Source of the DNA: Lunularia cruciata
Taxonomy: Eukaryota > Streptophyta > Marchantiopsida > Lunulariales > Lunulariaceae
DNA: 64,000 bases
Assembly (NCBI GenBank): GCA_948567375.1
Contig: OX419758.1
Coordinates: 5,895,001 to 5,959,000, forward strand
Direction: 5' to 3'
The translations under genes and the position numbers were made by a program. Under the pieces are notes generated by a model. That model saw nothing but the letters and a program-made list of their open reading frames with translations, was not told the DNA's origin and searched no databases. The stretch's first letter is position 1. Every line of letters starts with the position of its first letter. Shown piece after piece: positions 1 to 64,000 of the stretch.

Positions 1-1872
1 TTGCTTCTTCTCTTCTACACTCTCCATCACTCTATCAAGCTCTTGTTCCTTTGCTGCTACTCTCACCATAGCATGGATAAGTTCTACTCTTGAATCAACA
101 AACTGTTGCTTCAAGATCTCATATTCTGCTACTTGTCTTTCCCTTGCTATGTCACTCTTCTTAACAAAATCTTCTTGATATCTCACTTCTCTCTTCAGGT
201 CTTCAATTACCTGAGTCTTCACTACTGCCTCCGCTCGCAGTACTTCACCTTCCTCCTCACCTTGGACCTCGGGTTATACTCTTCTTCAACTCCGAGTTCT
301 CTTCTTCTAATTATGATAAGACCTGCAACACAATCTTCACTTCCAGACACCTTGATTGCATCTCCTTCTTCCTATGTTCTAACTTCACCAACAAAGGACA
401 CACCACCTCCCGCATGTACTCGACTCCATCACTCGAGGTTACCTCTTCTTGCGTAGCAACTTCTCTTCGCACTTCTTGTTCATCCAATACTCACCTTCTT
501 CTCTACAGTCTTCGTATCGGCACTTATGCCTCGCTTCTTGAGCTTTCATTCACCTCTTCTTTCAAGTTACTCGGACTTGCATCACACTTTGCCTTGCATC
601 TCGAGCGAACTCCCCTCTGAACTGCAATCTTCTTCTCTTCGGCCTTGGGTACTTCATCTTCCACCTTCGTGGTGTCCTCGGCTTCAATTTTTGCCTGCAC
701 TTCTTCTTCCTCCTTTGTAGCAGCTGGCGCCCATATCATTTCTCCACCCTCATCGCTGTTGCTACTCGTATTTCCACTTTGTAGCATTAGCTTGGGCTCC
801 TCCTCGTGTTCCGAATCTTTGGACTTGCACTCAGCTTCACCTTCCGAGTCTTCATCTTCTGACTTGATCACCACCATGCCTTGCCTCGGGTTTCCTCTCT
901 TAGTCTTCCAAGGTTTTGTTGTATCTTTGGCTTCGCTCTGCCAACTTCTCTTCTTTGATTTTGGAGTACTCACTTCGATCTCCACATTCTTCCCCGTCTT
1001 CTTATAGTACTCGTCGGTGCTTTTGATTTGCAAGATGTACTGCTGCTCCTCTACATCGACCTCCTTTCTCAAATCGGGATGGAAATGCGACCCCATCCAA
1101 GTTTGCTTTGCCGAGTTCAGCAAATTCAACCCGAGGTAGAAATGAGCTACAAACGGCACAATGTAATGTGGAGGTGATTTATCCTGCAGATTCCACACCA
1201 TTTGTCGCATTCTCCTGTGGAAACACCTCACCCAATTGATCGGTTCTCCTGCAAACAATTTGTGAAAGAACACCGCTTGGTGTTTCATCACATAGGTTGT
1301 TCTCTCCGGCTTCAAGATTGCCATCAGAGCACTCACAATTCCCCTCTTGATAGGATCTTTGTAGCTCTCGACTTTGTACCCATTCTTTGTCCGCTTTGAC
1401 GAGAATGCATCTCTCACCTCTTGGGTTTCTTGGGCTATCTCTCCCTTCCCCAAGAACGTGGCCCCTGCTCTGAGCCTGCTTCCTTCCCAAGTACTAATTT
1501 CCAATCCAACTCTGTCCAGCAAGCCGGATTTCCCCTTTTCCCTTCTTCTTTGGGTCCATCGAGGCACTTGCTCTCAATGATCTTAGTCATGAAACTTGGA
1601 AAACTAACATTCCAGTTCCATGCCAAGAATGTAATCCAAAGTTGGCTCAAGACTTCTATTCTTGCAATTACATCTAACCTCCAAATTGCATGATTCCTCA
1701 CTATGAATTTGGAGTTCTTCTTTCCTCCTCCCATCTCTCCTGCTTTTTCATTGTCTCTCAGTTTCACTCTTGCGACTTCTCCCTTACACACTAGCGTGTC
1801 TCCAACTTTATTTCCCTTCCTACGATCACTTGCAGGACGACTTCTCAACAGCAAAGGAAAATTGCTTGACAT
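1..1872 (-). pseudogene. gag-like protein of an unnamed repeat family, runs off left edge
   Basis: Minus-strand coding region starting near the ATG at 1872 and read through a frameshift between about 1570 and 1450 into the 347-codon frame that ends at 524. A further frameshifted coiled-coil segment (Glu/Lys/Gln-rich) continues to position 1. A folded-looking first part holds KVESYKDPIKRGIV, GEPINWVRCFHRRMRQ and VAHFYLGLNLLN. An acidic Glu/Lys/Ser-rich low-complexity part follows, then the coiled coil. The first part is clearly homologous to the plus-strand copy at 41540-41890 (YKDPT, MNWACMFYLYAQ, AIHFYMGLNLL). I do not recognise a named domain. Repetition, an LTR-like upstream region and neighbouring retroelements suggest a gag-like ORF of a retrotransposon, but a captured host gene is possible. 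Confidence 0.55.
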
Positions 1873-2288
1873 TGCTTCGTTGCAAGCTCAATTTTTATAG
1901 AGTTGCGCCTTCTTTGTCTCTCTTCACTTTGAGTTTCTACCAAGAAATCACACCTCCTGCATGCACCTGTCACTATCAATCATACTTCACGCATATGGGC
2001 CGCTGGTTTTGAACGGTCCTTTCTTGAATTTCTTGCCCCGACAAAAGGTTGTTAGACTGACTTCATCTCGGGTTGAGCTCCCCCCGATACGAAGACTCCT
2101 TACTTTGGGTTGTATGTTGACAAGGCATTTCCGAGTACATTGCCTTATGACCCAAAGTCACTTTACTTTGGGTTTCATCCCAAAGACTCTTTTCTTCACC
2201 TTCTTTGGCCATACAGGCGCAATTAAAACTTCTCTATACACTTCTTCTTCTTCATTTTGAAAAAAAACAAAAAATGTGGGCACCATAG
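1873..2288 (-). promoter_or_regulatory. LTR-like upstream region with a TATA box for the 1-1872 coding region
   Basis: On the minus strand this stretch begins with a GGTGCCCACATTTTTTG-like sequence at about 2279. That resembles the left end of the solo LTR at 8542 (TGTGGTACCCACATTTTT, then a shared GAAGAAGAAGTG). It holds a TATAAAAA box at about 1898-1891, only some 20-25 bases before the ATG at 1872. Its right edge abuts the truncated LTR of the next element without a gap. An LTR U3/R region of a related family is the best reading. Confidence 0.4.
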
Positions 2289-2484
2289 AGCCGCTTTCTT
2301 AGAGTGCAAGCCAAGTTAACTAGGAAACTTCTCAAGAAGCTTCCTTCTAGAAGCCGCCTACTTGGCTTGCAAGCTAAGCTAGTTAGAAGCTTCCTAGATG
2401 CTTCTAGAATATTCTAGGTTAATTTGGCTTATTATCTACTTTGTTAGCCTTACTAACTACATTGCTAAACTCCATATTGTTACA
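2289..2484 (-). repeat. 3' LTR of the 2.3-7.7 kb gypsy element, truncated
   Basis: About 196 bases match the corresponding part of the 5' LTR at 7314-7725, including the Hind III-like AGCTT-rich stretch and the LTR start TGTAACAATATGG (minus strand, at 2484). It lacks roughly the last 200 bases, including the tail that carries the promoter-like AT-rich part. A G-rich polypurine tract lies immediately outside at 2485-2495. Confidence 0.88.
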
Positions 2485-2498
2485 TATTCCCCCACCGC
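2485..2498 (-). other. polypurine tract of the minus-strand gypsy element
   Basis: Minus strand reads GGTGGGGGAATA directly before the LTR start TGTAACA, the expected position and composition of a plus-strand priming site. Confidence 0.75.
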
Positions 2499-2711
2499 TA
2501 GTTGGTGATGTCCTCATTGCCATTGAAACTTCAAACTCATGGATGGCCGTTTGTGCATTTTGGAGGTGAGAAAGAGGTTTCTATGTGGCATCATGAAGAG
2601 GATACCCTTTCCAAAGGACCTGTACTCCATATGTTGTCGGCATTCTTGTTGGATGTGGCAACGTGCAAGGATATGATCAACTTCATACTCCTCATGATCA
2701 CTGATAGGGAT

Positions 2712-2741
2712 AGGAGGAGGAGGAGGAGGAGGAGGAGGAGG
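2712..2741 (+). repeat. (AGG)n microsatellite
   Basis: About ten AGG/GAG triplets in a row inside the decayed 3' part of the gypsy element, between integrase and PPT. Confidence 0.9.
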
Positions 2742-2859
2742 TTGGACTCATGAGGAAAAAGAAGAGGGGTTAGGAACAAAGGGTTTCAACTTGGAAACAT
2801 GAAAGATAGGATGGATATGCATATGAGAAGGCAAGGCAAGTCGCTAAGCAACAACAAAG

Positions 2860-3934
2860 ACAATTTGGATGACATCAAAAGGTCCTATTCAATTAGGAGC
2901 AAGTTTACAAACTTGGGTATCAAGTGGGAGGGGTATATTACTAGAGGATAGCATAACTTTATCACCAACTTCAAAGGTGAGATCACAACGATGGTGGTCC
3001 GCATATTTTTTTGACGATTTTGAGCAACAAAGAGGTGAGATTTGGCTTGTTGGAGAGATTTGGATATGGTAGTGAAGAAGGTTGAAGTATGAGGGACCTG
3101 AGACGGGAGAGGAGTAAGAAGGGAATCTGGGACAAGCAGATCTTGGCCAAAATTGAGAAAGAAAGGAGAGAATCCAGTGCTTGCTTGTTTAGAACTGTTG
3201 TATGCAAACTCCGCAGCTACAAGATATTCATCCTAATTGGTATGGTGAATGTTGACAATGGCACAAAGCATATCTTCCAAGGTGCAATTTGCACATTCAG
3301 TTTTTCCATCAGTTTGAGGATGATAGACTATGGACAGAGCAAGTTTGGTGCCAAGTATCTAGAAGAAGGCTTGCCAAAACTTTCTGGTGAAGCGAGGATC
3401 ACGGTTGGAGATGAGTAGATGTGGCATCCCATGATGCTTGAATACATTATCAAAGTAGAGTTACGCCAAGGTTAGAGCATCCATAGTGTCAACCGTTGGT
3501 GCCAAATGGATTTGCTTACTAAGCTTATCCACAAACACCACAATTGTTGTGTGACCTTGTTGTGTCTTGGGCAAGGAGGTGATGAGATCTAAGCTCATAT
3601 GTTCCCAATGAGTAGTTAGAATGGGAAGTGGTTTAAGGAGTCCACTTGGCTTTTGGTTACTGGTCTTGTTGCATTGACAACTCTCACACGATCAAACAAA
3701 CTCCTGAACATCTCGTGTCATGTTGGGCCACCACCATCAGCATTGGAGGGTACCCAAGGTCTTGTCCACCCCCATGTGACCAGCAATTGGTAGATCATGG
3801 GCTTCTTGAAGGCGCACAAGTCGGAGATCACCTTTGGTTGGAACATAGATCTGGTCCGCATGGAATAGAAGGCCTTCCTTGAAGGAGAAGGTAGTGTACT
3901 CCTTGTCGCCTACTGTTAGACAACCATGTACCAT
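2860..3934 (-). pseudogene. gypsy integrase remnant
   Basis: The minus strand reads HDLPIAGHMGVDKTLGTL near 3830, the His-rich start of the integrase zinc-binding domain. A CESCQCNK pair of cysteines, the core segment with SLDLITSLPKTQQGH (first catalytic Asp) and SNRDPRFT follow. In SNRDPRFT the usual second catalytic Asp has become Asn, as expected from a GAT/GAC to AAT/AAC transition. Several stops interrupt the frame. This enzyme would have joined element cDNA to host DNA. This copy cannot work. Confidence 0.85.
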
Positions 3935-4029
3935 TTGGAAGAAGGGATCTTGTTGTAGAGCTGACCGAAACTCATATGGACCTTGGGGTCAATTGACACC
4001 ATCGTAATTGCCACCGTGATGAGAGGAAG

Positions 4030-4629
4030 AGACTTCAAATCAGGTTGTCATGATAGAGCATCAAGGATGACATGGAACCAACTTGGTTTGTACTCAAGGT
4101 TGATATCAAAAGGTTGGAGTTGCTCTTCCCATCGATGATGTCAACTCTTCATGTGTTCCAAGTATAAGGTCTGCAACAATGGCTTGTGATCAGTTTGCAT
4201 GGTCACTTTTTTTCCCAAGAGATAATGCCTCCATACCTTGGTGGCATATACCATTGCAAGTTGTTCCCGATCTCAAGTAGATTAATTTCTTTCAGTTGTA
4301 TTTAGTCGGCAAGACACAAAGGCAATAGGATGTAGTCCATCGGGGAATTCTTGTTGCAACACAACTCCAATTGCAAAGTTAGAAGCATCAAAATCAACCA
4401 CATAAGGTAGTTGAGGATCATATAGTTGAAGAATGGGTCTTGAAGATACCATATGCTTTAACTTGTGGAATGCTTCTTCATGCTTGGTGGTCCATTGGAA
4501 GCTCAAGTTCTTTCCCAAGAGGTCAGTCAATGGTGCAGCCACATGAGCATAATAGTGGATGAACCGTCGGCATTCAATGGTCAATCCATTGAATGCTTGT
4601 ACTTCTATAGTATCTTTGGGGTAGGCCAA
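4030..4629 (-). pseudogene. gypsy RNase H remnant
   Basis: Reads PYVVDFDASNFAIGVVLQQ (first catalytic Asp of RNase H), the LNTTERN segment, then after a stop STWDREQLAMVYA and TDHKPLLQTL, followed by the tether to integrase. The fold would remove the RNA template during reverse transcription. Stops at about 4280 and beyond break the frame. Confidence 0.88.
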
Positions 4630-4673
4630 TCAATAATGGCCTTGATTTTCTCTTCTTCCATCTTGATCCCCTC

Positions 4674-5243
4674 TCATGAGATCTTATGACCCAAGAAGGT
4701 AACCTCTTTTTGGCAAAAAGAGGTTACCTTCTGCCAAAAGGCACACTTCAACTTCTTGCAATAAAATTTCCATTGTCGTAGTCGTCTTAGGACTTCTTGC
4801 ACATGATTCACGTATTCTGCCTCTGTCTTACTACAAATTAAGATATCGTCCAAGAACACCACCACGGACTGATCCAATAGTCCATCCAACACTCGATGCA
4901 TCTAATCCATGAAGATTGTTGGAGCATTAGTGAGTCCAAAAGGTAGAACTCTCCACTTGAAATGCCCATACCTTGTACAAAAGGCAGTCTTTTGCACAAA
5001 TTCTTTATCAATAGGAATTTGCCAATAGCCACAACAAAGATCCAACTTGGAAAAGTAGCGTGCTCCACTTAGTTGATCAAGCAAGTCATTGATCCAAGGC
5101 AAGGGATATGCATTCTTCATGGTTTGCTTATTGAGCACACGGTAATCAATACAAAAACAAAGTCTTCCATCCTTCTTTGGAACAAATAGTACCGGTGCTC
5201 CCCAAGGAGAGGTACTATGTTGTATGAAGTCCTTCTCCAACAA
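4674..5243 (-). pseudogene. gypsy reverse transcriptase remnant with an inverted-duplication insert
   Basis: The minus strand shows [46 protein letters not shown], a stop at 4902, then VVVFLDDILICSKT with the catalytic FLDD intact and VTFLGHKIS. Between CAFWQ and KEVTFLGH seven extra residues (KVTSFCQ) are encoded by a 21-nt insert. That insert is the inverse complement of the adjacent codons and makes an 18-bp-arm palindrome. The insert keeps the frame, so it may be older or younger than the stop codons. Confidence 0.92.
4694..4732. repeat. tight inverted duplication, 18-bp arms, 3-nt spacer
   Basis: Arms 4694-4711 and 4715-4732 are exact inverse complements around GGC. The normal RT protein lacks the extra arm, so one arm is an insertion. 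Confidence 0.93.
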
Positions 5244-5336
5244 CTTTATGAGTGTTGTTCACAACTCCTCCAACTCCTTTGGTGAGAGCCGATAGATCGG
5301 TCTACTCATTGAAGTACTCCCTGGCAACAACTCGAT

Positions 5337-5633
5337 CTAGAAGGGCATACCTTGATTGGAAGGTAATCCTCTCGGCAGATCATCCGGAAACCCATCCATA
5401 AACTCCTGAACTATTTGATCAACCATTGCTTGATGAGGCTCTTGGTCCTCCTTAGATTGTTCTTGTGCAATCGGCTTGATCCACACTGCAAACATAGACT
5501 TATCTTCCTCTAAAGCTTGCTCTATGGCTGCTTTACTAACCAACTTCCCTTCTAGGGACTCACCTCTCTTCCAACCTTGCTCTATGGTTGCCTTCTTGGC
5601 AAACTTTCCATCTTGGAACTCATCTCCCTTCAA
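5337..5633 (-). pseudogene. gypsy linker between protease and RT
   Basis: A 98-codon stretch with three imperfect repeats of about 20 residues (units of the form GDEFQDGKFAKKATIEQ...). It ends in FMDGFPDDLPRGLP, the conserved segment found just before gypsy RT (compare the usual DELPxGLPP). The repeats come from a 60-bp tandem unit (about 5510-5680). No catalytic role is expected. Confidence 0.6.
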
Positions 5634-5723
5634 GATTTGCTCTATGGCTACCTTCTCAATAAACTTCCCGTCTTGGGACTAACTATTCTTAGGTATCTTA
5701 CTCAGAGGTTTTAGACAACCAAG

Positions 5724-6116
5724 TCAAAAATCCCTACCTTGGTGTTGTACTTGAATTTGTAATCGGGTCCAATCAAATTGAACCTTATGATGCTCAAGCC
5801 AAGGTAGGCCCAGAAACATATCATAGTGTAGAGGTGACACTACAAACCTCATACACTCCAAATACTCCTTCCTAATCTTGAAGGTAATAGGATGTGAGGT
5901 ACGGAATGCAAAACCTTGTCTACCATCCGCCATCATCAATCTACTTCCAATCACTAGCTTGATAGGAATACCCAATTCCTTTGCTACTTGCATAGACATG
6001 CAATTCTCTAAACTTCTAGAATCAACCAAAATCTTACAACCCCAATTAGATATTGTACCTTGCAAGTGAAGTAAACTTGCATAGGTCAAGCCTTCAATCC
6101 CATTGGTACTAATCAA
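5724..6116 (-). pseudogene. gypsy aspartic protease remnant
   Basis: 130 codons containing KILVDSRSLENCMS, the retropepsin active-site loop with DSG changed to DSR, followed by MVLGLPWLEH-like DMFLGLPWLEHH, the hallmark end of plant gypsy proteases. The domain would cut the gag-pol polyprotein. The Gly to Arg change at the active site suggests an inactive enzyme. Confidence 0.85.
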
Positions 6117-6132
6117 GCTCCCAATAGGTGGC

Positions 6133-7290
6133 TCAAAATTTCCTATTGGGATTCTTTGTTTCCTTGATCATTCTGTTCCACAAACTCCATCTGGACAACT
6201 TGTCAAGGTTGCCAATTCCTAAGTGGACATTCAACAATGTGATGTCCAACTTGGCAATAATAAAAGAAACCTCCATTTTGTCACAATCTTTCTCTATTTG
6301 TTGAACCAAGTGGTCTCTGTTAGATAGCATCAATCTCCATTGGTACCGGTTCTTCCACTTGTGCGTAGTGTACTGGTAGGATTTGTGTAGGTCGAGGTCG
6401 AGCCAAGTTGTTACAACCAACAAATCAAAATGCTCAGCCAATTGCATGGCTTCTTCTACATTTTGTGGCTCTTGCATGGTCACCTCCAATTTGGTTTGTG
6501 ACTTCAATCCTTGCACAAATCGATCCAGAACTTAAGCTTCTTGGATATTTGGAATTTGCATGATGATGTTCTGAAATTATGTGATGTAGCTCCTTATTGA
6601 GCCAATCTACTTTAACTCTATTAATTTATCTTGTGTGGCTTGGGTGGCATTTATAGTTTGAAATCGACCAAGTATTGCATCCTTGAATTTTGCCCATGTC
6701 AAAATTGGTGCAACAATCTATCATTCAGCTTGCTCCATTCAAAATTGCCACCAAAGTTTTGCCACACCATCTAATTGGCTAGAAGCCAAAAGAATTTGTT
6801 TCTGCTCGTCTTGAAGATTGGTGGCTTCAAAGTAACATTCGTAGTCAAACACAAAATTCTCCACCGTGCCCAAAATATTCTTACCTTCAAACACCTTGGG
6901 TTTTAGAAATTGAATGTAATCTTTTCCATCTCAAACTGGCTCTCTCTCTATATATTCTTGTCGTTGTTGGTCTTGTTCATCCAACAATCAAGTAAGATGC
7001 TTGATTTGTTGTTGCATTGTAAGGATAAAATCCAATATTGCTGTCATAGCTACTACTCTATTCCACTACTCTCAATTTATCTAATTGATTAACACCTAGA
7101 TACAACACATCCACTGTTCTCCATAAGTTACAATCGGAAGTATCAAGGGTTCCTTAGACACGGTGATCATATGCAGAAAATCTTGCCTAAAGTGCAAGGT
7201 GATGAATTGTGTGAAATGATGCTTGGGTAATACCTGGACATGGACAATGGTTTGGCAAAAGTGGATTTGGTGGTCCATAAATTCCATCTA
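6133..7290 (-). pseudogene. gypsy gag remnant
   Basis: Only the C-terminal gag part keeps a longer frame (6133-6516, with GLKSQTKLEVTMQEPQNVEE and EAMQLAEHFD, typical of the end of plant gypsy gag). Upstream, to about 7290, the coding sequence is broken by stops but occupies the right interval between PBS and protease. No intact CCHC knuckle remains. Confidence 0.65.
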
Positions 7291-7300
7291 TCCCATTTCT

Positions 7301-7312
7301 GCTTTGATACCA
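7301..7312 (-). other. primer binding site (initiator-Met tRNA type)
   Basis: Minus strand TGGTATCAAAGC differs by one base from the usual plant iMet PBS TGGTATCAGAGC and begins two bases after the LTR end. Confidence 0.8.
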
Positions 7313-7313
7313 A

Positions 7314-7725
7314 TGTTAAAGACCAAGACCAAAGGAGAGAAATAGGAGAATGGAAGCTCACATTGGGACTCTTGAATGAGTGAAAATTCCAAATGCCTAG
7401 CATGAGCTTTGGCTTTGGTATTTATAGGTAGCATACAAAGCCCTTGAGAAGCTTCTCAAGAACCTTCCTTGAGCCACTTTCTTAGAGTGCAAGCCAAGTT
7501 AACTAGGAAACTTCTCAAGAAGTTTCCTTCTAGAAGTTGCCTACTTAGCATGCAAGCTAAGCTAGTTAGAAGCTTGTAGAAGCTACCTGCTTGGGGCGCA
7601 AGTTAACTAGTTAGGAAGCTTCCCAAGAAGCTTCCTAGATGCTTCTAGAATATTCTAGGCTAATTTGGCTTATTCTCTACTTTGTTAGCCTTACTAACTA
7701 TGGCGCTAAACTCCATATTGTTACA
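7314..7725 (-). repeat. 5' LTR of the minus-strand gypsy element
   Basis: 412 bases from TGTAACAATATGG (7725) to TTTAACA (7314) on the minus strand, with TGT...ACA ends and the PBS next to it. A TATAAATA box lies at about 7427-7420. Confidence 0.88.
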
Positions 7726-8536
7726 TAGATGTAGACCAAACCTAAGTGGAACTTCATTGTTGTAGAGAATGTAGTTTGTGTGAGTCAAAATGCCCTAATG
7801 CATTATCAAGCTATGATCCAAGAGCTTGCATCCTTTTTGGAGCAAGAGCCAAGATGTGCTTTAATAGCATGAAGAATGGATAAATCAACTAAGAGAGAAT
7901 TTAACATATGCTAAAACTGTTGCTCCATCAAAGAAGACTGCAAGCCTCTAGGCCAATCAAAAGGTAAGGAAGCAAAGGATGGAGGTCATCTTATGCTAGT
8001 GGAGATAGACCATCTCTCATCTGCCACAATAACATCTAGAGAGAAAAAGATCTCTCTTCCAGCTCAATCACATACATCTCCAAGATTGGCCTTTCAACAA
8101 CCACAATGGGAGGAAAGTAGGGATGTAATGAGAGCAAAATTACCCAAAAATACTATAGGTGCTATCTCTTCCATAGATAGTAGACCTACCTCTTTGCACG
8201 AGATTGGTAAAGATGTCTCTCTTGGTGCTAAATCCCTTGTCACAAACTCAATGTCATAGTCCAATGATATCACTAAAGACTCTCATAATCTTCCTATAGA
8301 AAAGTCTATGATGTGATAGAAAAGTCAAGGAAGGGGGAACCATGTGAAGAAGTTAGGTTGGTAGATGGATTCTATTAGAGTAGAATATACCAAATATCAC
8401 CCTTGGAACTTCTAGTAGAGGCATGTCATCCCACCAAATATCACATTTGGATTTCTTGGTAGAGAAATATTGTCCACATAGAGAATATCCTCTACAAGAA
8501 CTAGGTCTATAATACATGTGGCAAAATCCTTAGATT
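7726..8536. other. unassigned repeat-like stretch
   Basis: Moderately AT-rich sequence with an 88-codon open frame (7993-8259) that I do not recognise and cannot separate from chance. No RNA gene or LTR edges seen. Confidence 0.4.
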
Positions 8537-8541
8537 CTACT

Positions 8542-9618
8542 TGTGGTACCCACATTTTTCATTTTGGACAAGTTTTGAAGAAGAAGTGCCTTGTTGAAAC
8601 CAAATTGAAACCAAATGGAGAAGAAATGAGGGGAAACCTGTGTTTTGATCAAGCTTGAGGAAGTCAACTTCATGTTGGAAGAAGAAGTACTCGGATTGGA
8701 TCAGACCCGAAGAAGCTTACTTCGTGTCAGAGGAAGAGGAAGAAGGAGGTCAGATGCCACATGAGGGTTTCTTCGCATCGGGTTTGGAGGCCGAAGTTGA
8801 GGTTAACATCAGATCGGAGTAGTAACAATTTTGAGATTTGAAGAGGCAGATATGAAAAGGTGCATTTTCATTTTGGATCTGTAGGTAGGAAGAGTTTTTG
8901 TATAATGGTATATTAGTTAGTAACCATCAAGTGCTCTGCCTTTTTAAAGGAGCCATTTGCAGTATGTTGTTGTTCAGTATTCATAATTTCTAAGAATAGA
9001 TAAAGCAAAGTGCTGATTTTAGTACTTGTTGCTTGAGCTTGATTCCGAATATCAACATTGTGATTGTGTTTGTGAGTGTGTGGAGAATTCTGAAATGCAA
9101 GTCAGTGTGTTTGCTGGATGTTGGATTCCATAGCCTTGATCTTCTTTCTGTGTGTTTGATCCTCAGTGAAGTGCAATCGGAACAATGCCTTGACAAATCT
9201 GAGAGGAATTGTAGTGTTGGTAGTATTTTGCAATTGTGAGTGCAGTGTAGTGTTGATGTGAAACAATTTTGATTGAGGAAATTGTGCCTTTAGTGGAGGA
9301 GTGGAACACAATTCAGAGGTGAAGTCGTTTTGCAATGAAGTGTCATTTTCAAGAGAATCTGAATCATCACAATCAAGATTGTTTGGAAAGATTTGATGAA
9401 GTTGTGATTAAGTGTGACATTTTCGTGTGACAAGACGGTGAGTTAGTGCTTGTTACTCTCTTCTGGATGTAGTTTCTACCGGAGAGATTAAAGAAGAACC
9501 CAAGAAGAACTAATTTGGTTACTTTGCTTCATATTTGGACATTTTTGACTAGTATCTCTGCGGTGATGAATTTTACTTACTTGATTACCACAAAAATAAA
9601 ATTTTCCGGGTTGTCACA
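8542..9618. repeat. solo LTR with 5-bp target-site duplication
   Basis: Begins TGTGGTACCCACATTTTT and ends GGGTTGTCACA, so the termini are TGTG...CACA. CTACT occurs immediately outside both ends (8537-8541 and 9619-9623), the 5-bp duplication made by LTR integrases. The 1077 bases hold no pol coding sequence, as expected after LTR-LTR recombination. The left end resembles the upstream region at 2279-2230 (minus strand), so both may belong to related families. A TTTTTAAAGG TATA-like box is at about 8941. Orientation is uncertain. Confidence 0.85.
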
Positions 9619-9895
9619 CTACTAACATTCCAAAAATACATAGTCCATCTTTAGTAAATACATAGATGTGATATACCATTACTCATTAAACTCAAGGTGT
9701 GGTTTGATACCTTACCGACTATGCTATGCATTTTGATTCTCAAGGAAAAGTATTTGAATACTAAAAATATCTAAAAATACTAGCACTCCAAAAATACATA
9801 GTCCATCTTTAGATGCTATACATCACTATTCATTATACTCAAGGTGGGGATTGGGACAAAAAGAGGACTATGCTATGCATTTTGACTCTCAAGTA
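9619..9895. repeat. imperfect tandem duplication, about 155-bp period
   Basis: Two copies (about 9619-9747 and 9779-9895) share ACTAACATTCCAAAAATACA-like starts, the CATAGTCCATCTTTAG block and the CTATGCTATGCATTTTGA block. The solo LTR inserted at the edge of the first copy. Confidence 0.85.
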
Positions 9896-11000
9896 AAATT
9901 ATCAAGTAAATACCTTCAAAGATTCGACAATATTTCAAAGCAATCGGTAGCTTACGCGGCGAGATAAAAGATCTTCTCAACTGGTGTTCGACTGGCGGAG
10001 ACTTCAGGTCGCGCCGCTCTCTCCTTACAGCTGGGTCCCGTAGATGACGCTTGGCCCACCGTACATCCTTGGCCCTCCTTTCCTGACAGCATATTTCGTC
10101 AGCATTATTTTCTGGCGAATTATCAACTGATGGGAATCAACCAGTTCTATACTGTTTAACGTGGAGCGGTCTTTGAAATTCAAGGACTGAAAGTTGCAGT
10201 TCCTGGAGAAGTATTGGCAATAGAATCTTAGCTATGAATTGTGAACGGGAAGGTTGTCGGTGCTTGACGGTGTCTTCCTATCCTTCCTGTTATCCTATCC
10301 ATGTCGCTCTTTTCGTTTTCTGACGAGAGAATCTTAGCTATGTACTCCAACCGGTATCTAATCTCCCTGGGTGGATCTTACCAAACATTGAAGGTCAGTC
10401 CTACGCACCTATATCTCTACAACCAACCACAGTGCGGCTGGTGCGGAAGAGTGTCTGAGAGTTTACGAGTACTGGTACAAGAGGAAGCAACGAAACAATG
10501 TACCTTGCTATCGATCTTTGTTCACTGTCTAATAGACAGTAAGGTGATATCCTGGTGGACTAAGACTTATATATACAGTTCTGCTCGTGAGCTGTTCCAG
10601 GATTTCCGTACGATCAATCATCATTGTACTCCAAGCAATATAGTGTAAGCACAGCTGGAGGTGCTTGATAGTGACCTCAAGCCTCGAGAGGTAAAATCCA
10701 CCCAGGAGATCACGCGAATTGAGTGTCCGAATCGCTGAGTCTTGCGGGGAGGTTGCCGGACGAGAAATGCAGGAGTCAAGGTTCTGCTAAGCGAAGGCAG
10801 GGGGTGGGATCGTCTTCTAGATCGCTCGCCTGCAGCTCCACGTTGGTTGTGGAGATAATTTGTCGACATGATTTAGAGTGAACGCACATAGTTAGGGGAA
10901 CCGGGAGGCAGAGGAATTGAAGCGTAGGAGGGAACAATGGAATTGTAGCAGGAATTTGATTGTTGTTTGATTCCTCTCGCGGAAAGACTCTGGTTCAGCT
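9896..11000. other. upstream region of the transporter gene
   Basis: No TE similarity seen. Base composition is closer to balanced than in the flanking repeats. A 115-codon open frame (10301-10648) has no recognisable motif. The stretch ends in the likely 5' UTR of the transporter, with the start context CAGCTATGGAGG at 11001. I could not place a promoter with confidence. Confidence 0.4.
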
Positions 11001-13465
11001 ATGGAGGACAGAAACGGAGATCTAGAGCGGCCGCTGCTGGAAGAAGAGAAACAGCAGCACATAATTTGGGAAGGCTTTACGAAATATGTTTTGCTACACG
11101 AAATGATGGAGATAGTAGCTTATAGCGGATTGCTTACAGTTTTGGGCCTATTCCTTTTGGAGAGCCTCCATTTTACCGAAGAGAGTGCGACTGAGGCTTT
11201 GTACTTGTTTTTTATCGGGACGTGTTTGAGCTGCGTTGTCGGCTCTTTAGTGAGCGACGTATTTTTGGTAAGCTTATCAGGTTTAAAACTTGCTTGGAAA
11301 TTTTTATCGGGACGTGTTTGAGCTCGGTTGTGAGTGTTTAGGGCTTTATTTCATGTTCAAATGACTACAGTATCGTACACTTTTGAACTTGTGGATTACA
11401 GGAGTCTTTCGGTTGCAGATTGAGATGCTTAGAAGTTTGTACAGCGGATGATGATAAGTGAAACGTGCACGATGTGGGTACTTCAACGCAAAGTAGGATC
11501 TTCTTGGTGCCCTCGTGTTTTTGAGTGGTCTCATATATGTGGTTTTGTATTACTTGAGCTCTGAATGACGCCCTGGGTGCCCCCTAGTTTTTGTTTGAAA
11601 AGAAGTATAGTTTATACGTCTTTTGTATGCATTGTTACTTCACAGCTTAAATCCGGCCTCTCCAATGGGAAAACCTCCATCCCAGTTAACCCATTTTGGA
11701 ATTCATCCTCATCATTTCTTCTTCTGCAAGTTTCCTACTGATTGTGTATTGCCTATAGGGCCCGGCCTGCTTGTAAATCTATTTTCATGACTTAGTTAAG
11801 CACCTGTTTAGCAGTTTCCGGGCTCAAAAGGCACGTGAGCTGAGGGTTAGGCCCTATGGACCCTAAAACTTATACAATTCTGGAGAACTATAAATTTTTA
11901 TTTCGGTATTAGGACAATATATCAATGTTTAATATATCACTCGGTACTCCCGTGAACGGATACTCCTAACCAACTAGTCAAACTCGTCAAACTCGTCAGC
12001 AGCAAGTTTAACTCGGAGAACGGCATGGCTAGGACGAGTGCATCCCACCTAGTTCCGTAGCTGTGAGCCGAAGTTGTTAAAGAAAAGCCTACCGACCAAA
12101 ACTCTCTAGTAGGCTAGTCAAACTCGTCAGCAGCAAGTTTAACTCGGACAACGGCATGGCTAGGACGAGTGCATCCCATGTAGTTCCGTAGCTGTGAGCC
12201 GAAGTTGTTAAAGAAAAGCCTAAGACCAAAACAGAGCTGTTTAAGGCATGAATTTTTTGTCACCTAACACCTTGGATGTTTTTCTTTTTGGTTGTCTGAC
12301 AGGGGGTGTATCGATCTATATACCGTTCTTCTTTCTATGAGTTCCGTATACTTATCGTATCTGCCATACCAGACGCGGATTGGCAATCATCTGCAGTTCG
12401 TAAAAATCTCAACTTAGTAGCCCTCCTTTTGGTGGCTCTCGGTTTTGGAGGCATGAGGCCATGCTAATCGACGTTGGAGGCAACCAAGCCATCCGCTCAA
12501 GGAGGAAGATTGTCGGAGACGATCTATTTTATTCCTCAACCAGTGAAGCGGGAAGTGCCACTCGGCAATATTACTCAGTGTACTACACGGCCTTGGTTTG
12601 TGCGACATTGATTAGTTCTTTCATTTTCCCTTGGGTGAGGGTCCATGGCCAAGGAAGCTATTTGGCTGTATTTCTCATTTCCTCGTGTGCTATGCCCTCG
12701 GGAACAATCTTCTTCTGGTTAGGGAGGAAGCATTATCGTCATGATCCCATCGGGACAAAAGCAGAGCTCAAAAATGGCCATTCGCAGCAGGACGAAGGGT
12801 CGAGGGAGATCTCAGAAGAAGTTGCAGATATGCGTTCCAAAGCTGTTGAGGAGTCTATGGAGAAGTTTCCAGTTGTAGAGTCAATGACGGGGGAGGATTG
12901 GAAGATCTTGATATCTGCAATGGTTGTCATGAGTCCGACTATTTTCTTCTCGGCCCTCCACTTGCAGCCCAGTTCTACTTGGCTCTTCCAAGCCATGAAA
13001 ATGGATGGTCACGTGCCGTGGTCCGGAGGCTTTAACGTTCCACCAGATGAAATGGGGGTAAGGCTGCCACATATCTTCCTTATCCGCATAGTTCAGCTTT
13101 CGTTATACATTAGTTTTTTCAAGTGGTTGTACCTTTGTTTTCTGGTGTGTTGCAAATTCATACATTGAGGTGCTGAACTCCTAGTTTCCCCTCAACTTAC
13201 AAGAGTGAGCAAGGAAACTAGCGAAGAGGAAGTTTTAGAGGGAATCTCGGTTGGACAATAGGTCTTAATTCTGACGTCCTTTTCATGCCATTGCGTTGTG
13301 ACAGGTGCTGAAACCAATATTCCTGGTTTTCCTCATTTTATTTCTGTATCATCTAGTTTACCCCTTCATCGGAAAGCACATCACGACTATGACAAATATG
13401 AGGAAAGATGGTGGTTGCGCTCGTCATGCTTACCCTTTCATTTGTTATTTCCAGCTAAATAGGTA
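11001..13465 (+). pseudogene. POT/PTR peptide transporter (SLC15/NPF superfamily), 5' exons only, frameshifted
   Basis: Three exons fit. Exon 1 is 11001-11267 (89 codons, MEDRNGDLERPLLEEE... to GSLVSDVFL, donor GTAAGC). Exon 2 is 12303-13057 (acceptor TGACAG, donor GTAAGG). Exon 3 is 13305 to about 13420 (acceptor TGACAG). Joined, they give POT signatures: YSGLLTVLGLFL (TM1), LLLVALGFGGMRPC (TM4), FIFPWVRVHGQGS, STWLFQAMKMDG and PIFLVFLILFLYHLVYPFIG. The last two match the SLC15-type loop and helix after the large insertion better than plant NPF proteins. One base is missing after the Cys codon at 12462-12464, which creates TAA at 12465. The C-terminal helices are not found downstream. This would be a proton-coupled oligopeptide carrier. 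Here it looks broken, unless the missing base is a sequencing error and later exons lie elsewhere. Confidence 0.8.
11974..12225. repeat. tandem duplication inside intron 1
   Basis: Two adjacent near-identical copies of about 135 bases (starting CTAGTCAAACTCGTC at about 11974 and 12113), each with GACGAGTGCATCCCA and GAGCCGAAGTTGTTAAAG. They differ at only a few positions, so the duplication is recent. Confidence 0.92.
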
Positions 13466-14853
13466 GCAAAACACCTCCCGAGGAATAACAAACGCCATTG
13501 GGATGAGTTCATATGAGCCCTTCGTTGTAATTCTAAACCATAAGCTTTGTTTCGGTCAGCAGAAGGATCCTTAGACGAACATCTTAGATTTGAACTCTTT
13601 TCTAGTAGGTACAGAACGGATGGAAGTAACCTTGTGGCCTAGTTCCACTCTTTTACTGCATAATGTAGCTGAAACTTGCTGATTTGAGCTTAACATGTTT
13701 CTTGACATCGTATGATAACTGTATCAACCAAAGAGCAACTTCATTCGCGCAACTTCCCCCTGAAAGCCCAAGCTGTGGATGTTTCGGAAAAGCCAAGAAT
13801 TGTACCGACCTCCTCCCTCGGAATGCCCTCTTGCTCTTTCTTCAACTCAGAACCAGAAATATAACTGGTCTCTGGGAAAGGCAAAAGATGGATGACAGAA
13901 CCCATGTGCGTGTGTAGGAGCTCGAGCTGCAGAACGCTGAAGTCAAGCTCAATAGAGTGAACATATTATCTCCAGTTATGTCATATTTAAAATTTTACAA
14001 TTGACTAACTTCCCTCAAATTTCATCAGATGAACTCAATATCGAACATGTACTGACGACTCTAGATCGCGTAAATAGAAGAACGGAAGTGGGGATAGACG
14101 TGCTAGTACATGTGACCAGAGGGATGACTATCGGATACTGCCTCACCTATTAAACTGAAGATCTGAACAAGCATGTAACGGAAAAGGCAACCCGCATAGA
14201 TAACAAGAACGATGAGAAGACCCCTCAAAGCCGTACTAGGATAAAACCTAGGTGGTATGTAAGCATAATGATCCTGACAATGTAATTACCCATAGTATTT
14301 GACATGTGCTGATGTAGAACGGTTTAGAATCAAATTATAATATGGCTGATATCGAATATGGGAAGAGGAATGAAATCTGGACAGTGACACTAACGTTGGA
14401 ATTGATAGATTGAAACCTTTGCATATCACATCTCGCTTCCTCTGAGCTGGATATCTTGGGGAAATCAGGCAAAGTCACGAAGCGTTATGACTAAGCGAGC
14501 TTTGCTTAACTCTAGTTTTCGTCCTGATTTCATGTACGGTCTTTCACCGGTTATGAGGAAAAAGTCGATTGCCTAAGTCAGGAGTCAGATTGTGAAACTG
14601 AGATTGGGAACAGGAGAAGTGACAAATTGCTTTTTGAAATATCCGCTAACTTTATTTCCCGGTACTTACGTATGAAGTTTACGGGAAGAGTCCTATAACG
14701 TAAACACAGGCCAGAAGGAAAAACTAGAACTAAGTCCCTCTCTTGTTCATAGTATGGTTAGACAAAGCAAAGTGCAACACCCTTAAGAAATTTAGGAGGG
14801 GTATGAACTTTTATTTGATCACATCTACACGCTCAATAATATTTCTCATACCG
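13466..14853. other. intergenic, nothing recognised
   Basis: No domain, RNA gene or TE edge found. The 77-codon open frame at 13684 has no known motif. Searched by eye for later transporter exons (TM7-TM12 motifs) without success. Confidence 0.45.
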
Positions 14854-15010
14854 ATACTATTGGGACTAAACTCCATTTTACCTCTTAGGTCGTTTCCTTA
14901 TAGAATACTATTGGGACTTAACCCCATTTTACCTCTTAGGTCTTTTCCTTATAGAATACTATTGGGACTTAACCCCATTTTACCTCTTAGGTCTTCTTAG
15001 GTCTTTTCCT
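14854..15010. repeat. three-copy 51-bp minisatellite
   Basis: Units start ATACTATTGGGACT at 14854, 14905 and 14956, each with CCATTTTACCTCTTAGGTC. The third unit ends with a short extra TTCTTAGGTC duplication. Confidence 0.95.
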
Positions 15011-17590
15011 TGTATATTGATGGGTCTTCCCATCATTCTTGTTATCCTTCGCGGTCGCGTTTTGTCATAATATTGCACCGCCATGGTTCGCGATTTGCTT
15101 CTGAGATCTAAGCTTGTGCTCCGGTGTAAGAGATCTCGGGACCATTTGAATGCGATCAAATAAAAATTGGCGAAAGTTTAAACTCCTCCCGAACTACTTA
15201 AGGGGGTTGCAGTTTTTCTTTGTCAACCTACAGCATGAACGAGTGAATAAGAAATTTACTAAGAGATGGCATTTCAACATATCGAAGAAGATTACCATGT
15301 TTTTCTTGGATCTACGCTTTTGGGGCCTGGTGGAATCCTTACCACATGTACGACTAGCATAAGACATGAAAGCTACAGACCATGACAGTGCAAGGTCTAG
15401 TACAACTCTAAAAGGGAATGCATGTACTAGATGCAACCTTGCTCTAACCACGTGCACCAATGTTATCGTGCTAGGTTCTCGGTGCATATGATCTATGATC
15501 TCTCTTTACCGAAGTCTTTCGCTTAGTTTGCAGATATGTAGTTAACCACACTGCTGAGTTGATAAGTTTACTCCATCGCAACCGAGATTCACTTGACCAC
15601 CCGTGTAGATTTCTTGACGACCTACGATTAATTGACGCAAGTGACGTCAGCTTAGGGGTAAGTGAACTGTGCTTTTACCAGGTATTTACTGTAATGAAGA
15701 GAAGAAAAATCAATCTAATATTGAAATTTATTGTAATAAATATAACTAATGTACAATTTTCAATTATTTCAAAGATAGTATTTATTGAAGATAAAATTTC
15801 ATTGAAGAAAATCGTCACAAAATTCCAAATCCTAATAGGGCCTTAGGTATATATATATAATAAGTTCAAGTTAATACCTAGTGATCGTGATGTGAAGATT
15901 GATGGTTTGATGGGAGAGCAAAGAGAAGTATTTAAATTCAGCACTAATGTGTAATTGTTACTACGTAAATGTTTAGGTTGCAGGCTAGTGTTCAGTTTAT
16001 CATATTGCAGTTCAGACTCACAATATTTCTGCTGTAATTGGAATGAATTGACGGGCTTATCTCTAACATGAGTGAATAAATCAAAACTTGAGACATAGAT
16101 TTTGTTGGTGTACAGTCCGTATACAATTGTTCATTTATCTAAATGTTCAATTGTTCATAGAGGCTAATTGGGTCTCGTTTATATACCGTGATTCATAGTT
16201 CTTAGCTTTTATGGCAAGAGTCATTTAAGATATTATTCCATCTTAACACTAAGTCTAGAGCTAAGCTTAGTGAAAGGTCTAGAGATAAGATTACCCTTTG
16301 CACCCTCAATAGTAGCAAATATATATTGCTAACTCTAAAAGTCATTCATATCTTTGAGTTAGCTTCCAAAGTTGCCAAACTTCAAGTTTCAAGCCAACCT
16401 CTACATTTACTTTTATACCTTGATATAAACGTTTGAACTACATGAAACCTCCTCTTCTTTTTGTCTTCCAAAATTATATGTCAACAATAACCCAAATTAT
16501 AGTGTTTTCTATTTCTAGATTTGAGTTAAAAATCAGGTAATTTCTATTTCAAATATTTTTTAAAAATAAAATAATTTTAATTAGATGAAAACTATAATAT
16601 TATATATTAATGTTTAATTATTTAAAAAAATTTCATTAATTTTATTTTGTCCTCAAAAAATTCACTTTTATAGCATTTAATTCCTGATTCATCCATAATT
16701 TTCTAAAATTATATTCTAATTTAAGATAAGATAGATCTGATAATTTCTCTCTAGATTTGGGTTGCTTCGAGATGAGTAAGTACTCAGAATTAAACTTATG
16801 TTCCACTCAATATTCTTTGTTAAATTACAGTTTCGGTTACCTAATAATCTAATTCTAAGATATAAATATGATAGTTCATACAAAATAAATTATTTAATTA
16901 TGAATTTAGATTATTCTAGTTATGGTTGTAAATAATTAGTCACTGTAAAAGTCACCTCATTTTTCTTTATAGATAAAATATACTTAGCCTTATAATAGCC
17001 TTTCTTAATTGTTTTTAGAAAACATGGCATGAGTTAAATGAAATCTTTTATTTTACAATTACTGTAAGTTTTTTAGAAATTTAACTAATGTTTAATGATA
17101 TTTATAATTTTTAATATTTAATGTTCAAAACTATATATTCGACATTAGAATTCAAATGCAGAGGGCTAGAAGTCAAAAACTATACTGTAATAACATGCCA
17201 GAAGTCATAAATTGAAAGATAACTGTCTTGTCTCTAGCCATCTGAACGCCTTCTCCCGGCAGATCCGAGGAACGCGAGACCCGATAAGCACGTAGTGCTC
17301 GACCTTAAACTTAGGTAATCAATTTAGAATGTGCAGAAGCATCGTTAATCATTAGTTTAGAAGAGTTGACGATTATAGTCCTTATGAACAGTAGAGCAGT
17401 AACTGGGACTACTGTGAATTGAAAGTTTCTTTTAGGTTTACTCACCGATGAATAGAAGACGATTGACTCACATTTGGTCGAACATACAAAAGTTAATATA
17501 GGATCATGTGAGGTACTTGTAGTAAACACCAGCCAAACTCATCTTCATAATGACGACGTTGATTGCTGTTACTTTGTTGGTTTAGCATAG
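15011..17590. other. intergenic, partly very AT-rich
   Basis: About 16490-17160 is strongly AT-rich with many AATATT/TTTAAT runs, resembling matrix-attachment-type DNA or an old decayed insertion. No reading frame of note crosses it. A short TA run lies at 15850-15860. No tRNA or other RNA gene seen. Confidence 0.5.
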
Positions 17591-17699
17591 CATATGAAAA
17601 GCTCTGTCACAAAAGTCATCCGAAGAGACTTCTTGATCAAATCTACCTCTGCGTTCTTAATAAACTCCTATCCTTATGTGCTTCTTCTAACACTAATTG

Positions 17700-20160
17700 T
17701 TCTAAGCGGTAGAATTCTACCAAAGTCCTCAGGATGCAAAACCAATTCGAGCAAATTTGACTTGAATCCCCATCAGATCACTCCTCAAACAGTTCACTCT
17801 ATCTCTCCCTTCGTATCCGTCAATGAATTGAGATGGTTTGGTCTCCTCGTTCGATTGCTCCTCAGCTTCTATGATCTTTCTCTTGATTGCAATCTGCATC
17901 TTCGATTTGTAGAATACATTCTTGTCATGGTGCATCATCATGATACCACTCCCTGCTATAGACTCTTTGAATTCCGCTCTTTCCATGAAGAGTACACATC
18001 TTGCAATTGCGCGCAGCTCTGCTCCATATGAGTCAGCTATAAGAATCATTTCCTCTATTCAGGTGTGGTGGAATCCATTCTCCGCCCTGTCTTCAAACCG
18101 GCATTTTAGCTACTGCTCCTGACTAGAATGAATGCTGTCATTAGTGCGTTCCTTCGTTTGACATGAATTCAATCTGCAGCTGTTGCCCCACGTGCCAAAC
18201 TTAGCTCTCCCAGTGGACTTAGTAGTATGTAGGACTGCGGTTCTCCGGCCGACAATCTTCGTGGCAAAAATGTTTCTGTCCATCCCGGTGTATCTCATTT
18301 GCAGATGCTCGGTGATCACTGCCAATGCTCTTGGATCTTTGTTTCTGCATCGGAGCATTCCTTCCCTCAAGTTGATCTCCTCGTTGAGCTCACAGCGCCA
18401 TCTCATCCAAATACTCCATACCACTTGAGCAGAATAGGACATTCTCTTTCTTTTATCAATCAGAGTCTTACGACAGTCCCGCCTGCTTAAATTCTTTCCA
18501 AACTTTAAAATTTCGGTTAAGACTTTCTGCCCTACTACACATCAGCTATCACTCTCGGCCAGCTATCGGAGGTGAAGAGAGCTTAACCCGCGAATGGCAA
18601 GGAGAATTCCATCTACAGCTCCTTAGAGCAAGCCCCACTGCCTACAGTTGCTGGTAGTTTACCTTCTCGGCTCTGCCGCTCAACATGTCATTCTGTACAG
18701 CACACTGTTAGAGGGCATCTCTTCTAGGTGAAATTGGATGAACAACGCACCCTCCTTCATGAATCTATTGATGAACCATTATCCAGATTCGAGAATTGAT
18801 CTGATAGCAATCTGTTTCTCACCTGCTCTAAGCCGTTATGTACACAATAATTCTTCGCTCAATCTATTCTATTCTAAGATCTACATGATGTCTAGAGGAC
18901 AATTTGCTGCAAAATATCAGTAGTACTCGAGCTTCTCCATTTTCTCGACCACCCCTGAAAAGTATACGACAAGCGCATGTCCTAGCGAAGCTATGAAGAA
19001 ACTAACCCACAACGTTACTCCTCCATTTTTCTTCCATGGACTGATATTGGCGAGGGCCAGCATCTTTTGTACCTCAGTTGGCGGTACCCGGATTTCATCA
19101 CTAGAAGACTGCCTGCAGACATCATCATCATCAACATCGACTTTGTGCTGCAGCAGCGATTGAGCTGTTACTATTGTCATTCTATGCATATCCCTCTCTT
19201 CGTCCGCACTGTCACTGTCAGTGAATGGCAAACACCTCCACATCTTGAATGAACGACTTCGCTGCTTACCCATTGGATAGATTTGTACTTCAAAACAACC
19301 GGGAGTTACCAAAGTGTAAGACTTTGATATTTCACCTTCAAACAGAAATAAGCGGAAGCAGGTCCAGTACCTTAGGAATCTTTAACCTGAAAGAACCAGT
19401 GAGAAAAAAAATCAGTCGATTGAAATCAATAGGAGAACTTCCTCGAGGAAATCTTGAACAACCAAAGTAGGTATCGCAAAAATGGTTTCCCTTGGAAATA
19501 GACGCAAATTTACGTTCCAACTGGAGCATTTACAGATCAAGTACCCCAAGCACCTGATAGCTTGGCTTTGTAGCATAATCGATTGGTCTGATGAATCAAA
19601 TCCTCATGGAAGCTTAAGATCGACAGAATGATGCTCGCTGAGTAGTGAGGAAGCGGTTTAATCTGATGGATAATATGGATAAGAGGTATGCTTCCAAAAC
19701 CCGAGCCTCTCTGTTTATATATGTTGTGAACAACTGCATGTTGAAGTGAACTCTTCAGAGAGGCTCAAAGCTCAAAGATCTGCTGACGCCCCGTTTGCGT
19801 GCCGGCATGGTTCGGATCAAGAGATGGAATTCTTGCAAGGGAGTCACGGCCATGTTAGCTAGGCAAAAGGACAAACACAATCTACGCGAGGCTCCTCCGG
19901 CAGGATGGTAGGAGCTTTGCTAACGCTCTATTCGACACCTGTTGCAAGCAGTTGCTAACCGAGATGCTAATAGTTGCTTCAGCCAAAAATGTCCTTGAGT
20001 CTGAACGGTGGAACCACAAGTTCTGCCAGCAGTGTGCAGTCTTCCCTCTTTCTTCATCCAGACTCTGAAGTTGAGTTACCGTAATTCTTACTGCACCAGT
20101 GCCTGAATTGGTAGTAAAAATGTTGTGTGTGCACGAGATGTTGCGTGATGCATTGCACAT
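17700..20160 (-). other. cluster of unexplained minus-strand open frames
   Basis: Four minus-strand frames follow each other: 19882-20160 (92 codons, contains GAVRITVTQLQSLDEERG), 18917-19312 (131 codons, acidic DSDSADEERD and DVDDDDVC, then a possible membrane segment VTLWVSFFIASLGHALVVYF), 18110-18442 (110 codons, Arg-rich) and 17729-18049 (106 codons). Their spacing could fit exons of a host gene read right to left, but I find no splice set that joins them convincingly and recognise no family. Plus-strand frames in the same interval look like shadows. Confidence 0.25.
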
Positions 20161-20616
20161 GCACTGAAAATTCTGGCATCTTTTGAGTGGTAAGCATGAG
20201 ACTAGCTTCTAGATAACCTTTTCACTAGTATTAACCTCCACTTAAGGTTTAGTGCCTCCAAAAAAATAAGAATAAAATCTTGAACGAAACGGGAAAGCAA
20301 TACAAGGCACAACGAAGTGCAAGGAGGGAAGAGCACGAGGCCCACCAGTCCCCAACCAACCAAGAAAGAAACTCAACAAGGCACAAAGGTGCCCAAGGCA
20401 AATAGGCTGCCAAAACAATCTCCCAAGGAAAAAAGGAGATGGAAGCCAAGCTCAGTCTACTTTTGTACTATGTGGTAGAGGTCATCCAAAGGTATGCCTG
20501 GTGAGTGAGGGTGGAGGAGCCTAGCCGTGCTGGGTGTTCCTACTGCAGCTGCCTGTCTGGGAAGACCCAAGGCCCGAGCGCATTATAAGGTGACAGATAC
20601 ACACTATAGAAGGAAG

Positions 20617-20630
20617 GGGGGGGGGGGGGG
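20617..20630 (+). repeat. homopolymer G run
   Basis: About 14 consecutive G, following AAGGAAG. Likely length-variable and a possible sequencing weak point. Confidence 0.9.
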
Positions 20631-20673
20631 ACACAACCACTGCCACTCTCTTACTCTCTTCTACAAGGAACCT

Positions 20674-20709
20674 CACTTTGATGGTCTCCTTGAGGAGACC
20701 ATCAAAGTG
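20674..20709. repeat. perfect inverted duplication, 17-bp arms, 2-nt spacer
   Basis: Left arm CACTTTGATGGTCTCCT and its exact inverse complement separated by TG, within the LINE relic. Same style as the palindromes at 4694, 28478 and 41318. Confidence 0.95.
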
Positions 20710-23040
20710 CAAAAAGTTCTCAATAGCCAAGGGGACAAAGGTGTCCGAAGATAGGCAGGGTGCATAGTGATCCTCCTTGCCTCTAGAAGCAATGGTCGTT
20801 GCTGCCCCTACTTATGCACTTTCCCATACTAGTGACTCTGCTAGTGGGGGTTCACAACCACCACATCATGTAAGGTGCAACAACCATCCATGAAAGTAAC
20901 AATATCTGCTCACGAGTGATGGATAGGTGATCTTGGTAGGTACAACTATCACACAATTTGAACTTGGGCCAATGTAGCACTTAAGATTTGAGCCATTGTA
21001 TCACAAACTACATCATGGACTGTAGTGGGCTCTCCTCCCACTACACAACATAAAAGTATATCCCTTGTAAGTTATATGAGGCTCCACATGCACACTAATC
21101 CGGAAGCCCTATGATAGCTGGATGTGGGAGACCCAACCTCAATTAGAGTGCTATGGTAAACCAAAAGTCATCAATCAAGGGAGAAGCCTGGAGCCAAGCT
21201 CTAGAGCATTTTCCACCACAAGATAGAATCCTAGCTCTGTGGAAGAAGGTGCATCAATGAGGATGATAGTCGGTGTGTGAGTGTGCATACACTCACTAAG
21301 ATCCACCTGGAGCTTCCTGGAGTCTAGCGAGACAAAGTCAACAAACTTGGGGTGTGATATGCATGGTGGGTCTAGCAATAAGTTGTGAGGCAAACAAAGA
21401 AAGGTCTGGAAGGTGTAAGTGCCTGAATCTATTGTTGTGATAGGTCCCAATAGGAAAGGAAGACCCTCATGTAACAACTTGTCTACTAAATGAGGGACCA
21501 CAAGAGCCCATGCTCCAAGAAATGCTATTGCTGTTGTGGCCTCCTGCCTTGTAAGGCTGTATCCACCCATGACTACAGGCAAAAAATTACATGCTAAATA
21601 TGAGTTTCTAGGGAGGTAACACCTAGTAAGAATGGAATATGCCACTTGGCTATTCCCCAACCAGGGGAGGAGGTGAGCATGGGCTATGGCCGGCACTAAG
21701 ATGTTGGATACAAATGAACTTCAAAAACCCTCATGTCCCGAAAGGGAGCCCCAAACTCTCAACACACATATGGGGATCTAGAATCTTGGTGGGAAGTGAA
21801 AGGGAGAGAGGGTCTTGCGTGAGCTCTAGATGTTTCATTTATGAGTCTGGACTCATAAACCCAAGGCCTCTAAGCTGTGTGACAAAGCAGACACTGCACT
21901 AAAAACATCCTTCAAAGGACCACTATCTTAGTGTTGTCCAAAATTGAAGGAAAAAGACAAGATGGGAAAGCTATTGACACATGTTGTAAAGTAGTGTAGT
22001 GTGTTATGGCAAAGAGAGGCCCTCCCAAGGGATCTCCTTGTTGTGTACCCTCCACTAATGTCAATTGTGAGAACTCTCCTATAACAATATGATGATTGTA
22101 CAATAGAGGTGTCTAGAAAGCATGAACAAATGTGATCAAGGAGGGGATCTGGTCACCAATTGAGCAATGAGCACAAAACAATGATGGATGAGAGATAGTG
22201 TTAAAGGAATTGGATACATCAACTTGGACCACGACCCATTTTGGATGAATATCCAAGGATGCTTGAATGCTTAAAATCACCATCTCACAACCCCTGGAGT
22301 AGCCACGACCAACTGATGGAGAGACAAGAAGGAAGAAAAAGACTATTGTAGCTATAAGACTGGACGAGATACCAAATGCAAAGAAAATCCAGAATTGCAA
22401 TGAGGTGCACCTGTGAGATCTACTTTGCAATAGTGAGGAGACTAGAGGCTCCAAACAAACGAGCTCCAAGGGGCACATGACTGGAATCAATGTGCTGACA
22501 AAAAGCAAAGAGAAGAGGAAAACCCAAATTTGGAGCATCTCAGGAGAGGTGATCCTATAAGTGCTCCAACACTAGCCTTGATAGCCCACTTGCATAGAAA
22601 CATGGAGAGTGAATTAGAGCATAGGCAAAGTAATACTCTGTAAGTTGTAACTCCTCATTTGGTTGAAAATCATGAAGGAATGAAGGAAGGTCCTCAACAG
22701 CCAGCAGATGTAGGGTTTGTAGTTCAGATATAATGTCAAGGGAGAATAGCGCTTGCTTAGAGGGTGAAATTGCATGGATTGCATGCCTAAACTCCCCTAC
22801 CTGGCCTAACCTCACTACACTATGGAGATGATGATTCTTTGGAAGTAGGGTTTGGAGCTGTGGAGACTTTACAAGCCGCTTGGCTGTTGCTTGGACCCTA
22901 ATGGTGTACTCGTCCTAGAGGGTGGCCCAATCTCCACACAAGAACCAAATCCGAAAGGCAATCCCTCAATGTCCAAAAGCTCCACTATGGGCCGGGGTGA
23001 GGGACACATTACCCACCTTGTGCATCCACATTTTGGGTAG

Positions 23041-23905
23041 TATGCAGACGGGGATTGAGGGATTTCCCTGTAACCTTGTAGTCATCAAGCAGTTATCAAG
23101 AAGTTTAATGCCTGTTCGCACGCAGATAAGACTTTTGTCTGGAATGTTACTTTGTCCTTACCTGATTGTAAACGAACTGTTGACAAGTAAGAAAATGCCA
23201 CCTTTAAATTGCAGAATGTACCAACTCTGTCCTTGGTGCCGGCTCTCCACATTTGTAGGCTTTTGCATAACGCAGAAGGACATTTCTGGCAGGATTACAG
23301 AGGGCCAAAAGTGTAGAAAGTTGATAGGTTCCTATGGACTCCTTGGCTGCATGTTAGCCTGCTTTTGAAGAAGCAAGCCAAGGTGTGATCAAAGGTGACT
23401 ATCTAAAAATATACTACACGAGTTTCAACACTGCAGGAATTCCTCAATGTTCGTGTTGACAGCAAGCAAATAAAGGAGCGTTGATACTATTCAGCAAATT
23501 CGCCTGATAGACGAGGGAAAATAAAGAAGAAACAGGAGGATAAAATCATCTCCAATGGCAATCGTGTGCCTTCCCGCTCATACGCGTTCTGCTAGCTTTT
23601 CTATCTAGTAATTCAACTCCCTGAAAGTAAAACAATACTGAAGATCGCTGGTTTTACTAGCGTCACGAACAAGCGTGAGACGGGGATAATGAAGTTCGAA
23701 ATGTTCAAAGCGTGCACCTTGATATTCGGCTCCTTCATGTGGTGCATCTCACTAGAGGAAACTTCGGATATGCGTCTTCGGGTACTGTTTCTTCTAGCTT
23801 CGGATACAGTACACGCACTCTTTGATAGGCGCGTAACCTGCCATGACCCTCAAGCAGACTTGGCTAAGAATCACATTCGAATCCGTTAAACGAGAAGTGT
23901 CAGTC

Positions 23906-23908
<3 letters not shown>
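23041..23908. other. unassigned stretch upstream of the LINE relic
   Basis: Contains a 148-codon plus-strand frame (22922-23368) that overlaps the antisense of the LINE relic and is most likely a shadow. The rest shows no domain or repeat edge. Confidence 0.35.

Positions 23909-23979
<71 letters not shown>
23909..23979. repeat. (TA)n microsatellite
   Basis: About 35 uninterrupted AT dinucleotides. Confidence 0.99.
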
Positions 23980-23981
<2 letters not shown>

Positions 23982-26244
23982 GGAACCTGGTCATTTTGTA
24001 GAATCAAGTGCATGCAGCCAAATACAGGACAGAGGACCTAGTTCCGATCATACTGCATGTCACTATGCATGCTGGCACATCTAGAACTCAGCTGGGAGTC
24101 GGAACATAGTGGATAGTTGATGGCGCAGGATCAATCGTACGAAGATTCACATGTCGTTCTGATTTACAGGACAACCAGAGCTGGAATTGACCGGGTCTCA
24201 AACTTGTCCCTCGACTTATTAGTACTACCGAGATGGCAGGACATAACTCTAGTTTTCTCGCTTGACGTGGGAAGCGAGTTCTATTTGGCACCCAATCAAG
24301 CAACGTTCTTGTACTTTTTTTTATATGTAATAGTAAGGCAATCAGTCAATTAATGTATTCCTGGTTGAAATCCTTAACTTGGTAAGTAGTCCAATACTCT
24401 TGAACTTCTTGAATGGAGTTCACGAGATGAACACGCATCTGAAAATTCATTGTCTGTAGTAAGACAGTCTAGCCTTGACTGGCTTGAAGTGCTAGCTTTC
24501 AAGTATAAATCGTAGAGAATCTTACAAAACATAAAAGCTGAAAGATATTTTTGTCAGATTTCGGTACTGAAACTGAAAGATTTTGGTTCTGGATTTCATA
24601 ACTTATCGGTTATGTATCTGCTTTGTGGAATAGCCTCGAAATTCAGAATCAAATCTATCCCCTTCGTCCTCCGTTAATTGATATCACTAGGTGAATTCCT
24701 TTAACCACTTGAAAAAACTGAAGTCAAACTCTTGGATAAATTACTAACACATGCACTTTCTTCTCTTTTGAACTTTTCTGCTACTGGATATCAATACGAG
24801 AGTTGGATGCAAGTCAAAGTTCATCATTGGAGACGAAAGCGAGTTTTCCGTTCACAAGTCGATACCGACTTGACAGGTGAGATTTGACTACTAAACCACG
24901 GCTTGTGCACAGGGTTTCGGCTGTCCCTTGTCATCAACTGATAATTACGCCGCGTGTACCACCTCTTGAGGGTTGTTCACTATAATGGTATTTCTGGTCG
25001 ATCAGTTCTTTATCAAACTAAGGTTACTTCGTTATGGCAAAACTTGATGCACACATGCGGCGATAAAATATGATACATCTCGAAGAAGTAAACTTTGGAA
25101 TGATCGATGAAAAGTAAGCAGATAAGTTTGGAGAGCCGTGGCTTTCGTCGTCAGTTATCAAGATTTTGAGGTTCATAAAGGTTCATAAGCCGCCTTCAGT
25201 TTTGTGTTGTTGGCTTTGGTGGCAAACATTGGTACTGTTTAAGAGCAAATAAATAGTGGGAGATTTTCAATACATTAGTGTGGTGCAGTCTTAATTGTTT
25301 ATTTTTTATTAGTTTCAATTTTGTTTGTGTGGAAGTACTAGTATGTTTTATTATTTAGGTAAGAGAACTGATAGATAGTACATTCTTTAGAGTTGTGACC
25401 CTTGAGCAGACAATCCGCATGACATAGTTTGGGTTGGAGGAACACCTGAAGGAAAAATGCAAGAAACAAACTCAGGACTGAAGGGAGCTCAAAGGCAAAT
25501 GGATTGGGGGAGGAATTCAGCCCAAAGATCTTCTTACGAGGTGACATTCGTCCTGGTGGCACTTTGCACAATGACCAAAACTCAACCAATCCTTGTTGCA
25601 TTTCTTTCTGGACCCAACACGTTGTAAGCACCTTACACCAATTTGAATGCCAACAAATTCAAGAACTACCATTCCAAATCAAGAAGGATGGTTCACTTTC
25701 TGAGCACTGTTGGCATTTGGGAGAATGAACCCAAACTGTGCATATTTGAACCCAAAACCATTGGGTGGAGAGTGATAATTTGCATGTGCCAGCAATACAC
25801 TGCATTGCATGTGTGACAAGGAAGAAGGATGACCCAACCTCTTCTTGGCTGAAGAATGATTGATGACTTTACCTACAAAACAAAGTGGGGAATGACAATT
25901 TCTACTTTTTGCATTGCAAGTGATAGATTATGCAAAATTAATCTTGATTTGATCTTGGGCTATCATAGTTTTCTAGTCTTGAAGCTGAACCAACCTTTGC
26001 TTCTGTTCCCTAGTCTTCGAGAGAATGGTGTTCATTCAAAAATCCATGAGGAAGGCTCTTGAGGTCATCTTTTGAAGCATTGAATGCTTGGGCTGTGTAT
26101 TGTAGAAAAGAGTTAATTCAAAGCAAGTATGTAGTACTCTTGCTATGGGATTGGGATGCAATTGATTTCAAGACCCATCCAAGAGACAATGAGCTGAAAG
26201 GAGAGAAGGAGGATCTAAGAGGGAACCCCATGGGCTGGACTATA
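23980..26244. other. intergenic, nothing recognised
   Basis: No recognisable coding or RNA gene. Several short frames (24088-24353, 25338-25728, 25856-26304) lack motifs. From about 25390 the composition (long runs of short open segments, CCAAAAC/TTGGG words) resembles other retroelement relics here, but no domain can be named. Confidence 0.4.
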
Positions 26245-27282
26245 ACACACATTGGTGCATGTATACTCTATGGGGATATTAATTTTGGTATTGCAAGTAG
26301 TTGATAACTATTATATATATGGAGTTTAGCAAAGTTTCTATATTAGCTATGATTAACTAAAGTCAGCTACAACTAAGATAGATGTTACTCCATTATCACA
26401 ACATTTGTAGCTTTACATCTAGATTGCTTGGACACTAGAGTTGCAGTGATAGTAGTTAGAGATATTTTAGCAATTACTCATAGACTACTTTCCGACGGTC
26501 AGATTTTGTGTTTGGGGTACTGACTTCATGGTGGACCACACCATCATTTTGCACCGTTATGCACTGTTGGGTGTGTCACCAGCGGGACCATTAGGGTTTC
26601 AGACCTAGCTCAAGTCTAGGGGTATACTTTCAAAGTGCAACTCCAAAGAGCTCACTTCTTTGATGTTGAGCCTTTGAGTTCCCAGGTATGGTGGATAGAA
26701 GCCGGTGAGCATCACCTGGATTCTCTTAGTTACAATGGGTGTGACTTGACTGTGATCAGTGCCCGGTTGTTTGCAGTTTATTGAGTGACATATCAAGTAT
26801 TGATCTGATTTGAGTTGATTTGAGTTGTGTAAACGAACTAATTATTGTGGCACTAGAGTTTATGTATAACTTATGTGTGAGTTGTGCTTCTATAGTGTAT
26901 GATGTTGACAACGATGTATGTTGTGTAACAATGTATATACGCACCACACCACTTTAAAGAAAGTAGAAAGAGTGAGCATCATTATTTTGGATTCTAATGC
27001 ATTGACTTTGTATTATTCCTAGTTGTTTGGCTTTGAAGAAAGAGTTGAGAACTCTTGGGCCATAAGCTTTTTGGTTGTGGAATTTTCTATAGCCGAAGGA
27101 TAGCCCCTATGAAGGAATCTTTGACTTAGTTATTGGGTCAAGATAAGACCACCTACTCATGGGATTATTCTCATGTGTTTGGATATTCCTTTTGACTTTT
27201 GAATTTATATTACTTTTAGCCCAATAACTTGAGTCGCTATGGTAGTTAGTAATTTTGGTGTGTAACTTTTTCATAAGTATAT
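26245..27282 (+). repeat. 0.7-kb dispersed repeat, copy A, left part (split by two insertions)
   Basis: Starts ACACATTGGTGCATGTATAC and matches the copies at 52541-53237 (plus) and 53932-54615 (minus). It is interrupted first by the Y-X insertion (26393-26948) and then by the rDNA block from about 27283. The rest resumes at about 41123. Removing both insertions gives about 708 bases, against 697 in the intact copy, which confirms the split. Confidence 0.88.
26393..26948 (+). repeat. solo terminal repeat (Y-X) of the methyltransferase-gypsy family
   Basis: 556 bases matching 37882-38436 end to end: a Y part (26393-26845) followed by the X part (from TGTGGCACTAGAG at 26846 to GCACCACA at 26948). 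It sits inside repeat copy A. It is the product expected when the two Y repeats of a Y-internal-X-Y-X element recombine. It is clearly more diverged than the copies in the rDNA, so it is an older, independent insertion. Confidence 0.87.
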
Positions 27283-28328
27283 TCTTGAACTTGATTTAGG
27301 AATGGCCGAGGGTGCATCGTGATCTGCAGACATAGTGTAACATTGGATCGAAAGACACAAAGGAATCCTCGACGGCAAATGGTCAAAGTCGGGTCTCATA
27401 GGAGTGACGATGATATTCGCGCTTGTGTGTGGGTCGGCAAGGGAACAAGATGCCACTAGCGGCGCTCCATCTTGGAATCCTCTGTCCGTGTCCATGGGTG
27501 GCGCTTTCCACGAGAAAGGTGCATCTTGGAATGTGGGTGTCCCGAAAGCTTTGGAAATCTTCTCAAAAAAGGACGAGATGGGGAGGGAGGCTCAAAGCCC
27601 TCTCTCTCTCGCCCATGGCTGTCTTGCGGGCGCAAGCTCAGAAGACTTCCATGGCGGAAGGGCGTGTTTCATGTCCGGGGTTCATGTTCCCCATGCGAGT
27701 GATGATAGATGACATCCGACTCCTTGACTCGGCCGAGTGGCCAAGTAAACCAAGCGGATTCCTCCCATAGTAGGCTGTGAACTCGGGTTTGCCTTCGGGC
27801 CGCTCCCGGGCAGCCCCGTGGGGCTTGAGACTAAGATCTAGACGCACCATGGGTGTAAGCAAAGTGCATCGTAAGTAGCATCGGCCTCGTTCTTGGAGCC
27901 CGGCCCAACTGAGCACTCCCTTGATGGTTTCAACCAAGATGTTTTTGTGATGAGAGGCAGCACTACGTTTCAAAGGGTATTGACCAGAGGAAAGCGCTGG
28001 CTTTGGGGAACAAGGCTCTGCCCACTATGGCGGCGGTGCTCGTCCCTCAACCATCATGACGAAGTGAGTGCGGTCTTTGGACCCTCCATCTTGTGAGGAT
28101 TGAAAGGGGGGTGCGAAGGAAGGGCGCGCGGTGTCAAGGTATGCACTCATTTGTCACCTTTGTGGAGCTTGCATGGCACTCGGGGCACGTCTCGGGCAAC
28201 ACAACACTCTCAAGTTTTAGGCATTCTGTCGAGCCCTCCGGGACTTGACAAGACGCGCTCCCAAGGAGGCGGCCCGGCTGCGAAGTCGGTTTGCATAAGG
28301 CCTTGTGGGGAGCATCGTGAAGGTCGGT
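27283..28328 (+). other. rDNA 5' external transcribed spacer / IGS part
   Basis: GC-rich unique sequence lying directly upstream of the 18S start and bounded on the left by repeat copy A. It has no reading frame of note. I see no plant Pol I promoter-like TATA/GGGG start, so the block probably begins inside the spacer and lacks its own promoter. Confidence 0.65.
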
Positions 28329-28477
28329 TACCTGGTTGAACCTACCAGTAGTCATATGCTTGTCTCAAAGATTAAGCCATGCATGTGTAAGTATAAACAC
28401 TTTTGTACTGTGAAACTGCGAATGGCTCATTAAATCAATCATAGTTTCTTTGATGGTACTTTGCTACTTGGATAACC

Positions 28478-28517
28478 GTAGTAATTCTAGAGCTAATATT
28501 AGCTCTAGAATTACTAC
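28478..28517. repeat. perfect palindrome in 18S, 20-bp arms, no spacer
   Basis: GTAGTAATTCTAGAGCTAAT is followed at once by its exact inverse complement. Normal 18S continues from GCTAATAC into ATGCACCAAC, so the right arm (28498-28517) is a clean insertion. Confidence 0.97.
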
Positions 28518-28541
28518 TATGACACCAACTCCCGACTTCTA

Positions 28542-28990
28542 TGTCACGCCATTTGTAGTTCCGGATCTAGCTGCTCGGACACTGGAGTTCCAGTGATAGT
28601 AGTTAGAGTTATTCTAGTAGTTTCTCAGGAACTACTTTCCGACAGTCTGATTTGGTGTTCAAGGTACTGACTTCACGGTGGGGCCCACCGTCACTTTGCA
28701 CCGTTTGCACCGTCAAGTGTGCCGTCAGCGGGACCGTTAAATTTCCAGTGCTAGCTTGAGTCCAAGGGGTATAGTTTCGAAGTGAGCTCCAGAGAGCTCA
28801 CTTCTCTGATGTTGAGCCTTCGAGTTCCTGGCTATGGTGGACAGAGGCCGGCGAGTGTCACCTGGATTCTCTATGCTTGAGTGGGTGTGGCTTGACTGTA
28901 ATCAGTGCCCAATTGTTGGCAGTTTATAGAGTGACAAATCAAGTACTAATCTGAGTTGAGTTGAGTTGAAAGTGTTAAGCAATCTGATTA
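28542..28990 (+). repeat. terminal repeat Y1 (5' end, X part absent)
   Basis: 449 bases from TGTCACGCC to CAATCTGATTA. Matches Y2 (37882-38330) along its whole length at about 93%. Directly after it the sequence is CATCAGAGAAGTG instead of the X segment. ATCAGAG there is a weak match to the core of the iMet tRNA primer site. Confidence 0.93.
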
Positions 28991-30422
28991 CATCAGAGAA
29001 GTGAAGTCAGGGGGAAATTGGGTGCAGGAACGTTGAGTGTTGGTGGTATCTCCAAGCTCGGTGGATCGTGGTAGCTTGATTCAAGTTCTGTGTTTCCCTA
29101 GTGTGCAGAAGCTCGTTCAAGTGATTCAGATTTGGCAGTTAGGCGGATAGTGTGCGGAAGCGCTGGCCAAATTTCGAGCAAAGAAGGAGCAATTTTAGAG
29201 CAGTGTTGTGATTTTGAGCTCAAGAGGTGAAGGCAAGACCAATTTGTTGCGAGTTGGGCTCAGAAAGTGAAATTGAAGGTGGAGTTGGGAAGCTCTTCTC
29301 ATGAAATTGTGATTTGGAAAAACCCGTTTCGTCAATTTGGCTCGAGTAGAAAGTTAGCGGGGGATTTGGCGGACAGCCATCTTTAGGGTTTATGTCAGAT
29401 TTTACGTCAGATTTTGGGCCATATTTGGAGGAGTTTTTGCTGTTTGGCCAGATTTGGAGGAGTTTTGCTAGTTTGGAGGACTTTCGCAGATTTGGAGAAG
29501 TTTCGCCAATTTTGGAGGAGGTTTCGAAGTGGCAACAAGAAAGGCCTCATTTGGCTGAATTTCAGCATTTCAAGGCTTTGAGGCATAGGGCTGTGGGCTA
29601 TGAGAGGCTACGAAGGCCTAGAAGGGCCAGCTTGCTGGCGTGAGGCTAGCTAGTTTAGAGTAGATCTTGGTCATTGGTTGGCAAAATCTGCCTTTCTTGC
29701 TAGATTGTGCGCAACATGGATTGGCCCCTAGATCTCTTGTTCCTAGACTGGTGCCCTAGCCAACTGGTCCACCCTCACCAGTTGTCCTAGTGACTGCGCC
29801 GCTGTTATCTACACACATGTAGCTTTGGCTAGGAGAGGCAGTTTGATCCCATTCTTGGTGATCCTGGTAGCTTAGGACTTAGATACAAACTGCTCTTATG
29901 TCAAATGCCAAATGGTGGCAGAGTCAGTCCCGTGTTGTGTTATGAGATGGAGGGTTTTCGTTTAGATTTCTTGTGATTGGATCCACTCCATTCTCTACTT
30001 CCTGTTTGTGCACCACGTTTGTGTGAGGTGCCCTAACTTTTGAGCGTTGGTGCTCTGGTGTGCTCTCGGTGGTGAGGCTGGAGTGATGACTAGTCAGACT
30101 ACCTTTGTTTCTCTCCGGCGAGGCAGAAAGTGATGACCTGCAGACCGTGAGAGTGCGTGTTATGATGGTAGGTTACAGGTTGCCCTTCCCCTAGTGTAGT
30201 TATCTCGGTTAGAGTTACATTAGTGGGTGTTGTCTAGTTGGTGTTTGCACTTGGTGGGGTACTTGCGGTTGCGACTTGCGGTTGCAGTTGGTGGTTCGGG
30301 TTTCCTGTTGCAATTACTTGGTCACGACGGAGTTCTTTGGAGATTCCAGAGGAGTTAGCCCTGTAGTACGTAGTGGGTTTACTCGGAGTGGTGCTTGGTA
30401 TCAGCCTGTATCTTAGGTCCCT
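28991..30422 (+). other. leader of the methyltransferase-gypsy element
   Basis: About 1.4 kb without a conserved frame. Purine-rich GGAGGAGTTTTG-type repeats lie at 29420-29530. TGGTATCAG, the core of a typical iMet primer binding site, occurs at about 30397 just before gag, an odd position. TGGTGGCAGAGTC at about 29934 is a second partial match. The true PBS is therefore unresolved. Confidence 0.55.
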
Positions 30423-31770
30423 GTGAGGGAGGAGATTGACTCTAAGTTGGAGTTCAACACAGGAGCTGATTCAGTTGAGAGTGCACTTAGTGTGTCCGCA
30501 CCGTTGTTGTGGGACATGGACGTGATTTATGGGGCCTCCAAAGGCCCCAGGCATTACTCTGGTACAGTGGGTACCATTGAGTTGGATGACTTCATCCAGG
30601 AGTTTGATAGTTGGTGTGATCTACAGCAAATGCAGAACCCGACTTTGTTCACACCCTTCATGGCATGGAAGGGGTTGTTTCAACATCTAGAGGGTCCGCT
30701 GATGGATGACTACCATGAGTTCAGGAGAGCTCATTTGGAGGAGATCGAGTTATGGAGATAGTATTGGTCTCCACATTATGTCTCCATCACTTCAGGCTCG
30801 GTGGCCAGGAGTAGATCGGCTGTACCCACGAGTTCTAGCTCGAGTAGTGTTAGTGGAGCTAGTGGAGGTGCACTAGCTGGAGATAGTGCTACTACGAGTG
30901 GAGGTACCGCTGCAGGAGGTGGTGTGGTACCGGGGTTTAACCCCATGGGTGAGTTCTTCCTATGTTTGAGGCAGAACTACCAAGGAGTGCGGACTGACAA
31001 GCTGAGGAGCTTGCAGGAGTTCCAGCGGAAAGTTGGAGAGAGCCTACGCGAGGCATACACTCGCATGAGGCGGCTGATCAGTTTCACTCAGGGAGTTACT
31101 GAGGCCTAGGCAGTCTAGTTTTGGTATGGGATACTGGACAGGGAGTTGCGACGTAGAGTTTGTGATGCTATGTTGCTGCAGGCTACTTCACCCACTTTGG
31201 TAGTAGTCTTTGGTTTGGCTGAGCGTATTGAGCTCAACATGGTGGAGGAGAGAGTGGTGACATCAGGATTTGGTAGGGAGACCTCATCCATGGTTGTGAC
31301 TTCTTCTAGAGTGCAGCAGAGTGCACCACGCCCAGTTGGTTTTTGAGGACAGGGTGGACAGCCCAAATCCTATGGAGCGAGTGGAGGGCCTAGTGGAGTT
31401 AGACCCTTACCCTCATTTTCGGGTCAGTAGCAGCCAGTGAGTGGTGGTGTTGCTTGTTGGACTTGTGGTGGACCTCACCATAGGAGAGAGTGTACTCAGG
31501 GCAGCGGACTTGATACCTCTGGTGCATCACAGCCAGCACAGAGGCAGTGTGAGCACTGCCACAGATTTGGTCACACTAGTGACCGGTGTTTTGACCTACA
31601 CCCGGAGTTACAGAGTGGTAGGGCTGCTATGGCAGGTAGTAGAGGAGCTCCAATTCATGGAGGACAAGGTGGTAGAGGTGGTGGTAGAGGATCTACACCT
31701 AGTAGGGGTGCAGTACCTGCCCTTACTTCTGACACAGCTATGGCTACTTGGATTGAGCAGTTGGAGTAGA
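30423..31770 (+). pseudogene. gag of the methyltransferase-gypsy element
   Basis: In one frame broken by TAG at 30759, 31107, 31116, 31428 and 31767 and TGA at 31344. An N-terminal capsid-like part (WDMDVIYGASKGPRHYSG, DDFIQEFDSWCDLQQM) is followed by a Ser/Gly-rich linker (30801-30920), LREAYTRMRRLISFTQGV, then two zinc knuckles: CWTCGGPHHRREC (31455) and CEHCHRFGHTSDRC (31540-31580). The second is a textbook C-x2-C-x4-H-x4-C. A Gly/Arg-rich tail follows. The protein would coat element RNA. Most stops sit where Gln (CAG) or Arg (CGA) would restore sense. Confidence 0.87.
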
Positions 31771-31772
31771 GA

Positions 31773-33218
31773 TTGGCTAGTATGGCTATTGCTCAGAGGA
31801 AATCAGATTCGGGTGCTGAGGCTTCTACCTCATATGCTGGTGATAGAGATGCTTTGGACTTCATGTGTGGAGCAGCACAGGTGGATGCATCTGCAGCAGT
31901 GACTAGGAGTGCAGTACGTGCTCCAGAGCCTAGAGGAGCTTCAGTGGAGTTGGACCCACAGAGAGGAGAGGTTGGGAGACAAGTCAGACTTCCCCAATCT
32001 TTCATGCTATCTGAGGCATTGCAGATAACATCCATGGTTCCTAGACATCCCAGTGCAGGTGTGGTAGGTGGTGATGGAGTACCTGATGAAGTACTTGCTA
32101 GTCAGCCACTTGCTACTACACAAACTGAGTCTAGCATGATGTTGGGGGCGGCTCAGCTGATTATGCGGCATCCTTTGTTTTCAGCCAGTGACATGTTTAC
32201 ATTGGGGGTTGACCCAGCCCCAGTGTTCCGGTTGGTTGCCACGTTGTGTGAGAGTAGGGATGGTGCAGTTCCTACTACTAGAGCAGAGGTGGTTGGTAGT
32301 GGAGCTGACTTGGTTGAGGAGCATGGGATCCGTTCAGCGACCAGTGGTTTATGGCAGGCAGCAGCGGCTAGACTGGAGGAGTTGCCAGCTAGACCGGCCT
32401 TTGAGAGAGCGCGGTTTACACCTAGTGTTGTCCTATTGGATAACCAGAGGGGGATCTTTTGTTTGGTGGGACCTTCAGGGAAGGTCTATACACCACAGAG
32501 AATCTTGTTAGACTCTGGTGCGTAGCCCCTTATGTTGGGGAAGGCTGCAGTTGTCGGTCTGGAGTTACGGAAGACCGATGTGGAGAGGTGTCCATTTCAG
32601 ATCCAGACATCTCTTGGTGGTGGTTCGACACAGTACATCCCACGTGGAGAGCTTGTTGTCCAGGTTCAGCCTGGTCATCCAACTGATAGCTCGGTGGTGA
32701 GAGCTCAGGCTATTACGATGATAGCTAAGTCATATGATGTGCTAGTTGGGGGAGCAGTGTTATACCCTATGGGTTTCAGCATTGACTATTGGGAGGAGAC
32801 AACCTCTTATAGACCTGGTTGGCAGTCTGGTGAGGGACGGGTATGTCGCCTACCAGTACGCTTCAGTAGTGGCAGTCTTGGCTCACTACAGTCCGGGGCC
32901 ATGGCAGCAACAGTTTTAGCTTTCAGCGGTGCAGTTACTTGGCCTGGTGACTTGTTGGAGGGGAACGCCCATGCAGAGGATACTCTAGTACCAGAGGAGA
33001 TCACTCGGCTTTGGAGTACGAGTGAGATTGTTCCATCCACCTTGGATGTTCCATTGTGGAGTTCAGAAGAGGCATTGCAGCAACATGCAAATCAGTTGGT
33101 GCAGCAGGCTTGGAGTGGAGCCTTCGTACCATCAGGGGATGAGTGTGAGGATGAGCCTCCAGAGGTGATTGCTTTGACACCTTTGGATACCAACTCATTG
33201 CTTGGCAGTATCCAGTAG
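31773..33218 (+). pseudogene. linker and aspartic protease of the methyltransferase-gypsy element
   Basis: The same frame continues with a low-complexity region (31773-32400). The retropepsin loop RILLDSGA follows at 32500-32522, then TAG (32523, Gln expected) and PLMLGKAAVVGL. The flap/C-terminal part (YDVLVGGAVLYPMGFSIDY) is near 32740-32790. The DSG triad is intact. The region after it (32800-33218) has an acidic end (DECEDEPPEV) and may be a spacer before the methyltransferase. It would mature the polyprotein. Confidence 0.8.
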
Positions 33219-33224
33219 AGGAGA

Positions 33225-34430
33225 TATGTCTATTGGAGTTGTTTGGTGGGATCAGCACCGGACTAGCTGCGGTGTTACAGGCAGGTATACGAGTACAGAG
33301 TTACTTGTATGTAGAGAAAGATGAGATTGCTAGGCGAGTCTCTCTACATCATGTGGCACTATCAGTATCCGGAGTTATTACCAATGTCAGCAGTCAGAGG
33401 TTACCAGAAGGCCTTACCAAGAGACATTTCCTTACAGGGGGTGCATGACCTAGAGAGACATGGGCCTATTCACTTGGTGATTTCTGGATGGCCATGTCAG
33501 GGACATACACGTGCGGGCCGTAGTTTGGGTCTTCAGGATCCTTGTTCTGGTGTGTTTTGGGAGATGTTACGGATACTACGACATCTCCAGGTTCATCAGT
33601 CTGTTTCTCCAGCTTACCTTTTGGAGAACGTTCCTTTGATGGGTGATTTTTGCACTAGAGTGGAGGTGAGTACACATCAGGTCCATTCTTGGATGGGACC
33701 TACTGTATTGTTAGATGCAGCCAGAGTGGGATCACGGGCTCATCGTCTTCGCCTTTGGTGGACGAACTTTTTACCCAAAGAGGTTCTACAGCGTAGTTAT
33801 GATGGGATTCAGCGACGAGACCACATTCTTGTTGATGATATCTTGGATGCTGGGCGTCAGTCTCAGACAGTGGTAGTGGCTGATAGGTCACCTATGGCAG
33901 TGGTGAACCTAGTTGGACAGCCTAGAGCTGCATTTTCCACACTCATGAGTTTCCCATGCTCTCATGCTTTTTGAGAGGGAGGACCTGGACTTGTTTGGGA
34001 CTCACAGTTACAGCAGTTGATGGAGCCCAATGCTGATGAGAGAGAGCGGGCGATGGGTTTTTACACCGGTATTATTGCTGTTCCAATAGTGTCAGAGGCA
34101 TCCAGGCGTCAGGTGTTAGGTCAGGCTATGGAACTAAACTGTTTGACCTGGATTGTGAGCCTTGGTTTGGCAGAGCAGCGTAGGATGCGCTTGATAGGCA
34201 TCACCACTCGGACACTTGTGAGCCCTGTGCCTATCGAGACGATTCAAGCACATGCTGGGGGCGATGGACCGAGTGGACATGGTATTCTTGGGACACATCC
34301 AGTAGCTACTAGGGAGAGTGGTCTACTTGGAGTCCATCCAGGTGAGCGTGGGCTACTTGGATTACACCCTTGGTCCACATGGGATGCAGCTAGAGGACGT
34401 GTGGAGCTTGCAACCAGAGTGGAGTGAGTT
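33225..34430 (+). pseudogene. cytosine-C5 DNA methyltransferase domain (Dnmt3-like motifs)
   Basis: Motifs appear in canonical order. Motif I is LELFGGISTG (33233, SAM binding). A VEKDEIARRVSLHH segment follows. Motif IV is SGWPCQGHTRAG with the catalytic Cys in PCQ (about 33485-33520). Motif VI is LLENVPLMG (ENV, about 33622). Motif VIII is SRAHRLRLWWTNFLP (RxR, about 33732). Motif IX/X is ASRRQVLGQAMELNCLTW (about 34105). ISTG, the SGWPC context and AHRxRxxW-N-LP resemble Dnmt3 more than Dnmt1 or chromomethylases, and the order is not rearranged as in plant DRM. The first about 45 codons are in another frame, with the break near 33355. TGA at 33972 and 34425 also interrupt it. It would methylate cytosines in DNA, perhaps the element's own cDNA. 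Catalytic residues are intact, the frame is not. Confidence 0.93.
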
Positions 34431-34529
34431 TTTCACACAGAGGTTGGGACCTCTAGTGGTCGGGAGCATGACACTATTGCTCCCAAGGGCCTAGTGTAGC
34501 AGCCAATCAGTATGTCTTCCACTCCTACT

Positions 34530-35300
34530 ACAATTACATAGGATACTTGGGAGCCAGATCTTGGACCCAAGCTTACTAGAGAGGAAAGACAGAGGGTTTG
34601 GAGGTTCTTGAGGAGTCACACGAGTTGTTTTGCCTTCAATATGAAGGATTTGGGTGCTTTGAAGGGACCTGGTATACAGATTGAGCTGACTAGCAATACA
34701 CCTATTTTCTGACGTCCTTATCGATATAGTGATATGGAGAGGACATTGATTCAGAGCCGGAGTAGTGACCTTTTTGAGGCTGGTTTGGTGGAGATTTCAC
34801 ATGGAGAGTATGCATTAGTGACAGTGATGCCAGCCAAGAAGGATATGCATGGCAACTATACAGATAGGCGGATGTGTGGAGATTACCGTCCTATCAACCG
34901 ACAGACCAGGGCTGATCGGTATGCCATGCCTACACCGGAGGAGATTTTTGATGCGATTGGGCATGCAAAGGTCTTTAGTACTTTGGATCTTTGAGCAGGA
35001 TATCATCAGTTGCCGAGCAGGGAGGAAGATAAGTCCAATACAACATTTTGGGCTATTGATCCTCACGGCAAGGATGTGTTATATCAGTGGAGGTTCTTAC
35101 CATTTGGGTTGAAGAACGCTCCTACTGAGTTCCAGAGGGTCATGGATAGAATCCTAACTGGATTGGATTTTGCTCGGTGTTATATTGATGACATTTTGGT
35201 CTATAGCACTATTGTGGAGGAGCATGAGAGACAGTTGTTGGAGGTGTTTGAGAGGTTGAGATCTCATGGACTCAAACTACATCCTGGGAAGTGTAGGTTC
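34530..35300 (+). pseudogene. reverse transcriptase of the methyltransferase-gypsy element
   Basis: Contains GLVEISHGEYA, the MCGDYRPINRQTRADRY block, FSTLDL-stop-AGYHQLP (TGA at 34992 where Arg/CGA is usual), LPFGLKNAPTEFQRVMDRIL and CYIDDILVYS with the catalytic YxDD intact, then VEYLGHTI. Further stops: TAG 34539 and TGA 34710 (PIF-stop-RPYR, again an Arg position). The domain would copy element RNA into DNA. Confidence 0.95.
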
Positions 35301-35940
35301 TTCCACGAGCAAGTTGAGTATTTGGGTCACACTATCTACCCCGGAGGACTTGGTGTTCAGCAGACCAAGGTGGAGGCTATTGCACGTATTCCTCGGCCTA
35401 CGGATGTGAGCAGAGTGCAAGCATTCCTTGGGTTGGCAAACTTCTATTGCCGCTATGTTAGAGGATTTAGTGCCATTGCCAAGGCCTTGACAAAGTTGAC
35501 CAAGCTTACACAAGAGTGGTGTTGGGGAGATGAGCAAGAGAGAGCTTTTGTAGAGCTCAAGGAAAGGTTGACATCTGCTCCTATTTTGAGGAGACCGATC
35601 AGGGGACGACCATTTCAAGTTCACACTGATTGGAGTATGTTGGGGCTTGGAGCGGTGCTCACCCAGCATGTTGATGAGGAGAAGGAGTTTGTGGTGGCCT
35701 ATGCTAGTCGCTCCAACAATTCAGCGGAGGCGAAGTATAGTTCATATGAGGGAGAGTGCTTGGCAGCAGTTTGGGCAGTAGCACATCTCCGATGTTACCT
35801 ATTTGGTAACCCTTTCACTCTCATCACTGATCATCAGCCGCTAAAGCGGTTGATGGAGTCCGACAAGCTTTCAAGGAAGCTTGCACGATGGGCTCTGATT
35901 TTATAGGGGTATGACTTCACGGTTGTTCATAGACCTGGAG
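35301..35940 (+). pseudogene. RNase H of the methyltransferase-gypsy element
   Basis: FLGLANFYCRYVRGFS leads into FQVHTDWSMLGLGAVLTQ (first Asp), SSYEGECLAAVWA (Glu) and LITDHQPLKRLM (Asp), then RWALIL-stop-GYDFTVVHRPG. The stop (TAG 35904) replaces the Gln that plant gypsy elements have in LILQxYDF, direct evidence for a CAG to TAG change. Confidence 0.95.
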
Positions 35941-36179
35941 TGGTGAACCGTGATGCAGATGGGTTGAGTAGAAACCCATGTCCCAGCCAGCAGGATCAGA
36001 CCGGAGCACGTTGGCATGGTGAGACAGATGAGGAGATGGTGCCAGGTTGGCATGCATCGGCCTTTTTGTGTATATTTGCAGAGACTTTGGTGGTATCTCT
36101 CTCAGTGCATACAAGAGGAGTTATTGAGGTCACAGATCCAGAGAGTGAAGATATTAGTACAGTTCAGCGAGACATTCAT

Positions 36180-37305
36180 GATGATGTCTTAGTGATGGAC
36201 TATCTTTGCACTGGTGTTGTGGGTGGCACAGTTGGGGCCAAGGAGAGAGACCGTGTTCTTCAGCAAGCCAGACGGTTCAGATTGGAGGGTAGACACCTTT
36301 TGCGTGTATGGGAGGATGGTAGAGTGCGAGTAGTACCACTTCCATCACAGAGACCACAGTTGGTCCATCATGCTCATGAGGAGCTAGGACATTTTGGAGT
36401 AAAGCGTACATATAGCCTACTTCAGAGTCATTATTGGTGGTATGTAGACCGAGGTGCAGCAGTTTGTTGCCAGATGTGTGGTTTGTGACCGAGTTAGAGC
36501 ATCATTCAATGCTCCTATGCCACAATTACACCCATTACCTATCATGGGATTGGGTTACCGTTGGAGTTTGGACTTTGTTGGACCTTTACCGCTGACTGTG
36601 AGACATCATCGGTATGTTTTGGTGATGGTGGAGCACTTCTCCAAGTGGATTGAGTTGGCGGCACTTCCTGACAAGTCTAGTGAAGGGACATCTTACTCAT
36701 TCCTGGATCGAGTTCTTAGTCATTTTGGTGCACCAGCTGAGGTTTTGACTGATCAGAGTACAGAGTTCTTGGGAGAGTTTCAAGTCTTGTGTGACAAGGC
36801 TTTGATTGATCATCGTACTACATCCTGAGATCACCTTGAGGCAGATGGCTTAGCAGAGAGAGTGGTTCAGACGGTGAAGAGAGGACGAAAGTATGGTTTG
36901 CAGAGAGGCCACTTGGGAGATTGGGATCTCCAGTTACCTTGGTTGGCCATGGGCTATCGGTTCAGCCGGCAAGCCTCCTTAGCATCCTTCTCTCCATACT
37001 TTCTACTCTATGGACAAGATCCAGATTTACCTCTAGCCATTTGTCGAGATGCTACTATAGTTTTGGACTTGGATGACCCTAATGTATGGATGAGCGCATG
37101 TTCTCAGCGGGCAGAGATCTTTCGGAGAGTGATGCCGATGGCCTTTGAGAACTTGGCAATTGCTCAGCATAGAGATACTTTATGCTATGCTACCATTCAA
37201 GGAGGAGGTTATAGACCCTTGATCCGTTGATTTCATCCAGGCGACTTTGTATATCTACTTCAAATAGCACCAACGACACTTGATGTTTCTACAGGCCGCA
37301 CTATC
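36180..37305 (+). pseudogene. DDE integrase of the methyltransferase-gypsy element
   Basis: The zinc-binding part has HHAHEELGHFGVKRTYSLL and, after a frameshift near 36450, ARCVVCDRVRA. The core shows SLDFVGPLPL (Asp), VLTDQSTEFLG (Asp) and DGLAERVVQTVKRG (Glu), so the DDE triad is complete. TGA at 36826 (TTS-stop-DH) and 37228 (LIR-stop-FHPGDFV) both fall at expected Arg codons. A C-terminal FHPGDFVYLL/GRTILRVREV segment corresponds to the GPY-type module. It would insert cDNA into chromosomes. Confidence 0.94.
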
Positions 37306-37605
37306 TTGAGAGTGCGTGAGGTTTTGCCATCTGGAGTCCTTGTGTTAGAAAAACGTGATGGTGTTGTTTGGAAGGATCATGTGCGCAATTGTGCGCCATG
37401 CCACCTTCCAAACATTGATGGTACTATGGACCCAAGCTTGGCACTTGTATGTGCAGGCTTGAGGTGTATGTTATGTGGCTCTTCTGGTGGAGCTGCTACT
37501 ATGTTAGTGTGTGATAGCTGTTCGAGAAGATGGCATATGGCATGTATGACTCCTCCCCTCACGGTGGTTCCTCAGGGACAGTGGTTATGTCCTAGATGTA
37601 CTTGA
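37306..37605 (+). CDS. PHD zinc finger at the integrase C-terminus
   Basis: 99 open codons in the integrase frame, ending at TGA 37603-37605. Residues about 55-99 give a complete C4HC3 PHD finger: CMLC, nine residues, CDSC, four residues, HMAC, then GQWLCPRC with the conserved Trp two before the Cys pair. PHD fingers bind histone H3 tails. In chromoviruses the same place is taken by a chromodomain that steers integration, so a targeting role is likely by analogy. This is the only part of the polyprotein without a stop codon over its whole length. Confidence 0.92.
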   Translation: MRVREVLPSGVLVLEKRDGVVWKDHVRNCAPCHLPNIDGTMDPSLALVCAGLRCMLCGSSGGAATMLVCDSCSRRWHMACMTPPLTVVPQGQWLCPRCT

Positions 37606-37758
37606 CATGTAGCTAGTTCATTCTTTATATGGTATAGATTGCAGACAGGCGACTAACGATGGGGCTCCATAGCACCCGGCCTCTTGATCTTTGCCCATTA
37701 GAGGGTATACCATATACTTAGAGTAGATGGCTATCTGGAGTTAGAGGGACCTAACCGC

Positions 37759-37773
37759 CAACTAGGGGGGCGA
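37759..37773 (+). other. polypurine tract before X1
   Basis: AACTAGGGGGGCGA lies directly before TTGTGGCAC, the start of X1. By normal gypsy logic this places the LTR start at X1, not at the Y2 start, which conflicts with the genomic ends. Confidence 0.65.
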
Positions 37774-37774
37774 T

Positions 37775-37881
37775 TGTGGCACTTTAGAGTCTATGTATGA
37801 CTTATGTGTGAGTTGTGCTTCTATAGTGTATGATGTTGACAGCGATGTATGTTGTGTAGCGATGTATATACGCACGACAGC
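37775..37881 (+). repeat. terminal repeat X1
   Basis: About 107 bases, TGTGGCACTTTAGAG to CGCACGACAGC, nearly identical to X2 (38332-38436). It is present here ahead of Y2 but missing after Y1. Confidence 0.95.
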
Positions 37882-38330
37882 TGTCACGCCATTTGTAGTT
37901 CCACATCTAGCTGCTCGGACACTAGAGTGCCAGTGATAGTAGTTAGAGTTATTCTAGTAGTTTCTCAGGGACTACTTTCCGACAGTCTGATTTGGTGTTC
38001 GGGGTACTGACTTCACGGTGGGGCCCACCGTCACTTTGCACCGTTCACACTGTCGAGTGTGCCGTCAGCGGGACCGTTAGGGTTCCAGTGCTAGCTCAAG
38101 TCCAGGGGGTATAGTTTTGAAGTGAGCTCTAGCGAGCTCACTTCTTTGATGTTGAGCCTTCGAGTTCCTGGCTCTGGTGGACAGAGGCCGGCGAGCGTCA
38201 CTTGGATTCTTTATGCTTGAGTGGGTGTGGCTTGATTGTAATCAATGCCCAATTGTTGGCTGTTTATAGAGTGACAGATCAAGTACTGATCTGAGTTCAG
38301 TTGAGTTGAAAGTGTTAAGCAATCTGATTA
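37882..38330 (+). repeat. terminal repeat Y2
   Basis: 449 bases matching Y1. Flanked by X on both sides. Confidence 0.95.
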
Positions 38331-38331
38331 T

Positions 38332-38436
38332 TGTGGCACTTTAGAGTCTATGTATGACTTATGTGTGAGTTGTGTTTCTATAGTGTATGATGTTGACAGC
38401 GATGTATGGTGTGTAGCGATGTATATACGCACAACA
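38332..38436 (+). repeat. terminal repeat X2 (element right end)
   Basis: Ends GCACAACA, immediately followed by TCTGGAAGGG of 18S. TCT also precedes the left end (ACTTCT, then one extra A), so any target duplication is at most 3 bp. Confidence 0.93.
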
Positions 38437-39189
38437 TCTGGAAGGGATGTATTTATTAGATAAAAGACCAATGCGGGCTTGCTCGGTGTTTTGGTGATTC
38501 ATGATAACTCGACGAATCACACGGCCTTAGCACTGGTGATGTTTCATTCAAATTTCTGCCCTATCAACTTTTGACGGTAGGGTAGAGGCCTACCGTGGTG
38601 GTAATGGGTGACGAAGAATTAGGATTTGATTTCGGAGAGGGAGCCTGAGAAATGGCTACCACATCCAAGGAAGGCAGTAGGCGTGCAAATTACCCAATCT
38701 TGACACAGGGAGGTAGTGACAATAAATAACAATACTGGGCTTTTAAAAGTCTGGTAATTGGAATGAGTAAATCAAAATCCCTTAATGAGGATCCATTGGA
38801 GGCAAGTCTGGTGCCAGCAGCCGCGGTAATTCCAGCTCCAATAGCGTATATTTAAGTTGTTGCAGTTAAAAAGCTTGTAGTTGGATCTTGGGGAGGGGTG
38901 AGTGGTCCACCTCTTTTGGTGTGCACTAGTCGCCTCTCTCTTTTAGCCGGGGATGTGCTTCTGGCCTTGACTGGTCAGGATGCGGAGTCGGCGATGTCAC
39001 TTTGAAAAAATTAGAGTGCTCAAAGCAAGCCTACACTCTGAATAATTTAGCATGGAATAATGCGACAGGACTCTGGTCTTATTGCATTGGTCTTTGGGAC
39101 CGGAGTAATGATTAATAGGGACAGTTGGGGGCATTTGTATTTATGGTCAGAGGTGAAATTCTTGGATTCATGAAAGACGAACTTCTGCA

Positions 39190-39226
<37 letters not shown>

Positions 39227-39241
39227 AAAAGTTGGGGGCTT

Positions 39242-39285
<44 letters not shown>

Positions 39286-39372
39286 AAATAGGGATCAGCG
39301 GATGGTAATTTGATGACTCCTTCGGCACCTCATGAGAAATCAAAGTTTTTGGGTTCCGAGGGGAGTATGGTT

Positions 39373-39426
<54 letters not shown>

Positions 39427-39450
39427 GCGGCTTAATTTGACTCAACACTG

Positions 39451-39485
<35 letters not shown>

Positions 39486-39782
39486 TAGATTGAGAGCTCT
39501 TTCTTGATTCTATGGGTGGTGGTGCATGGCTGTTCTTAGTTGGTGGAGTGATTTGTCTGGTTAATTCCATTAACGAACTAGACCTCAGCCTGCTAACTAG
39601 CTACTCCAGGACTTGTCCTTGTGGCCAGCTTCTTAGAGGGACTATCAGCATCTAGCCAATGGAAGTTTGAGGCAATAACAGGTCTGTGATGCCCTTAGAT
39701 GTTCTAGGCCACACGCGCGCTACATTGATGGACTCAACGAGTTTATAACCTAGGCCAAAAGGTATGGGTAATCTTTTCAAAC

Positions 39783-39813
<31 letters not shown>

Positions 39814-39987
39814 ATTGATCTTCAACAAGGAATTCCTAGTAAGCGTGAGTCATCAGCTTGCATTGACTACGTCCGTGCCCTTTGTACAGACCGCCCGTTG
39901 CTCCTACCAATTGAATGGTCCGGTGAAGAGTTTGGATTGCGGCGATGCCGGCGGTTTGCCACCGGTGACGTTGTGAGAAGTTCTTTA

Positions 39988-40056
<69 letters not shown>

Positions 40057-40057
40057 G

Positions 40058-40839
40058 AACACACAAGCAAACATCCAATGTGAACATACCAAACATCGTA
40101 CAATTTGAGGAACCGCGTCCAGAGGCGCGGTCACTGGTGGCGCTCGTCGACCACTCGGGCCCCTTCATGAGCACCGGCTCGGACTCTCCATCCTTAGCAC
40201 GGTGGCGGGGACTTGCTCGGCGACTTGGGGTTTGGTTGGGTTCGGCGTTAGTGATCGGCCCCAAGAGTTCCCGTGGAACCGGCGATTTGGATGGCCGGTG
40301 CCCTCAGCGGGGTGCCGGCGTGTTCCGGTTTGCTGGTGACGGGGTCCCTCCGGGGGCTGCGTGTGAGGTGCTCAAGCGCATTGCACGTCGTCGGTGAGTG
40401 GTGGCGCTTCTCGGCCTGTGTCCATGCGGGACGATGAGTCTCATTAGCGGGCGCTGCGTGTTCCTACAAATGACTTGGTGATCGGACTTGGCGCTCCGAC
40501 AAGGTCTTGGGCCTGCAGTGTGAGATCCCCTCAATTGGCGAGGGGCTTGCACGGACCCTTTGCTTCATTTGGGTGCTGGGTTCGAGAAGCTCAGATTTTG
40601 CAGGAGGTGCGGTGCTGGCAAGCGGGATGAGTCATCCTGCGTGGGCGCCAAGTGCTATCCCCTCCCCTCGGCGCTTGGATCCATGCCAACTCCCGACGGG
40701 GAGTCGGTGTCGCGGTCTGCTCTGCCTTGGGCCGTTTCATCTCTCTCTACAAGAACACTAAAAACAAATCTTATATTGACTGAGTCTTCTCCGAGGGGAT
40801 CTGCGCTTCCAGCACCAGGACCCGAGGAGTCAAGAATAT
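40058..40839 (+). other. ITS1
   Basis: About 780 GC-rich bases between the 18S 3' end and the 5.8S start. It still holds many CpG sites. Reading frames in it are incidental. Confidence 0.88.
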
Positions 40840-40998
40840 ATCACGACTCTCAGCAACGGATATCTTGGCTCTTGCAACAATGAAGAACGCAGCAAAATGC
40901 AATACCTAGTGTGAATTGCAGAATTCCGTGAATCATCGAGTTTTTGAACATATGTTGCACCCGAGGCTTGTCCCAAGGGCATGTCTGCCTAAGTGTCA
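40840..40998 (+). rRNA. 5.8S rRNA: 5.8S rRNA, CpG-decayed copy
   Basis: ACGACTCTCAGCAACGGATA through AATGAAGAACGCAGC, TGAATTGCAGAATTCCGTGA and ATCATCGAGTTTTTGAA. Many conserved CG sites are TG or CA (CTCAGC for CTCGGC, GCAACAATGAAG for GCAACGATGAAG, CAGCAAAATGCAATAC for CAGCGAAATGCGATAC). Length is normal, but the number of changes at conserved positions marks a pseudogene. Confidence 0.93.
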
Positions 40999-41122
40999 CC
41001 GCATGTCTCACCGACTCTGACTCCCAATTTATTTTGGGTGTTCCGGGGGAGAGTGGAAGTGACCATCCGAGGAACTGTCCTTTCCCCCCTTACAAAGGGG
41101 GGAGTGTGGATCGGCGCCACAT
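40999..41122 (+). other. ITS2, truncated
   Basis: About 120 bases follow 5.8S, then the sequence switches to the right half of repeat copy A. No 26S rRNA is present in the window. Confidence 0.8.
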
Positions 41123-41345
41123 TAAGAGTTAAGGGTGAAGAGACACTCATTATCCTTTCATTTGCAACTATCTCACTCTCTGAGTTCTCTAGGGAGCAAT
41201 GGCTTGAGACTTAGAGATTCTTTGGAGTTTTAGCTTTGGAGGAGTGTGATGGAGTTTTGGTTATTTGCCTTCTTAGTCCATGGTGCACTACCTTGTTAGC
41301 CATCAAAGTTTTATCCTAAGTGAATGATAGGTTGGTTCACAAGAT
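41123..41345 (+). repeat. 0.7-kb dispersed repeat, copy A, right part
   Basis: Resumes the repeat interrupted at 27282 (ACTCATTATCCTTTCATTTG, GGAGGAGTGTGATGGAGTT, ending GGTTGGTTCACAA) and matches the end of copy B at 53040-53237. Confidence 0.88.
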
Positions 41346-41459
41346 AAAGGAGAATTGAAGGAATGTCCTTGGTCTAGGTGCAAGCCCAAGGGCTTGCACC
41401 TAGACCAAGGACATTCCTTCAATTCTCCTTTATCTTGTGAACCAACCTATCATTCACTT
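41318..41459. repeat. perfect palindrome, 70-bp arms, 2-nt spacer
   Basis: Arms 41318-41387 and 41390-41459 are exact inverse complements around AA. GGGCTTGCACCTAGA then occurs once more at 41460-41474. The left arm starts in the end of repeat copy A. With no mismatch in 70 pairs it is very young or a sequencing/assembly fold-back. Confidence 0.97.
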
Positions 41460-41479
41460 GGGCTTGCACCTAGATCATG

Positions 41480-42590
41480 ATTGACAACAAGTTTTATGAT
41501 TAGGAGTTGACCCAATAGATCAAGGTCAAATTTGGAGAGCCTTGCAACAACAACAACAATGGTTGGTGAGTTCTCAACTATAAGGACCCAACTTAGCAAG
41601 CAATTGTAGAAGCAATTATGAAGTTGTTCAATCACAAATAGACAACCTACTTAACAAGTACTCAATCTTTCTTCTTCTCCAATATATATGAAGGTGAAGC
41701 TATGAATTGGGCTTGCATGTTCTATTTATATGCCCAAACCCTTCACTGTGAGTTCTTAGATGAGAGAGGAGCAACTTGCCTAACCCTATTTGCAATTCAT
41801 TTCTACATGGGTCTCAATTTGTTAAAAAAGGAAGAGCATAAGAGATTTCCTAGCCGTTATCCTATTGTAGATTACTTTGCTTTCTAGACTGAGTGGAAGT
41901 CAATGATCAAGAAATATTGAGAAGCAAATGCAGAATTTGCCCGGATAGGCAAGTTTGTGCTTGTAGAAGAAGAAGTGTTGAATACCAAGGCAAAGAAGAA
42001 ACAAGCACCACCGGCCCAAGCAACCACACCAACAAAGAAGCAGGCAAAGAAGAACCCTTTGGTCATCGACGTGGCCTCAAAAACCGAAGTGTAAGAAGAA
42101 GTGGGTTTGGAGGAAGAAAAAAAAGAATACAAAAGGTATTTCACTCAATAGTTAGAGGAGTACAACCATGGAGAAGAAGACTAGTCCAAGGATGCTCAAT
42201 CAGCCACCAAACTCCCAATACCAAAAGAATGTGAAGAAGCAGAAGAGGATGATGATAAGGAAGATGAAGCACAAAAGGAGGAAACCAGACTAGAGCCCAA
42301 ACCGCCAAATCTCATCCCTAGATCCCCTTCTCATCCCTTAATCCTCTTTGGAGAAGAAGAACAAGCACTTGGAGGAAGGACAGGAACTTTGGCCCAAAGT
42401 TCAAAATGTTATTTGGCAAAAAGGTAAAGACATTGCCAAACACAAGGAAAGAGTAGATTTCAAGGCAAAGGAGACTCTAGTACAGATTGGAAAGGAAGCA
42501 AAAGTCCCAATCTTGTAGGAGAAAGAGGAAGAATCAAGCAAAACCACTGCCCACCAAGTTTCAGAGGGGGCCCACTTCATCATTCATTTG
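41480..42590 (+). pseudogene. second copy of the gag-like family seen at 1-1872
   Basis: Reading through stops: YKDPT, TYLTSTQSFFFSNIYEGEAM, MNWACMFYLYAQ, AIHFYMGLNLLKKEE, then a Lys/Glu/Ala-rich and acidic tail (EEDDDKEDEAQKEE). The block order and key words match the first copy (YKDPI, TYVMKHQAVFFHKLFAGEPI, INWVRCFHRRMRQ, VAHFYLGLNLLN). Many stops show that it is dead. The family function is unknown, and a gag role is inferred from its repeat setting. Confidence 0.6.
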
Positions 42591-42631
42591 GTAGGTATTT
42601 TAAGAGTAGTTGGTAGGTATTTTAAGAGTAA
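42588..42631 (+). repeat. two-copy 22-bp tandem repeat
   Basis: TTGGTAGGTATTTTAAGAGTA repeated at 42588 and 42610. Confidence 0.95.
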
Positions 42632-42639
42632 TTGGTGGC

Positions 42640-45600
42640 GGTAGAGTAGTTAGGTTTGGTGAGGAACCCGCTTAGCCATCCAAGACCCATCGGGGCAAAG
42701 TGGAGTAGCTGTAGGAGACTCTACATAAGGCTTTGGCCAGATGATGAACAATTCCACATTTCCATATAAATTTGTATCAAATTGAAGTCTAGTATGATCA
42801 ATCTATATTGACTTGGTGTATGCTTCGGATGTGAATCTTGCTGAAGGATTGCAGTTGTTGAATCCATGAGAAAGGGTTAGCAATTGGAGTCTGAATGTGT
42901 AGGGTGGCCAGCTGATGGATTCGATCAGTACTAAGTGCTATAAGTAACACAAAATCAAAATTCAAGGACATTTGCTTGCCAATTAAGCCCATTAGGTCGT
43001 GTGCCTTTGGGGAAAGGTAGAACATGTTATCGAGGTTGGAGGCTTTGGGGTGAAGTGCACCATCACCTTTGGTTACAAGTAGATTTGATAGTGATTTAGG
43101 ATATTTTCAGGTTTTTGTAGAGCTCCCTAGTGTGTTCCTTTACTCCCACAATGGGAATGGTTTCTGCCCAAGAAGTTAAACAACAAACAATAAACTAACA
43201 ATAAACGAACTGCAACTTGTGACACTTCCCCTTCATGTCTTTCCATTTCAGACGAGTATTCTAGTGGGACGCTCGGTCTTACCGTTTTACTATCAGTATG
43301 TCTACACTAAGTTGTTACAATTAGGTTTGGCCAAGATCTTTGAAGCAAATGGTGTCATACAGTAGAAGTTGTTCTTCTTTCTGGACATAAACCCTTCTCC
43401 TCACTATCTACATGTTCTATTAGCCATGGTCATAGGAAAATTTGACATTCTCTACCCCTCTCACACTTTTTGCGAAGAAACTAGATGGTCTTACCAGTAG
43501 CTGCATGTAAGTGTTTAAGTGTTTCAGCGAAGTAGGGCTATTATGATCTCTTTGTTCAGCCCATCCCTACTTTCAGTATGTGAGTACTTGTCTGATCCGA
43601 TCTGTGTACGAGTGATGGCTCTGTTTCCAAGTCTTGTCTCTATATATGGAGGTCTCACTCAGCAGTCACAGCTGAAGCTGCTCTCCTAATGGACAGACAT
43701 ACATGCTGTGGATAGTCAAACTGTGCCTATCAAAATTTTGTATCGGACTCAGCAGTGCTACCAAGTTCTGGTTGGTTCTCGAGTACATTGACGCCTCGAA
43801 TCAAATCTCCTCATCGTGTTCAACTCTATGCTTCAGATTTTATGTCAACTCTCCATCGTGTAAATTCTCTGCCTCGTTCTTGACACTACTGGTTGCCTAC
43901 TCTTGATTCTTGCAGCATCCCATGGTTGCCCAGATTCTCCAGATCTCGTCTCTGCACATTGAAGCCCAAATCGATCCCGTCACCGCATTGCATTTTCTGG
44001 CTCTATATAAGCAAGATTGTCAACTTACCCCTCCTTACACGCTATAGTTCTTATCCTCTGAGGCTTTCCCCCGGGACATCGGAGGCAGACAAATCTCCTC
44101 ATCACATTGTATTCTCTGCTCCAAATATTTCTGACATCGCTATGGGTTCCATAGCTTACCCTGCACTTGCAGCTGGTTGAATTCTCTTACAAGTGATCGT
44201 CCAAAATATCTCTCCTATTGTGTCCTGGCCGCCACCAAATAAAAGTATCTCACCTTGATCGGCGCTCTAAACTCAAAAATCTACCGCTGTATGAACTTTA
44301 ATGAACTCTCCACCTCATCTATGGGACCTCGTAAAATGCGAATGCGATGTGTTATGTGTGTCATACGTAAATCTAACGTTAGTCTCACAACCAACTTTCG
44401 TCTAATCTTCTTTCGAGCATCAGATGCTAGAAAATTTTCCGGTAGTGATATCAAGGACACTGACAGCGTCCTTCGATTTGATATGCTGGTCCATAGGTAA
44501 ACTGGGACTGGTAATCCAACCTAGTCGTGCTAGAATGTCGGCCTCTCACACTGGAAGTCTGTAATGTTGTTTGGTCGTCATCACCGGTAATCCGATAATG
44601 GCCGCACCCCCTGACGACCAGAATTCTGTCCTGTGAAATACCATGTATTTGTGTACTTCAAACTCGTCACTTTCCTTCCTATTCTCGAGCACTTGTTGAG
44701 TCTGTCTTGTCACGTCCATTTTCTGAATCGACCAGCCTTGGGAGATTGGTAAAGAAATCTAATCGCGAGTAGAGTGTTGATCTACCAATCTCCCTTTAAA
44801 CTCTATTTCCCTCACATTTACTTAGAAGTTCGTGTCCTAAAAATCTGACTAGATGATGTTCAGATGGAGGAGAAAGAACAAATCAGAGGTTTCTATCGTC
44901 AAATTTGTGATCATGTATGTTGCAGAAGACTTCCACTGCAACCACCATCATGAAAGCTTTTGCCTCCACCTGGAAAGAGCACCAACCACCGAGAGACGGA
45001 GATGAAGACGCATGACAAACAATAGATTGATTCAAGGTCTTTCAACCACCCTTACTATATAGCAGCATGAACTCTGTCAATATTGTCACCCTCGTTGGCT
45101 CCTTTGAGGCGGTCTGTCTACTTCAGTGCTGACAGAAATATTACTCACTAAACGTCGTACCTGAATAATCTGTTCTACACATCCTACAGTTGTGAATATG
45201 CCCGTGAGATGTAAAGACGTGATACTAAATTCCAAGTCAACTTCTGGATTCGTTGAGTTGGTTTGGGACACTCTGTTGTGTAGGGAACCAAACGTTTTTG
45301 GTTTCTATCACTGCATTTGAAAGAGTTGAATACAGCACTTATAGCAACAATGGATCTAAGTAGAAACGTCAATCGAGTCAAAATTAGAAGTTTTCAGAAT
45401 AGTAGAAAAGTTGAAGATTATGTCTTTTTAACTCTTGCATCTTCTCCTCACGCTATCCAACGATCAGATTGGATCAGATTACACATAATCGAAAACGGAG
45501 AAGAGGGAAACGGCCGTTTACTCTCAAAACCAGAGGACGATACCCTATTTTGATTTGCTCGAAGGACCCCGATAATAAATGCACTTACCATGTGAGATCG

Positions 45601-46988
45601 AAGGAAGTGTGTGTTGCAAGGAATTCATTTGCTATAGCAAATACAATTATTAAGGAGTAAAATGCACACATGAGCGGTTCCTTCCGAGGCTTTCTTTTTT
45701 AGCACCAACCTTCGGAGGTCCCAAAAGTTCTATTTCAGTGACAATTGTTGCTTGGTGCCCATGCCTCAAGAGAGACGAGAGACGTGAGACGTGAAAAGAT
45801 GAAACAACCCTTGTAAGCTCGTCATTACCGTACAGCATATTCGAAGTTCACTGTTCGTGTACAATTCGATCTTGACAACCACAACTTACCTTGCTACATA
45901 AGCAGGGTTGCCTTGGCCATGGCTTGATGATTTTTGAAGAAACAAGAGGCGCCTTTTAGCAAGAGTCACTATCATTGTCTCTGTTCCTTCCCCTGGGTTC
46001 CCAGATTCATCTACTGCTAATCAACAGAACTTTGTCGTTTGGGCAGACTTATGAATGGTTTTGTTTCACAGTTGTTGTTCAATAACGTGTCCATGCTCCG
46101 CGTACTATAACTTAATATTATACCAAGTGACATCTATGAAATGATACCTACTTGAAATGATTGCTGATTAATGTTATAGCACACGAACTCACCAAATGAT
46201 AGTATTATGATAAGAAACTGTGCATTTCCTCAAGATACAATTAGAAATAAAGAGATGCAAAGGAATTGTCACTAATTAAGTTCTTTATTATTACTTCTTT
46301 CAGACAGAAACAATTCCCAAAAGAAAGTAATGATATCATCTAAAACGCATCGCAGAAATTTACAAAGTTACTCACTAGAAAATCTAATCAACTCTTGAAA
46401 GTTATGTTCCAATTAAAAAGTCTTATCTCCACAAGAAACTTTCCGAACTTCCTTTCAGAAGGTCAAACTCTGTCCAAAGTTTGGCACTACCTTTGAAGGT
46501 ATCAATTCCTGTCCAAAGGTCATACCAAAGGCCAAACTCCGGTCTGAAGGTAACAAACCCTCTGAAGCAAAAACTATTACTTCCATCGCTAAGGAATGAA
46601 ATGATATTTACTGCAAGGATTCAACAAGAATACAGACACAAAGGAATGACAATTGGACAAGGATGATAAAACGATAAAGAGAATGAGCTCTTTGTCAAAA
46701 CAAATACCCAACCACTCTGAATACCTAGCTCTTAAATACCTAGCCACTCGGATCTAAACTCTATGCCGGTCTAAATCCTAGGTATGCACATTCCTTCAAA
46801 AGGGGCACTTGTTGACTTCAAGGGTATCAGGGTCCTTCGAAAGGTAAAACTCTCTCCTATCTCCTAAACTTCTTCAGGCATGTTAGCTAAAATGCTATCT
46901 AACCTCTCCACTACAGTCACCATTTTAAATCTCAAGTATTCTCTTGTCTATAATGTTTTACTCTCTATTTTATTTGCAAAATTTACCA
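42640..46988. other. no recognisable gene
   Basis: Mixed unique and repeat-like DNA. Open frames (43703-44500, 45317-45660, 46481-46666) lack named motifs. A frame at about 43250-43500 (SVLPFYYQYVYTKLLQLGLAK) looks like degraded coding sequence and could belong to the gag-like family, but I cannot show it. No tRNA or other RNA gene found. Confidence 0.4.
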
Positions 46989-47378
46989 CTACATCCTCCT
47001 ACTTCGTTCCTTTACTCCTTTGGACCTTACTCCTAAGCTTTTGTAATAATTAGATTCATCTTTCAATAGAAAGTAATTGCTAAAGTCATCTATGACTGCT
47101 TGTAATCTCCTACATAAGTCTTTTACTCTTGCCTTTGGACCTAAGGTTGCTCCTTCCCCTTTGGCGCTTGAACCCGCTCCTATCTTTGCGATTGATGGGT
47201 TTGGATCTGTACCAACTTCTACCATTTCAGCTTGGAGTGCTTTGGTTGACAACTCTTGAAATTGCTTGGTTGTGCATCTTAACTCCTCCTTTAGGTTGCC
47301 AATCTCCAGAGCTTTGCCTTCCAAACTCTTACCTATCCTTGTTCTGATTTGACCTTCACCTCTACGATTGATTGGCAT
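46989..47378 (-). pseudogene. coiled-coil-like open frame of unknown family
   Basis: 129 codons rich in Lys, Glu, Leu and Gln with heptad-like spacing (KSLEGKALEIGNLKEELR, FQELSTKALQAEMVEV). It resembles in composition the C-terminal coiled coil of the gag-like family (region 1-520), but no clear sequence match can be shown by eye. Confidence 0.3.
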
Positions 47379-47916
47379 TCAATGTCCCTTAGATGCTTAA
47401 GTTCTACTATTGCCACATTGACTATCGTTTGCATTTCTTTCATGTCCTTCTTAACTGCTTTAATTTCCCTCATAGATCTTCTATCTCTTCAGCCTATAAT
47501 GCAACCTTGGCCATCAAGGTCAGATTTTATTTTTTCAATTGATTCAGATCGTCCCTAATTGAAGTCACTTAAGATTTCTCTTTATTCATTTCTCTCTTTG
47601 TATCCTTTAACTCCTAAAGGAGTTGTATGTCTCAACTGAAAGCCTTCAAGGTGTCATATATCCACCTTGGCAGATCATTCAAACTTCCTATTGTAGTGCA
47701 AAAGGGCCAAAGTTCAAGGACAAGAAACGTCCTCTCCAAGAAAGTACATAAGGGAACTGCGCGATTAAGTTGCATTGCGGCTATGGGAAATTAACTATGG
47801 GCTGACTTGTTTAAGTGCAGGATTAATCCTCTATGGGAATGTAGAATAGTAAAGAAGAAAAGTAGTAATTAAAGCTAAGGTGGCATCCTAACAATTATAG
47901 CAAATGTATATTCAAT

Positions 47917-48114
47917 AAAGAAAATCTAGGGGTAGGAGTGTTTGGATATTTGCACAATTTTTTGCAATCCCCTCCTAACAACACTCTACCTGCAGAATGT
48001 CCAATGGCTCCTACCCCTAGGTTTTCTTTACTAGTGAAATAGGCTGCAGCTATTTCATTGCGGTGGCATGTAAAGTAGGTGGTAGCCGTAGGTAGAGTGT
48101 TGCTAGGAGGGGAT
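47917..48114. repeat. two interlocked inverted repeats
   Basis: Arm pair 47917-47938 / 48008-48029 (21 of 22 pairs) and arm pair 47967-47990 / 48091-48114 (23 of 24 pairs) overlap in the order a-b-a'-b'. Such a layout cannot form one simple hairpin. It may be a small foldback transposon with a rearranged end. Confidence 0.85.
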
Positions 48115-48880
48115 ACAAATTTATGTTTTTAGGATAAGGCACTTGTATATAAGTGGGCTTGGGCCTGTTAGTAAGGATCCTTTGATTATTCTTTGACAAA
48201 GGACTTGCCTGGTTGTTATCTAGTTTCTTAGTTCATCAATTGAGGATCTTTGTTCTTTGAGTGGCTCTCTTGTTGGTGGTTCTATGATCACTACTTCATT
48301 CATTTTGGGAGAACCTTATGTAGAGAACAGATTCTTGAAAGCGCATGTAACATTGGGTCCAAAATTAAGCTATTTCCGGTTATGGTTGTCAGAGTTAGCC
48401 TATGTGCTTGAGATTGACAATTCTTGCTTGAGAAATCAAGTAGTTCTTATTATAAAACAAAATATATTCTGCCCCATTTTTTGGATTGTTTGTAAGTCCA
48501 TTTCCAAGTTATGAATGTGTAAGTTTGTGAAGTAGTGCTCCTTGCTTTGCTCATCACACCATTTTCTACCTTGTAGATTGTGCCACAACACAATCCATAG
48601 CATTGCATCAATTGACTTAAGGGTGTATGCACCACAAAGGCTAAAAAGCTCACAAGGATGACAAACTTGTGAGTCAATTCCAAGCTTAAGTGTCCAAGGG
48701 TGAACCCTATTCCTTAGCAAAGCTATGATTGCTATGAGAATACTAGTATAGTTCATCCCCAAGCCAAGTGAAAAGCTGGCCATGTAAGGATTTTCCTATC
48801 ATTTTCTCATTCTTGCAGTGTCCCATACCCTCCACTATGGAACTGGGTAAACCCATTGACATTTTTGGCACCACTACCAG
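48115..48880. other. possible 5' LTR/leader of the Tat/Athila-like element
   Basis: Contains TATATAAGTGGGC at about 48148 and a TTAGTTCATCAATTGAGGATC leader-like stretch upstream of the gag remnants. No PBS identified, so the LTR assignment is tentative. Confidence 0.35.
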
Positions 48881-48883
48881 CTG

Positions 48884-50300
48884 ATGTGTATGTTCTGTCC
48901 ATTACTCTCTATAACTTTCTTAAGAGGTATTTATTTTACTCCATGCCGCAAGGACATTGTTGTTTTAAGTTTGGGGGAAGCATTACCTCTCGTCTCTACA
49001 AACAAGGTTGTTTTAAGCCTAGGGGAAACATTACCTCCTATTTCTACAAGTGGTGTTGTTTTAAATCTTGGTGAAGCATTACCTCCCATATCTAAAAAAC
49101 ACTCTTGCTAAATTGCAAGGAGAACCTTTTATGGCAAGCAAATTCTCCCAAGGAAACCTGTTTGCACCAATACCACAACTTGTAGCTACAAAGACACTCC
49201 TTGTGGCAACAACACCTCTCTATGCTCTTATGATTCCTATAACTACTATTGTAGGGGCATCAATCTCAAGAGGAGGAAACAATTGTATACCCCTCTGGGA
49301 CAATACTGTTCACCAGGCAAGAAGACTTTGAATCATTGCTACAATTGTTTGAGAATGTTTGTATGGCATGCAATATCTTGGATGATATTGCCAGGGCACA
49401 ATAAATTAGCAAATGTTTCATTGGATTTGCACAACATTGGTTAAGTGGCCTAACCATCACCATGAGGACAAGTCATGCATTGATACAAGCAAAAGGCCAA
49501 CATGAATGCAAGAATAACTCAAGGACAAGATAAACAAGCATTGCAAAGTGAAACTATGCAAGTATTTATTCCATGATTTGAATATATATTTTCAATGATC
49601 ACACCAGCCCCAGATCCTACAATGGCTCTCAACTAGTTTGAAGATGCATTACTCAAGGAAGTTACTATGCTAGCTCAAGCATTCAAGAAAGCACAATGTT
49701 GGGCTCAAGCTAATGAGTGGGACATGTCCTTGCTGGTACCCTTGCTCTCTAATACTAGGATTCAAAGGGAATGTAATGTATGATCCCTACATTGCTACTT
49801 AGGGATTCAAGCAACCAAATTACTTCTATGGAAGAACTCCCACAATTGGATTGGCCCAATACACAATACCCCAACCATATAATCATATGCCCATATCCAT
49901 ACAAATTCCTATAGTTCCTCTTGTAGCTCCGCCTATTGGGACTATCAATGCTCATAGCTACTAATGTTAAAGCAACAAACATTAAGGTGGAAGATATCTT
50001 TGTGAAGTTGGAATGACTTAATAATCTTCACCTTGCACAACAGCCTCAAGCAAGGAATCTAGTGAACATTGCTATGAGAGGAAAGATTTCTTGTACACGT
50101 TGCCTTGGATGGGAAACACACTAATGCTTATTGTGCTATCCAAAACATTCCAAATTATTGTGTCTACTATGGAAAGTACAAACCCATAACGGCAAATTGT
50201 AGGACATTTGAAGTGCCTCAAGAAGAAAGAGGACATGCTATGGATGTTGTCCTATAGCACAATATCTTTCAGCCAACACTTATGAGATTTTCCTTTCCAA
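48884..50300 (+). pseudogene. gag remnant of the Tat/Athila-like element
   Basis: Starts with a threefold 16-17-residue repeat (VVLSLGEALP, VVLSLGETLPPIST, VVLNLGEALPPIS) encoded by a 50-bp tandem unit at 48955-49100. The gag-like core follows in several frames (FESLLQLFENVC, ISKCFIGFAQHWLSGL). Stops and frame changes are frequent. Confidence 0.5.
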
Positions 50301-51013
50301 GGAGGAAGAGTAAATGGATGAGGTAGAGGACCTCTTAGAACTCATATATGCTATCACATATGTATTGAGAATCACCACGCCAACCAATCATAACATGCAA
50401 CTAGAGGATATACCATGGTGCAATGCTCTGACTTCAAGAACTTCATCATTCAAGCATAAGGAGTGTTGGTACAAAATGACCCACATATTAATGTTGGTCC
50501 AAATGGAAATGTGCATTTCATTGCAATCAAGCAAACTTCTCCTATGGGAAAAGCAATGCTAATAAATGAAGGTGCTATTACTAAGGCAAATGTGTTCCTC
50601 ACAACACATGCATGCACTTATGTAGCATCAAGTGTAGGCATCAACTCTACTTCTGAATGCTATTCCTCCAAAATTTTGGATGTGAACCGTGCGAGATGAA
50701 GCTCCTTGACTTGCTTTGGAAATGTATAGGATTGCAATTGCTAGGTTTGACACTTTGGCAAAGTAGCCACCAACTTCCATCATACATGACTATGAAATAA
50801 TTGCTAACTTGGCTAACATAAGAGCCAATATCACAATCAAGCAGCTTTGTAAAGTATCTCCTATGAAGCATAGGAAACTACAAAACTTCCTAACAAAAGA
50901 ATAGGCCATAGTATGTTTCAAAGATTTGCTTATATGTTGTCCCGGAAGGACCAACTCCCATAGACATACCACAAACTAGAGCAGCAGGAATCCCACCCAT
51001 TGCCTTTATCAAT

Positions 51014-51253
51014 ATGACTCCAAGGGATCACCACGTGTTTTACAAACAGTTCCATGATCCAAACATTCTTGTAATAATTCAAGGGAGTGTTTCAAATTGT
51101 CACATTGACTATGGATCCTCCATGAATATAATGACAAAGGAGATTATGGGAACCCTAAGATTGAAGGGTATGGTTAAGATTACACCCTCTTCCAAATGGC
51201 CAATGAGAGAAGATATTGCCTTCTTGGAGTGTTGGTCAAGATCCCTACACTAA
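51014..51253 (+). pseudogene. aspartic protease of the Tat/Athila-like element
   Basis: CHIDYGSSMNIMTKEIMGTL matches the Athila/Tat protease loop (usual form IDGGSSxNVM), with the catalytic Asp kept and the following Gly changed to Tyr-Gly. It would have processed the polyprotein. Confidence 0.7.
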
Positions 51254-52289
51254 TTGGAGAGTAGATCTTCTTGGTTGACTACTCAATAATGGATATGCCT
51301 ACTCTAATGCAATTTCCACTATATTGAGAGTTCCATGATTGGTGGATGCGGATGTTGTCACCTCTTGGTAGACTAGTAAATTGACCTTTGGAAGGAAATC
51401 AGACCCCAATGTAGTTCCAATATACCCAATTAAGCTTGTGTTGAGCTTAGATCATGAAGGAGAACCAAGTTTCAACATTGCTATGTAGATCCTTGCTCAC
51501 ATTGATAGTAATAAGAAAATTTTGGACACCATCACTAAATATCTATTTATAACTAAGGAAGAGATGAGTTGTCATACCACACTTGTGGTGAGAATTGGTA
51601 GAAAATCACACAACCTTAGACCCACTCTTCCACCATGTTTGTGACATGTTCTTGGCATGCATTCTTCCATGGCTCCAAAAGACTTTTCTTGGAATCAAAC
51701 TATAGCACCCTTAGGTTTGATGATGGAGCTTTATGCTAGACAATGTTCCCATTGCCTTACACATTGGATTATAATTGTGAAATTATAACTACATTCATGT
51801 TTTTACATTGACTATCAAGATGAGGAGTCAGATAAAAAATATATTCTTAATGGACCTCTCCATCATGATACACTTATTCCTTGAGAAGAAGAAAGGAAGC
51901 CCACTATGTGCAGCAAAGTTGTTCCCAATTGTGAATATTGATAATCGTCCTCCATCCCAGCCGCTCAAGTAATTTTTGAGTGAAGTTCTTACTATCGCTA
52001 ATAATCATGTGGTGAAACCCACAAAGCAGATTGAAAATGAACATGAAGTCCATCAAATAGTACTTGAGGACAAATTGCAGTTATATTTTTTGGAAAAAAT
52101 TTGAGAGCAATCATATGAAATTGTCCTTGTCACAAATAGATGAAGCACCTAATTATGTCAAGATCAATACCAACATGTCAGTCAAGAATCAGCCTACTTA
52201 CCAAGACCTTTTCCACAATTTCAAGAATTTGTTGCCTACAATTACATAGAACAATGGGTATTGATCCCCAAATGTGTCAACATCTGATT

Positions 52290-52540
52290 GTACTCCATCC
52301 AAATGCCATTCTAATCAAATCCAAATTGTACAAGCTAAACCCTACCTACTCTCAAAAAGTGCAAGAAGAACTAGAAAACCTACTATAGTGTGGGTCATCT
52401 ATCCGATAGGAGAGACAAAATGGGCCTCCCTTATCTTTTTGATCCCTAAAAAGGATACAAGAAGGCTGCAAATTTGTGTAGACTTTTGGAAGTTGAATTC
52501 TTTGACCATGTTGGACCCCTTTCCAATCTTGTTCTTTAAC
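52290..52540 (+). pseudogene. RT part 1 of the Tat/Athila-like element
   Basis: WASLIFLIPKKDTRRLQICV, VDFWKLNSLTMLDPFPI and FFNT, where the RT frame is cut by repeat copy B. TTAAC lies on both sides of copy B (52536-52540 and 53238-53242), a plausible 5-bp target duplication. Confidence 0.88.
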
Positions 52541-53237
52541 ACCCATTGGTGCATATATGCTCTATTTTGATATTTAGTTTGGTATTGCAAGTAGTTGAGA
52601 GATATTATTTCTACAGAGTTAAAGAAATCTTTTACATTATCTATGGTTGAGTTAGTCATAGCCAAGATAAAGGTGAAAGAGTGGGCATCATTATCTTTTA
52701 TTCTAGTGTATTGACTTGGTATTATTTCTAGATGTTTGATTTTGAAGAAATAGTTGAGAACTCTTGGGTCTACAAGCCTTTTTGGTTTAGATTCTTCTAT
52801 AGTCCAAGGATAGCACATGTGAAGGAATCTTTGACTTAGTTGTTGGATCAAGATACAACCACATGCTTAGGTATTATTTCCATGAGTTTGGATATTCCCT
52901 TAGACTCTTGACTTAATATGAAATTTTGCCTAGTAACTTGAGTTACTATGGTAATTAGCCCCAAAGGATCCAATTTAGACATGGGTTCCAAAGGGACACG
53001 TAACTTTGGTGTAATTATTTCACAAGAATATAAACTAGAGGTGAGGAAGTACTCATCATCCTTTCATTTGAAACTATCTCTTTCTCATTGAGTTCTTTTG
53101 TGAGCAACGGCTTGAGTCTTGGAGGTACCTTGGAGGAGTGTGATGGAGTTGGGGTTCCTTGCCTTCCTAGTCCATGGTGTGTAAGCTTGATAGCTGAGAC
53201 AGATTCATCCTAAGTGAGAGATAGATTGGCTCACAAT
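52541..53237 (+). repeat. 0.7-kb dispersed repeat, copy B (intact)
   Basis: Runs from ACCCATTGGTGCATATATGC to GATTGGCTCACAA. Inserted in RT. Possibly a solo LTR, since it begins TGGTGCATATATGC about 5 bases in and ends in CACA, but the exact ends are unsure. Confidence 0.87.
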
Positions 53238-53700
53238 TAACAAATACACTATTGGACAAGGTTACCCATTAGCCAATATTTCTCATTCATGGATGAGTAT
53301 TCTATTTACAACTAGATTGCCATTGCTCTAGAAGACCAATGAAAAAATACTTTTGTCATAGAGTGGGGTACATACACTTGTAGGGTGATGCCTTTGGAGT
53401 TTCAAAATGCTCCTACTATGTTCCATCGCCATGTGATGAACTCCTTTGGAAAAGTGAGGAAGGACATGGAACTATATCTTGATGATATACGTACATATAA
53501 TTCTTGCACTAATCACATCAGCATACTACGGGTTGTTATACACATTTGTAGGCAATTCAAGATGACTTTGAATCCTTAGTAGTGTCAATTTGTAATCTCT
53601 TGAGGACCTCTTCTTGGTCACCTAGTCTATAAAAATGACATAATGGTGGACTCCAACAAGATCTTGGTCATTTAGGAGATGCCCATATTGGAGACCAGTG
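53238..53700 (+). pseudogene. RT part 2 of the Tat/Athila-like element
   Basis: TLLDKV, then EKNTFVIEWGTYTCRVMPLE, FQNAPTMFHRHVMNSFG and ELYLDDIRTYNS with the catalytic YLDD intact, then ILRVVIHICRQFKMTLNP. Continues part 1 across repeat B. Confidence 0.88.
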
Positions 53701-53931
53701 CATGAACGTAGATGCTTCTATGCTATATGGTAAATAATATGTCCATACATTTGTTAAGATAGCTTCTACATAAATTGGCTCACTATAAGATATCATCAAA
53801 TTTTTGTGGACCAATAAATGCATCAAGGCCTTCAAAATTTTGAAATAGAAGTTGCCTTGTGGTCCAATTCTAGCAACATATAATTTGGAGCTAGCTTTTC
53901 ATGTTTTCATAGACACCTCTATCATAGCCTA

Positions 53932-54615
53932 TGAGCCTACCTTATCTATCACTCAAGATGAACTCTAATGGCTATTAAGGTAGCACACCAGGGACTAAGA
54001 AGGCAAAGAATCCCAACTCCATCACACTCCTCCAAGGTTTAAACTCCAAAACTTAAGCATTATTCACTAGAGAACTCAGTGAGAGAGAGATGATTGCAAA
54101 TGAAAAGATGATGAGTACCTCCTCACCCCTAGCTTATATACTTGTGAAAAAGTTACACATCCAAGTTACGAATTACCAAAGTAACTCAAGTTACTAGGCT
54201 AATAGTCAAATAAAGTGTAAAAGTCTAAAAGAATATCCAAACATATGGGAATAATCCCATGAGTAGGTGGTCTTATCCTCACCTACCAATTGAGTCAAGG
54301 ATTCCTTTACATGGGCTATAGAAAATAGAAAAGTCTGCACCAACAAGGCTTGTGGGTCCAAGAGTTCTCAATTCTTTCCTCAAAGTTAAATAATTAGGAA
54401 TAATATCAAGTCAATATATTAGAAGATGAAATAATGATATAATGATGCTCACTCTTTTCCCTTCCTCTAAAATAGGATCACCTTTATCTTAGCTAGAACT
54501 AACTCTAGCTAATCATGGCTAACGTAGAAGCTTAGCTAAGCTCCATATATATAATATTTTTCTACTACTTGCAATATGAAACTTAATATCCTTATGGAGC
54601 ATATATGCACCAATG
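53932..54615 (-). repeat. 0.7-kb dispersed repeat, copy C (inverted)
   Basis: Reverse-orientation copy of B, inserted in RNase H between LAFHVFIDTSIIAY and IGAK. Together with B it forms a large inverted repeat with a 0.7-kb loop. Confidence 0.87.
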
Positions 54616-55305
54616 GGTATTATAGGCCAAAGGTGCTATCCTAACAATATCATCAGCAACAACAAGAACATCTGATCTACTATATTATTTAGCAACTCAA
54701 TTCAATAGAGAGGAATTACTCAACAATAGAGCAAAAATGCCTTAGGGTGATCTTTGCTGTCCAAAACTTTCACCACTTTCTCATGGGGAACAATTTTTTG
54801 TGCCATGCAGATCATGAAGCCCTCAAATACCTAATCAAGAAACCATGTCATGAGGGAAGACTAGCCTATTGGATGCTACTCCTACATGAGTTTTCCTTTA
54901 TGGTGGAATACAATCCAAGCAAGTCTCATGACAATGCAGACTTTTTGTCTAATATTCTTGCACATTCTCCAGATTGTCCCTTGCACAGAGATCTTGTAGA
55001 CTTCCATCTCTTTAACATATGGGAGAATAAGACTACTCAATCATCTTGGATAGTACAAATCAAGCACTACCTCTCTACAAGAAATATGCCTTTTGATTTA
55101 CCATGGGCAAAGCAAATTTTTTTCATTTGTCAGCACTTCCCTTCACCATTTTGCAAGGAGACCTACATCAAGTGGGTGTGGACAGATTATTTTGGTGTTG
55201 CATCAACCAAGAGGGAGTCTTTGTAGTGTTGAAGGCATGCAATTGTGATGGATCAAGAAGGCACTTTTTTGGCAAGCTTCATATGTGCAAGGTCTACCTT
55301 GTAGG
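54616..55305 (+). pseudogene. RNase H and integrase zinc domain of the Tat/Athila-like element
   Basis: ERNYSTIEQKCLRVIFAVQN, FLCHADHEALKYLIKKPC and EGRLAYWMLLLHEFSFMVEY, then SKSHDNADFLSNI. The frame then shifts to FTILQGDLHQVGVDRLFWCC and VFVVLKACNCDGSRRHFFGK, the integrase H2C2 region. It is cut at 55305 by the nested element. Confidence 0.88.
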
Positions 55306-55902
55306 TGTAATACTTTGAGGATAGGAGAACTCTCCAAGAAAAACACTAGAGAGAAGACACAAGCTTCACATTCAATACTTTGATGCCCCAAATGAGCACC
55401 TTGTCTTTATTATATAGCAAAGAGGATCTCTTAGGGGAAGCTCCACCCTTGGATCAGATACATGGATTGGTGACATGTCAGTGAGCTCTACCTTTAGATT
55501 AAGTGCATGCATGGGTGACATGTTGGTTATGCTCCTATTTAGTAGGTCAACAATTTTTGACCAGAAGGAATCTTTAGGGAATCTTCCTATAGGAATCTTA
55601 GAATCACACGTGAGGTCCTGTTGGAAAGCTCTTGATGAGACAAACCTAGGGGAAGGGGAGGCCAGCCTGTCCTCCATGGGGGAAGGTCAATCTTCACATT
55701 TTCAAGGCCTAATTCATCCATTTAGGCCTTCGAAATTGACTTTGAAGTTTTCAACTTGTTTTTGGCTCTTGCTCTATTAGTAGAAGTGCTCTTTTGGTGA
55801 TACTTCTATCTGATCTCTCTAGCCCAACCTACATAACATCCTTCTAGGTGTCACCAAGCCAATTTTCACCTTTAGATAATATGTCTAGCTATTGGTATTA
55901 CA
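55306..55902 (-). repeat. 3' LTR of the nested gypsy element
   Basis: 597 bases. Minus strand starts TGTAATACCAATAGCTAGAC at 55902. Closely matches the 5' LTR. Confidence 0.93.
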
Positions 55903-55917
55903 AACCTCCCCCCTTTT
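55903..55917 (-). other. PPT of the nested gypsy element
   Basis: Minus strand AAAAGGGGGGAGGTT directly before the LTR start TGTAATACC. Confidence 0.9.
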
Positions 55918-56158
55918 AAGATGCAATGTCCTCATTGCAAAGTTGTTGCTCAAAAGATTACACTAACACCAATGCATTGGTCAAGTTGACTATTGCTTCC
56001 CATGTTGCCTCATACAATGAGTACCCTTTCCACTATACAAGATATTCCACACGCAAATGGCAAGTACCCTGGATGCAATTTTGAAGAATGCATTCAACTT
56101 TCTATTCAATGAATGTTGGACAAGGTCAAATGTCTTGTATGGAAGGAAAGTGGGGTAG

Positions 56159-57200
56159 TCAAAGGGCATATTTGCATATTAAGGAGATGTTGAATACTGG
56201 ATAAATCTTCATGTGTGCTGGTAGCTCAAGGTGGTAGGCCACTATGCTGATTTGATGAAGAATGGGAAAAGGTCCAATAAAATGAGGTCTAAACTTACGA
56301 GGGCCAACTAATGTGAGGTTGGTGGTTGATAGCCAGACTTGATCTCCAACACTTAACTCCATGTGTTGGTGGTGTGCATCTACATATTGCTTCTATCAAT
56401 TTTGGGTGATCTGCAATCAATGCTTGGCGTTCTCCACACCCTATTGGATTCTAGAAACAAAATTGTTGACAATGTCAACCTTAGTAGCCACCAAATGGAC
56501 CTTCATCAAGCTTGAAGGTATGAAAGGATGCTCTCCATACATGAGGAAGAATGAGGTGACCTGTGTGGAAGCATTCCCTGAATTGTTATAAGCAAATTTC
56601 ACCAATAGGAGTAAGGTGTCTCACCGCTCTTGCTCATCTAAGGTGAAGCTTTGGAGGATGTCCTCAATAGTGAGATTTTCCCACTCTGATTGTCCATCAG
56701 TCTAAAGCGGTGGTAAAGATGGTAAGCGGTGGATATGGCCAATTTGGTTTTGAAGAAACCAAAAAGTGTTCTCCAAGAAAAACTATTGAATTGAGTGCCT
56801 CTAATTTTGATGAGCACTCAAGACAGGCCATGGTAAGAGAAAACTACATCTAAGTACAACTGAGCTAGTTGTGGGGCAGCCATGTTCTTGGTGGTAGGAT
56901 GCACATGAATTATTGTTTTGAATCAGTCAACAAAGACTACAATGGAGTCAAACCTTGAGGTGGTCTTGGGCAATTCACAGACCAGATCCATGCTTACCTG
57001 TTCCCAATGTTGTGTAGGAGTGGGGAAAGATTGAAGGAGTTTTGTGGGAGCTTGATTGAAAGCTTTATTTTGTTGGCAAAGTAGGCAGCTCCAAACTTAT
57101 TCCATCACATTTTTGCTCGTCTTGGGCTTATAGTAATGGCATTTGATTGCATCCAAGGTCTTGTTCACTCCAACGTGACCTGCAATGGCGGAATCATGAC
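56159..57200 (-). pseudogene. integrase of the nested gypsy element
   Basis: AIAGHVGVNKTLDAIKCHYY and CLLCQQNK (zinc domain), SMDLVCELPKTTSRFDSIVV (first Asp), then a decayed second block (VLIKIRGTQF where SDRGTQF is usual, so the Asp is lost). The C-terminal module ELSVGDQVWLSTTNL and KFRPHFIGPFPI lies at 56159-56362. Stops throughout. Confidence 0.87.
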
Positions 57201-57203
57201 ATT

Positions 57204-57850
57204 CTAGTAGGATTGTGGTTCATATATCCTTGGCATCAGGATCCATAACCTACCATCATGAAAGGTGAGTGCTTGGGTGGTGATGATTCCTTTGGATGAT
57301 TGAGCTCTTATAATATGTGGATCAGTTTTTATAGCAATAAGAATCCTTGGCCAGAATTTTGGGTTTGTCTTGACCTCCACTCGTAGATTGTTTGCTATTG
57401 CCATTCAGATGAATGAATCTGCAAGTTGCTTCTTGCCTTCCACATATGTGATTGTCATGTTGAACCATTTTCTCCACTCTATCCACCAAATCTATCAACA
57501 AGAAAGATCTTTTTGTGTCTCAAGGTAGACAAGAGGTTTGTGGTCTATCTCCCCCACAAATGCCTTCTCCCTAAGATAGTGCTTCCAATGCTTGGTTGCA
57601 AGGATGATGGCTAGCTCTTCTTGTTTGGTGGTGTGATAGTTGCATTCTACCGGTAACAACTTATGAGAGAAATATGCAATTGGGTGCCATCTATCATGCC
57701 ACTCTTATTGTAGGATTGTTCCTATTGCTACGCCTGATGCATATGTAGCCAACTTGATTGGTCATTTTGGGTCATACCATTTTAAGATTGGTGCATGTAG
57801 TAATGTGTATTTCAATTCTTATGTGTTTCCCCACATCCACTTCTTCCCCT
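57204..57850 (-). pseudogene. RNase H of the nested gypsy element
   Basis: LATYASGVAIGTILQ, HPIAYFSHKLLPVECNYHTT, EELAIILATKHWKHYL and EIDHKPLVYLETQK, followed by the tether (57204-57404). The first catalytic Asp appears as Tyr in TYASG, so activity is lost. Confidence 0.85.
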
Positions 57851-57899
57851 TGCCCAATAGTGCTATAAGAGGCTATGCAATCTTGGAGAAGTCCTCAAA

Positions 57900-58812
57900 A
57901 AATTGACAATAAAACCCCATCAATCCCAAGAAACTCTTGAGTTGAGTTTGATATTCTAGAAAACTCCATTTCTAAATGACCTCTATTTTATCTATTAACA
58001 CTTGGGGACCTTTTGCACTTACTCTATGCTCTAAGTAATCTACTTCAGATTTGCTAAACTTGTACTTTGAGATTTTGGCAAACAATTGATTTTGTCATAG
58101 AATCTAGAGGACTTCTTGTAGATGTTGCTTGTGCTCTATCATTATCCTATTGTAGACTAAGATTTCATTGAGGAAAATGATAAAAAATTTATTCAAGTAT
58201 GGAAGAAAGATATCATTCATCAAACTCATGAAAGTGGCTAGAGTGTTGTTGAGGCCAAATAGCATCACCAATTACTCAAAAAGACCTTGTTCAAAAGGTC
58301 ATTTTATGTACGTCTTCCTCTGCAATCCTAATTTGGTTGTAATTGCTTTGTAGATCAAGTTTGGTGAAGTGCTTTGCCCCATTGAGTTGATCAAACAAGT
58401 CATCCATGCAAGATAATGGGTATTTTTTCTTCACTATTTGTTGGTTTTGTCCCTAGTAGTTAATTCACATGCGTATTGGTCCATCCTTCTTCTTCACAAA
58501 CAATACAAGAGCCCCATATGGTGATATGCTGGGTTGGATAAACCAACCTTTTTTGCAACATATCTTTGATCTTAGCCTTACACTCCTCTAACTCATGAAT
58601 TGATAGTCGACATGGGGCCTTACAAGGAGGTGCTTTCTCAAAAGTATCTCAATTTTATGGTCTACTCTCCTTTTTCGTGGTACTCCTGAGGGTAATTCAT
58701 ATGGAAAGACATCTTGAAACTCATTGACCACATCTTTTAATTCCCAAGGAATTTGTCCATTATGGTGGGCACTTTGGGCTTCTCTTATTAGACACATGAA
58801 ACATATATCCAT
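57900..58812 (-). pseudogene. reverse transcriptase of the nested gypsy element
   Basis: VVNEFQDVFPYELPSGVPRK and the DHKIE pre-RT block, KDGPIRMCINY, AKHFTKLDLQSNYNQIRI, MLFGLNNTLATFMSLMNDIF, then IIFLNEILVYNRI. In the last block the two catalytic Asp residues are Asn and Glu. Frames are broken by several stops. Confidence 0.87.
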
Positions 58813-59001
58813 CTTACCAATAGATGTGGTCCTTATGACATAAAGAGGCAGCTCTTGCCTTTGTGATCTTTCTGTAACACCAAAGATCTTCCATTAACTA
58901 GTTCTCACTACCTTCTTTCTCCAATCCACCGTGGAGTTGTAGTGCTCCATCCATGGCATGCCTAAGATTACATCATAACCAACTAATCATATCACTTGCC
59001 A

Positions 59002-59295
59002 CTAGATTGCTTCTTGATACTCTCCTATAAATAGTGCTACTTTTCTACATAATGACTCAATCCTCTTTGTGTGCCCATTAGGTAACTCCACTTTGTCATT
59101 CTCATCCTTCTCTAGTTCCATCTCCAACCTTATTGCAACAAAGCAAGACAATAAATTCTCTTTTGCTCTAAGGTCTATCAATATTCTCATCAGGTTGCCT
59201 TCTAGGACTCCATTTATGACAATAAATTGAAAGTTTATCTTCCTCCACCTTTGCATACTTGTCCTCTTCCTCCCTCCACTTTTATTCTTCTTCAA
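59002..59295 (-). pseudogene. protease region of the nested gypsy element
   Basis: 97 codons with GNLMRILIDLRAKENLLSCF, where the usual active site is LIDSGA(S/T)xNF. Asp is kept, Ser-Gly is replaced by Leu-Arg. Confidence 0.75.
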
Positions 59296-59399
59296 TGAGC
59301 AAGTAAGGCTACAAGGTACCTTTATTGGTGATCTTTGTTTTCCAATGTCACTTCAACTTCTTCTTCCTCAATTTGTCTCTCCATGTGGTTCAAAGATTG

Positions 59400-60420
59400 C
59401 TTGTATGGAGGTCAAGGGCCTCTAGGATGATGGGCACTACAATTGATGGTTATGTGCCCAACTTAGCCACAATTGTAATAGCATCATTATTTTGCTTAAG
59501 ACCTTTCTCCTTGTGGGACTCCATCTCTCCTTTGTTTGATCCATCCCCATTCTCCTTGAAGGGATTGTGCTCCTCTGTCTCATAACTTAATGTTACCCAA
59601 TTCCATAGGAATTGGTCCACCAAAATGGTGTGTCTCAGCTTGATAACTTTGCATCATTACTACCTCTCCACCTCCTCCAAGCGGCCTTGCTATTCTTTGC
59701 ATGTAGGCAATGGCTTCAAAAACAATGCAAGGATTTTGTACCATTACCTCTTGGTGAATTTGCTCTTTTAATTCCCTTTTGAAATTATCAAGAGCTTTGG
59801 CTAGACTCATATTGGTTATTGCAACCTATAGATCAAGAAATGCCTCCACAAACTCTTGTGTGCCATTCTTCTGATTCAACCCCTAGGGTCTGATTCGGGC
59901 CATCTACACTAAATCTATAGATTAGAAATTCTTGAGTAGCCCTTCTTGCATGGCTGTCCAAGTGACCACTCTTCCTTTGGTTAGCGATGATTGTTCCCAA
60001 GCATTATATCACGTGAGGGCTTTATTGGTCAAGTACCCACATGCAAACACACCTACAAAATGATCAGTGATCTTAGTGTGAACAATTAAAGGTATCAATT
60101 CATTCTTGAAATCCAATTTTCCACTACTTCCATGGAATGTTGTCCTTTGTAGTGCTCAATGTTGCACGTCTTTTTCATTCATAGTAACACTATGGCTTGG
60201 TTGTTGACCAATGTCAATGCCATCGGTATGAGTGATTCTCCAAGTACTTTGATTGCTGGTGCTGGTTGTTGGGATGGTTCCCCTTCTTGGATTACTTGAT
60301 CCTTCCTGAAGGCACATACTTGGTTTTGCAATTCCTCCATGGTCATCTTGATCTCCCAAAACTCATTCAACATCCCTTGCATTCCTTGCATCAACTCTTG
60401 CAACTACGGATCCATGATCC
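59400..60420 (-). pseudogene. gag of the nested gypsy element
   Basis: A coiled-coil-like start (60179-60403, ELMQGMQGMLNEFWEIKMTM) is followed by the core and MSLAKALDNFKRELKEQIHQ, GPIPMELGNI (59580-59810). A degraded zinc knuckle (YNCG...VGHITINC) lies near 59450. The part between 60180 and 59810 is interrupted by stops. Confidence 0.75.
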
Positions 60421-61012
60421 CTACATAGGGCCAATACTCAATTGCTACTTCCTACTTCAATAGAGAGTTACCATAATCACTTGGGAAGAAGCATGAATTA
60501 TTGAGACTACTATTGGGACCTTAGATGCTATCACTCGTCAATAATATTCCTTACCAAAATTGTGGATCACAAAATCCCTAAATATCACATTTGGTCTAAC
60601 TACATAATGGATTTCTACTTGCATGTTGAAAGGGGGAAGATTTAGTACATTCTAGATTCAAAACATCATAACAAAATGTAGATTGTCAAATCTCACTCTA
60701 TCATATATCACCACAATAGAATCACTAGGTTTGGCAAATTCATCATTGTGTCCATGAACTCTGCTCCAAATTGATAAACAAGAGATACTCTCATTTTCTC
60801 ACACTGGATGTACATAATCTTGATGTGGAATGAATTCAAGAATGGGAAGCATGGTGTAGGAAATTGTCCTCTAGGTGCCTCCATCTCATCCTCTCTCTAA
60901 AACACACTCCAAGTCTAACAATTGTACCAATTTTTCTCCCATCAAAAATTACTCAACTTTAGTAGCCTATGTCCTTCCAAGAGGGATGATCCACTCTCTT
61001 GGATTAAAACAT

Positions 61013-61027
61013 CTGCTCTAATACCAT
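61013..61027 (-). other. primer binding site of the nested gypsy element
   Basis: Minus strand TGGTATTAGAGCAG, one base different from the iMet-type TGGTATCAGAGC, beginning within two bases of the LTR end GACTACA. Confidence 0.88.
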
Positions 61028-61628
61028 TGTAGTCCTCTAAGAACACAAGAACTCTCCAAGACAAACAAAAGAGAGAAGACACAAGTTTTTCATTTAATAC
61101 TCCCATGCCCCAAATGAGCATCTTGTCTTTATTATACAGCAAAGAGGATTCTCTCAAGGGAAGCTCCACCCTTGGATCAAATACATGGATTGGTGACATA
61201 TCAGTGAGATCTACCTTTAGATTAGGTGCATGCATGGGTGACATGCGGGTGTTGATCCTATCTAGTGGGTCAAACAATCTTTGACTAGAAGGAATCTTTA
61301 GGGAATCTTTTTTGTAGGAATCTCAAAATCACATGGGTGAGGTACCGTTGGAAAGCACTCAATGAGACAAACTTGGGAGCAGGAAAGGCCAGCCTGTCCT
61401 TTATGCCGAGGGAGCACATGTACATTTTTTTGAGACCTAATTCATCCGTTTAGGCCTCCAAAATTGACTCAAGTTTTCAGCTTGTTTTTGGCTCTTGCTC
61501 TATTAGTAAAAGTGTTCTTTTGGTGATATCTCTATCTGATCTCTCTAGCCCAACCTACATAACATCCTTCTAGATGTTACCAAGCCAATTTTCACCTCTA
61601 GATAATATGTCTAGCTATTGGTATTACA
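61028..61628 (-). repeat. 5' LTR of the nested gypsy element
   Basis: 601 bases, TGTAATACCAATAGC (61628) to GGACTACA (61028) on the minus strand. Confidence 0.93.
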
Positions 61629-62015
61629 TTAGGCTATTTTTGGCCATCTATCTCTAATGATGCCAACCAATATGCCCTCATGTGTGACAATTATCAAAGA
61701 ATTGGCAAACCCGTATCATGGTACTTAGTGTACCTATACCTGATATTAGTAGCAAAACCATTCTAGAAGTGGGGAGTTAACTTTGTGGGGCATATTAATC
61801 CCGTATCCCAAGGGAGTAGGCATCATTGCATTAGTAAATCATTGTTACTATTTACTACATAACAAAATGGTAGAAGTTAAATATTTTGTCAAAAATTTTA
61901 TTGTTATCACCATACAATTTTGGGGAAAAAATGTCACTTCTAGGTTTGGCATTTCCTTATCTATTATTACAGACAATGGATCCCACTATATCAATGGAGT
62001 ATAGGATTTGACAAA
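61629..62015 (+). pseudogene. integrase core of the Tat/Athila-like element
   Basis: GYFWPSISNDANQYALMCDN and CDNYQRIGK, WGVNFVGHINPVSQGVGII, then SLSIITDNGSHYINGV. The first Asp is Asn (VNFVG for IDFVG). The frame ends abruptly at about 62015, where TGTAACAACCTAAATATC begins, possibly another LTR insertion. Confidence 0.87.
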
Positions 62016-64000
62016 TATGTAACAACCTAAATATCAACATACTAATACTAAAATTGTAAGACTTAATCAATCCCACAAAGATTGTAGGTTAGGTTATCCA
62101 ATCCCTTAGTGGAAGTGGGGAGCTAGATGAACAAGGAAGGAAACGGTACAGTCTTTGTGCAACTGGTCATTTAAGTGGCTTGAGGAGGAATTCTACTCAA
62201 GATTCCCCTAGCTAATCATAATTCCATTGAGGAATAAGAATCTCCTATGGATATTTACCCTTGGAGATGGTTAAAAGGTCTATCACCACCCGCCATCCCC
62301 TCCCCCCCAAACCATTCAATCTCTATGGTATGTCAATTAGAAAGTTCAACAACACATCTATAGAAAAATTCCTAATGCCATCTTTTATTTAGCTAATCAA
62401 TGCAATGAACAACCAAGAGCACTTATTAACAATATAGACACAAGCAATCCATGAAATTATGATTCACCATTTACCCTTTCATACCAAGCTAGGATAGAAG
62501 TGCATAATTTCATATAAGCCCTATGCCACATTGGCTTTTAGGCTCAAGAGTCACAATACAATCCTATGGGAGGATGTCCAATTTTTGTATTGCACTCCTA
62601 ATAGTCCCAGCTGAAAATGGTATGGTATCCTTAGTCTACAAATCCCTACTTCTTGGGGAATCCTTTAGCTGCCTCCACTATAATTCAAGATTACACTCAC
62701 AAGGGGAACAATCCTCTTAAATATTGGATCCTAAACCTAAAAAGAATTTTATCTCCTACCATCATCATTATATTGAACGTGACCGCTACTTCTCTCATAG
62801 CTTGTGCCCTACATGCTAATTAGCTATCCTTCCTTAGATGTCTTCTCCTCTAGATGTACATAATCTCCTTGTCAATATGCCACTAGATTCTTAATTACTA
62901 TTGTCTAACAACTTTACATGCTTGTAGTCTTGGCTCCCATACCCAAGAACAATAGGCCAACCCACACTTAGTCTATCTGGTAGGCAATTTTCTTTGGCAT
63001 AGCCATCCCTTGTATGCTCCTATAAAGGAGTCTATCCCACATCTAGTCTTCTCACAAAAGTCCTTTTTTCCCTGCAACATAATGCTCTCCTAAGTCCTTG
63101 CACTCTAAGCAAGACTAAAAGGATTTACCTCTTTTTCTTATTTATTTTTTCTTGGGGAAAGAATTGAGCTATCATTTGGTAATAGGTTGTTGTATGATCT
63201 CTCTTCTAATAGTCCTTGAAGATGGTATCCCATACATCAATGAACCCATCCATGTGTGCTAAATCCAAGGTCCTATCCAAATAGCAACTCCACATACTTG
63301 CTTGCTACACGATATACATGAAGACTACATTGGCAATTGTTTGCCAAAAGGGATTACACATGCTCTCTTCTTTGTCATCTCAACCTAGTTGGTTCTACAG
63401 TTAGGCAAGAGCCTTACAATATACTACAACACAAAACACTACATGTTCCCTTGTGGTATACCACTAGTTCCAACAACTTTCCAACATGTCCATGGTCTCT
63501 TGCAATTCTATATGATAGAGTCATACTTTTGGTCAACAATGAGGCTTCTTCCTATAGGAGAAGTGATGAATTACCATTGCATAGTATACCTCCATGTATA
63601 GTATTTCCCTAAGTGTCCCTCTTAGGCCTTGGAGTAAGGCGTCCAATGGTATAGGTAATCTGATTGTGTTCATGTTGGAACAAGTGGTGACTGTTGGAGC
63701 TGGACCTTAGAATTCCAAGGAGAGCCAACACAACAATATATTGGTTGGGAACATCAATCTTTCATGTTCTTGGAACCAAATAGATACATGAAGGATTCAA
63801 TTGTGGCTAAGTACATAATTGAAATCCTCATGTACTACATTAAGGAGTACAGGACTTCTTACCCTAATTTTCCAATTTGCATGGTAGGCTATAGGAAGTC
63901 TCTTCACCATGGATTTACTGGATTTAGGTATATACATAATGGCTTGATACAATCAGGACCACTAGAATTAGGGTCTTTATTGCTGAGATCTGCATCTTGA
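62016..64000. other. unassigned repeat-like sequence to the right edge
   Basis: Starts TGTAACAACCTAAATATCAA exactly where the integrase frame stops, so it may be the start of another LTR element. Frames at 63337-63612 and 63764-64000 have no named motif. No RNA gene seen. Confidence 0.4.

What the first reader, a model, noticed from the sequence alone, without database searches (positions are those of the whole stretch)
28542..38436. Split direct repeats (Y - internal - X - Y - X) on an element with a DDE integrase
The 5' end carries only Y, the 3' end X-Y-X. This A1-internal-B1-A2-B2 order is the hallmark of PAT/Ngaro tyrosine-recombinase elements, yet this element has protease and a complete DDE integrase. 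The PPT lies before X1 and a weak PBS core follows Y1, so reverse transcription would predict an X-Y LTR. The genomic ends are instead at the X/Y border. A two-LTR circle opened at that border gives exactly this structure, so insertion through a circular intermediate is one explanation. Deletion of X after Y1 plus duplication of X is another.
Basis: partly seen in the sequence, partly recalled or inferred. Interest (0 to 1): 0.88.

Follow-up and report, generated by a model that had tools for sequence, protein, structure and literature searches.

The report
Retrotransposon with shifted integration ends
A plant-type jumping gene seems to copy itself like an ordinary LTR retrotransposon but to enter the chromosome through a site in the middle of its own repeats, so its copies look cut open and rearranged in the same way, which suggests its DNA ends are joined before or during insertion.

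Summary
In detail: Y1 (28542-28990), internal, X1 (37774-37879), GC, Y2 (37882-38330), X2 (38331-38436), inserted in an 18S rDNA copy. It is a family property. Of 40 genome copies plus one nested copy, none has X in direct order before Y1. Both ends are known in 30: 26 end X-Y-X, 3 end in a single X, 1 is internally deleted. A 4-bp target duplication at the Y-start/X-end boundary is perfect in 23 of 30 and 3/4 in 5. The element is a Ty3/gypsy retrotransposon with a DDE integrase, a cytosine methyltransferase and a PHD finger. Both Ys, and both Xs, of a copy share subfamily alleles, so LTR-type reverse transcription (PPT before X1, order X-Y) is indicated. Integration instead uses a palindromic border inside that X-Y unit, GACA-GC-TGTC; 16 bp around it are identical in a relative. 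Best model: cDNA ends are joined and the DDE integrase cuts at X|GC|Y. Two facts are unexplained: the reciprocal opening (Y-X-Y-internal-X) was not found, and the Y|X joint is almost invariant. The layout is not wholly new: a 2018 figure legend notes DIRS-type repeats with Gypsy domains in Klebsormidium; the passages I read do not discuss duplications, junction or mechanism.

The parts
28538..28541 (+). left copy of the 4-bp target duplication (TCTA)
   Evidence: SSU rRNA on both sides; that intact plant 18S reads TCTG here is recalled
28542..28990 (+). Y1, the only repeat unit at the 5' end; begins TGTCACG
28992..28998 (+). weak primer-binding-site core ATCAGAG directly after Y1
   Evidence: sequence; the 22 bases across this point are identical in 29 of 40 copies; the tRNA match is recalled, not tested
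30417..31766 (+). gag region (CCHC-like motifs; Retrotrans_gag only at E 0.067, below cut-off)
33426..33650 (+). C5 cytosine DNA methyltransferase domain, upstream of RT
   Evidence: Pfam DNA_methylase 7.3e-7
34713..35903 (+). reverse transcriptase and RNase H (Pfam matches in the 34995-35903 piece; one stop between the pieces)
   Evidence: Pfam RVT_1, RT_RNaseH; homologues
36342..36822 (+). integrase: H2C2 zinc-binding domain and rve DDE core
   Evidence: the frame is broken between the two in this copy
37465..37599 (+). PHD finger at the C-terminus of pol
   Evidence: Pfam PHD 1.4e-11
37762..37773 (+). polypurine tract before X1 (CTAGGGGGGCGA)
   Evidence: sequence; recognisable in 23 of 25 displayed contexts before the first X (exceptions L062 with a deletion, and L084 whose shown X is X2); similar tract in L001
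37774..37879 (+). X1
37873..37888 (+). CACGACAGCTGTCACG: X1|GC|Y2 border with 10-bp palindrome GACAGCTGTC, proposed integrase site
   Evidence: identical 16 bp at the corresponding place in L001, 7048-7063
37880..37881 (+). 2-bp spacer GC between X1 and Y2
   Evidence: 22 X1-Y2 borders measured: GC 16, AC 3, GT 2, AA 1
37882..38330 (+). Y2
38331..38436 (+). X2, 3' terminal unit, ends ...ACAACA
38437..38440 (+). right copy of the target duplication (TCTG)
26394..26948 (+). solo Y-X remnant of the family (82.6% to Y2-X2) inside another repeat; probable target duplication CCAT/CCAC

Best explanation
This is a multicopy Ty3/gypsy retrotransposon family whose reverse-transcription unit and integration unit are out of register. 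Shown: genomic copies are Y-internal-X-Y-X with TGTC...GACA ends and 4-bp target duplications. X1 follows a polypurine tract and Y1 precedes a primer-site-like core. The two Ys, and the two Xs, of one copy share alleles as if renewed from a single template. Inferred: the RNA runs from Y1 into Y2; LTR-type reverse transcription yields X-Y-internal-X-Y; the right end (Y) is joined to the left end (X); and the element's DDE integrase nicks both strands of a palindromic GACA-GC-TGTC site (2-nt stagger, as in 3' processing) inside the left X-Y unit. The two freed 3' ACA ends attack the target 4 bp apart. The result is Y-internal-X-Y-X. The internal X1-GC-Y2 block is a stored copy of the joined ends. 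A possible reason for using only the left site is that it becomes double-stranded first during plus-strand transfer. That last point is speculation.
For: Ends and duplications: of 30 copies with both ends known, 23 have perfect 4-bp duplications, 5 have 3/4, 2 have none (primary data). Layout: 26 of 30 are X-Y-X at the 3' end (22, four more); 0 of 40 (plus 1 nested) have X in direct order before Y1. Independent insertions: no two of 40 upstream flanks match in register at the junction. One copy is nested in another copy's gag, whose uninterrupted sequence is known. The solo Y-X at 26394-26948 has the same ends. Shared alleles in 22 copies: Y 145 within-copy matches against 62.0 mean and 102 maximum in 2000 shuffles; X 15 against 7.3 and 13. 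PPT conserved. Relative L001 has PPT-X-GC-Y-leader order and the identical 16-bp border, in repeats otherwise mostly below 60% identical per 20 bases. DDE integrase present; no tyrosine recombinase among Pfam matches of 15 pieces of the window copy and three long L001 frames. Of the six exact int-X-Y-leader places, one looks like a tandem dimer and one circularly permuted, with 146 bp of pol missing between its ends.
Against: A two-LTR circle has two equal X|GC|Y sites; opening the other would give Y-X-Y-internal-X, and none was found: 0 of 40 copies, none of the 6 exact X-Y-leader matches, and the only two exact Y-X-Y matches lie 557 bp apart at one place that is not among those six. Exact patterns miss decayed copies, so these are lower bounds. 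The Y2|X2 joint is identical in 20 of 23 copies and only one of 23 has an indel, tidier than ordinary end joining would be expected to leave. Two Y columns carry an allele in Y2s only (5 and 6 of 22), perhaps CpG decay. Shared alleles could also arise by gene conversion, which was not tested. The primer site is a weak match. Two of 30 copies have no duplication, one of them (L084) with the full X-Y-X. No transcript, circle or integrase data were available.
Confidence: 0.73

Rival explanations
1. DIRS/PAT-style replication: the RNA runs from Y1 to within X2, X1-Y2 acts as a template that bridges the missing termini, and a circle forms whose Y2-X2 joint is simply inherited (model recalled, not looked up).
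For: Same A-internal-B-A-B layout as PAT/Ngaro. The near-invariant Y2-X2 joint is what inheritance through RNA would give. Two Y columns have an allele in Y2s only.
Against: Alleles are shared by Y1 and Y2 of the same copy along the unit, to column 438 of 456, and X column 47 is shared in 11 of 11 copies; separate inheritance of X2 and Y2 would let them drift apart. A polypurine tract sits at X1. No tyrosine recombinase was found, and target duplications are present.
Confidence: 0.12
2. Ends are joined only after integrase acts: the integrase attacks the target with both sides of the left X|GC|Y border of a linear cDNA, leaving a chromosome break with free Y2 and X ends that the host repairs.
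For: Gives the same product and would explain why Y2|X2 is a joint; left-site preference could follow from the order of synthesis. No call tests it directly.
Against: The joint has almost no end-joining scars.
Confidence: 0.1
3. Rearranged ordinary LTR element: Y-X is a normal LTR; in this copy X was deleted after Y1 and duplicated before Y2.
For: Y...X ends with TG..CA and a 4-bp duplication look like ordinary integrase ends; the solo remnant is Y-X.
Against: The same arrangement is in 26 of 30 copies in unrelated sites, 20 of those 26 with perfect duplications, and the X-before-Y order after a PPT is also in a relative.
Confidence: 0.02
4. Two nested or tandem ordinary X-Y elements, trimmed to leave Y-internal-X-Y-X.
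For: Six exact int-X-Y-leader tandem or rearranged forms exist in the genome; L114/L120 look like a dimer.
Against: Trimming cannot give identical ends with target duplications in independent sites.
Confidence: 0.02

Closest known systems
KnitGypsy-Dnmt3 of Klebsormidium nitens (de Mendoza et al. 2018, PMC5890265; abstract, passages and the Fig. 4 legend seen)
   Same: Gypsy domains with a cytosine methyltransferase in pol; the Fig. 4c legend says the repeat structure is the same as that of a DIRS retrotransposon. A K. nitens protein with methyltransferase, RT and integrase domains (P0167) is 47% identical to L001 pol; that it is KnitGypsy-Dnmt3 itself is inferred.
   Different: In the passages seen the paper gives no target duplications, no integrase junction, no test of concerted evolution and no mechanism for that family. 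Whether it has the GACA-GC-TGTC border is not known here.
PAT / Ngaro split-direct-repeat elements
   Same: A1-internal-B1-A2-B2 layout (passages of PMC4157794).
   Different: Those carry a tyrosine recombinase, lack an integrase and make no target duplication (same passages); this family has a DDE integrase and 4-bp duplications.
Ordinary Ty3/gypsy LTR retrotransposons (Metaviridae)
   Same: gag, RT, RNase H, integrase in that order, PPT, short target duplication, TG...CA ends.
   Different: Ends used by integrase lie inside the X-Y unit that reverse transcription duplicates, so there is no identical LTR at each end.
IS3-family (IS911-type) transposon circles and the retroviral circle-junction model (both recalled, not looked up)
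   Same: DDE enzyme acting on two abutted inverted ends a few bases apart.
   Different: A bacterial DNA transposon, and a retroviral model that was later abandoned; homology is not claimed.

Membership tests
PAT/Ngaro (tyrosine-recombinase retrotransposons) | split direct repeats A1-internal-B1-A2-B2 | tested here: met
   26 of 30 copies with both ends known
PAT/Ngaro (tyrosine-recombinase retrotransposons) | tyrosine recombinase gene | tested here: not met
   no Phage_integrase match in 15 forward-strand pieces of the window copy or in three long L001 frames; DDE rve found instead. The reverse strand was not scanned with Pfam
PAT/Ngaro (tyrosine-recombinase retrotransposons) | no target-site duplication | tested here: not met
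   23 of 30 perfect 4-bp duplications
Ty3/gypsy (Metaviridae) | RT and RNase H followed by a DDE integrase | tested here: met
Ty3/gypsy (Metaviridae) | aspartic protease | tested here: inconclusive
   DSG motif but no Pfam match in the window; Asp_protease_2 E 7.8e-4, below cut-off, in L001
Ty3/gypsy (Metaviridae) | identical LTR at each end of the element | tested here: not met
   Y only at the 5' end, X-Y-X at the 3' end
DNMT-bearing Gypsy lineage of streptophytes (KnitGypsy-Dnmt3) | cytosine methyltransferase upstream of RT | tested here: met
   window; L001; an in-frame stop separates it from RT there; K. nitens, Closterium and Marchantia homologues with PF00145 and RT
DNMT-bearing Gypsy lineage of streptophytes (KnitGypsy-Dnmt3) | DIRS-like repeat layout | tested here: met
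   this family; K. nitens by figure legend only
DNMT-bearing Gypsy lineage of streptophytes (KnitGypsy-Dnmt3) | methyltransferase of the Dnmt3 class | not tested
   no tree of methyltransferases was built
DNMT-bearing Gypsy lineage of streptophytes (KnitGypsy-Dnmt3) | same integrase ends and target duplication in K. nitens | not testable with these tools

The most novel reading that the evidence does not exclude
An LTR-type retrotransposon whose DDE integrase routinely integrates from joined cDNA ends, cutting an encoded circle-junction-like site (GACA-GC-TGTC) instead of the cDNA termini: a eukaryotic element that works the way the circle-precursor model once proposed for retroviruses.
Probability: 0.65. 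Interest if true: 0.9.

Novelty: new variant of a known kind. Interest (0 to 1): 0.78.

Why it matters
Split direct repeats are treated as a mark of tyrosine-recombinase elements; here the same layout goes with a DDE integrase and target duplications, so the layout may reflect use of joined ends rather than the kind of recombinase. If the model holds, a DDE integrase can use an internal abutted-ends site as its normal substrate, which makes an old and abandoned idea about retroviral circles testable in a plant-type lineage. Repeat annotation that looks for identical terminal repeats may also miss or misplace the ends of such families.

Tried and rejected
Rejected: rearrangement of one copy (26 of 30 copies share the layout). 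A common rDNA target (the window copy is in 18S, but no two of the 40 upstream flanks match in register at the junction). Chance ends. Tyrosine recombinase.

Led nowhere: two viral contigs protein scans. A viral-contig scan for the 16-mer gave 8 loci, none with a tblastn match to the relative's pol or gag. The other six genome-contig hits (L002-L007) are 33-40% identical to the RT query and were not used beyond a self-comparison. The count of the X|GC|Y2-X2 pattern did not complete. For 11 of the 40 copies the 3' end was not reached (nested DNA, truncation or the letters limit). The L001 contig has 127-bp identical ends; this could be a real circle or an assembly-graph loop, so it is not used as evidence of circles. 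L117 is taken as circularly permuted from its two ends only; its middle was not read and is about 580 bp longer than expected. Of the six int-X-Y-leader places only L114 and L117 were followed further. In one search the 3' boundary was one base off, so its duplication column is wrong; redid it.

Paper searches cover open-licence PubMed Central only. They found the Klebsormidium paper; no listing showed a mechanistic account for a DDE element with this layout. Subscription journals were not searched. A look into a third paper (PMC6681497) failed and was not repeated.
Full report
What is there. It is inserted in an 18S rRNA gene copy. Given the stretches 28300-28541 and 38438-40100, Rfam aligns SSU rRNA to 28329-28541 and to 38438-40057, with low posterior probability in the last bases on the left; the whole-window search gives 5.8S at 40845. 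The left flank ends TCTA and the right flank begins TCTG, a 4-bp target duplication with one transition; that intact plant 18S reads CGACTTCTGGAAGG here is recalled. The coding region of this copy is decayed.

A second trace in the window. A solo Y-X lies at 26394-26948, 82.6% identical to Y2-X2. It sits in a repeat with two other window copies. The flanks read CCAT before and CCAC after it. One of the two uninterrupted copies has CCTA once at that point; the other lacks the bases there. So the solo has the same ends as the full element and a probable 4-bp duplication. A solo Y-X is what recombination between Y1 and Y2 of a Y-internal-X-Y-X element would leave.

The family. The window lies in an unnamed 565.8-Mb genome. 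A search with Y1 plus leader gave 40 scored places, the window included, out of 8574 first-look candidates; an X-Y-internal-X-Y copy should have been found just as well. I fetched 5' and 3' pieces of the 39 others and longer stretches for some. All 40, and one further copy nested in another's gag, begin with Y, and none has X in direct order before it; one (L060) abuts an inverted piece of X, as if inserted into the X of an opposite copy. Both ends are known for 30 copies, the nested one included: 26 end X-Y-X (one of them, L098, with an extra X), 3 end in a single X (L054, L062 with a deletion, L086), and 1 has an internal deletion. At the Y-start/X-end boundary 23 of 30 have a perfect 4-bp duplication, 5 match in 3 of 4 (the window copy among them), and 2 do not match (L084, L086). 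No two of the 40 upstream flanks match in register at the junction, so these are independent insertions. In 11 of the 40 copies I did not reach the 3' end.

How the repeats are renewed. In 22 complete copies Y1 and Y2 of one copy are 91.5-98.9% identical. Minor alleles found in at least two copies are shared by the two Ys of the same copy 145 times, against a mean of 62.0 and a maximum of 102 in 2000 shuffles; for X it is 15 against 7.3 and 13. Several alleles are shared without exception in 5 to 11 copies. Two Y columns go the other way, with an allele seen only in Y2s (5 and 6 of 22). Both Ys, and both Xs, thus appear to be copied mostly from one template per cycle, as LTR-type reverse transcription does; gene conversion was not tested. 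A polypurine tract stands directly before the first X in 23 of 25 displayed contexts. Reverse transcription should therefore make an X-Y unit at each end.

Where the integrase acts. Integration ends are TGTC... and ...GACA, that is, the X1|GC|Y2 border. In a relative on a 9285-bp contig filed under a cyanobacterial MAG (L001; RT 67% identical; very probably a eukaryotic contaminant), the order is again PPT-X-GC-Y-leader, and the 16 bp CACGACAGCTGTCACG around the border are identical, although the surrounding repeat is mostly below 60% alike in 20-base windows. The 2-bp spacer is GC in 16 of 22 borders, the others being AC 3, GT 2, AA 1. Nicking both strands after ACA would free two processed ends with 2-nt 5' overhangs, which is how integrases prepare ends (general knowledge).

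Putting it together. Joining the right end (Y) to the left end (X) and cutting at the left X|GC|Y border gives exactly Y-internal-X-Y-X. Two facts limit this model. First, cutting the equivalent right border would give Y-X-Y-internal-X, and none was found: six exact X-GC-Y-leader matches all follow pol, not Y, and two exact Y-X-Y matches sit 557 bp apart at a single place that is not among those six. Exact patterns miss decayed copies. Second, the Y2|X2 joint is the same in 20 of 23 copies; of the others one has an extra A and two have substitutions. An ordered or protected joining step is needed; the guess that the left site becomes double-stranded first is mine. The six int-X-Y-leader forms include a likely tandem dimer (L114/L120) and one copy whose two ends lie 146 bp apart in pol (L117, L119, L121), as a captured one-unit circle would. 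I did not read its middle.

Relatives and novelty. The best named RT relatives are from the liverwort Calypogeia fissa (78%), which suggests a bryophyte-like host (inference). Among the 120 pol relatives listed, proteins with methyltransferase and RT domains occur in Klebsormidium, Closterium (both also with the integrase core) and Marchantia, and PHD fingers in many unnamed proteins and one Klebsormidium protein. De Mendoza et al. 2018 (PMC5890265) state in the Fig. 4c legend that the K. nitens Gypsy elements with DNMTs have the repeat structure of a DIRS element. In the passages I saw target duplications, integrase ends and mechanism of that family are not discussed.

Noticed in passing
window 28478-28517: A perfect 40-bp palindrome in the 18S fragment just left of the insertion: a piece of 18S copied back inverted.
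   Followed up: no
window 28329-41462: Degenerate-looking rDNA copy (18S, 5.8S) interrupted by the element and followed near 41127 by another repeat, with a 148-bp palindrome at 41315-41462.
   Followed up: partly
window 55306-61628: An ordinary LTR pair (TGTA...TACA, 86% identical, PPT-like tract on the minus strand): the same window holds a conventional LTR element as a contrast.
   Followed up: partly
L001:3474-3515: In-frame TAG followed by CAATCA between the gag-methyltransferase frame and the RT frame, resembling a TMV-type readthrough context (motif recalled).
   Followed up: no
window 37465-37599; L001 pol C-terminus: PHD finger after the integrase in both, and in many homologues; possibly a chromatin-targeting module in place of a chromodomain.
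   Followed up: partly
G000:C8:55981738-55982413: Two Y-X-Y matches 557 bp apart, read as a local array of alternating X and Y units.
   Followed up: no
G000:C2:22744185 (L113), G000:C6:60094214 (L115): int-X-Y-leader copies preceded by inverted pieces of the element's own interior.
   Followed up: no
window 12461-13165: Fragment of a POT-family (PTR2) transporter gene.
   Followed up: partly
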